Origin: a virus
Strand: one strand, 5' to 3'
Virus record (IMG/VR): IMGVR_UViG_3300017750_000056
Location: 1 to 30,781 of that record
Length of the DNA stretch: 30,781 nt
Each line of letters opens with the position of its first letter. Within the stretch, counting starts at the first letter, position 1. Under the pieces are notes generated by a model. That model did no database searches, was not told the origin of the DNA, and was given only the letters and a program-made list of their open reading frames with translations. The position numbers and the translations under genes were made by a program. This document shows positions 1 through 30,781 of this stretch, one piece after another.

Positions 1-354
1 AAAGACGGTAACATACTAAGCATGGGTTACAATGGCATGCCTTCGGGTATGGAAAACAATTGTAAAACAACTAATGGCGGTACTAAAGCTGAAGTAATTC
101 ACGCTGAAGCGAACGCCATATGTAAACTAGCCAAGAGCACAGGGTGTTCAGAGGGTGCAACACTATATTGTACCCTCGCTCCTTGTGTTGAATGTGCAAA
201 ACTAATACTGCAAAGTGGTATTAGTCGGGTAGTATTTTCTGATGCATACAAAGACGATTCAGGAACACTACTACTAATTCAGAACATTAAAGTAGATAGG
301 ACAAAGTATGCAAGCACAACTCCAATACCTAAAGGAGAAGATAAGAAAAGCTAA
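1..354 (+). CDS. dCMP/deoxycytidylate deaminase, 3' part (start outside the window)
   Basis: Zinc-dependent cytidine/deoxycytidylate deaminase family; in phages this enzyme usually converts dCMP to dUMP and feeds dTMP synthesis. The reading frame is open to position 1 (seven more codons before the first ATG at 22), and the residues there, ending SMGYNGMPSGMENNC, are interior family sequence, so the true start lies upstream. Visible hallmarks are the HAEANAI motif (zinc-binding His and catalytic Glu) and the PCVECAK zinc-binding Cys pair. The C-terminus overlaps the next gene by 47 bases, which suggests co-transcription with the RNA polymerase. The substrate is inferred from family context and was not tested. 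Confidence 0.88.
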   Translation, partial: KDGNILSMGYNGMPSGMENNCKTTNGGTKAEVIHAEANAICKLAKSTGCSEGATLYCTLAPCVECAKLILQSGISRVVFSDAYKDDSGTLLLIQNIKVDRTKYASTTPIPKGEDKKS

Positions 355-2500
355 AGCTCACATTGCTTGTAGTCTGCTAAAGTTAACATCTGACGCAGAC
401 CTCGAGGCTTACCTCGTGTTTACTATGGATACTATCCAGCAACACTTTACTCGTAATAGTATACGTGGAAACAAATCATACCAAGGTGAAGCCAACCTTA
501 CTCACTTGAGTACAACAATTGGCGAATATATTCTCGATGATATTAAATATTATCACGAGGATCAAGCACCTTGGGAATGGTTTAAGCTACGTGTAATGAT
601 GGGTGATCTGTTGCTGGAAGCATTCTATCAAACACACCAGATTAATATTGGTAAAAATAAAGATGATTCTTTTGTACCAATGGAAAGTCTGGATCGAGGA
701 TTAAAGAGAAGTCGCACACACTATATTGTTGTACCGGAACTATGGAATCTAATAGTGCCAGAAGGTTCTAAAGATTTGCTAGCCGGTACAACCTTTAGTA
801 AGCCTGAAGATATTTCACAACTCATGCAACCCACAGACAGACCTATAATAAAAGGCTGGACTGAACAAAGGAGTGGTGAGTTTAACCAGTATCTTTACCG
901 CGACTTTATTAAAAGCATGAATGTTCTGCAGCAAACTCCGTGGAAAATCAATACACAAATTCGAGATATTCTTTTACGTAATCGTGAAAAGATTATCGAT
1001 CAACATAAACACCTTCCCAAAAAGTATAAGTCTAAGATCATTGAGTTCGATCTGACAATGGCACGGTCCGCACTCATCGAAGACAATACTTTTTATCAGT
1101 ACACCGAAGCTGACTATCGTGGTCGGCTATACTACACAACCCCCTTCCTAAACTTTCAAAGTAATGATATTGCTCGAGGACAAATGCTATTTGCTAACGG
1201 TAAACTCATGACTGAGGAAGGCCTACGCAGATTAAAGATACACATTGCTAGCTGCTACAATCAAACTTATCATCGTGATGAGCTACCTGATTGGGTTACG
1301 GCAGACTACTTATCGTATCTTGAAGATGAAGGTTTGGATGATATATCAGTTGACAAGATGACACTGGTAGATCGTGAGGCATGGACTGATAACAATATAG
1401 ATATGCTAATGTCAATCGCAGCTGAGGAACGGATTGAACTAGCAGCTGAAAAACCTATTACACTTCTCGCTTGTGTATTAGAAATATACAATGCCATTAA
1501 TAGCGGGGGTGAATACTATACTTACTTACCGATCCCGGTAGATGGTAGCAACAACGGGTGGCAACACCTATGTGCTATGTCTAAAGACAAAGAAGCTGGT
1601 GAACTTGTAGGAGTAGTTCCGCAGGAGATCCAGAAAGACTTCTATGTACAGTGTGCTAAGAATCTTATTACAAGATTACCGGAGTGGTTCGACGAGCGCC
1701 AGATGCCCATGAAACATATACGTAAGGGTATCGCTAAGCGTGGATCAATGACCCGAGCATACAGTGCAGGTGCATCTAAGATAGCTGAGAACATGTATCT
1801 TGATTGTCACGTTGAAGGTTACTTAGATAGGTATAATATTACTGAAGAAGATTGTCGACTGCTTGCTAAGCATCTTGTTAAGTCAATTGATGAGGTATGC
1901 GCAGGTCCACTACAGACTATGAAGTTTTTACAAAAGATAGCTGAAGCTGAGATTGCTTCGGACTACGCTAAAGAAACCCAGCAGAAATCTATTAGATGGA
2001 CTACGCCTTCCGGCTTTCCAGTTATCTATGAAGCATTTATAGATAACGAGTTTAAAGAGAAAGCAACTATCAGTTGTACTGAGCGAAAGGTTAAGCCAGT
2101 AATTCGTAAGGAAGACGGTACTGAAGAAGAAACAGATACCATTCGTATCCAACATGTAGGTAAAGAAGCTACAGACAAACCAAAGATACGTTCCTTTATG
2201 TCAGGCATCTCACCAAACTTTGTACACTCAATGGATGCTGCACACATGGCTGCAGTAATTAAAGAATGGGGCAGTGACTTCGGTGCTGTTCATGATTCAT
2301 TTAGTGTACATGCGTGTGATGTTGACGACCTACTTCAAATCATTAAGGATAAGTTTGTAAGCATGTATGATTACCCTAATTACTTTGATGTAATAGAGCA
2401 CATGCTGATTACTAATCCAGATAACTTTAACTATGAACAACCAGGACTTGGAAGCCTGGAGATAAGAGAGGTGCAAGACAGTGACTACTTCTTCGCGTAA
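308..2500 (+). CDS. T7-type single-subunit DNA-directed RNA polymerase (730 aa)
   Basis: Phage-encoded RNA polymerase expected to transcribe middle or late phage genes. Visible motifs are DYRGR (residues 269-273), motif A with Asp412 in VDGSNNGWQH, motif B with Lys477 and Tyr485 in KRGSMTRAYS, the SPNFVHSMDAAH segment, and motif C with Asp663 in VHDSFS. The C-terminus ends DSDYFFA, matching the ESDFAFA 'foot' of T7 RNAP, so the 3' end is complete. T7 RNAP is 883 aa with DxxGR near 421-425, so the N-terminal domain here is about 150 residues shorter. That total size is close to the combined N4 RNAPII subunits. The Gly after the motif B Tyr in T7 is Ser here. Start: ATG 308 has a modest AGGA upstream; GTG 416 (GAGG 8 nt upstream) and ATG 425 are in-frame alternatives. 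Confidence 0.95.
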   Translation: MQAQLQYLKEKIRKAKAHIACSLLKLTSDADLEAYLVFTMDTIQQHFTRNSIRGNKSYQGEANLTHLSTTIGEYILDDIKYYHEDQAPWEWFKLRVMMGDLLLEAFYQTHQINIGKNKDDSFVPMESLDRGLKRSRTHYIVVPELWNLIVPEGSKDLLAGTTFSKPEDISQLMQPTDRPIIKGWTEQRSGEFNQYLYRDFIKSMNVLQQTPWKINTQIRDILLRNREKIIDQHKHLPKKYKSKIIEFDLTMARSALIEDNTFYQYTEADYRGRLYYTTPFLNFQSNDIARGQMLFANGKLMTEEGLRRLKIHIASCYNQTYHRDELPDWVTADYLSYLEDEGLDDISVDKMTLVDREAWTDNNIDMLMSIAAEERIELAAEKPITLLACVLEIYNAINSGGEYYTYLPIPVDGSNNGWQHLCAMSKDKEAGELVGVVPQEIQKDFYVQCAKNLITRLPEWFDERQMPMKHIRKGIAKRGSMTRAYSAGASKIAENMYLDCHVEGYLDRYNITEEDCRLLAKHLVKSIDEVCAGPLQTMKFLQKIAEAEIASDYAKETQQKSIRWTTPSGFPVIYEAFIDNEFKEKATISCTERKVKPVIRKEDGTEEETDTIRIQHVGKEATDKPKIRSFMSGISPNFVHSMDAAHMAAVIKEWGSDFGAVHDSFSVHACDVDDLLQIIKDKFVSMYDYPNYFDVIEHMLITNPDNFNYEQPGLGSLEIREVQDSDYFFA

Positions 2501-2738
2501 AGCATCGGGTATCCTCCCGGTCAGACTGGGACTAGAACCAGATAACAAGACAGCACTAGAGGAGCTAGGGATGGACGTATCCCTAGCTGACTCTATGTCT
2601 GATAGACAACTAGACGAATACATTATTGAACAAGAATATAACCGCGTAAAAGAATACTACGCTAACAAAGGAGAAGATGGTGAACGATACGCAGCCGACT
2701 GGCGCAGAGAAGCCCTCCATAAAATCGACATTGACTAA
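2481..2738 (+). CDS. Hypothetical protein, 85 aa, GTG start
   Basis: Small acidic/charged protein of unknown function, not recognised. It starts with GTG at 2481 inside the last codons of the RNA polymerase gene, preceded by AGAGAGG about 9 nt upstream, which supports translational coupling to the polymerase. The C-terminal half is helical and rich in Glu, Arg and Tyr (for example NRVKEYYANKGEDGERYAAD). No membrane segment or catalytic motif is visible. Its 3' end overlaps the start of the next small membrane-protein gene. It is supported by the same-strand context, the ribosome binding site and the lack of any other frame filling this stretch. Confidence 0.7.
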   Translation: MTTSSRKASGILPVRLGLEPDNKTALEELGMDVSLADSMSDRQLDEYIIEQEYNRVKEYYANKGEDGERYAADWRREALHKIDID

Positions 2739-2847
2739 CTTTATTGCAGCACCGTTTATGATTACGGCATGGTGTTGCTTATGGATTGCTACTTTAATTA
2801 CTGGTAATGCTCACTTCCTTATCGAGGTAGAACACACTGATGACTGA
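2677..2847 (+). CDS. Small single-TM membrane protein, 56 aa (overlapping gene)
   Basis: Short ORF overlapping the end of the 85-aa gene in another frame. Adjacent in-frame ATG (2677) and GTG (2680) codons follow a strong AAAGGAG (2667-2673); the GTG has the better spacing (6 nt), which would give 55 aa. The protein has a polar N-terminus, one hydrophobic segment at about residues 22-43 (FIAAPFMITAWCCLWIATLI) and an acidic tail, IEVEHTDD. It shares 8 bases with the next ORF (ATGACTGA). Function unknown. A location in the host inner membrane is inferred from the hydrophobic segment. Confidence 0.6.
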   Translation: MVNDTQPTGAEKPSIKSTLTNFIAAPFMITAWCCLWIATLITGNAHFLIEVEHTDD

Positions 2848-2968
2848 AGCGGACTTACCTAGTTGGTGGCAATGGTGGTTACTTATAGCAGTAACTTTGA
2901 ATACTTTAATTAATACAACTGTCTTCTTTATAGGACGTAAGTTTAAAAGTAATAAGGAATCTAAATGA
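2840..2968 (+). CDS. Small single-TM membrane protein, 42 aa
   Basis: Short ORF starting inside the stop region of the preceding small gene and ending with an ATGA overlap with the following 67-aa gene. GAGGTAG at 2824-2830 gives a ribosome binding site about 9 nt from the ATG. The sequence has a Trp-rich interfacial segment (SWWQWWLL), a hydrophobic stretch through VFFIG, and a basic tail, RKFKSNKESK. This is the layout expected of a one-pass inner-membrane protein with the positive end in the cytoplasm. Function unknown. Paired with the previous gene it could form a small membrane complex, but that is speculation. Confidence 0.6.
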   Translation: MTEADLPSWWQWWLLIAVTLNTLINTTVFFIGRKFKSNKESK

Positions 2969-3168
2969 AAGATCAATTGATTAAAGCCGTGCGTATGCAC
3001 GCAGAAGGTGAACTTGAAAGAGCTAAGACAAACATTATGGTTTATATGAACAATAGTGTAGGTATTGGTGAACACAGTGATATTGTGGAAGCTGTCCAAG
3101 AAGAACTAGATAAGATGGCGCAAGCTGATGATCGACTACAAATGATTCAAGCTTACTTTATGAAATAA
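2965..3168 (+). CDS. Hypothetical protein, 67 aa
   Basis: Small, mostly helical protein; the last gene of the + strand block before the terminator. The ATG overlaps the previous stop (ATGA), with AATAAGGAATC upstream as ribosome binding site. It contains NSVGIGEHSDIVEAVQEELD, a stretch that from memory recurs in small uncharacterised proteins of marine phages; no function is established. No membrane segment, no cysteines, no catalytic motif. Confidence 0.75.
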   Translation: MKDQLIKAVRMHAEGELERAKTNIMVYMNNSVGIGEHSDIVEAVQEELDKMAQADDRLQMIQAYFMK

Positions 3169-3174
3169 AAAAAT

Positions 3175-3223
3175 CCCCCTGAGTATACCGTAATGGTACG
3201 CTCAGGGGGTTTATTTTTTTTTT
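3175..3223. terminator. Bidirectional intrinsic terminator between convergent gene blocks
   Basis: The arms CCCCCTGAG and CTCAGGGGG form a 9-bp perfect GC-rich stem (3175-3183 with 3201-3209), continued after a 2-nt mismatch by TACC/GGTA around a short loop. A T-rich run (3210-3223) follows on the + strand. A matching A-run (3166-3173) lies on the other side and reads as a U-tract for transcripts on the - strand. It sits between the + strand stop at 3168 and the - strand stop at 3249, so it can end both blocks. Confidence 0.93.
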
Positions 3224-3248
3224 CTGTAACCTTAGGAACTACATGCTG

Positions 3249-6200
3249 TTAAAGATCCATCTGTGTAAGGTTCTTATCAACTTGCGACAATACTTCTCGT
3301 TTATCTTTAGCAGTTACTGCGACTGCTTGTTTGTTTCTTTGACTGAGGTTCATAGTATTCTTAAGTGTCATAAGAATTCTTTGGATCTGACGCTTAGTGA
3401 ATACTGTATTGTCTACATCAATTCCCATATCAGCTAAGTCGTTTTCAAATTGAACAGCAGCTTCTTCACCTGCTATTTGAAGCTGGGCGGTGTACTGATC
3501 AATAGAAGTTCCCGGTGTCTTTGCCTTATGCTGAAGTGTCTTAGCTAAGAACTTACTTAAAACAAGATCACCTTGCTTAGTACGAGACAGTAGATATGCA
3601 AGTCCACGGTATGGTCCATCTTCATCCAGGTTTACTTTTTCATTAGGATCTGGAAGAGGAGCTGCAATTTTTTTCATGGTGTCATCAAACCATGTACCAG
3701 CTACTTCCTCTACATAACTGTGATCACGAATACCTTCGAACCAATTCTTGTTTGCTTCACGACGTACAGCAGCAAAGCTACCAAGGTCGGTAACAAACGC
3801 ATCAAAGATAGGTAGGACAAATGGTTTACCCTTAGCCGCTTGGCTGATACGTTCCCAAGACTGGCCCGATCCTGTGCGAGCAATCATATTTCCATCATAA
3901 GACTGCACTGAAACCGGAATAATACGACCCAGTGTCCATCCGCCTGGCCCAAGTTCTGGGCGTTCGGCTGATCCTTCCGCACGCTCTTTATAGAATTGAA
4001 CAGCAACCTTCTTACGACCACCTTCTTGATCCTTAAATTCAAAGGAGCTAGAGGTTGTAAGCTCAGGCGCCATTTGTTTACCAGCAGCATAACTACGGAA
4101 ACCCATAGCATTATCGAAGTAAAGTACCTCGTTACTGGCCATTGACATAACTGCATTAGCTTTAAGCAGCCTGCCCATAGCAACAACCTTTGGGTCCATG
4201 ATTTCAAAGATAGAATCAACCAGCATTGTATGGAGAAAGTCTACAGTATCATCAAGACTAATCTCACCAGCTACTGCTTCTTTCTTAATAGCATCTGCGG
4301 ATGGTCCAGAGTAAACTGTAGTTTCCACATGCTGCTTAAGCGATGGAATTTCCTGGCCATAACCCATAGTCATAGGCGACTTCTTAAGGAAGTTAGCTCT
4401 ATCTTTAATTGCAAGGTTAAGAATATTTGTAAAGTACGAAATCTGGTTAGCCGGATAAAGTGTACCCGCATAAGTACCAACAGTCGCCTGCATGTTTTCG
4501 CCCATAGCTTTTCGTGAATCAAGCCAATCTGTATTAGAAAAGTCTTGAGTTACGATAAGTCCTGTACGCTTGGCCATAGAAGATACACCAAGAATAGCAG
4601 CATTAGTAGCAGGTCCATGTGTTTTACCATCCATCTCAGCAGTAATTGTTGTTGAGAACTGCGCACCATCTTTACGAGCAGCATCATAGTTAGCCACTTC
4701 AATAAACAGGTTTGCAAACATTGGACCTTCGTCACCGTGCTTAGCTAGCTCGGCTTTCAGGTTTGCATCTAGTGGATCATTACTAAAGCGCTTTACAATA
4801 TCTTGTTTGATACCACGAACAGCATCAGGTGATTGAGCTTTACGAATAGCTTCAACTGCCTGCTTAGCACCATTAATATCAAAGTTATCACGTGCCTGCT
4901 TAAGTTGATTACCCCAAGCTACAAACTGATTCCACTGATCATTACCTATTGTCCGGTCAAATGTAGCCAGGCGTTCCTGAGTTGATAACTCCGTACCCTT
5001 AAATACTTTACCGTCTTTTTCAGCGGACAAAAGCAAGCCAGAAATAATCTCTTTCCAAGCAGCTTCAACTTCACCACCAGTATTTGGCTTCCACTTATAA
5101 ACATTTCCACCTCCTACAATAAACCTTAGGAACTTATGTGCCGCTGGATTATAAAGTGTTTGCTGCACATGAGTACGACCAGTGAGTGCTTGCATTGAAA
5201 ACGTAAGATGGTTAACCTCGTTTGAGTATTCAGCCGCAGCTCCAGCAATATTCAAAAACTTTTCACGGTTTGCCTGCAAAATCTTTTGTGGATTATAAGC
5301 TTGAGCTTCTCTAATGGCCGCCTCACGCGCATCAGGAAACGGAATACGCATAGCAGCATCCATCATGCGTTGCTTTTCACCTTCAAGTTCATTCAACTTA
5401 TCTAATCCGATACCATACATTCCAGCATAGGTTTGGTTATCTGGGTTGTTAGTATTGATTAGACCCAGCACTCCAAACATAAACGCTAGACGCTCACGCC
5501 CCGCATCATTTACATATGGAACACTGTGATAGTTCACCATTGATTCTTGAACTAGCGACCAATCTTTAAGGTCACCAACTTTTGTAGTAACCGGACGAAC
5601 CCTCATGCGGCCTTCAAACACAGGCTGAGCAGTCTCTGATACACCCTTAAGCGGTTTAACTTCAGGCTGCGCCATCAAACCTTTAAAGTCCTGGTTCAAT
5701 CTATCCAATTCAATAGCACCTTCTGGTGTCATCTGATAATAGACTTGACCACCTGAATCCACTTCACGCGTATCTCGATATACCATATCAGGATTCGCAC
5801 GAGCGTAAGTCTCTTTTGCAAGATCACCCAGGAAAATAAATGTTTCGGGTGAAATCTCGTCAATGTTTTGTAAATAATCATCAGTAGGTCTACCTTCGTT
5901 TACTGCACGCTGGCGCTTGTAAGCCATAAAGATTTCACGGCCAAGCCCCTGGTTACCTGTAGCTTTAGTAAATCGCTGACCACCCTGTTGTCCAGGTACA
6001 TAATCACCTGGCATACCGGTTTCTTCATCAATCTTACCAGCCATTTCAGTGGCAGCATCCATCTGTTGGTGCATCCATGCCTCAGTTGTAAGCGACATAA
6101 CCCGCCCAAAGTCTGGATCAATTGACATACGACCGGTTTCTTCATCGTATTTACCGGCATCAAGCATTCGCGGATCATACAGTAAAGACTGAACGCCCAC

Positions 6201-6737
6201 ATTAATAGTAGAGCCACGCAATGCAGGAGCTACTGGTACCTTGATATTACCCTCGGGATCTGTCGCAGAGAACGCAGCTTCAGGGAAGCCAGCTTGTAAT
6301 GTCTCTAGCTTCTTAGCGGTCATCTTAGAACCACCAACTTCCTCTGCCATAACAGCGGTAGTATTATCAGCACGCACCAGTGCGCTTTCCAAGGGCTGCG
6401 TATTTTGTACAGCACTTGGTGCAAGTGTAGTTCGCTTTAGTTTTTCTGTGTAAGCAGGCACTCTTTCCCGCTCGCGCTGCTCAGCTACCAAATCTGGGGC
6501 CGGAGTAGGTGCCTCAGGCATATCGATAGCGGGCATCTGGGCTTCCGTGGCAACCTCTGTAATCGGTTGAGTAAGAATTGCAGGAGCAGCAACTTCCGGA
6601 GCTGTGGTGGGCTCCGGTGTTACTGCTTGTTCTGGTACCGGAGTAGCCAAAATTTCTGCAAAATCGCTAACTTTACCCTCAGTCGGCATAGTGGGCTGAG
6701 CCCCAGGTATTACACTAGGTCCTGAAAATTTAGCCAT
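3249..6737 (-). CDS. Putative virion-packaged single-subunit RNA polymerase (N4 vRNAP-like, 1162 aa)
   Basis: Seen directly: motif B KKSPMTMGYG (Lys785, Tyr793, Gly794) lines up position for position with T7 KRSVMTLAYG (Lys631, Tyr639). Motif A is EMDGKTHGPATNAA with Asp703. Motif C is PIFDAFVTD with Asp979, where T7 has HDSF. A GR motif at 520-521 (LTGRTHVQQTLYNP) matches T7 RGRVYAVSMFNP. The order is canonical and the B-to-C spacing (194 residues) is near that of T7 (181). Residues 1-95 are Pro/Ala/Glu/Thr-rich and probably disordered; no N-terminal domain like that of T7 is evident. The length resembles the N4 mini-vRNAP core (about 1100 aa). It is the last gene of the internal-virion-protein block, with GGAGGATAG before its ATG. 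Family membership is fairly firm. Packaging and ejection with the DNA are inferred from position and from N4. Confidence 0.82.
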   Translation of the reverse strand: MAKFSGPSVIPGAQPTMPTEGKVSDFAEILATPVPEQAVTPEPTTAPEVAAPAILTQPITEVATEAQMPAIDMPEAPTPAPDLVAEQRERERVPAYTEKLKRTTLAPSAVQNTQPLESALVRADNTTAVMAEEVGGSKMTAKKLETLQAGFPEAAFSATDPEGNIKVPVAPALRGSTINVGVQSLLYDPRMLDAGKYDEETGRMSIDPDFGRVMSLTTEAWMHQQMDAATEMAGKIDEETGMPGDYVPGQQGGQRFTKATGNQGLGREIFMAYKRQRAVNEGRPTDDYLQNIDEISPETFIFLGDLAKETYARANPDMVYRDTREVDSGGQVYYQMTPEGAIELDRLNQDFKGLMAQPEVKPLKGVSETAQPVFEGRMRVRPVTTKVGDLKDWSLVQESMVNYHSVPYVNDAGRERLAFMFGVLGLINTNNPDNQTYAGMYGIGLDKLNELEGEKQRMMDAAMRIPFPDAREAAIREAQAYNPQKILQANREKFLNIAGAAAEYSNEVNHLTFSMQALTGRTHVQQTLYNPAAHKFLRFIVGGGNVYKWKPNTGGEVEAAWKEIISGLLLSAEKDGKVFKGTELSTQERLATFDRTIGNDQWNQFVAWGNQLKQARDNFDINGAKQAVEAIRKAQSPDAVRGIKQDIVKRFSNDPLDANLKAELAKHGDEGPMFANLFIEVANYDAARKDGAQFSTTITAEMDGKTHGPATNAAILGVSSMAKRTGLIVTQDFSNTDWLDSRKAMGENMQATVGTYAGTLYPANQISYFTNILNLAIKDRANFLKKSPMTMGYGQEIPSLKQHVETTVYSGPSADAIKKEAVAGEISLDDTVDFLHTMLVDSIFEIMDPKVVAMGRLLKANAVMSMASNEVLYFDNAMGFRSYAAGKQMAPELTTSSSFEFKDQEGGRKKVAVQFYKERAEGSAERPELGPGGWTLGRIIPVSVQSYDGNMIARTGSGQSWERISQAAKGKPFVLPIFDAFVTDLGSFAAVRREANKNWFEGIRDHSYVEEVAGTWFDDTMKKIAAPLPDPNEKVNLDEDGPYRGLAYLLSRTKQGDLVLSKFLAKTLQHKAKTPGTSIDQYTAQLQIAGEEAAVQFENDLADMGIDVDNTVFTKRQIQRILMTLKNTMNLSQRNKQAVAVTAKDKREVLSQVDKNLTQMDL

Positions 6738-6748
6738 GTGCTATCCTC

Positions 6749-9700
6749 CTATTCGAATGCGCTAGCGATTGTTCGGTTAAGTTGATTGAATGGTCCCACA
6801 AATGGGGCCGTCTTAAGTATATCATATACACCTTTCTCCGGTCTACCTTCAATGATTTTACCTGCACCACCGTAGACACGAGCCACGTTTGAAAGTGCAG
6901 CAGCCTCACCAGAGACCGTATTAAAGAACCACTCAGCTGCATTATCAGATGATGATTCATAAATAGGATAGATAAAGTTAAGAACGCGCTCACCAGTACC
7001 TAGCAATCCAGACGAACCAACAGCACGCTGAAGCTTTTCCATATCATCAAGATAAGGAGATGGCTCACCATACTTAAGTAGGTCTTTCAAATACTGAGAT
7101 ACAAATCCAAGCAAAAGCATTGTTGTCATAACAGCAAACACATTATACTTCATAGCTGGAGTACCACGCGCAACATACTCGCCCCACATCTTCGGTATTT
7201 GATTAGCAGTAAATGTAGAGATGAAACCCTGGAACTGCGTAAACAAAGCAAGATGCTGGTTCTGATAGAACAATGGACGGTTAGCAACACCTGGAAGTGC
7301 AATAGCCATATTAACAAAGTTAAACTCTGCCTCAAGCATCATAGCATCGAAGGCTGCAGTTTGTTCTGGTGACCAAGGCCCTGGCTGATATACCATAGCA
7401 AGCATATCATCTACATTAATACCGAGATTACGGAGATGCTCTTCAGATTCCTGCACTGCGTTAGTCTTCGGCTCACCGCTAACTCTTTGATCCTGAATCG
7501 TACTAAGGTGATTCATAATAAAGTCGTTAGCAATCGATGCCCGAATGCTACGCGTGTAGTCAGTCCACTGTTGCAATCCAATAATCTTAAAGTATTTATC
7601 TAGCAGATGACGTGATGCATGTGTATTTTCTGTAGCACCAGTAGTCTGTGCTGCACCAACATCCCAATCAAAGAAGCCAAGGCGTTTAATGTTTTCTTGC
7701 CTAGACTCTTTACCTACCTGTCGGTTTGTAGAGTTATAGCGAGGATCTGTTATAGTTCCCCATAATGCTTGCGCCATTTCTTTTGAAGCGTTACCAATAG
7801 TCTTGAAGACCATATCTTTTGGTAGTCCTACGGTTGTAATAGCTAGCTCAACAAACGATGAGATAGTAGCAAGAGGTAGACCAGCAATTGTAGTCCAGAT
7901 ACCAAGGTTCTTTTGAATGTTAGCAAGAGTACGGTTTTGCATACGCTTATAGTTACCCGACTCTGCATCTAGGTAGTCTTGCATTTGTGCTGCAACTTTA
8001 TTTACTTCTGCTGCAGGTACACCTTCTTCTAGCGCCTGATTTAACAGCTCATTTACTTTTGCATTATTATCACCAAGAAACTCTTGATATGTAATATAAC
8101 GAGATGCCGACTTAGCAGCATTAGATATATTAGTAAACGCATCTGACTCCATGAATTGTTTAAACTCAGGGTTTTCAGATAGATTAAGAGTACGACTGCG
8201 GTGTGCAGCAGGTATAAACCTACCTTGACCTACATTAAATGTGTCTTGTTCTCCCACCAATGTTTCTTGATTAAGAATATTATCAGTAAGTGTTTCAGCA
8301 TCAGTACGACTATAATTATAATTGTCCATTAGCTTTTGTATAAAACCATTACGATCTTTTTCAATAGCTACTTTATTAAAAGACTTATACTTAAATAAGT
8401 AGTTCTTTATATAGCCAAGAGGTGCAGGCTTATTATTCTTTTGAGCAGCAGCTACCTGATCATTATATAGTTTATCACTAAGCTTCATAGTTTGTTGATA
8501 GTATTGAGCGAGCCAGTTACGGTGCCGTCTAATATCTTCTGGAAGATTATCCCAGTCTATGCCTGCACTAGATTGATTACCTAGCCATGAACCAAACTTA
8601 TTAATAATGCTTGACAGCTCAGGCTGACTAATGGTTTTAAACCCAGCAGCTTGAGCAAACTCAGCTGGTGAGCTAACCATATTTCGGTATTCAGTTAGCA
8701 AATGTTTCTTACGGTTTTCAAAGTTTGAACCTGAAAATGTGCGCTGTAGATTACCACCAAAAGTATCAGCTAATATTCGCATAGCTCTTGAGCGATCTTG
8801 CAAACTTTCGTTAAAGATAAAACGTGTAGCGCCTCGCCATAAGCTAGGCACAGCCTGCCAAGTATCTTTTACTCTATCAAATACTGACCGCTCTAAATCA
8901 CGGCGGTTAGCTGCGTCAACCTTTTCTTGGAAGCTTGCACCCTGATTTCCCCGTGCCGTTACAGCTGTGCCTGCATCATCATTCAACTCCTGAATAGATT
9001 TAACTCTACCGAATTGCCGAACCTCTTCTTCAGCGCGTTGACCACGCTTAGATAAGCGCTTAGCTTCAGCAGGTGCTTGACGCACGGCAACATCGGCCCA
9101 GGCGCCGGCATCATATGCAATACCAGGAATAGAGAAGCCCGCACCTAAAGTACCACCAGCAATAGTAGCATTTAGTAGTCGGCTTTCAAGTTCAACTGCA
9201 TCAAACTCTTTATCACTGCCAAGTGTAGCAGCCATATAACCAGTTAGTTCTTGACCGGCTTCTGTTACAGCTTCGCCTGCCATACCTTTACTGGATGATG
9301 CAAGAAAGCTACGTAGTACATTACGCGATTTAAGTTGGCGCTTAGCAACTTCAGATGCTGCGCCAGCAAGGCTAGCCACTTCAAGTCGTGTAGCATTTGC
9401 TAGCATGTTCTTAGCAACAGTATCAGTAACACCATCACGTGCTACGATTGCAGCAACAGCGGCATCTCTGGTTTCTTTCTTAAGAATGCTTGCACCCTTC
9501 ATAATACCAAACAAACCGAGTCTATCAAGAGCGGCTTGCGTAACACCAGCAGCAATAGCTAGTCCAGCATTACGGTCTTCACCTTCCATCTCATTCCAGG
9601 TTTGTCCTGTATACATAGCGGCGGGTGACAGCATTGACACACCACCGGTAACCGGAGCAAGTACCGTACCAGCAATTGTGTTTGCCATATATGGTAATGA

Positions 9701-10666
9701 CACCGCAGCATTGTTACCGAGGTATTGAAAGAATTCACCAACACTGTCGATATCCCATTCATTACCTGTAACATTACCATCTTTGTCTACAATAGGCTTT
9801 AGTGCACTTAGTTTTAGCTCAGGCTTAGATGCCAGAAAAGCACGCTGACGTGCTACTCCGGCTTCACCTAATTCTTCTGCCCAGTTCCAGCCAGTGGTTT
9901 CACCAACCATTTCTGCAACACCGTACATACTTTCAATAACACCAGTCAAACCTACATCAAAGCTTTCGCTTAGTGGATTAACCGCTTTATTTTCTAGCGT
10001 ACGATCTAGGCTACGTACCTGTACACCAGCATCAATAAACTTATTAGCCTCAGCCATTCGGCGAGCATACATTGCTGCAGTTTCACCCGGCTGCTGAGGT
10101 GCATTTAATCTTGCTAGTGCTCGTTCGTTTAGTGCAGTCTGCTTGAACTCTTGCTCATACCGCATTTCATCGGTAGTAGCTTGCTCAATAGCTTGACCTG
10201 CTTTTTCCCAGTCATTAAGAGGTTGATCAAGTTTACTAGCACGCTCAGCCATTCCCAGCTTAGCTGTAATAACTTCGTTGTTTGTACTGTACGCACCAAC
10301 CTCATTAATACCGTGCCTAGTTAGTTGTTCTGTAAAGTCACGACCAACTTTGTCTTTAATCCGTACCATCTGACGAGTCCCAGTGGCATCCATCATAGGA
10401 GTGCCATCTGGGTTCGTAAGATACTGTACATTATTAAAGCCAAACTTATTAGCCAAGGCCATGATTTCTTCAGTAGCTGCCATACCACCGGCGGTTCCAG
10501 GGTCAAGTCCTGTAGCCGTTACGTGTGCAAGCTCAGCTGCTTCTAAGCCTTGGATACGGAGTAGGTTACCCTCATCATTCCTTAGTGTATCCGCGTCAGC
10601 AAAGGTGTGTCCTCCACTACCTGCTAGGTCGGTACTTACTTGGAACAATGCGTCAAAGTCACCCAT
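6749..10666 (-). CDS. Large internal/ejection protein with N-terminal SNase-like domain and gp16-like C-terminus (1305 aa)
   Basis: Probable internal virion protein ejected into the host. Residues about 20-130 resemble the staphylococcal nuclease fold: DADT (24-27) for DGDT, RIQGLEAAE (37-45) for RLLLVDTPE, and KVGRDF (106-111) for KYGRGL. These place Arg37, Glu45 and Arg109 at the catalytic positions Arg35, Glu43 and Arg87 of SNase. The middle is long and mainly helical, with Gly/Ala-rich hydrophobic stretches (for example AGTVLAPVTGGVSMLSPAA). Near the C-terminus come FQGFISTFTANQIPKMW and a hydrophobic segment at about 1176-1199, recalling the C-terminal part of T7 gp16-like internal proteins. 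The stop codon is fused with the next gene's Shine-Dalgarno (TAGGAGG). Its own GGAGA lies upstream of ATG 10666. Structural role likely; nuclease activity inferred. Confidence 0.8.
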   Translation of the reverse strand: MGDFDALFQVSTDLAGSGGHTFADADTLRNDEGNLLRIQGLEAAELAHVTATGLDPGTAGGMAATEEIMALANKFGFNNVQYLTNPDGTPMMDATGTRQMVRIKDKVGRDFTEQLTRHGINEVGAYSTNNEVITAKLGMAERASKLDQPLNDWEKAGQAIEQATTDEMRYEQEFKQTALNERALARLNAPQQPGETAAMYARRMAEANKFIDAGVQVRSLDRTLENKAVNPLSESFDVGLTGVIESMYGVAEMVGETTGWNWAEELGEAGVARQRAFLASKPELKLSALKPIVDKDGNVTGNEWDIDSVGEFFQYLGNNAAVSLPYMANTIAGTVLAPVTGGVSMLSPAAMYTGQTWNEMEGEDRNAGLAIAAGVTQAALDRLGLFGIMKGASILKKETRDAAVAAIVARDGVTDTVAKNMLANATRLEVASLAGAASEVAKRQLKSRNVLRSFLASSSKGMAGEAVTEAGQELTGYMAATLGSDKEFDAVELESRLLNATIAGGTLGAGFSIPGIAYDAGAWADVAVRQAPAEAKRLSKRGQRAEEEVRQFGRVKSIQELNDDAGTAVTARGNQGASFQEKVDAANRRDLERSVFDRVKDTWQAVPSLWRGATRFIFNESLQDRSRAMRILADTFGGNLQRTFSGSNFENRKKHLLTEYRNMVSSPAEFAQAAGFKTISQPELSSIINKFGSWLGNQSSAGIDWDNLPEDIRRHRNWLAQYYQQTMKLSDKLYNDQVAAAQKNNKPAPLGYIKNYLFKYKSFNKVAIEKDRNGFIQKLMDNYNYSRTDAETLTDNILNQETLVGEQDTFNVGQGRFIPAAHRSRTLNLSENPEFKQFMESDAFTNISNAAKSASRYITYQEFLGDNNAKVNELLNQALEEGVPAAEVNKVAAQMQDYLDAESGNYKRMQNRTLANIQKNLGIWTTIAGLPLATISSFVELAITTVGLPKDMVFKTIGNASKEMAQALWGTITDPRYNSTNRQVGKESRQENIKRLGFFDWDVGAAQTTGATENTHASRHLLDKYFKIIGLQQWTDYTRSIRASIANDFIMNHLSTIQDQRVSGEPKTNAVQESEEHLRNLGINVDDMLAMVYQPGPWSPEQTAAFDAMMLEAEFNFVNMAIALPGVANRPLFYQNQHLALFTQFQGFISTFTANQIPKMWGEYVARGTPAMKYNVFAVMTTMLLLGFVSQYLKDLLKYGEPSPYLDDMEKLQRAVGSSGLLGTGERVLNFIYPIYESSSDNAAEWFFNTVSGEAAALSNVARVYGGAGKIIEGRPEKGVYDILKTAPFVGPFNQLNRTIASAFE

Positions 10667-10675
10667 AGCAATCTC

Positions 10676-13600
10676 CTATTCAGTTGGTAAGTTTAGTTGC
10701 TCTTTAGCATACGCATAAAAGGCTGTCTCGCCAGGTAGCGCACGCTTCTGATACTGCTGTACAATGTCAGGGGTTTCAGATACCTTTTTATTCCATATCT
10801 CAGCCGCCTTAGTCCAGAACATATTAACAGCATCACGGTTTGCACCGTCGCTAATCTTACCTGTTCCACCAGCCCGCTTCAAGAATTGCAGGCTAAGCTC
10901 CTCAACTTTTACAGCATCCATTGGTACTTCTGCACCATCTTTTGTTGTAGTCGTAAAGAGATTACCAACACCGGTATCTTGGCGTAGCTTTAGCTGATTT
11001 AGATATGGCAACAATGATTCAGGCTTAACTTCATTTTCACCGCCAGCTTGCTGAACTGCCATACGATATGCTTGTTCAACATACGTATTCATTGATGCAA
11101 CATCAAGGCCATTTTTAGCAGCCCATTCTGCAGCTTCCATTGCAGCATTCGTTGGTGTAATGTTAGTCTTTTGGGTACGAGCCCGACCTGCTTTTGAATC
11201 ACCAGGAACTACATCACCAATTGAGGTTGATAGTTCTTTGATTGAATCTCTAAGCAGCGGTACCTCAACACGAATACGATCGTTGAATTCGTCAGTACCC
11301 TTATGCCTTGAAGCTTCCTGAGTCCATGAAGCAGGGATGGCTGTCTTACCACCGTCTGCAGACCAGATATGCCCATCACCAACCTTAAACTTCTCGGCTT
11401 GAATGCGCTTACCACTTGGACTATACCACATTTCTTTTGTACCGGTCGGGTTAATAGCTGGTCCAAGCTTCATAAGTACACTAGCATCCTTAGTCTTCTT
11501 ATATTCTTGAATAGACTTAGGTGTATACTTACCATCATTGATTAGCTTTTTAACTTGTGCGCTATGCTCAGCAGCCTTAGCATCTACTCGTGTAAGGTAT
11601 TGCTTTGCTGCCCAGTTAAGCGAACCACCGTGTGAGCCGCCCATAAGCCGTGAACCTGCATACAAAATAGCCATACGCTTTAGCTCACCCTTATCAAACA
11701 AGTCACCAAAGATGCCTTGTAAGAATGATTCGGCTTGCTCAGTTTTTTCTTGACCCTCAGCACCTGCTTTAACAACAGCCTTTGAAGCATCCGCCGTGGT
11801 TGTACCATCAGCAGATCCATCATTGATACTTTCAATATCTTTAGTGATTGCTGTAAGCACTTCACTTTTCTTAGTAGCGTTTTCAGATGTCGTAGTTCCG
11901 TCGCCTTGCTCTCCAATATCGGTATCAGTGTCAATATTCTGACGCTGCTTCCAAGTATCAAAGTCTGGAAAGTCAGTAACTCCAGATGCTTCAGCAATAC
12001 GCTTAGCCTCTTCATAGTCAGCGGTCAAGGTTTTACGTGCAGCTGTTGCTTCTTCTAATCGTTTTGCTTCAGCGGCAGCTGCTTCATCAGCTTCTACCTT
12101 AGTAACCTGAGTCGTTTGACCCCTGTTTTGTGCAATAGCAGTAGCTGTATCAGAAGATACTTGCCCTGTTTCTGCTACTTCTTTTGTAGCTTTTTCTTGC
12201 AAGGTTACGGCATCAGCAGCTAATTGATCAACCGTCTTTTCATACGGCTTTACAATTTTACTCGGGTCAGCATCTGCTGTTTCAAGTAGCCCGGCTTGTT
12301 GCTGTGTAAAAGTATCTTGCACACCAGCGGGCGCCGGGTGACCATAAGAGTTTAATAGCCTACCGTATTTATCAACAGTATAAACGATATTAGAACTAGG
12401 ATCAAGATAAGTTGTTCCCTCTGCGGGAAGCTGAGACTTTTGCTCCGGCTTAGGAGGTGCTGCTGTATCAGGAACACGATTACCTTTACCAGTATCTAAA
12501 AACTCACCTGATCCGCGGGAGCCGCTAGGTAAATTGCTAGTTGGCATTGGCACAGCATCAGCAGTACCCTCACCTGTAAGAGGAGACTCTTGATTATTAA
12601 GATTCGCGGCAACCAAACCTGTTGCAGGATCTTTTGCCAAAGAGCCATCTGCTTTAATCCGATACCACTTTCCACCTTCTTTTTGATAGTTATCTGTTTT
12701 ACCAAACTTATTAATACTGCGTACCTCGGGGGTAACAACAGGGGCTGGTACATCAGGTACTTTAGGTATTGGAGGAGTAGAGGCTGTAAGCATAGCTGCT
12801 TCATTTGCAGCAGCATCCTCAGCAATAGCTGAATCCCTACGCATCTTTTGCATCATCTGAATTTCTTCAGCATGACGAGCGGCATCATAGTTAGTTCCGC
12901 CTTCTTCAAGAACTTCATCGCCAACATACATACCAGTATTCGCGGTTGCTTGTTGTGCAAGTTTCTTTAGTGCATCAAACTGCGCAGCATAGTTATCATC
13001 TTCAACTACGCCACCAGGCGCTTTATATTGTGCCTGTGCAGCAGCTAGCATATCCGCAATGGTACTAGTAACAGGCATTTCTTGGCCAGTCATTGCTGTC
13101 ATTACAGGAGTGCGACTAGTCTCAGGGACTGCAGGCTTAGGTATGGGCATTGATTGAGAAGCCGGTACATCATCAGCCGTAGCTGCTTGTGCTTCAGTTG
13201 TCCCAAACATTCCAAGAATACTCGCAAGCATTGTAGGCTCTTCATCTGCTTTATAATTCATAGCATAATCTACACGCCTATCAAGATGCGCTTTATCAGG
13301 ATTAGCTTTTTCATATCCTTCTAAAAAGATTTTAGCTGCATCAGCTGGTGACTTAGCTGCATTCATTGCAGTACGCACATCACCAAATGCTTCAGAGTTA
13401 TTCATTTCAGCAAGCATAAAGTCTAGCTGTACTTCAGGATCTCGCCAACTTTTTTCCTGCTTAGCAGCAAAGTCTACAAGATTAAGTGGGTCCGTATCAA
13501 AGCGACCGCCCTTTTCCCATTGAGCAAGTCCTCTACCTTTACCGGTTTTACCGCTATCTAGTTTTTGTTTTGCATCAGGATCAAGCTTTGATTCAGCGTA

Positions 13601-14005
13601 AAAGTTACCCATAATTCCACGAGCAGCTGTATCAGTAAAGCCACGGTCCTTAAGCATTTTATAAAGCTGGTCAGCTTCTAGCGCAGGAATGTCTGGCATC
13701 TTTGGTTTAGGTTTTGGCAAACTAACTGGTCCGCCATCAGCAGAGTACTCAGGAATAGTTCCACCCTGCGCAGCCTGCATAGCACGACCCTTATCATTCA
13801 TTGCTTCAATCTGCGGTTCAAACATACGCACAGCTTCTGCGTTCATTACAAACTCACCTGGCGTAAGCCAAGCTGGTACAGTATCAGTCCCTTTTGGTGA
13901 GCCAGGATGCTCTGGAATCATTGACATTTCCGGTACGGAGGTATCAAATTCAATAGAGAACATATTACCATAGCGGTCCTTTTGTTCAAACTTTTTGAGT
14001 TTCAT
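10676..14005 (-). CDS. Internal virion protein with phage tail-lysozyme domain (1109 aa)
   Basis: Large virion-associated protein probably involved in cell-wall penetration during DNA entry. Residues about 108-250 resemble the Phage_lysozyme2/tail lysozyme family: IMGNFYAESKLDPDA with Glu138 as the likely acid, then GRGLAQWEKGGRF and VQLDFMLAEM. Before it, residues 39-55 contain GTDTVPAWLTPGEFVMN, a segment that recurs in virion proteins of many marine phages. After residue 250 the protein is low in complexity, Ala/Glu/Thr/Pro-rich, with a coiled-coil-like part and a folded C-terminal third. Start: ATG 14005 is chosen because GGAGG lies 6 nt upstream; a GTG one codon earlier is possible. The ATG overlaps the upstream gene's stop (TGATG). 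It is followed by the 1305-aa ejection protein, which fits a gp15/gp16-like set. Confidence 0.8.
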   Translation of the reverse strand: MKLKKFEQKDRYGNMFSIEFDTSVPEMSMIPEHPGSPKGTDTVPAWLTPGEFVMNAEAVRMFEPQIEAMNDKGRAMQAAQGGTIPEYSADGGPVSLPKPKPKMPDIPALEADQLYKMLKDRGFTDTAARGIMGNFYAESKLDPDAKQKLDSGKTGKGRGLAQWEKGGRFDTDPLNLVDFAAKQEKSWRDPEVQLDFMLAEMNNSEAFGDVRTAMNAAKSPADAAKIFLEGYEKANPDKAHLDRRVDYAMNYKADEEPTMLASILGMFGTTEAQAATADDVPASQSMPIPKPAVPETSRTPVMTAMTGQEMPVTSTIADMLAAAQAQYKAPGGVVEDDNYAAQFDALKKLAQQATANTGMYVGDEVLEEGGTNYDAARHAEEIQMMQKMRRDSAIAEDAAANEAAMLTASTPPIPKVPDVPAPVVTPEVRSINKFGKTDNYQKEGGKWYRIKADGSLAKDPATGLVAANLNNQESPLTGEGTADAVPMPTSNLPSGSRGSGEFLDTGKGNRVPDTAAPPKPEQKSQLPAEGTTYLDPSSNIVYTVDKYGRLLNSYGHPAPAGVQDTFTQQQAGLLETADADPSKIVKPYEKTVDQLAADAVTLQEKATKEVAETGQVSSDTATAIAQNRGQTTQVTKVEADEAAAAEAKRLEEATAARKTLTADYEEAKRIAEASGVTDFPDFDTWKQRQNIDTDTDIGEQGDGTTTSENATKKSEVLTAITKDIESINDGSADGTTTADASKAVVKAGAEGQEKTEQAESFLQGIFGDLFDKGELKRMAILYAGSRLMGGSHGGSLNWAAKQYLTRVDAKAAEHSAQVKKLINDGKYTPKSIQEYKKTKDASVLMKLGPAINPTGTKEMWYSPSGKRIQAEKFKVGDGHIWSADGGKTAIPASWTQEASRHKGTDEFNDRIRVEVPLLRDSIKELSTSIGDVVPGDSKAGRARTQKTNITPTNAAMEAAEWAAKNGLDVASMNTYVEQAYRMAVQQAGGENEVKPESLLPYLNQLKLRQDTGVGNLFTTTTKDGAEVPMDAVKVEELSLQFLKRAGGTGKISDGANRDAVNMFWTKAAEIWNKKVSETPDIVQQYQKRALPGETAFYAYAKEQLNLPTE

Positions 14006-15420
14006 CACTTGCCTCCACTTGATTCGTTACCGGACGGTTCATCGTATTCATCTTCCATGCCGTAGATAGTTGTTCCTGCTTGTGAGCCTCTGCCTTCTGA
14101 AACTCCCGTAGAACTTGTTTGATATGAACCACCTTGCCCATCACTTACGGTAAAGCCTGACATGCTGCCCTGGCCGTCGTTTTCTCCGGCCCTTAAGGAT
14201 AATTCTTGATTAGCCCTAAGCTGCGTAGCCGGATTGTTACTAAGCAAACTAATATTTTCGCCAGGTCTTGTACTATCACTAATCGATACAACAGTGCCAG
14301 TAGGGGTTTCAATAGTTCCGGATTCATTACGAACCCCAAACTGTCCCCCTTCTAGCGCAACAATATCTCCAGTTTGCGTACCAAACTTACCGCTAATGTT
14401 ACTTGGTGCTGGTCTATCGCCAGTAAACCCTAGCTGTGTAGCAGTAATCGGTGTGCCCTCTACTCGATCAATGTCATCATCTGACAAACCAGTATAATCA
14501 CCCGCTGCTATTTGGGTATTCATATTAATAAGATCTGCAACCGTTCCCATTGGTGCGCCTTCACCGCGCATACGGGCGGCTCGTGCACCTGCAATGTTTA
14601 GGGTTGGATCAAGATCCATTTGTTTGTATACTGAGTTATCATAGCTACCTAATGCAGAACTAATAACGCCTTCTCCAGCGTCTCTTAGTTTACTGTAGCC
14701 ACCACCAATGGTGCTCATTGCAGCCGACGGACTAGCATAAGATGCAACAGCTCGACCTGTAATTGGATCATATGCGCGACCTTCGGGGCCAAACACATTA
14801 CCCTGTGCATCATAAGTGCCATAGCTACCATAAGTATACTCATCATTTATACCCATAGCGTTTGACAAAAAGCTACCGCCTGGAATTGCAGCAAGTGCTA
14901 ATCCTAGCGGGTTTTGTGTGCCTCGAGTATAACCTAGTCCCTGGGCTTGTGGAATTCTAGAGCTTGCATAATCAAATCCACCATTATCATCACCGCCTGC
15001 TTGTTGCATTGCTGCAACTACGGGGTCTGCACCAGACGGTGGGGGTGTAGTTGTTGGCGGAACACCCGGAGCAGCTGGTGGAGAACCCACTGGCGGATAT
15101 TCGCCAGGTGGTAAATCTCTAAACCCAACACCTTGCTGTTGCTGACCGTTAACTATTGCGCCTTGTTGTGCAAAGGGGTCTTGGTTAAATGCAAGAGTTT
15201 GTGTAGTTTGTACACCAGTTGTGGCTCCTACCGCGCCCGCAGTTTGTTGTTGACCCGCTTGGCCTGGTACACCAGCACCAACGGTTGCTACAGCAGGTGT
15301 AGTTGTACCTAGTGTTTGTGGACTAGCTGATGCAGTCGCAGGAGCAAACTGAGAAGGGCCGTAACGTGTGCCATACTTAGGTTGTAGGCTGTACGTTGAT
15401 TGATATGGAACTGTAGCCAT
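14005..15420 (-). CDS. Putative virion structural protein, 471 aa, low complexity
   Basis: Not recognised as a family. The N-terminal 150 residues are rich in Gln, Pro, Gly, Ala and Thr (for example PGQAGQQQTAGAVGAT and PPTTTPPPSGADP) and probably disordered. Later segments contain YGSYGTYDAQGNVFGPEGRA and a Gly/Ser-rich C-terminus. No enzyme motif or clear membrane segment. GGGGGTAT precedes the ATG, and the gene lies between internal-protein genes with a 2-base gap from the 140-aa gene and a 1-base overlap with the 1109-aa gene. A structural or internal virion role is inferred only from this context. Confidence 0.7.
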   Translation of the reverse strand: MATVPYQSTYSLQPKYGTRYGPSQFAPATASASPQTLGTTTPAVATVGAGVPGQAGQQQTAGAVGATTGVQTTQTLAFNQDPFAQQGAIVNGQQQQGVGFRDLPPGEYPPVGSPPAAPGVPPTTTPPPSGADPVVAAMQQAGGDDNGGFDYASSRIPQAQGLGYTRGTQNPLGLALAAIPGGSFLSNAMGINDEYTYGSYGTYDAQGNVFGPEGRAYDPITGRAVASYASPSAAMSTIGGGYSKLRDAGEGVISSALGSYDNSVYKQMDLDPTLNIAGARAARMRGEGAPMGTVADLINMNTQIAAGDYTGLSDDDIDRVEGTPITATQLGFTGDRPAPSNISGKFGTQTGDIVALEGGQFGVRNESGTIETPTGTVVSISDSTRPGENISLLSNNPATQLRANQELSLRAGENDGQGSMSGFTVSDGQGGSYQTSSTGVSEGRGSQAGTTIYGMEDEYDEPSGNESSGGK

Positions 15421-15422
15421 AA

Positions 15423-15845
15423 CTATACCCCCTTGTTAGATAGCGGTCCACCATAATTAATTTCAATTTCTTCAGCGATTTTACCGCCGGATTTTTTATA
15501 CTTAACTGCGGAAATGTTTGCCATAGAAAGCGGACCATTTACATATCCGCCTTTATTAAACAAACCACCAAGCAAGTTTTCTAGCATTGGCATAGCGGCT
15601 TCATAAGCAACTTCAGTAGCTATGCCACCAGTAGGATCACCCATTGCGGCACCAGCGGCACCAACTGTTTTCTTACCAGCCTTTTTAAGTAATTCTTCCT
15701 CGCCTTTTTGCATAGCCTTTTTCATTGCACTTTGTTTTGCAAGCTCCATAAAGGAGGGCTGCTGCATCATTTGTGGTGCGGGTGCTCGATATAGTGGGCC
15801 CTGCATTGGTTGTTCAGTGCCCATAGGCTTAGCTAGCTGAATCAT
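15423..15845 (-). CDS. Putative small virion protein, 140 aa, with amphipathic/glycine-rich middle
   Basis: Unrecognised. The N-terminus is Met/Gln/Pro-rich. A Lys-rich helix (AMKKAMQKGEEELLKKAGKK) is followed by a Gly/Ala-rich segment (TVGAAGAAMGDPTGGIAT) that could interact with membranes. The C-terminal part contains NKGGYVNGPLS and YGGPLSNKGV, repeating a GG-x-(G)PLS pattern. The ATG overlaps the stop of the 180-aa gene (TAATG), with GGAGGT upstream. Context suggests an internal or connector-associated virion component. Confidence 0.65.
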   Translation of the reverse strand: MIQLAKPMGTEQPMQGPLYRAPAPQMMQQPSFMELAKQSAMKKAMQKGEEELLKKAGKKTVGAAGAAMGDPTGGIATEVAYEAAMPMLENLLGGLFNKGGYVNGPLSMANISAVKYKKSGGKIAEEIEINYGGPLSNKGV

Positions 15846-16387
15846 TACTTACCTCCACCACCAGATGTTTTAGTTTGTTGTGGTGCACTACCAAGATAAC
15901 CAAAGTACCTCTGAGCACTGGTATGTGGTGCATCAAGTCTTTGCTGTTCATATTGTTGCAATGCCGAACCGGCCTCACCTAGTGCTTGTGCGCCAGCTGC
16001 CGCTTCTTGTTGTCTGCGTTGCTGATAAGCCAAGGCTCTATCCGCTAAAGCACCCTGCATGGCCTTCTGGGCACGCGCAGAGCCGAGTTGACCACCGTAG
16101 GCTGCCTGACCTAGACTAGAACCCATAACATTCCTCAGCTGGCGTTCTTGAGCTGCAGCTGTGTCGTACATTCCAGTACCAGCCATAGCTTGTTGAGCCA
16201 GCTTAGACTGCGCATCAATTGCTTGGCGTTGGCGCGGATCTAGTTTTGCTACAATAGCCTCAGGGCCTTTACCAACTTCAGTTTCATAACGAGTTGTTAC
16301 ATCACCTAGTACACGCTTTAAATAAGGTTTAAATTCAGGATCAATACCTGATGTTGTGGTTTGTCCACCACCGCCGCCACTACTCAT
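15845..16387 (-). CDS. Putative internal virion protein, 180 aa, gp14-like
   Basis: Helical, Gln/Ala/Arg-rich protein with Gly-rich ends (SSGGGGG at the start, SGGGGK at the end). It contains LDPRQRQAIDAQ, GSARAQKAMQGALADRALAYQQ and QQRLDAPHTSAQRYFGYLG, a pattern that from memory recurs in small internal or head-completion proteins of marine podoviruses and roughly resembles T7 gp14 in size and composition. GGAGAAGG lies upstream of its ATG. It is the first of the internal-protein block (180, 140, 471, 1109, 1305, 1162 aa). The gp14-like role is inference. Confidence 0.65.
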   Translation of the reverse strand: MSSGGGGGQTTTSGIDPEFKPYLKRVLGDVTTRYETEVGKGPEAIVAKLDPRQRQAIDAQSKLAQQAMAGTGMYDTAAAQERQLRNVMGSSLGQAAYGGQLGSARAQKAMQGALADRALAYQQRRQQEAAAGAQALGEAGSALQQYEQQRLDAPHTSAQRYFGYLGSAPQQTKTSGGGGK

Positions 16388-16404
16388 AGCCTTCTCCTAT
16401 TAAA

Positions 16405-16878
16405 TTATTCATAATTAATTTTCCCGTGTGCTGAGTAGTATATCTCGGCACCATACTTTAAGTTGAGCAGCTTTACATATTTTTCTGAATGCTCCTCAGC
16501 TCGGATTGAATCTGCCCGCCATTTTAATCCACCATGTGATTTAGTATGCTGAATCATGGCATCAAATAGTTTAGTAACAGTGAAGGGAGTTGCCGCATCT
16601 TTATCTACAATGCAATCTTTTACATCCATAGTATAATAATTATTATAATAACTTTTAAAAGTTGATGCAATTAAAAAGCCAATTAGCTTATTATCTTTAT
16701 ACTCACCAACCGCTAAATAATGTGGGCTGCCTTCTTTTTGTTTTGCTACAATATTTAAAAAGAAAGAAATCCATACGGCTTCGTTTCTCTCGTATCCACC
16801 GTATGTGTTTTCTTTAGTTGATTTATCCATAAGCTGAATAGCTTCGAATACATCATTGTCCTCAATGTATTTTATCAT
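16405..16878 (-). CDS. GNAT-like N-acetyltransferase, 157 aa
   Basis: The overall pattern fits an acyl-CoA N-acyltransferase (GNAT) fold: an N-terminal helix (EDNDVFEAIQLMDKSTKEN), a central beta-strand pair around HYLAVGEYKDNKLIGFLIAS, and a C-terminal LLNLKYGAEIYYSAHGKINYE. The classic R/QxxGxG/A acetyl-CoA loop is not clearly visible; the region after KDCIVDKDAATPFTVTKLFD would correspond. T7-like phages often carry a GNAT-like gene at an equivalent position near the tail and internal-protein genes. Its ATG overlaps the stop of the 54-aa gene by one base (TAATG). Substrate unknown. Confidence 0.65.
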   Translation of the reverse strand: MIKYIEDNDVFEAIQLMDKSTKENTYGGYERNEAVWISFFLNIVAKQKEGSPHYLAVGEYKDNKLIGFLIASTFKSYYNNYYTMDVKDCIVDKDAATPFTVTKLFDAMIQHTKSHGGLKWRADSIRAEEHSEKYVKLLNLKYGAEIYYSAHGKINYE

Positions 16879-17042
16879 TATGCTTGCACCTTAGCTTGTA
16901 AATCTGCAAAGTTAGTTGACTCTTTAATGTCTTTAATTAACTTTAGGTTTTGTTGTTCAAGATCATTTAGTAGCTTAACCATTTCAAGCAAAGTAAAATC
17001 TAAAGCGGGTTCATCGCTGATTGGCGGGTTTTGAACTGCCAT
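16878..17042 (-). CDS. Small hypothetical protein, 54 aa
   Basis: Short ORF filling the gap between the 1418-aa tail gene and the GNAT gene, with TAATG one-base overlaps at both ends, strong evidence that it is translated. It reads MAVQNPPISDEPALDFTLL, followed by a predicted helix or coiled coil (LLNDLEQQNLKLIKDI) and ends ADLQAKVQA. It has no membrane segment and no cysteines. It is not recognised; small coiled-coil proteins at this position in T7-like phages are usually virion or assembly accessory proteins, but nothing here proves that. Confidence 0.75.
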   Translation of the reverse strand: MAVQNPPISDEPALDFTLLEMVKLLNDLEQQNLKLIKDIKESTNFADLQAKVQA

Positions 17043-20000
17043 TACTTAATACCCCCTTTCATAATACCTAATTGCATACCTGAAATATTCCAAGCACGTG
17101 TATTGTTACCAGTATAGCTGCTGCTTGTATCAGCTGCCGCATCATCAACTCGATAGTTTAAGAAGCGACCAGTAATACGTACGTCAGTTTTATATGAGCT
17201 AGCTACAATAAAATCATTTACAGTTAGCTTATTTGCTTTTGAACCCGATTGTGTATTGTCTTCAGGTGTTGTTAAATAAGCAAGCTCGCCTGGATTATTA
17301 GTTGATCTAGCCCTAAGCTGTAACGTAGCACGCTGCGGTTCACCACCAACAGTCGTGATAGTACCTCCATCAGCCCACAAAGCAATACTACTTAGCGTCT
17401 CAGTATCAAAGTTTGGTGTAATTGATAGCTGCTCTCTTTCGGCATATGATACATAAGGTGTACCACCAAAATCAAAACCTAGATCGGCTGACCTAATACG
17501 ATTAAACAATGTGCCAGATGTGTATCCACTTTCTGCAAAGATGGGAAACAATTTATTAGGGTTAGTTTGACTGCTTGACCAAGGTCTTACAATATCAAAC
17601 GTAGTACTAATAGATGTGCCTGTAGTGCTTTGAGTAGGATTAGTTGTTGCTACAGTATTACCTTCAGCCACAGCCACAAGGTTTGTGGTTGTTGGGGCAA
17701 CACTAGCTGCTACAACTTGTGTATCTGGACTAAACGCAGTTACATAGTTAGCTGTTGAACTAAACTGGCTAGGACTAATATCAATGGTTGTAGGTGCAGA
17801 TGTACTATCTGGTGTTACAATCAGTGCGTTATTAGTACTAATTTCAGCAAGTGCTGCAAGCAATGCGCTTTGCAATGTTGAAACTGTGCCGTTAGGTTTA
17901 GCCAACTCAGTAGCGTTTTGTGTTTTATCAGGATCATAGTAAGCATTGAGATAGTCAGTAGCATTAGTGTGACTAGTGTCACCATACGTACTATCATTCG
18001 CCGCTGGTGTAAAGTTGGGGTCAAGAAGTCTACCTGGCCCTTCACCATAATGCCTGTCAAAGATTACACTACTACCACTTGTTGTATTAATAGTAATCGT
18101 AACTCGAGTCATTTTAGCATAAATAGGGTTAACACCTTCTGTAACTACAACATTACCACCTGTTGAATTAGTAATCAAAGGAGATACTAGTGTGCCGGTT
18201 CTTGAATCACCTGGCGTTACTGTATAAGTAAACGACCCCGTTACATTTTTTCGATCGGCACTAGTAAACGTAAGCACTTCATTAGAACGACTTACCGTAA
18301 AATAGGTCGTATCTGTCCATGCAGCTTCAATAGCTGTAGCAATTTCTGTAGCTGTTATTTCTTCTACATTAGTAGGTGAACTTCCAGAGTCGGGATCGAA
18401 TGCTGTTGTACTATCAAAGTTTATTGTTACAGGATTTCCTTCAGGTGGCGTAATAGTAATACGATCTGTTGTACTATGCGCTGCTCGACCTGCTCTTGTT
18501 TGAGCACCTGTAAATGTGCTGTTACTAAATCCAGCAGGTAAGCTACCTGTGCTAGCAACTGTAACCGTAAAATTATTGTTTACAATTCCGACTGCTGCAG
18601 CTGTAGCTGTAACAAGGCCTGTACCTGTAGTTGTAGACCACCCGCTGTTAGCATTTATAAGCCCACTAACAGCTGTTACAACTGTAGCCCTAGTCTGAGT
18701 GCCACTAAGTGTTGTAGTGCTTGTAGAGGCGTCTGGAAACGTTACTGTGAGTACTGGTTGTGGAATACTATTGTTAACCCCTGTAGTAACTACACTTACT
18801 GAAGAAGTAAGGTTGCCACCAAAGGTTGTTTCACTATAACCCGTACCTTGATAATCAGTTGCAAAAGCAATTGTTAAAGCACTATGATTTCCACCATTAA
18901 CTGAAGTAAACCTTACATTGTTCCCATTAGCCGCAACGCTATAGATAGCAGAAGAACTACCACTAAAGACGCTAAGAGCAGATAGTTTAGACACAATATC
19001 GTCTCTAATCGCCGTTTGACCTGTGAGATTCTTTGTAAGAGTAATTGTCTCGTTGATTGCACCTTGTACTCCGCTTACGGCTGGTGCCGTGATAGTCATT
19101 GAAATAGCAGGACTAAGTGCCGCTGTAATACCGTATACACCTACGCCTGTAGTTGTGGAGTTAGGTGAAATATTAGTTGTTGAACCACTACCAGACACTG
19201 CAAAAGTAGATGTACTAAATGCACGAGGTCCGGGAACGTCAGAAGTAAGTGTAAGAACATTAGTAGAAGCTGTTGCAGTAAAGTCTGCTAAAGCATTGTT
19301 TGCATTAATATAATCACGAATAGCTGCAACAAACTGCGTCATAGTAATTGTAGCACCATCGGCATAATCAGTACCTAAAATAGCGCTTGCTGGGAAACTA
19401 ACATTACCAATACTACTATCACCATTAATAATCGCACTAGCTCCACCATCAAGGTGTGTAGTTTTATTGCGATCATAAGTAAAAGTAGTTGATGAAGGAT
19501 ATGTTAATGTACTTACTGCGTTAACAGTGTTAGGTCCAGTATCACCGGTAACTGTAAGGTCTACAACCTCAAGCACATCAGTAGTAAAGCTACTAAATGT
19601 ACCAACAGCAACTGTCTTAATAGCCTTAGTACCTACGGTTTTCTTAGGTGTTTTACCATTGATAGTAACTGCTTGAGTCTCTCGTTTACCGCGGTTAGTA
19701 TAGCCTGCATTGCCGCTATTACCAGTAGCTGCAATAGTCGCAGTTGGAATGCCGCCTCCTTTAATAGGTCCCACATCACCTGCAGCAACCGCATCAAGGT
19801 CTCTAATAGTCCACGTATTGTCTCTATAATTCCAGATAAGAGCTTCATCACATTCTCCCCCAGTTGAGTTAAGTGTTGGATAGCAGATCCACACTTCTTC
19901 TTCCTGGTGGTTTTGTAATGTAAATAGCTGCCGTTCATGAATTGGATTTAAGTTATTGTAAAAGTATTGGGTTACTCTTTTACCAGACAAAGATTGAATA

Positions 20001-21298
20001 TTACCAGGATTACCTGCAAATGTATAGATGTCGTTAGCCCCAACTACAAAATGCTTACCATCATATTCAACAACGGCGCCAGTAGTAAGACAACCATATT
20101 CATCTGTGTTTGGTGCAAATGAAACTGGGGCAGAAATGTTACCAGTCAAACGCATAACGTGTATACTATCTGTACTATAGATATACATATTACCCTGTAG
20201 CGATTTCATTTCTTGAATAACATTTGTTTCAGACAGTGTAAATTCATCTGCTGTGCTTACACCTGCGGCAAATGGGTTCCAGTTATTTGGAACAGCTCCA
20301 GGCACGGCAACATCAGACGTGCGTACAACACCTGACAACCTTCTAATAATTTTAGCATTATTAGTTGAATCAACCTCTGTAAGATCGCCTGCTACCAGTA
20401 GATCACCAAACGATTGTACAATACCCGCTCTTACGTCTACCGGGTTTCTTGATTCAATTGTTACTTTTACTTCGTCGTTTACAGCTAGCCCACCAATTAC
20501 AATAACTGTAGTGTTAGTAGATGTATCCGTGTAAATTTGAAAGTGATTGCCCGTTACAGTAGGAGTAGTTCCTGGTAAGTTTCCTGGAACAAAGTTAGTA
20601 CCATTTACTGTACCTGAACCAGCAGGACTACCTGCTTGTGCATTTTTAGTATTAGTACCTGTTACAAGAATTTGATTAGAGGTAAAATCTACTTTTTGAC
20701 CAAGATCAAATACAGTACTATTGCCAGCAACATACACATCGTTATATACTTGCTGCTCAACTTTGTAGCTATCCCACCCGGGTAGCTCTGCTAAAACAAT
20801 ATTATTAATATCTGTATTACCAGGAGTATCAAGTATGTAATGTGGTTTATCAATACCATTATTTAAAATAAATGCAAAGCCGCCACTAAACAAAGTATGC
20901 TGCCAACCATATGTTGTAAAAGCAAATCCATTTGTCATACTAGCAGGTGTAATATCTTTCTTTACACCAGAGTGATCCTGAATATAAACCTTTTGACCAA
21001 CCGTAATACCTGCACGTATATAGTCTACAACCCAAATATAGTAGCAACCATGTGGTGACTTATTAGGGTTTTCCCATACTGCAAAGTAGCGGACCTGTCC
21101 AAACTCTTCATTAGCTGGTACAAGATCCTCTACAATATTATTAAGCAATAGCTCGCCTGTAATCTTACGAACAGCACCATCCTTAAACCTTACATTACGT
21201 ACATTTGTAAATACATTAGGTGCTAAGGCAACTGGAGGAGTATCAATAACCACCCCTTGTGATGCAATATCAACAACAGAAATTGTATCTTCTGCCAT
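17042..21298 (-). CDS. Tail tubular (gp12-like) nozzle protein with large beta-repeat insertion (1418 aa)
   Basis: Predicted distal tail-tube/nozzle protein. The N-terminal 500 residues match the T7 gp12-like pattern of marine podoviruses: TPPVALAPNVFTNVRNVRFK (20-39), a propeller-like series with SLQGNMYIYSTDSIHVMRLT and YDGKHFVVGANDIYTFAGNP, and ALIWNYRDNTWTIRDL. The C-terminal 180 residues (about 1240-1418) resume the family pattern and end ITGRFLNYRVDD ... WNISGMQLGIMKGG. Between them lie roughly 700 residues of Thr/Ser-rich beta sequence with about five divergent repeats (about 640-705, 733-815, 848-917, 945-1030, 1065-1190). T7 gp12 is 794 aa, so the excess length is mainly the insertion. 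GGAGGAGTAAC precedes ATG 21298. It is followed by the 54-aa gene with a one-base overlap. Confidence 0.82.
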   Translation of the reverse strand: MAEDTISVVDIASQGVVIDTPPVALAPNVFTNVRNVRFKDGAVRKITGELLLNNIVEDLVPANEEFGQVRYFAVWENPNKSPHGCYYIWVVDYIRAGITVGQKVYIQDHSGVKKDITPASMTNGFAFTTYGWQHTLFSGGFAFILNNGIDKPHYILDTPGNTDINNIVLAELPGWDSYKVEQQVYNDVYVAGNSTVFDLGQKVDFTSNQILVTGTNTKNAQAGSPAGSGTVNGTNFVPGNLPGTTPTVTGNHFQIYTDTSTNTTVIVIGGLAVNDEVKVTIESRNPVDVRAGIVQSFGDLLVAGDLTEVDSTNNAKIIRRLSGVVRTSDVAVPGAVPNNWNPFAAGVSTADEFTLSETNVIQEMKSLQGNMYIYSTDSIHVMRLTGNISAPVSFAPNTDEYGCLTTGAVVEYDGKHFVVGANDIYTFAGNPGNIQSLSGKRVTQYFYNNLNPIHERQLFTLQNHQEEEVWICYPTLNSTGGECDEALIWNYRDNTWTIRDLDAVAAGDVGPIKGGGIPTATIAATGNSGNAGYTNRGKRETQAVTINGKTPKKTVGTKAIKTVAVGTFSSFTTDVLEVVDLTVTGDTGPNTVNAVSTLTYPSSTTFTYDRNKTTHLDGGASAIINGDSSIGNVSFPASAILGTDYADGATITMTQFVAAIRDYINANNALADFTATASTNVLTLTSDVPGPRAFSTSTFAVSGSGSTTNISPNSTTTGVGVYGITAALSPAISMTITAPAVSGVQGAINETITLTKNLTGQTAIRDDIVSKLSALSVFSGSSSAIYSVAANGNNVRFTSVNGGNHSALTIAFATDYQGTGYSETTFGGNLTSSVSVVTTGVNNSIPQPVLTVTFPDASTSTTTLSGTQTRATVVTAVSGLINANSGWSTTTGTGLVTATAAAVGIVNNNFTVTVASTGSLPAGFSNSTFTGAQTRAGRAAHSTTDRITITPPEGNPVTINFDSTTAFDPDSGSSPTNVEEITATEIATAIEAAWTDTTYFTVSRSNEVLTFTSADRKNVTGSFTYTVTPGDSRTGTLVSPLITNSTGGNVVVTEGVNPIYAKMTRVTITINTTSGSSVIFDRHYGEGPGRLLDPNFTPAANDSTYGDTSHTNATDYLNAYYDPDKTQNATELAKPNGTVSTLQSALLAALAEISTNNALIVTPDSTSAPTTIDISPSQFSSTANYVTAFSPDTQVVAASVAPTTTNLVAVAEGNTVATTNPTQSTTGTSISTTFDIVRPWSSSQTNPNKLFPIFAESGYTSGTLFNRIRSADLGFDFGGTPYVSYAEREQLSITPNFDTETLSSIALWADGGTITTVGGEPQRATLQLRARSTNNPGELAYLTTPEDNTQSGSKANKLTVNDFIVASSYKTDVRITGRFLNYRVDDAAADTSSSYTGNNTRAWNISGMQLGIMKGGIK

Positions 21299-21321
21299 GT
21301 TACTCCTCCGTTATTTTTTCG

Positions 21322-23070
21322 TTAAGAACACTCTTTCTGGCCAGTAAGCGGGTCGATAAAGCAAGCTTCAACCGTTCCCTCTTCCTCCGCCACTTCCTGA
21401 GTTTCGCTAGATACCGTCTCTTTTTCTTCCACGGTTTCTTCAATTGTGTTAAGGATTCCGAATCGTTTACCAGATAAACGGAACGTCGTGCATCCCTTCG
21501 CCCCGCCTTTCCAGGCATCAACGTAAACTTTCTTGAAGTCTTCATATGAGACATCGTCTCCCACATTACAAGTCTTTGAACAAGCAGAATCTACGTAATG
21601 CTGAGCAAGAAGCAATACAGCCAGATGATCCTGCACGGAAATATCGTTTGCTGTTTTACCTTCTACACCACGGGCATATGCATAATCCTCCACACGCTCT
21701 ACTTTAGGTCCTTCAAAAGTTTGGATTGTCCTATCATAATAGTGGCTAAACACGGGTTCAATGCCGCCTGAGACATTATCTGCCACGAGACTGATGGTCC
21801 CTGTGGGGGCAATGCTTGTAAGATGCGAGTTACGAATACCATGTTCTCGTATCTCCTTTTTAACAGATGCGGGCAAGCCACGAATAAAGTTTGATTTAAG
21901 GTAGTCTTCACGGTACATTGGGAACGCACCCTTTTCAGCAGCTAGCCGTGCAGATGCTCTATAGCAATTGTCACGCAAGCAAGCGAATACCTTTTCTGCC
22001 CACACGAGAAACTCTTGTGAGGCATAAGGCATGCCGAGCATTTCTCCGGCATTAGCCAAACCAGTGACGCCAAGTCCCATTCTGCGCTTGTTCTTTGCTT
22101 CATCGGACTGCTGCTTAAGCGGATAGATTGTTCGATCAATAATATTATCCTGTGCTCTTACTACATCTGGGATGTCTTTCTTAAACTGTGTAAAGTCAAA
22201 CTCGCCATCAACAACATACTTAGTTAGATTAAACGAACCCAACAAGCATGCACCATATGCAGGAAGCGGTTGCTCACCACATGGATTAGTTGCACGAATC
22301 TCTTCACAATAAAATAGATTGTTTAGTTCTGTAATGCGATCAATAAACAACACACCAGGCTCAGCCCAATCCCAAGTGCTAAGCATAATTTTGTCCCAAA
22401 GTTCTTTGGCGGATACTGTTTTGTGGTGGATTCCATCGTAGCACAGTTCAAAAGAATCATCGCTATCATTGGCCAGGGCCTCCATAAATTTATCAGTAAT
22501 ACCTACGCTAATATTAAAACCAGTAAGCTTATCAGAATTACGTTTAGCAGTAACGAACTCCTCAATGTCCGGATGGTCCACGCGTAGTACTCCCATCTGA
22601 GCGCCTCGGCGATGGCCCGATGATGCGATGGTTTGACAAACAGCGTCGAAGATACCCATAAAAGAAACCGGTCCAGACGCTTGCGAGTCCAAAGATTTAA
22701 TCCTGTCTCCACGGGGACGGATCTTGGAAAAGTCATAGCCAATTCCACCGCCTCTACGCATCGTCTCAGCAGCTTCACTTGCCTTCTCCATAATACTATT
22801 CATACTATCTTCAATATCACCACTAACAAAACAGTTGTAGGCAGTAGTAATACGATTAGATCCAATGGCAGATTGTACTCTACCGGCTGGCAGAAACCTC
22901 ATGTTACCTAGAATATCCTCAAGACTATACCGATGTTCTTGACCATCACATAGTGCACGAGCAATTCTTTTAATTTTATCAGTAAAGGTTTCCCCTTCCT
23001 GCCTATACTTCATCTCATCAATCTCTTCAGACAAAGTCATAGATGGTCCAGAATATTCGATATTGTGCAT
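21322..23070 (-). CDS. nrdJ: Ribonucleotide reductase, class II (adenosylcobalamin-dependent), 582 aa
   Basis: Reduces ribonucleotides to deoxyribonucleotides for phage DNA synthesis. Visible motifs are NCFVSG (Cys80), RRGGGIGYDFS (105-115), NPCGE (Asn262, Cys264 as thiyl site, Glu266), GACLLGS (Cys275, partner of Cys80), MGLGVTGLANAGEMLGM, APTGTIS (421-427), and a C-terminal tail with Cys570 and Cys581 that could act as the redox shuttle. No ATP-cone is evident and no small-subunit gene lies nearby. Together with the short length and RRGAQMGVLRVDHPDIEEF, this points to the monomeric B12-dependent class found in marine phages. GAGGAAA precedes ATG 23070 and lies in a predicted hairpin. The gene sits inside the late structural/lysis block rather than beside the dCMP deaminase. 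Confidence 0.9.
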   Translation of the reverse strand: MHNIEYSGPSMTLSEEIDEMKYRQEGETFTDKIKRIARALCDGQEHRYSLEDILGNMRFLPAGRVQSAIGSNRITTAYNCFVSGDIEDSMNSIMEKASEAAETMRRGGGIGYDFSKIRPRGDRIKSLDSQASGPVSFMGIFDAVCQTIASSGHRRGAQMGVLRVDHPDIEEFVTAKRNSDKLTGFNISVGITDKFMEALANDSDDSFELCYDGIHHKTVSAKELWDKIMLSTWDWAEPGVLFIDRITELNNLFYCEEIRATNPCGEQPLPAYGACLLGSFNLTKYVVDGEFDFTQFKKDIPDVVRAQDNIIDRTIYPLKQQSDEAKNKRRMGLGVTGLANAGEMLGMPYASQEFLVWAEKVFACLRDNCYRASARLAAEKGAFPMYREDYLKSNFIRGLPASVKKEIREHGIRNSHLTSIAPTGTISLVADNVSGGIEPVFSHYYDRTIQTFEGPKVERVEDYAYARGVEGKTANDISVQDHLAVLLLAQHYVDSACSKTCNVGDDVSYEDFKKVYVDAWKGGAKGCTTFRLSGKRFGILNTIEETVEEKETVSSETQEVAEEEGTVEACFIDPLTGQKECS

Positions 23071-23079
23071 TTTTTATTT

Positions 23080-23115
23080 CCTCTATAAGTTAAGTATACC
23101 TTCCTCTTATAGGGG
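23080..23115 (-). promoter_or_regulatory. Inverted repeat covering the RNR ribosome binding site
   Basis: On the - strand, CCCCTATAAG (23115-23106) and CTTATAGAGG (23089-23080) pair at 9 of 10 positions around a 16-nt loop. The GAGG of the RNR Shine-Dalgarno is inside the stem. It occupies nearly all of the 54-nt gap between the lysozyme and RNR genes. A translational switch is inferred. On the + strand the same arm reads TATAGGGG, which also looks like a phage promoter core, though it would point away from RNR. Confidence 0.4.
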
Positions 23116-23124
23116 ACATTTAAT

Positions 23125-23571
23125 TCAAATTGCTACATTTCGCATTCTTTTTACAAGACGCTCAGCACGGTTAGTTACTTGTCTATACCAGCGACTATTA
23201 ACCATTTGGTTTGCAGCCTCTTGCCAATTGCTTATTGCCACAGCTGCAAGGAAGTTTTTAAACTTACTTAGCCGTGGTCGGCCCATATTAAACATCATAT
23301 TAGCAATAATTAGTTGGACTTCTTCGGGCAATACTTCGAAACTGGGGAGGAGCTTCTTGCATTCTTCGAGCACCACGTCGACGTCGCGAGCAAAGCATTC
23401 GTTGACTCTATCTTCTGAGACAGCTGTTCCGACCGGCTGTCCATGCTCCGGATCAGACTCCAAAACAAGATGACCAATACCAAAAGTAGGCAGGCCAAGA
23501 TGATCCAAATAGATTTCATACTTAACGCCTTCGTCAACCTTAAGCTCCTCTCTAAGCTGATCTATATTCAT
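23125..23571 (-). CDS. T4-type lysozyme/endolysin (GH24), 148 aa
   Basis: Muramidase that hydrolyses peptidoglycan at lysis. It aligns with T4 lysozyme: MNIDQLREELKVDEG (T4 MNIFEMLRIDEG), LDHLGLPTFGIGHL (T4 KDTEGYYTIGIGHL), MMFNMGRPRLSKFKN, and NSRWYRQVTNRAERLV (T4 KSRWYNQTPNRAKRV). The catalytic triad is visible as Glu14, Asp23 and Thr29. There is no signal peptide or N-terminal anchor, so it should need a holin to reach the periplasm; the upstream gene encodes one. The ATG overlaps the holin stop (ATGA). The length is slightly below that of T4 lysozyme (164 aa). Confidence 0.95.
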   Translation of the reverse strand: MNIDQLREELKVDEGVKYEIYLDHLGLPTFGIGHLVLESDPEHGQPVGTAVSEDRVNECFARDVDVVLEECKKLLPSFEVLPEEVQLIIANMMFNMGRPRLSKFKNFLAAVAISNWQEAANQMVNSRWYRQVTNRAERLVKRMRNVAI

Positions 23572-23963
23572 TTTGTTTTACCCTTAACCTTTTCGAATGT
23601 GCGCAAGCCACCAAGCCCTAGCATTCCCATAAGTACTGTCATAAGAGTTTCCATTTCAAATGCAGGTAGTTCTGGGATATAGACATCAAACCAACTAACA
23701 AAGAAAAGAGTTACTGGTAGTCCTACAAAATGCCAAAACAATGCGATACCACATGTCCATCCAATAAACGGACGCCATCCTGCAACAAAAATATTGCGGC
23801 TAGCTGCCTCAGCTTTATTAATTTCTAATTGTCCTTTAGCTAGCTCGTGAGCATGTCGCTCAGACATTGTAGCAAGCTCATGAGCAATCTTTGCTTTCTC
23901 ATCAGCATCAGGTATAAACTTATCTAGTAGACTTGTTACTGGCCCAATAAGTGCTTGAATCAT
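23568..23963 (-). CDS. Holin, 3-TM GTA type, 131 aa
   Basis: Membrane protein that permeabilises the inner membrane to release the lysozyme. It resembles the 3-TM holins known from gene transfer agents and marine phages: a helical N-terminus (DADEKAKIAHELATMSERHA), then WRPFIGWTCGIALFWHFVGL, a second hydrophobic segment (PVTLFFVSWFDVYI), and a third, METLMTVLMGMLGLGGLRT, followed by a basic tail, FEKVKGKTK. ATG 23963 is chosen over an upstream in-frame ATG because GAGGAG lies 7-8 nt before it and it forms an ATGA overlap with the preceding gene's stop. Immediately followed by the lysozyme. Confidence 0.9.
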   Translation of the reverse strand: MIQALIGPVTSLLDKFIPDADEKAKIAHELATMSERHAHELAKGQLEINKAEAASRNIFVAGWRPFIGWTCGIALFWHFVGLPVTLFFVSWFDVYIPELPAFEMETLMTVLMGMLGLGGLRTFEKVKGKTK

Positions 23964-24157
23964 GTTAACTCTCCTCGTGCTGCAGCACACTTTCCTTGTA
24001 CGGGATAATGAAACGGTATATTTTCTATAATGTCTTTACCCATTTCAATTGTTCTTTCTTTGCATTGTTCAATATGTATATAAGGGCCTAAGGTATCTTG
24101 TGCCATAAAACAATTCATAGTTCCTGTAATACAAACTAATACCCATGCCTCAAACAT
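23960..24157 (-). CDS. Small exported/membrane protein with Cys pair, 65 aa
   Basis: Unrecognised small protein in the lysis cassette. The N-terminal hydrophobic segment (FEAWVLVCITGTMNCFMA) looks like a signal peptide or anchor. The rest is polar, with two cysteines (IEQCKERTIEM and PVQGKCAAA) that could form a periplasmic disulfide. GGAGGATAAC precedes the ATG. No clear lipobox is present. The layout resembles the 75-aa protein encoded a little upstream (24622-24849), and the two may be distant paralogues. A spanin-like or host-envelope role is possible but unproven. Confidence 0.7.
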   Translation of the reverse strand: MFEAWVLVCITGTMNCFMAQDTLGPYIHIEQCKERTIEMGKDIIENIPFHYPVQGKCAAARGELT

Positions 24158-24158
24158 G

Positions 24159-24620
24159 TTATCCTCCGCTTGCTATTTTTTGTAGGTACATTATCCACCA
24201 GATGATGCCTCCACCACCTCCACCAATAATTACAATGGATAATATAATAGTTAGGATAAGGTCTTTCTTTCTTGCTTCTTCTTCAAGTGCTTTCTTTATT
24301 TCAGCACGTTCATTAGCAATTTCAGCTTGAAGTCTTTCCCATTGTCCTGGCTTTCCATATAGCTGAAAAATAGACCTTAGCTCTTTACGCATATCTTCTA
24401 GTTTTTCTTTACGAAAATGCTTTTCAATAGCTGAGTCTTCTGCTAAAGAAAACTTAGATTTCTTTTTTCTGGCTGCACCAAATTGAAGTTCTGCTTCTCC
24501 TTGAGCATAACGAGCAACAGCATTGCTCATGGAAGAAAGGTCACGGCCCATCTCTATACCTTTTTTAATTGCTGAATGCCCTGCAGATAAGGCGGCGAAA
24601 GCTGACACTGGGTCGATCAT
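24159..24620 (-). CDS. Membrane-anchored coiled-coil protein, 153 aa
   Basis: Begins IDPVSAFAALSAGHSAIKKG. The centre is charged and coiled-coil-like (KHFRKEKLEDMRKELRSIF, EIANERAEIKKALEEEARKK), followed by one C-terminal hydrophobic segment of about 25 residues with a run of five glycines (IVIIGGGGGGIIWWIMY). This predicts a C-tail-anchored inner-membrane protein. GAGGGTAT precedes the ATG. Proteins of this layout occur next to holin genes in many marine phages but have no assigned function. A holin-like, antiholin or i-spanin-like role would fit the location and is inference. Confidence 0.7.
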   Translation of the reverse strand: MIDPVSAFAALSAGHSAIKKGIEMGRDLSSMSNAVARYAQGEAELQFGAARKKKSKFSLAEDSAIEKHFRKEKLEDMRKELRSIFQLYGKPGQWERLQAEIANERAEIKKALEEEARKKDLILTIILSIVIIGGGGGGIIWWIMYLQKIASGG

Positions 24621-24621
24621 T

Positions 24622-24849
24622 CTAGTATACCCTCACATTTTCTGTGTTAATGTATTTTGGAATACAATAGGCTGTCACTCGATCCTTTGCATTTACATAG
24701 TCGTTATATTTATAATTACCGTATTGTTTAGAAACCTGACTGGCAAAGTAGAGGCAATCGTTAATATTATAAAAGTACATATCTCCGCTAGTTAGTTTTC
24801 TTGTTTCCCCTGTCCCCAGATATACCAGTAGGAGAAACACGTGCGTCAT
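24622..24849 (-). CDS. Small exported/membrane protein with Cys pair, 75 aa
   Basis: Short N-terminal hydrophobic segment (THVFLLLVYLGTG) followed by a polar, Tyr-rich domain with two cysteines (NINDCLYFASQVSK and VTAYCIPKYINTE). The pattern (hydrophobic start, Gly-Thr, IxxC helix, then a C close to the end) is shared with the 65-aa protein at 23960-24157. The ATG overlaps the stop of the XhlA-like gene by four bases. Its location in the lysis cassette and the predicted export suggest an envelope role. Not otherwise recognised. Confidence 0.7.
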   Translation of the reverse strand: MTHVFLLLVYLGTGETRKLTSGDMYFYNINDCLYFASQVSKQYGNYKYNDYVNAKDRVTAYCIPKYINTENVRVY

Positions 24850-25043
24850 AGTTTAGTTATTAGCATAACGGCTACAGCTATTACTGATGCTGTTGATAGC
24901 ATAAGCATAGCCTCTAGCCGCCACATCCTTTTGTCTAGTGACTCTAATTTACTGTTCACCATTTCATATCTGATAGCACACTCTTTCTCATGTGCATCTA
25001 GTTCCATCTGGACTTTAAGTTCTGGTTCTAGTGACATCTTCAT
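24846..25043 (-). CDS. XhlA-like membrane protein, 65 aa
   Basis: A charged N-terminal coiled coil (MKMSLEPELKVQMELDAHEK, then SKLESLDKRMWRLEAML) is followed by a single C-terminal TM segment (STASVIAVAVMLITKL). This is the architecture of the hemolysin XhlA family, small membrane proteins that act with holins in some Gram-positive prophages and are common in phage lysis modules. First gene of the lysis cassette; its ATG overlaps the stop of the preceding fibre gene. The family call rests on architecture only. Confidence 0.65.
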   Translation of the reverse strand: MKMSLEPELKVQMELDAHEKECAIRYEMVNSKLESLDKRMWRLEAMLMLSTASVIAVAVMLITKL

Positions 25044-25513
25044 TACCCAGCGATTTCCATAGCGATAGAAACTGCGGTAGCAGTGTCAGAATGTCGTAAA
25101 CCACTACTGGATCCAGATTGTTTAGCAATCTGCCATTTGTAAGTTACAGCAGATGTTGTTGAAGGAGAGTCTAAGTATTGATTAGCCCAATTTATTGCAG
25201 AATAATCTGAATTACTATCTTTGTATCCGTGTCGAGTGCTAGTTACAATAACTGTAGAATCTCTAAGAAGTCTAATGCTTGCATCTCCAACATTAGATAT
25301 TAATCCACCAGCAGTGTGCATTAATAGAATCTTACTATTGGATGACGATGGCGTAATTGTAACAGCAGCAGTACAATCAACAAAAGTGTTGTTTGAACTT
25401 GGTTGCGCTACAGTTGTTCCAGTAGCTTGTTTGACTTGCAGTACAGTACCACTAGGCAAACCAGCAGATGTAACTGCGGTAAGAGACTGATTGTTTAGTT
25501 TTGTTAATGCCAT
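25043..25513 (-). CDS. Putative tail fibre/adhesin protein, 156 aa
   Basis: Small beta-rich protein. The N-terminus MALTKLNNQSLTAVTSAGLP resembles the docking end of other fibre proteins in this block (compare MALSKIRSDSLEDTA at 28849). The following part (GTVLQVKQATGT, VTITPSSSNSKILLMHTAGG, IRLLRDSTVIVTS, VTYKWQIAKQSG) matches a pattern common in short tail-fibre proteins of marine phages. GGAGACAGAT lies upstream of the ATG. Last gene of the fibre block, overlapping the lysis cassette by one base. Confidence 0.7.
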   Translation of the reverse strand: MALTKLNNQSLTAVTSAGLPSGTVLQVKQATGTTVAQPSSNNTFVDCTAAVTITPSSSNSKILLMHTAGGLISNVGDASIRLLRDSTVIVTSTRHGYKDSNSDYSAINWANQYLDSPSTTSAVTYKWQIAKQSGSSSGLRHSDTATAVSIAMEIAG

Positions 25514-25522
25514 ATCTGTCTC

Positions 25523-26002
25523 CTATCCTAATAAAGTATAAGAACCAAAAGTATACATTTGAGTTCCTGTAGCTGCAAATAAGCTTATTGTATTAACTAA
25601 TTGAAAATGTAACTTATGCCCTGCTGTAGTAACTTTTGTTACAAAAGAAAAATGTCCGGCTCGATTGTCTTCCCAACCTCTAAACACTCTTACATTATTA
25701 TTGTAAAAATCAACATCAATTTGTGAAGTTCCAGAATCAGCAAGCGTTCCAAATTGCATTAAATATAAACCAGCCACAGGACAAGTAAATTTGTATGTGG
25801 TGGTATCATAATGATTACCATCGTTTACTACGGCGTTATTAAATGGAATAATTCCAGCTGATTTAGACACATAGCCACTGCCGTTAAAGCTTACTTGGGC
25901 GTAAGGAATAACTGACTTGCTAATAATTCCACCACTATCAATCGTCATAGCCGCAGTTCCACCGCTGCTCTGGATAGAGTCTACTTTAAGTATTCCTGTC
26001 AT
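25523..26002 (-). CDS. Putative C1q-like tail adhesin, 159 aa (paralogue 1)
   Basis: The shared N-terminal module MTGILKVDSIQSSGGTAAMT-IDSGG is followed by a domain with C1q/TNF-like spacing: PYAQVSFNGSG, IIPFNNAVVNDGNHYDTTTY, FTCPVAGLYLMQFGTL and a C-terminal YTFGSYTLLG. C1q-like domains form trimers and often sit at the tips of phage fibres. The N-terminal module recurs in the next two genes. The stop codon TAG is fused to the Shine-Dalgarno of the following gene. The domain call is by pattern, not by search. Confidence 0.68.
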   Translation of the reverse strand: MTGILKVDSIQSSGGTAAMTIDSGGIISKSVIPYAQVSFNGSGYVSKSAGIIPFNNAVVNDGNHYDTTTYKFTCPVAGLYLMQFGTLADSGTSQIDVDFYNNNVRVFRGWEDNRAGHFSFVTKVTTAGHKLHFQLVNTISLFAATGTQMYTFGSYTLLG

Positions 26003-26011
26003 TGTATCCTC

Positions 26012-26560
26012 CTATCGCAGCCTGTGACCGCAGATGTAAGTGCGGGTGTAGGGACTAGTTTCATTAACTGTGGTTGTTCCTCCGCTAGAGACATCGACGC
26101 TAAGGCTCACATCGAGGTAGTCAGAGGCTGTCGTCAAGTCGACGACTGCGCTACCTGAATACACAGCCTCAGTGTGAGGTGTACCCGAACCCGCTGATGA
26201 TCTCATGCAACCGAAGTTTTGGGTCACCTTTGTGCCGTTTACTCGAAAGAACAATTGACTGCCTTCGACGTTGTTTGTGCTGTTCGTGTAAAGGCTAACA
26301 TGAACCCACCAATAGCCTTTGGTGTTCGCATCAACGGTTAGGCGATAATTGCTAGTGTCCCAAAGACTGTCTGGGTCTTCCAACCTGTTGTTGAACTGAA
26401 TAACAGTCTCAGTGTTGTCAGAAATGCTGCCTTGATCGCTACTCAAATTAGCCATGAAAAACGGCATTTTAGGCTGGGTAATAATACCAGTAGAGCCAAC
26501 TGTAATTGCATCAGTGCCGTTGGTGTGTTGGAGGGTTTCTACTCCAAGTATTGAAGCCAT
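26012..26560 (-). CDS. Putative C1q-like tail adhesin, 182 aa (paralogue 2)
   Basis: N-terminus MASILGVETLQHTNGTDAIT-VGSTGIITQP is homologous to those of the flanking paralogues. The body has C1q-like elements: PFFMANLSSDQGS, TVIQFNNRLEDPDSLWDTSN, RLTVDANTKGYWWVHVSLY and FFRVNGTKVTQ. Two cysteines are present (FGCMRSS and YICGHRLR). Its base composition looks more GC-rich than its neighbours (for example around 26040-26130), which may mark a separate origin of this adhesin. GGAGGAAATA precedes the ATG; the stop TAG is part of TAGGAGG for the next gene. Confidence 0.68.
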   Translation of the reverse strand: MASILGVETLQHTNGTDAITVGSTGIITQPKMPFFMANLSSDQGSISDNTETVIQFNNRLEDPDSLWDTSNYRLTVDANTKGYWWVHVSLYTNSTNNVEGSQLFFRVNGTKVTQNFGCMRSSAGSGTPHTEAVYSGSAVVDLTTASDYLDVSLSVDVSSGGTTTVNETSPYTRTYICGHRLR

Positions 26561-26569
26561 TATTTCCTC

Positions 26570-27085
26570 CTATCCTATTAAGTGACCACTAAAAACTGTG
26601 CTAGATGATATATTCCAATTACTGTCATTATCTGAATATATAGTAGCTCTAAGAGTATCATTCGCATCACACTTAAAAATATCTGAACCAGTTAAGTTGT
26701 CGTAGTTTGCGGCTGGCGAACCAGAAATCATGTAAGTTTCGCTACTGCCATTGCTGTTATTGTTTCGCTTAATTCTAGCTACAACATAGCTATTACCTAT
26801 ACTATCAATTCTTACAACAAGGTTTACCTGATAAAGCCCAGCAACAGGGACAGTAATTATACCAGAGGAAAGCGCTACTCTTCCTTGTAAAAAACAATTT
26901 TCAGAGTCTGACTTGTTAAAAGCAATAGTAACGTCCGAATCCATTGTTGATTCAGTTTGAGCGCTAGCTAAGCTTACTCTCCAAGCTGGTTTGTTTGGTT
27001 GTAAAACATTCCCAGTGCTATCAATAGTAAGTGCATCTGTTCCACCAGTTTTACTAGCAATTTCATCTACATATAGTTTACTCAT
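26570..27085 (-). CDS. Putative C1q-like tail adhesin, 171 aa (paralogue 3)
   Basis: N-terminus MSKLYVDEIASKTGGTDALT-IDSTGNVLQPNKPAW, clearly related to paralogues 1 and 2. The body follows the same plan: VTIAFNKSDSENCFLQGRVA, ITVPVAGLYQVNLVVRID (the strand where C1q domains have VPVPGLYYFSF), VVARIKRNNN, and the end VFSGHLIG. The ATG lies 2 bases from the stop of the 155-aa gene. Probably a trimeric fibre-tip or accessory adhesin. Confidence 0.72.
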   Translation of the reverse strand: MSKLYVDEIASKTGGTDALTIDSTGNVLQPNKPAWRVSLASAQTESTMDSDVTIAFNKSDSENCFLQGRVALSSGIITVPVAGLYQVNLVVRIDSIGNSYVVARIKRNNNSNGSSETYMISGSPAANYDNLTGSDIFKCDANDTLRATIYSDNDSNWNISSSTVFSGHLIG

Positions 27086-27086
27086 A

Positions 27087-27554
27087 TCACACCACCGTAA
27101 ATGTGCCGTTAACAGTTAACGTAGCTGCAAGCGTAAATGGTCCTGCTACAAGAGCATTCTCACCGCTAGCAATCGTTGTATTATCTGTAAGGCTGTTAGG
27201 GTTAACCCGAATATTCGCTACGCCACCACGGCTAATAGTGCTACTGAGCTTTTCTGTAGTAACAGAGTTATTTGCTGGTACTGTATGATTACCTACTTCT
27301 CCTAACGCAAGAATATAATCAATGCTATCTGAAGAAGATAAGTTAGAAGCGAACACAATATTGCTACCACTGACACTATAAGCGTCATTAGGTGCTTGTG
27401 TTACACCGTTAAGTGACACAATCAAAGACTCTGCGTTAGCTGGTTTAAATGCTGCACCATTATAGGTAAGCGCATAAGTTGCTGTCGCAGACGCTGTGAG
27501 TGCGCCTAGTTTTTTAAAGTCCCCTGCGAGGGGTTGTTTGCCTACATATGGCAT
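27087..27554 (-). CDS. Putative tail fibre protein, 155 aa
   Basis: Begins MPYVGKQPLAGDFKKLGALT. The domain ESLIVSLNGVTQAPNDAYSV-SGSNIVFASNLSSSDSIDYI resembles a short beta-domain widespread in marine phage tail-fibre proteins (SLNGVxQxPxxYxVxGxxIxF). It ends with a probable beta-helical or shaft-like part (NSLTDNTTIASGENALVAGPFT, TVNGTFTVV). Three bases separate it from the upstream 62-aa gene. Likely part of the fibre or its receptor-binding complex. Confidence 0.7.
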   Translation of the reverse strand: MPYVGKQPLAGDFKKLGALTASATATYALTYNGAAFKPANAESLIVSLNGVTQAPNDAYSVSGSNIVFASNLSSSDSIDYILALGEVGNHTVPANNSVTTEKLSSTISRGGVANIRVNPNSLTDNTTIASGENALVAGPFTLAATLTVNGTFTVV

Positions 27555-27557
27555 TTA

Positions 27558-27746
27558 TTATTCCTCCTCTGCTGGGGCTATTGTTAGTTCGCCAGCGTCT
27601 ACCTGACGCATGATCTCTGCGTAGTGGCGGTTGGCTGGATTCATGGGAACGGAAGTGTTGTAGCTATCAATGACAGCTAATATTGTATTAGGTTCGCCTG
27701 TAATTGGGGCAATGTATTTAGCCGATGTAATGTTCATTTCATTCAT
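27558..27746 (-). CDS. Small fibre-associated protein, 62 aa
   Basis: Short protein with ITGEPNTILAVIDSYNTSVP and MNPANRHYAEIMRQVDAGEL, a pattern that from memory occurs as a small ORF or C-terminal piece beside marine phage fibre genes (VDGVExxVPxDPANRHYxxI). The C-terminus is acidic (TIAPAEEE). GGAGTTATA lies upstream of the ATG. It sits between two fibre genes. A role as assembly chaperone or fibre cap is possible but unproven. Confidence 0.7.
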   Translation of the reverse strand: MNEMNITSAKYIAPITGEPNTILAVIDSYNTSVPMNPANRHYAEIMRQVDAGELTIAPAEEE

Positions 27747-27748
27747 AA

Positions 27749-28849
27749 TTATAACTCCGCATCCAATACGATATACCCAGAACTTGTTCCACTTGCGCTT
27801 CCAGTTTTCCGCATAAAGCCAGATTGTCCTGTACTACCTTCACCACATTCAATGTAAACTTCGCCAATGTCAGTGGTTTGGTTGCCTATACCAAACGTAT
27901 CGCTACCGCTTACTTGACCTACTGAACCAGCAATATAAACGGAGAACTCTGTTTTGTTATAAATTGTAGCCGATGGCGCAGTTCTCATTTCTATCGGATA
28001 TGAAAACGAACCATATGCGTATCCATTAGACCACTTTGATAAGTTACATAGGCTTTTTTCGCCGTTAATCTTTTGTGAGTTAAAGACATATGTGTACCTC
28101 TGACACCTTATCAACTCATTGCCAAACGACCGATGCTCAAACGGCGTTTCTTGTTCGCCAACCTCAAGCTGAACTCCGGTTACAAAAAATGTGGCGTTAG
28201 CAGTGTCAAAAAGGTTAATGTTTGCATCGGGAGATTGTGCGCTACTTGAATATGCAGCCCAAGCATCAAAAGTTGAGCCTGATGTATATGCACCGCCAAA
28301 TTCTTTTAATAGATAAACTGTAAGTCCATTCCCATTATTATTGTCGATGGTCACATTGCTGTTGCCCGGAAACGTAGCTGTAATTTTTTTCCATGTATTT
28401 GCTGCAAGGGTGTATTGAGTATTGATGACTTGTCCAGTTCCATCGTGAGTTTGAAGACCACACATATAAGTACCAGCTACGCTTGCTTTAGCAAAAAATG
28501 AAAGAGTTATACTGCTGCTTGCACTCGTATAATCCCAGCCGGAGTTACGAATATCTTGTGCTTCTATCTTGTAAAGAACACCAAAGAACCCCCCACTGGC
28601 ACTTGAGGCTGAAGTAACTTCATGTTTGTAACTATTACTAAAACCCTTATTGGCTGGAACAGATGTGTCTTGAGATTGAGTAATAGTTGCATCGCCGTAA
28701 GTATTCAAGAAACGGTCAACTGTTCTGTTACTTGTAGTGGCTGACCCACCCCGCTGCGCTACCTGCATTGCACCATTGATAATCAGGTTCCTGTTGCCAT
28801 GAATAGCAGTATCTTCAAGGCTATCCGATCTTATTTTACTTAATGCCAT
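27749..28849 (-). CDS. Putative tail fibre/receptor-binding protein, 366 aa
   Basis: N-terminal docking-like segment MALSKIRSDSLEDTAIHG leads into NRNLIINGAMQVAQRGG, a recurring start of phage fibre domains. The middle is a jelly-roll carbohydrate-binding-like region (SITLSFFAKASVAGTYMC, NTWKKITATFPG, VQLEVGEQETPFEHRSFG). The C-terminal part begins ELIRCQRYTYVF and resembles fibre C-terminal domains seen in many aquatic phages. GGAGGCTATA precedes the ATG. It is the longest fibre gene in the window and the best candidate for the main receptor-binding protein here. Confidence 0.78.
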   Translation of the reverse strand: MALSKIRSDSLEDTAIHGNRNLIINGAMQVAQRGGSATTSNRTVDRFLNTYGDATITQSQDTSVPANKGFSNSYKHEVTSASSASGGFFGVLYKIEAQDIRNSGWDYTSASSSITLSFFAKASVAGTYMCGLQTHDGTGQVINTQYTLAANTWKKITATFPGNSNVTIDNNNGNGLTVYLLKEFGGAYTSGSTFDAWAAYSSSAQSPDANINLFDTANATFFVTGVQLEVGEQETPFEHRSFGNELIRCQRYTYVFNSQKINGEKSLCNLSKWSNGYAYGSFSYPIEMRTAPSATIYNKTEFSVYIAGSVGQVSGSDTFGIGNQTTDIGEVYIECGEGSTGQSGFMRKTGSASGTSSGYIVLDAEL

Positions 28850-28861
28850 TATAGCCTCCTA

Positions 28862-29224
28862 TTAGTAAGGGCTTGCACCAAGTAGTGATGTATCCCAAGC
28901 TGCTTTTAGCTCTGTAATTGTTGACGCACTATCAATAGCTGAAGCTGCAGGTGCATCACGAAGTGCGTTCTTAGCTGTAGCAATAGCTGTTGTGCTTGCG
29001 CTAGTCTCAAGCGCTTTCATAAGCTCTACGTCTTTAGCCTCTAGCAGTGGCTTACGTACTTCTCTTATTTTATTTTTAAATATAGCTTTAGCGCTATCCA
29101 TATCTTCCGAGATTACAGTTCCGTCAAGAACCCAAGCACCACGGAAGTTACGGTCTGCAGGGACGGTTACGCTACCAGCTAGTGCTGATTGTCCGTTTGC
29201 ATCTACAATATATGTATCTACCAT
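28862..29224 (-). CDS. Putative tail-fibre assembly chaperone, 120 aa
   Basis: A short beta N-terminus (TYIVDANGQSALAGSVTVPA) is followed by a helical C-terminal half: NKIREVRKPLLEAKDVELMK, KNALRDAPAASAI and ELKAAWDTSLLG. The spacing recalls phage tail-assembly chaperone proteins with the pattern iRxxRxxLLxxxDxxxM ... LRDxP ... W. Tandem stop codons (TAATAG) run into the next Shine-Dalgarno. Its place directly before the 366-aa fibre gene fits a chaperone or fibre-attachment role. Moderate confidence, by pattern only. Confidence 0.65.
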   Translation of the reverse strand: MVDTYIVDANGQSALAGSVTVPADRNFRGAWVLDGTVISEDMDSAKAIFKNKIREVRKPLLEAKDVELMKALETSASTTAIATAKNALRDAPAASAIDSASTITELKAAWDTSLLGASPY

Positions 29225-29233
29225 TTATTTCTC

Positions 29234-29695
29234 CTATGCGGCGATTAGATCTTGATCGATCTTCCATGCGTTTCGCCATTCTCTAGTTTGAGGTAATTGT
29301 TCTTTTTTACAGATAACCATCTTAAGGCGGTTACCTTCATTATATGTTTTCCACACCGCTTGTGGGCAGTCTTTAAGTATAAGATACTCAATGGCCTCTT
29401 CTTCAGTCATAGCATCAATAGGCTGTGTCTCATGTAGTAAATAGCCACGGGTATGCTTAGTAAAGTCAGGCTGTGCCTCATCTTTTGCTAGTTCGTGGTA
29501 TACTTCTACGGGAGGTAAGATGCCGCCCTGTAGCGCACAAGCCATCCAGTTAGGGTCAGGGACCAGTATCTTTGCACATTCATCAATGCTGTCCTCATAG
29601 ACAACCCGATAGTCAGACTGATGACCTTCTAGGTTTTCCTTTGCCCAACATAGTCTGTCGAATAGGTGTGTGCCTTGAAACTCTGGTGTCTGCAT
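29234..29695 (-). CDS. Hypothetical fibre-module protein, 153 aa
   Basis: Soluble mixed alpha/beta protein with no recognised family. It contains DECAKILVPDPNWMACALQG, HTRGYLLHETQPIDAMTEEE and KMVICKKEQLPQTREWRNAW. The last segment resembles the ending of small proteins found with fibre genes in other marine phages. Its ATG overlaps the stop of the upstream tandem fibre paralogue (TAATG), and its ribosome binding site is the repeated GGAGACCTAGCAT element. Function unknown; fibre assembly is a guess from context. Confidence 0.65.
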   Translation of the reverse strand: MQTPEFQGTHLFDRLCWAKENLEGHQSDYRVVYEDSIDECAKILVPDPNWMACALQGGILPPVEVYHELAKDEAQPDFTKHTRGYLLHETQPIDAMTEEEAIEYLILKDCPQAVWKTYNEGNRLKMVICKKEQLPQTREWRNAWKIDQDLIAA

Positions 29696-29709
29696 TATGC
29701 TAGGTCTCC
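29693..29709 (-). repeat. Junction repeat copy 1 (RBS + GDLA stop)
   Basis: On the - strand, GGAGACCTAGCATAATG encodes the C-terminal GDLA, the stop TAA, the Shine-Dalgarno GGAGA and the next gene's ATG. Identical to copy 2. Confidence 0.8.
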
Positions 29710-30096
29710 AAACTCTTGGATATAAAAGTACAAAGAGTCGCCGCTAGAACCGTTTTCACCTGAAACACCAGACCAGTATCCGTTTCTTTGTTGTATAGAA
29801 CCTGCTGCCTGTACAAAATTAGTGTTGTTAGTCTGCGAAAACTGGTTGTCTTGAGATATGTTTGTGTGGGCGTGTGAATAATTTGCATCATCAAAAGATG
29901 AAGTAAAACTCGTCGTGTAATTACCTGTTCCGTTATCAACAACGCCACTTACATTGAAGCTGTCACGAACAGCTATTGTTCCTGTACCGTTTAGGTTTAA
30001 CCAAACCTTCGCACTACCATTCACCACGAACTTTGTATCAAGTGACCCAGCGGTGCTGTGTTCTAGCGTATCTGCTTTTATTTTTCCATTTGCCAT
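29695..30096 (-). CDS. Tandem fibre paralogue B, 133 aa
   Basis: Begins MANGKIKADTLEHSTAGSLD, then AKVWLNLNGTGTIAVRDSFN-VSGVVDNGTGNYT, nearly the same as the core of the upstream gene (AKVWCAFNGQGTIAIRDSFN-TASLTDNGTGAHT). The C-terminal half is Asn/Gln/Ser-rich and beta-like, and ends FGDLA. It is a tandem duplicate in the fibre block. Small fibre-tip or accessory adhesin is the likely role. Confidence 0.72.
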   Translation of the reverse strand: MANGKIKADTLEHSTAGSLDTKFVVNGSAKVWLNLNGTGTIAVRDSFNVSGVVDNGTGNYTTSFTSSFDDANYSHAHTNISQDNQFSQTNNTNFVQAAGSIQQRNGYWSGVSGENGSSGDSLYFYIQEFGDLA

Positions 30097-30110
30097 TATG
30101 CTAGGTCTCC
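30094..30110 (-). repeat. Junction repeat copy 2 (RBS + GDLA stop)
   Basis: Same 17 bases as copy 1 between paralogues A and B; on the far side CGT/CAC is also shared with copy 3, encoding HGDLA. Confidence 0.8.
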
Positions 30111-30485
30111 GTGCGCTACTGCCGTTTTATGGGTAATGTCAAAATATGTTCCAGCATCGTTTCGGCTATCAACTCTAACACTACTTACTGTTGGTCCTAC
30201 GTAGCAGCAATTAACTTGATTTTCTTGATGGCTAGTTGTCACCGCATATTCAACTGTTGCAAAAGCTGACGTATAATTGACAGTGTGCGCTCCTGTCCCA
30301 TTGTCAGTAAGACTAGCCGTATTGAACGAATCTCTAATTGCAATAGTTCCCTGACCATTAAACGCACACCATACCTTTGCTAACCCCTGTTGCAGATTAG
30401 TAGTCGTGCTATTACCTTCACCTGTTACAAGGATAGACCCAGCAGTGCCTACGCCAGTAAGCTTATCTGTTTTTATCTCACTCAT
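30096..30485 (-). CDS. Tandem fibre paralogue A, 129 aa
   Basis: Begins MSEIKTDKLTGVGTAGSILV. The core AKVWCAFNGQGTIAIRDSFN and VNYTSAFATVEYAV is shared with the downstream 133-aa gene and the upstream partial gene. Ends HGDLA. Contains adjacent cysteines (NCCYVG). The ATG overlaps the upstream gene's TGA stop (ATGA). The divergent segment lies between the shared core and the shared GDLA end, as expected for a surface-exposed variable part. Confidence 0.72.
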   Translation of the reverse strand: MSEIKTDKLTGVGTAGSILVTGEGNSTTTNLQQGLAKVWCAFNGQGTIAIRDSFNTASLTDNGTGAHTVNYTSAFATVEYAVTTSHQENQVNCCYVGPTVSSVRVDSRNDAGTYFDITHKTAVAHGDLA

Positions 30486-30499
30486 GCTAGGTCTCCGTG
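30482..30499 (-). repeat. Junction repeat copy 3 (RBS + GDLA stop)
   Basis: GGAGACCTAGCATGAG on the - strand shares 13 core bases with copies 1 and 2 but uses an ATGA overlap in place of TAATG. Lies between paralogues C and A. Confidence 0.75.
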
Positions 30500-30781
30500 A
30501 ATTGCAATAAGATTCACATTTGAATCTTTGTCTACACCAGCATCACTAACTACAGAAAATGCACCACTGGAAGTAGTAAGAGCAGTTCCTGCCGCCGCAG
30601 TTCTACCCTGATTAGCACACATCATCATCTGGTCAGATGACATTCCACCAGCCGCATAATGACCAGCCGCTGACATATTGTTTGACCAATTTAGGGTAGT
30701 AAGTCCTACGCCATCATCGACGCCTGACGAAACATTGAGTGAGTCAAAAATGCTAATATTAGAAGAATATTTTTGTACAGA
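30482..30781 (-). CDS. Tandem fibre paralogue C, 3' part (start outside the window)
   Basis: Reading frame open to the window end; 35 codons precede the first internal ATG at 30676. The upstream residues ISIFDSLNVSSGVDDGVG align with IAIRDSFNTASLTDNGTG of the two downstream paralogues, so this is a third tandem copy cut by the window edge, not a 64-aa gene. Ends HGDLA like copy A. The variable part contains a Met/Ala-rich stretch (AAGHYAAGGMSSDQMMMCAN). Confidence 0.7.
   Translation of the reverse strand, partial: SVQKYSSNISIFDSLNVSSGVDDGVGLTTLNWSNNMSAAGHYAAGGMSSDQMMMCANQGRTAAAGTALTTSSGAFSVVSDAGVDKDSNVNLIAIHGDLA

Follow-up and report, generated by a model that had tools for sequence, protein, structure and literature searches.

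The analysed window is a stretch of 30,781 nucleotides, positions 1 to 30,781 of the viral record IMGVR_UViG_3300017750_000056, and it carries a gene for a T7-like RNA polymerase (P0005) that converges on a gene for a second protein, P0001, which lies at the end of a block of internal virion proteins (Table 1). A sequence-only reading of this DNA had placed a 1162-aa frame at 3249-6737; an open frame with exactly these limits is present on the minus strand, which the reading had left unstated, and AGGAGG stands 5' of its ATG. The same reading was silent on P0005, the second, conventional polymerase, which matches Pfam RNA_pol (E 1.6e-57) and phrog_414 (E 1.2e-99). Between the two convergent genes, a stem-loop has the look of an intrinsic terminator that would act in both directions. 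An Rfam search of the whole window gave no match.

Table 1. Features of the window around the two polymerase genes, with residue correspondences to N4 and T7.
Feature	Position	Strand	Remarks
P0005, T7-like single-subunit RNA polymerase	308..2500	plus	730 aa, 10 cysteines; convergent to P0001
Stem-loop between the P0005 and P0001 genes	3175..3209		flanked by A and T runs; read by eye
P0001, stand-alone vRNAP-type single-subunit RNA polymerase	3249..6737	minus	1162 aa, 0 cysteine
P0001 motif C, residues 977-980, IFDA	3798..3809	minus	D979 = N4 D951 = T7 D812
P0001 motif B, residues 785-794, KKSPMTMGYG	4356..4385	minus	K785/Y793 = N4 K670/Y678 = T7 K631/Y639
P0001 motif A, residues 701-709, EMDGKTHGP	4611..4637	minus	D703 = N4 D559 = T7 D537
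P0001 GR motif, residues 520-521	5175..5180	minus	R521 = N4 R424 = T7 R425
P0002, internal/ejection-type virion protein	6749..10666	minus	1305 aa, 0 cysteine; phrog_6958
P0003, internal/ejection-type protein	10676..14008	minus	1110 aa, 0 cysteine; phage tail lysozyme domain PF18013, E 2.7e-30
Protein of the same internal-protein block	14005..15420	minus	471 aa, cysteine-free; without family match
Perfect copy of TTAAAYGTCYCCTWWAAGA, promoter-like	23105..23123	minus	upstream of ribonucleotide reductase gene

The neighbour of P0001, P0002, matches the virion structural protein family phrog_6958 (E 2.6e-29) and is related to the 'phage particle protein' of LUZ24-like phages; it had been described as gp16-like, of which the virion structural assignment stands, P0002 being at most a putative counterpart of T7 gp16, and the lysozyme domain lies in the next gene, P0003. 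P0002 was also considered as a detached C-terminal domain of an N4-type virion RNA polymerase (vRNAP). Its profile of 29 members scored 25.5 against 13 N4-type C-terminal parts and 21.3 against the N-terminal 1000 residues of N4 vRNAP, and the idea of a split vRNAP was rejected. Comparison of 70 loci bears out the claim that P0001 ends the internal-protein block: the P0002-type gene is the upstream neighbour of the vRNAP gene in 56, the T7-like RNAP gene is convergent to it in 64, with the remaining six running out of sequence, and there are no counter-examples to the synteny. The P0001 gene adjoins those for internal virion proteins in a late-direction block, as expected of an N4-type vRNAP. 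It is also a gene of its own, as had been proposed, all 54 complete relatives falling within 1162-1599 aa, and the family represents a group of marine phages with both a compact vRNAP and a T7-like RNAP.

P0001 is easily missed, as the sequence-only reading had anticipated, because neither Pfam nor the PDB gives a match by sequence: a Pfam search returned 0 families up to E 1, RNA_pol (PF00940) included, and PDB searches with the single sequence and with a profile found nothing. Comparisons with single sequences by hhalign and BLASTP were below significance; phrog_414 'RNA polymerase' matches P0001 at E 2.1e-7, as it does 11 of 20 family members. The profile-profile comparison with N4 vRNAP that had been suggested at the outset was positive. 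A 35-sequence profile of the P0001 family matched 17 N4-like vRNAPs over residues 185-1048 (E 1.5e-15, probability 98.5) and matched eight T7-like RNAPs more weakly (E 2.2e-6), with scores of 150.4 and 65.7 respectively, the N4-like profile having been built from more sequences (17 vs 8); column-shuffled controls (n=50) peaked at 23.8 against the N4-vRNAP score. Motif A of P0001 matches the published vRNAP motif ExDGxxxG, which occurs in 35/35 of the P0001 family and 17/17 N4-like vRNAPs but in 0/8 T7-like RNAPs, and E701, D703, G704 and G708 are invariant throughout 20 aligned relatives (set A1), whose loci were found without using motif A. A motif tree separates the T7-like enzymes from the P0001 family and N4-like vRNAPs with a support of 100, although, with only 87 columns, it is weak taken alone.

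The other suggested check, a predicted-structure comparison, agrees: the P0001 model has the fold of a single-subunit RNA polymerase (ssRNAP) across residues 76-1161, aligning to residues 24-883 of T7 RNAP (8dh0_N; VIA Z 19.5, rmsd 5.1 over 546) and superposing on N4 2po4 (VIA Z 18.4, rmsd 9.0 over 777). Model confidence is low at 731-737 and 793-795, close to motif B, and in some 80 Pro/Glu/Ala-rich residues at the N-terminus. Such an N-terminal extension had been foreseen, but the core had been put at 350-1162, and that boundary gives way to a full-length ssRNAP at about 76-1161. Given the profile, motif and structural matches, it is practically certain that P0001 is an ssRNAP of the N4-vRNAP type.

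All five catalytic sites named in the earlier reading (GR at 520-521, D703, K785/Y793 and D979) lie at the residues it had given, and R521, D703, K785, Y793 and D979 align and are identical with the catalytic residues of both N4 and T7. They are invariant in all 20 sequences of set A1, down to 31% identity, and in 35/35 non-redundant relatives, down to about 25% identity; the latter figure is partly built in, because relatives were searched with motif A and motif B peptides, but the invariance of R521 and D979 owes nothing to those patterns. Such constancy speaks against P0001 being an RNAP-derived ejection protein that has lost catalysis and serves DNA entry only. That reading draws on the fast divergence of the family (32-70% identity vs 76-88% for the T7-like RNAP, best segments, in 27 first-scan loci with both genes, near-identical ones left out), and we regard it as very unlikely. 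Judged by its conserved residues, P0001 is very likely to be catalytically active.

Cysteine is nearly absent from these proteins. The P0001 family contains two in 45,167 residues, 33 of its 35 proteins having none, and the middle parts of the 17 N4-like vRNAPs have none in 28,521 residues, whereas each of 32 convergent T7-like RNAPs examined has 9-14. Among T7 proteins known to be ejected, gp15 (747 aa) and gp16 (1318 aa) lack cysteine and gp14 has one; T7 RNAP has 12. In contig G001, a near relative, five of the 14 ORFs of at least 300 aa are without cysteine, namely the vRNAP gene, its three neighbours and a single 369-aa ORF, and because of the last the trait is not exclusive to the internal-protein block. 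Absence of cysteine and a place in the internal-protein block strongly suggest that P0001 is packaged, although both traits tell of the proteins with which it is grouped rather than of packaging itself. The gene also sits in a late-direction operon, as would be expected if P0001 were a second RNAP that stays out of the virion and acts inside the cell late in the cycle, transcribing late genes or priming replication, with its position at the end of the block reflecting late expression only. That account is improbable: a near-zero cysteine content is common to N4 vRNAP, T7 gp15/gp16 and the adjacent internal proteins, the T7-like RNAPs of the same genomes do hold cysteines, the nearest kin of P0001 are packaged enzymes and its place next to a virion structural protein is constant. 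From composition and gene order, we infer with high confidence that P0001 is packaged in the virion and ejected.

The copy of TTAAAYGTCYCCTWWAAGA in the window is a putative promoter that would drive the operon ending with the P0001 gene. Shuffled sequences give a mean of 0.01, but the copy is not independent, because the relatives used to define the motif include the close relative G001. Copies point both ways in 65 of the 74 regions having enough sequence; since the same motif thus faces the early block and the late genes, its presence before the early block lends no support to P0001 as the starter. Apart from the motif, conservation in 36 aligned leaders is largely confined to an AT tract and a CCCCCTA element. 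Both observations favour a variant of our preferred explanation, compatible with it, in which the two polymerases share TTAAAYGTCYCCTWWAAGA promoters and early genes have no promoter class of their own, the packaged enzyme firing first from the divergent pair and the T7-like RNAP amplifying this initial pulse. We consider this rather unlikely, given that P0001 and the T7-like RNAP are only distantly related, that the promoters of N4 vRNAP and N4 RNAPII are described as different (PMC4496689), and that CCCCCTA could itself be a second promoter class.

TTAAAYGTCYCCTWWAAGA is a linear repeated motif, some copies of which can form a short central stem, and a hairpin scan found one such stem at 23102-23116. 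Copies with CCTTAAAG or CCTAAAAG, read by eye, lose it. N4-style hairpin promoters were rejected, as such hairpins are in no excess over shuffles: in the early regions of contigs G001, G002 and G003, those with a stem of at least 6 and a loop of 3-5 numbered 2, 2 and 2 against shuffle means of 2.5, 2.0 and 2.2, and those with a stem of at least 5 and a loop of 3 numbered 0, 1 and 2 against 2.5, 1.7 and 1.7. Of nine residues with which N4 vRNAP contacts the promoter hairpin, two lie outside the alignment to the P0001 family and seven align to other residues, although the aligned positions vary among N4-like vRNAPs as well. Sigma-70 promoters in the G001 early leader numbered two against 5.7 expected, by a consensus that may not be the host's.

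The occurrence of P0001 beside an ordinary phage RNAP suggests that the polymerase which starts transcription is delivered to the host cell by the virus itself. We think it likely that P0001 is an N4-type vRNAP cut down to its polymerase domain, which is packaged, ejected and used as the early starter, with the T7-like RNAP acting late; its role in starting early transcription, taken by itself, is probable. P0001 would be made late and packed in the capsid alongside the internal proteins, to be ejected via the tail channel, either ahead of the DNA or together with it. It would then transcribe the early block, near whose end the P0005 gene lies, and P0005 would in turn act on TTAAAYGTCYCCTWWAAGA promoters to transcribe the late operon, the vRNAP gene that supplies P0001 for the next virions among it. 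Whether the packaged compact vRNAP early and the T7-like RNAP for the rest dispense with host RNA polymerase altogether is a closer call, to which we give slightly less than an even chance. If true, infection would proceed by a two-step relay with a single-subunit enzyme at each step, and packaging, ejection and early transcription would all be possible without the extra 2300 residues of the N4 enzyme.

The giant vRNAP has been called unique to Schitoviridae, and its size treated as characteristic (PMC12633501; PMC7650795). A 2023 survey of IMG/VR discarded every vRNAP-like protein of <2,500 aa (PMC10654107), a cut-off that would remove proteins of P0001's length. Among the open-access literature matches listed, by title and opening of the abstract, none reports a stand-alone vRNAP outside Schitoviridae. 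A polymerase-only vRNAP in marine phages amounts to a natural experiment on the function of the terminal domains of the N4 enzyme, be it ejection, membrane anchoring or autoinhibition; the family also offers a small single-subunit enzyme to study and raises the question of phages independent of host RNA polymerase.

Of known systems, N4 gp50 is the closest profile match to P0001, with the same catalytic residues, an ExDGxxxG motif A and no cysteine, and its gene likewise comes last in a block on the minus strand that holds the virion proteins gp51 and gp52 and faces plus-strand genes. It differs in its length of 3500 aa, which includes a lipid-binding domain at the N-terminus and a large one at the C-terminus (PMC12633501) where P0001 has the polymerase only, in hairpin-contact residues that the P0001 family does not keep, and in its partner, the gp15/gp16 RNAPII rather than one T7-like RNAP. 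Reference vRNAPs are given as 2,842-3,820 aa (PMC10654107), and the giant size with N- and C-terminal domains is not seen in the P0001 family. Schitoviridae genomes are described as 59-80 kb long, with three RNAP genes, one of them for a vRNAP of ~3500 aa (PMC7650795); here two RNAP genes (P0005, P0001) are seen, the vRNAP being the shorter kind, and contigs whose ends carry direct repeats (77 and 55 bases) measure 58.0 and 58.1 kb, just under that range. T7 RNAP and its Autographiviridae relatives share the fold and aligned catalytic residues of P0001, but match its profile less well, lack the Glu of ExDGxxxG in motif A and, in T7, contain cysteine; the enzyme of T7 kind in the window is P0005, P0001 failing to match PF00940.

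P0001 matches no phage record, but a cultured counterpart may exist in Roseobacter phage CRP-7 (MK613349), the nearest cultured phage seen, whose gp33 occupies the same slot after gp35 and gp34, the latter related to P0002 at 22.6%, and converges on the T7-like RNAP gp30, from which two small genes separate it. This protein has 1235 aa, no cysteine, motif A- and C-like stretches, and an LYG accompanied by Arg where motif B has Lys, a pattern conserved in relatives. Its profile scored 20.6 against the P0001 family, below significance, and against N4 gave a short motif C match only (probability 8.9, E 0.0037); its AlphaFold2 model (pLDDT 37.5) was unusable for fold comparison, a further homologue scan returned the same nine contigs only, and gp33 is only a candidate homologue. 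In Shigella phage pSb-1, an ORF of 1453 aa was considered as a stand-alone vRNAP but proved to belong to a giant vRNAP that extends over three adjacent ORFs. The putative vRNAP of podophage StenR_269 and the large proteins of Zobellviridae resemble P0001 in being large and cysteine-free, but their proposal, as presented in PMC10747016, rested on size, cysteine lack and helix content rather than on homology or motifs, whereas for P0001 homology to vRNAPs has been shown.

The predicted P0001 frame exists in the 30,781-base virus record that forms the window. It lies on the minus strand, with AGGAGG ahead of its ATG, and closes a block of minus-strand genes. The sequence-only reading was right that the gene adjoins a block of virion proteins, but it left unmentioned the convergent T7-like RNA polymerase gene P0005, which faces P0001 and is followed by small frames.

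Features of the window and of related loci
Feature	Location	Strand	Remarks
P0001	3249-6737	minus	open frame, 1162 aa
P0002	upstream of P0001, same direction	minus	1305 aa; phrog_6958 virion structural protein
P0003	upstream of P0001, same direction	minus	1110 aa; phage tail lysozyme domain
P0006	upstream of P0001, same direction	minus	471 aa
P0005	308-2500	plus	T7-like RNA polymerase of the conventional kind; matches Pfam RNA_pol at E 1.6e-57
Strong stem-loop flanked by A and T runs	3175-3209, between P0001 and P0005		read by eye
Ribonucleotide reductase gene	window 21322-23070	minus
TTAAAYGTCYCCTWWAAGA, perfect copy	window 23105-23123	minus	0.01 expected from shuffles
Divergent TTAAAYGTCYCCTWWAAGA pair	L148 7115-7160		between late and early blocks
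CCCCCTA element, after AT tract	L148 ~7281-7312		early leader; kept among 36 leaders
First early-side gene of G001	L148:7898-8434
NADAR-like PF08719	L097 residues 1038-1143 (L097:5174-9589)		E 2.1e-4, under gathering score
NADAR-like PF08719	L122 residues 1405-1510 (L122:5415-10214)		E 7.7e-4, under gathering score
CRP-7 gp33	L035:22941-26648		1235 aa

Pfam and PDB sequence searches with P0001 were blank, and its family's match to N4 was not significant against single sequences; among PHROGs, the RNA polymerase family phrog_414 matches P0001 (E 2.1e-7) and 11 of 20 family members, and phrog_2206 'virion RNA polymerase' matches one of the 20 (E 6.2e-5). Relatives down to ~25% identity came from a first scan (32 loci) and a profile scan (70 loci), overlapping sets in which some loci are near-duplicates and one (L001/L072) is 100% identical to the window in P0001; the 70 loci and the window gave 58 sequences (at least 1000 aa, with the 3' end), and these 35 non-redundant ones. 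The proposed motif residues R521, D703, K785, Y793 and D979 are invariant in all 35, the conservation of motifs A and B being partly selected because the 70-locus scan employed peptides from both, which did not select R521 or D979; the scan behind the 20-sequence alignment used six patterns, none in motif A and one in motif B. The five residues pair with catalytic residues R424, D559, K670, Y678 and D951 of N4 in the profile alignment, and with R425, D537, K631, Y639 and D812 of T7 in a separate alignment run.

An AlphaFold2 model of P0001 from the 20-row alignment (mean pLDDT 76.9, pTM 0.73; pLDDT <50 at residues 1-80, 230-253, 731-737 and 793-795) had 71 Foldseek matches in the PDB at E <=0.001, the best 50 of which were all T7, mitochondrial or N4 RNA polymerases; the best E was 1.2e-12, and the isolated N4 domain 9pnq gave 3.9e-12. 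VIA gave Z 19.5 to T7 8dh0_N (546 residues, rmsd 5.1) and Z 18.4 to N4 2po4 (777 residues, rmsd 9.0); on fold alone, the model is roughly as close to T7 as to mitochondrial and N4 enzymes. Instead of a catalytic core behind a long foreign extension, the model is a predicted polymerase spanning nearly the whole chain: the alignment to 8dh0_N pairs model residues 77-1161 with T7 24-883.

Profile comparison with hhalign matched the 35-sequence profile to 17 N4-like vRNAP polymerase domains (probability 98.5, E 1.5e-15, score 150.4) in one colinear run over residues 185-1048, and to eight T7-like RNAPs with probability 89.1, E 2.2e-6 and score 65.7; as a yardstick, the T7-like and N4-like profiles score 129.2 against each other, and 50 column-shuffled N4 alignments scored <=23.8. 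The smaller 20-row alignment gave E 1.1e-11 against N4. ExDGxxxG, the motif for recognising vRNAPs in a survey of N4-like viruses (PMC10654107), is present at motif A in 35/35 of the P0001 family, 17/17 N4-like and 0/8 T7-like sequences. A tree of 87 motif columns, given little weight because these are few, groups the P0001 family (support 99) and splits T7-like sequences from all others (support 100), while N4-like sequences form no clade of their own. Judged from its sequence, P0001 is a real, conserved N4-type vRNAP domain present as a separate gene and paired with a T7-like RNAP.

Its stand-alone status extends to the family, since all 54 complete ORFs among the 70 loci encode 1162-1599 aa (median 1237). 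The convergent downstream T7-like RNAP gene is present in 64/70 loci, the six exceptions having <=467 bases left, and a P0002 homologue lies upstream on the same strand in 56/70 (14 exceptions, <=2 bases left); there are no counter-examples to this synteny among the 70. P0005 and P0001 have diverged at unequal rates: best-segment identity is 76-88% for P0005 and 32-70% for P0001 (27 first-scan loci with both, not near-identical), and in a more distant clade ~50% versus 25-31%. In a second clade (G003, G004, G005; L105, L124, L119) the ~50% identity of P0005 homologues begins only from residue 238, the N-terminal part in these three contigs having diverged. Of five longer vRNAP homologues that were scanned, two have a NADAR-like domain, at different places; it may be an effector that enters the cell together with the polymerase.

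Cysteine content separates the two enzymes. The P0001 family has two cysteines in 45,167 residues (none in 33/35), and 52 of 54 complete ORFs lack cysteine, as do 28/29 P0002 homologues (one in 39,892 residues) and 12/12 P0003 homologues, versus 9-14 in each of 32/32 convergent T7-like RNAPs. The middle parts of the 17 N4-like vRNAPs have none in 28,521 residues, N4 gp50 none in all 3500, and N4 gp51 and gp52 none; among T7 controls, the ejected gp15 (747 aa) and gp16 (1318 aa) have none, ejected gp14 (196 aa) one and the RNAP 12. In the near relative G001, 5/14 ORFs of at least 300 aa are cysteine-free, namely the P0001 homologue, its three neighbours and a 369-aa ORF, at a guess the major capsid protein; the P0001-type block plus one ORF accounts for 4/17 in G002 (373 aa) and 6/16 in G003 (368 aa). 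P0005 thus has ten cysteines and P0001, of the same fold and in the same genome, none, a difference best explained if P0001 passes outside the cytoplasm. Its neighbours and lack of cysteine are indirect signs, which strongly suggest a function in the virion.

Repeats in contigs G001-G003 yielded a promoter-like motif, TTAAAYGTCYCCTWWAAGA, at intergenic places. The window copy, not independent since relatives served to define the motif, precedes the ribonucleotide reductase gene and hence the operon ending in P0001; that gene, first after the motif, sits inside the structural block. The large ORF downstream of a divergent motif pair is, by position, a putative terminase; a Pfam search of it gave no match. 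At least 150 bases lie upstream of it in 74/80 loci, and 65 of these 74 regions have TTAAAYGTCYCCTWWAAGA in both directions (<=4 mismatches, within 260 bases), against 0/1480 shuffles; the nine with neither direction are the nine loci with 65-68% identity in this ORF. Because TTAAAYGTCYCCTWWAAGA resembles T7 promoters to our eye, these putative promoters are tentatively assigned to P0005. Early and late blocks we infer from orientation and content. Short hairpins showed no excess in the early regions of G001-G003. Apart from TTAAAYGTCYCCTWWAAGA, the conserved parts of 36 aligned leaders consist mainly of an AT tract and, after it, a CCCCCTA element; the latter may be an origin or the early promoter that is otherwise missing. 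The first early-side gene of G001 resembles the Enc34 ssDNA-binding protein, at an E of 0.0028 that falls short of the cut-off; the likeness is of interest since N4 vRNAP requires host SSB (PMC4496689).

Phage records held no match to P0001. Judged by P0005 and gene order, Roseobacter phage CRP-7 is the closest phage in culture (RNAP identity 34.7%); its description notes RNAP ORF30 and a podovirus shape (PMC6918029). The cysteine-free CRP-7 gp33 occupies the same slot as P0001 and has LYG and IHDA where motifs B and C would be expected; it is a candidate homologue only, homology to the P0001 family not being significant. Among 84,980 genomes of bacteria and archaea, a pattern scan returned a single relative, L237 (NZIO01000029.1), a 15.6-kb contig, likely phage, binned in a Candidatus Pelagibacter MAG, which is a weak hint of Pelagibacter as host. 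The group is probably marine, judging from this contig, CRP-7 and our reading of the neighbours.

N4 late genes use host RNA polymerase. N4 early genes are transcribed by the ejected vRNAP and encode RNAPII (PMC12633501; PMC4496689). By analogy, P0001 would start the early block, near whose end the T7-like RNAP gene lies, and P0005 would then read the late operon. Host RNA polymerase may not be needed. The N4 vRNAP has a C-terminal domain that represses the enzyme and an N-terminal domain that binds lipid (PMC12633501), but neither was found in P0001, so any anchoring would have to be supplied by P0002 or P0003. The P0001 family falls outside Schitoviridae on the size of the vRNAP and on gene content.

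What the first reader, a model, noticed from the sequence alone, without database searches (positions are those of the whole stretch)
10225..10666. Staphylococcal-nuclease-like domain fused to an ejection protein
The first ~130 residues of the 1305-aa protein contain DADT, RIQGLEAAE and KVGR at the spacing of SNase DGDT, RLLLVDTPE and KYGR. The three catalytic positions (Arg35, Glu43, Arg87) are occupied by Arg37, Glu45 and Arg109. An active nuclease carried in the virion and injected with the genome could attack host DNA or RNA or help in entry; alternatively the fold may only be a binding module.
Basis: partly seen in the sequence, partly recalled or inferred. Interest (0 to 1): 0.7.

Follow-up and report, generated by a model that had tools for sequence, protein, structure and literature searches.

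The report
Nuclease-like domain on injected phage protein
A marine short-tailed phage carries, at the front of a large protein predicted to be injected into its host, a very diverged copy of the staphylococcal-nuclease fold with its catalytic residues intact, which suggests that the phage delivers a nucleic-acid-cutting enzyme as it enters the cell.

Summary
Residues ~16-122 of the 1305-aa ORF (window 6749-10666, minus strand) are a diverged staphylococcal-nuclease (SNase) domain. The AlphaFold2 model has SNase strand/helix order. The 36 best PDB hits are all SNase. Profile comparison with true SNases beats all 500 column shuffles. In 21 relatives down to 23% identity, D24, D26, T27, R37, E45 and R98 are invariant, matching SNase D19, D21, T22, R35, E43 and R87. 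The R87 equivalent is Arg98 (DATGTRQ). The D40 calcium ligand is E here (S/T/D/E in relatives).

Residues 236-1305 are homologous to the LUZ24/tf 'particle protein', which lacks residues 1-235; so the nuclease domain is an added N-terminal module, the place where T7 gp16 carries its transglycosylase. Neighbouring ejection genes encode a lysozyme-domain protein and a divergent single-subunit RNA polymerase resembling N4 virion RNAP.

Most likely: an active, Ca2+-dependent nuclease ejected with the genome and working in the envelope. Activity, virion presence and substrate are unproven. An SNase domain on a phage hub protein is published, so the kind is known; this architecture appears new.

The parts
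10301..10621 (-). SNase-like domain, residues ~16-122 of the 1305-aa protein
   Evidence: AF2 model order b1 21-24, b2 27-29, b3 35-38, a1 61-74, b4 79-82, b5 99-104, a2 111-117; Foldseek top 36 all SNase; VIA-align SNase Z 6.5 over 16-122
10589..10597 (-). D24-A25-D26: equivalents of SNase D19/D21 (Ca2+ region)
   Evidence: D24 and D26 invariant in 21 relatives
10556..10558 (-). Arg37 = SNase R35
   Evidence: invariant, aligned by hhalign
10541..10543 (-). Glu42 = SNase D40 position (Ca2+ ligand), replaced; E/S/T/D in relatives
10532..10534 (-). Glu45 = SNase E43
   Evidence: invariant
10373..10375 (-). Arg98 = SNase R87 (corrected third catalytic residue)
   Evidence: invariant; aligned to R of DKYGR
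10340..10342 (-).
   Evidence: T/N/D/E/Q in relatives
9962..10300 (-). linker, residues 123-235, absent from LUZ24-type homologues
   Evidence: tf gp51 aligns only from residue 236
6749..9961 (-). ejection-protein core, residues 236-1305, homologous to LUZ24/tf 'phage particle protein'
   Evidence: phrog_6958 E 2.6e-29; hhalign to tf gp51 E 2.8e-16, 236-1216
10676..14008 (-). upstream ejection-cluster gene, 1110 aa, with Phage_lysozyme2 domain at 112-252
   Evidence: PF18013 E 2.7e-30
3249..6737 (-). downstream ejection-cluster gene, 1162 aa, divergent single-subunit RNA polymerase (N4 vRNAP/T7-like)
   Evidence: phrog_414 E 2.1e-7; invariant D703, K785, Y793, D979; Foldseek T7 RNAP E 2.9e-5, VIA best N4 vRNAP Z 9.6

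Best explanation
The N-terminal ~107 residues are a homologous, highly diverged SNase domain with the catalytic Arg-Glu-Arg set and the D19/D21 acidic pair intact. It was added to the front of a LUZ24-type ejection protein. The protein would be packaged with the genome and expelled on infection together with the lysozyme-domain protein and the RNA-polymerase-like protein. By analogy with the N-terminal transglycosylase of T7 gp16, which sits in the 'wings' of the periplasmic tunnel, the domain would end up in the periplasm or at the envelope, outside the channel that shields the phage's own DNA. Periplasmic Ca2+ (sea water is about 10 mM; the cytosol is sub-micromolar) would let it hydrolyse phosphodiester bonds there. 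The targets would be nucleic acid at the entry site: DNA of competing phages, extracellular DNA or leaked host nucleic acid. Shown here: fold, homology, conserved residues, fusion, gene context, purifying selection. Inferred: virion presence, ejection, periplasmic location, Ca2+ dependence, activity and target.
For: Fold: AF2 model and PDB search, top 36 all SNase, next Tudor-SN. Homology to true SNases: hhalign P 4.9e-5, above all 500 shuffles. CRP-7 gp34 N-terminus: its only NCBIfam hit is thermonuclease NucI, E 0.01 over 37-149; the domain of its close relative L010 matches, besides CRP-7 itself, only an annotated SNase-family phage protein by tblastn (30%, E 0.2). Catalytic set invariant in 21 sequences down to 23% identity. 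dN/dS of the domain well below 1 (about 0.05-0.32) in seven pairs. Core homologous to LUZ24/tf 'particle proteins', which lack residues 1-235. Synteny lysozyme - SNase - RNAP kept in relatives. T7 gp16 N-terminal enzyme placement and swapping of that domain between ejection proteins: PMC8954989.
Against: No Pfam SNase match for any member. AF2 confidence is moderate (mean pLDDT 64, loop 43-60 below 50). Foldseek E-values are only 3.5e-3 at best, with low TM-scores (0.30-0.41). The D40 ligand is not conserved as Asp, so Ca2+ affinity may be low. A nuclease packaged with the phage's own DNA in Ca2+-rich sea water would need restraint before ejection. No mass spectrometry or ejection data exist for this phage.
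Confidence: 0.5

Rival explanations
1. A catalytically dead SNase/OB-fold module that binds nucleic acid or a partner ejection protein, for example gripping the leading genome end, much as SNase-like folds serve as binding modules in Tudor-SN and extended Tudor domains.
For: The D40 position varies (E/S/T/D); extended Tudor domains, which contain catalytically inactive SNase-like folds, score as high as SNase in VIA-align (Z 6.6); safe to package with DNA.
Against: The exact SNase catalytic set is among only ten invariant columns, whereas non-catalytic SNase-fold domains typically lose it (general knowledge). All residues seen at the D40 position have an oxygen-bearing side chain.
Confidence: 0.23
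2. An active nuclease that reaches the host cytoplasm and attacks host DNA or RNA to start takeover.
For: A neighbouring ejection-cluster gene encodes an RNA polymerase that would have to work in the cytoplasm, so cluster products can plausibly cross the inner membrane.
Against: SNase needs Ca2+ near millimolar; cytosolic Ca2+ is sub-micromolar (general knowledge). It would also threaten incoming phage DNA and early transcripts.
Confidence: 0.13
3. An active nuclease acting on the phage's own DNA during packaging or ejection, for instance trimming, nicking or releasing the genome end.
For: A relative in the LUZ24 group (phage tf) has site-specific nicks in virion DNA (PMC3517423).
Against: tf's homologue lacks the SNase domain and tf nicks are sequence-specific, unlike SNase products.
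Confidence: 0.09
4. Not an SNase relative; the motif match is chance.
For: No Pfam hit to any member.
Against: Fold, profile, conservation and NCBIfam evidence all name SNase.
Confidence: 0.05

Closest known systems
Staphylococcal nuclease family (PF00565; thermonuclease)
   Same: Predicted fold order, DxDT, R...E and the R of xGR at homologous positions
   Different: No Pfam match; D40 replaced by Glu; an insertion of about 8 residues before Arg98 relative to the CRP-7 type; fused to a ~1200-aa ejection protein instead of a secreted or lipoprotein enzyme
SNase domain on the BtI1 prophage hub protein (PMC2147016)
   Same: SNase domain at the N-terminus of a phage virion protein, in the place of a cell-wall-degrading domain in its homologue
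   Different: Myovirus-type baseplate hub (gp27-like) of a Bacillus phage-like element; here a podovirus internal/ejection protein in marine phages
T7 gp16 (PMC8954989)
   Same: Large ejection protein with an enzymatic domain of ~150 residues at its N-terminus
   Different: T7 enzyme is a lytic transglycosylase; here the peptidoglycan enzyme is on the neighbouring protein and the N-terminal enzyme is nuclease-like
LUZ24 gp50 / tf gp51 'phage particle protein' (phrog_6958)
   Same: Core residues 236-1216 homologous (hhalign E 2.8e-16)
   Different: No N-terminal SNase domain; 1021 aa instead of 1305
Roseobacter phage CRP-7 gp34 (PMC6918029)
   Same: Full-length homologue with the same SNase domain (hhalign E 2.3e-32 over 21-1240)
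   Different: 22-25% identical; annotated hypothetical; keeps Asp at the D40 position
Schitoviridae (N4, DEV) ejection operon with virion RNAP (PMC12633501, PMC10925440)
   Same: A single-subunit RNAP encoded beside ejection proteins
   Different: N4 vRNAP is ~3500 aa and its partner ejection proteins are helical tubes; the word nuclease does not occur in those papers

Membership tests
SNase (PF00565) | OB barrel with helices in the order b1-b2-b3-a1-b4-b5-a2 | tested here: met
   AF2 element order; Foldseek top 36 SNase
SNase (PF00565) | catalytic R35, E43, R87 | tested here: met
   R37, E45, R98 invariant in 21 sequences, aligned
SNase (PF00565) | Ca2+ ligands D21 and D40 | tested here: inconclusive
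   D26 (=D21) invariant; D40 position is Glu here, E/S/T/D in relatives
SNase (PF00565) | score above the Pfam gathering cut-off | tested here: not met
   no PF00565 match for any of 15 members up to E 10; so it is filed as a diverged homologue, not as a member of the model as built
SNase (PF00565) | Ca2+-dependent hydrolysis of DNA and RNA | not testable with these tools
   needs an assay
LUZ24-type ejection (particle) protein, phrog_6958 | sequence homology of the core | tested here: met
   E 2.6e-29 at 842-1203; hhalign 236-1216
LUZ24-type ejection (particle) protein, phrog_6958 | present in the virion and ejected | not testable with these tools
   inferred from homologues annotated as particle/structural proteins
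T7 gp16-like ejection protein | N-terminal peptidoglycan transglycosylase | tested here: not met
   N-terminus is SNase-like; the lysozyme domain is on the upstream protein. Analogy of layout only

The most novel reading that the evidence does not exclude
A marine podovirus lineage ejects a three-enzyme set: a peptidoglycan hydrolase, a Ca2+-switched SNase nuclease on a gp16-type ejection protein, and an RNA polymerase. The nuclease is held inactive in the head and switched on in the periplasm, where it destroys other nucleic acid, for example that of competing phages, while the phage's own genome passes shielded in the channel.
Probability: 0.25. Interest if true: 0.82.

Novelty: new variant of a known kind. 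Interest (0 to 1): 0.6.

Why it matters
Ejection proteins of short-tailed phages are known to carry peptidoglycan hydrolases and, in N4-like phages, an RNA polymerase. No nuclease is named in the ejection-protein review or in the N4 and DEV papers searched. A conserved nuclease domain there would show that podoviruses deliver nucleic-acid-cutting activity at the first moment of infection, and raises the question how a phage packages a nuclease beside its own DNA. Cultured phage CRP-7 carries the same domain, so it can be tested.

Tried and rejected
Arg109 as the R87 equivalent: rejected by conservation and alignment. tblastn hits of the domain to Gordonia phage tape measure proteins were read out and show no SNase motifs; rejected. 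Hits to Aeromonas rIIA and a Moorella endolysin are weak and partial; ignored. PDB sequence search with the family profile gave only unrelated weak hits. A scan of genome contigs with the domain alignment confirmed no relative. One weak hit in BFVD, A7KUR9_2 (E 0.08), I guessed to be from Bacillus phage 0305phi8-36, but that record was not in the collection, so it stays unresolved; the search did lead to the BtI1 precedent. Direct hhalign of the RNAP-like protein to the window's own RNA polymerase gave nothing significant; structure search and motifs settled it instead. No literature was found that describes an SNase domain in an ejection protein; the library lacks most subscription papers, so this is not proof of absence.

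Full report
What is there. The window is a virus record and reads as a short-tailed marine phage: a T7-like RNA polymerase gene (308-2500, +) and, on the minus strand, a virion cluster. The 1305-aa ORF lies at 6749-10666. Its C-terminal part matches phrog_6958 'virion structural protein' (E 2.6e-29) and, in GenBank phages, the LUZ24-type 'particle proteins' of Pseudomonas and Vibrio phages and gp34 of Roseobacter phage CRP-7.

Is the N-terminus an SNase domain? (a) Relatives were collected from viral contigs and aligned (A5, 21 sequences, 23-97% identity to the window). Ten columns are invariant: D24, D26, T27, R37, E45, G61, A72, D87, R98, G108. Six of them are the SNase set D19, D21, T22, R35, E43, R87. 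(b) Profile-profile comparison of alignment A4 with 22 SNase sequences taken from Bacillota genomes gives P 4.9e-5 over residues 20-127. For residues 16-128 the score is 28.9, against a maximum of 24.2 and a mean of 12.0 in 500 column shuffles. (c) AlphaFold2 (mean pLDDT 64, most core blocks about 80-90) gives the SNase order of elements. The 36 best PDB matches are all SNase, followed by Tudor-SN, and VIA-align gives SNase Z 6.5 over 16-122. These scores are individually modest, but the ranking is exclusive. (d) The CRP-7 N-terminus finds one NCBIfam model only, thermonuclease NucI (E 0.01, far below its cut-off), and the domain of the CRP-7-type contig L010 finds one phage protein besides CRP-7, annotated as SNase family (E 0.2).

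Correction of the active site. In relatives such as L082 the text is 'DVHGRQLVRLTDEYGRDFTETL' and in CRP-7 'DPYGRQIGDLENSAGQRFSEKL'. The Arg in front of beta-5 (window Arg98, 'DATGTRQ') is the one that never changes, and Arg109 becomes T, N, D, E or Q. In the window family extra residues before Arg98 hide the usual spacing. The position of Ca2+ ligand D40 is Glu here and E/S/T/D elsewhere. Asp is kept in CRP-7 and in L036, which even reads 'GLDAPET'. True SNases in the comparison set also have Asn at this position (VNTPE), so change there is tolerated.

The fusion. Window-type and CRP-7-type proteins align over their whole length including the SNase domain (hhalign E 2.3e-32, 21-1240 to 43-1296). 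Phage tf gp51 aligns only from residue 236 (E 2.8e-16). So the SNase domain plus linker is an extra N-terminal module on a LUZ24-type ejection core. The domain evolves under purifying selection (dN/dS about 0.05-0.32 in seven pairs). The order lysozyme-domain protein, SNase protein, RNAP-like protein is kept in relatives.

The neighbours. The upstream 1110-aa protein has a Phage_lysozyme2 domain (E 2.7e-30). The downstream 1162-aa protein is a second, divergent single-subunit RNA polymerase: phrog_414 E 2.1e-7; motif A E-M-D703-G-K-T-H-G, motif B F-L-K785-K-S-P-M-T-M-G-Y793-G and motif C F-D979-A-F with D703, K785, Y793 and D979 invariant in ten relatives. Foldseek finds only T7 RNAP and mitochondrial RNAP with E below 1e-3, and VIA-align ranks N4 vRNAP first (Z 9.6, tied with mitochondrial RNAP). 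The model is of low overall confidence (pLDDT 58). Its place among ejection genes recalls the N4/DEV operon of two ejection proteins and a virion RNAP (PMC12633501, PMC10925440). That it is packaged is an inference.

How it may work. In T7, the N-terminal 156 residues of gp16 form the wings of the periplasmic tunnel and hold the transglycosylase, and such domains can move between ejection proteins (PMC8954989). By analogy the SNase domain would be ejected before the DNA and stay at the envelope, where Ca2+ is plentiful and the phage's own DNA is inside the tunnel. Its substrates would be nucleic acids outside the channel. The steps after the fold assignment are inference. A dead binding module is the main rival; invariance of the catalytic set argues against it but does not exclude it.

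Known or new. SNase domains on phage virion proteins have one published precedent found here, the hub protein of phage-like element BtI1, whose purpose the authors called not obvious (PMC2147016). The CRP-7 paper does not mention a nuclease for this gene (PMC6918029). I found no report of such a domain in a podoviral ejection protein, with the limit that the library is open-access only. I therefore rate it a new variant of a known kind.

Noticed in passing
3249-6737 (-): A second single-subunit RNA polymerase (N4 vRNAP/T7-like; D703, K785, Y793, D979 invariant) lies in the ejection gene cluster, in addition to the ordinary RNA polymerase at 308-2500 (+). A candidate virion RNA polymerase of only ~1160-1470 aa outside the Schitoviridae; CRP-7 gp33 has corresponding motifs.
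   Followed up: partly
L018 (IMGVR_UViG_3300006166_000223), ORF from 1440: The reading frame of a near relative stops 142 residues after its start Met, just after the SNase domain, while L082 with nearly the same sequence is open over 1461 aa; sequencing error or real truncation not resolved.
   Followed up: no
structure and family hits of the domain: A0A7S5RE72, a 150-aa viral protein without a name in the tables, matches the SNase-like model (E 2e-3), and phrog_18798 (124 aa, unknown function) matches by sequence (best E 1.3e-5): perhaps stand-alone versions of this diverged SNase.
   Followed up: no
21322-23070 (-) and 23125-23571 (-): Ribonucleotide reductase large subunit (phrog_84, E 2.6e-137) and a lysozyme-like protein (phrog_13211, E 9.2e-22) sit among the virion genes.
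   Followed up: no
17042-21298 (-): 1418-aa protein whose N-terminal 609 residues match a virion structural protein family (phrog_3287, E 2.6e-46), partly overlapping a tail-fibre match (phrog_14417, residues 363-501); the remainder is unassigned.
   Followed up: no
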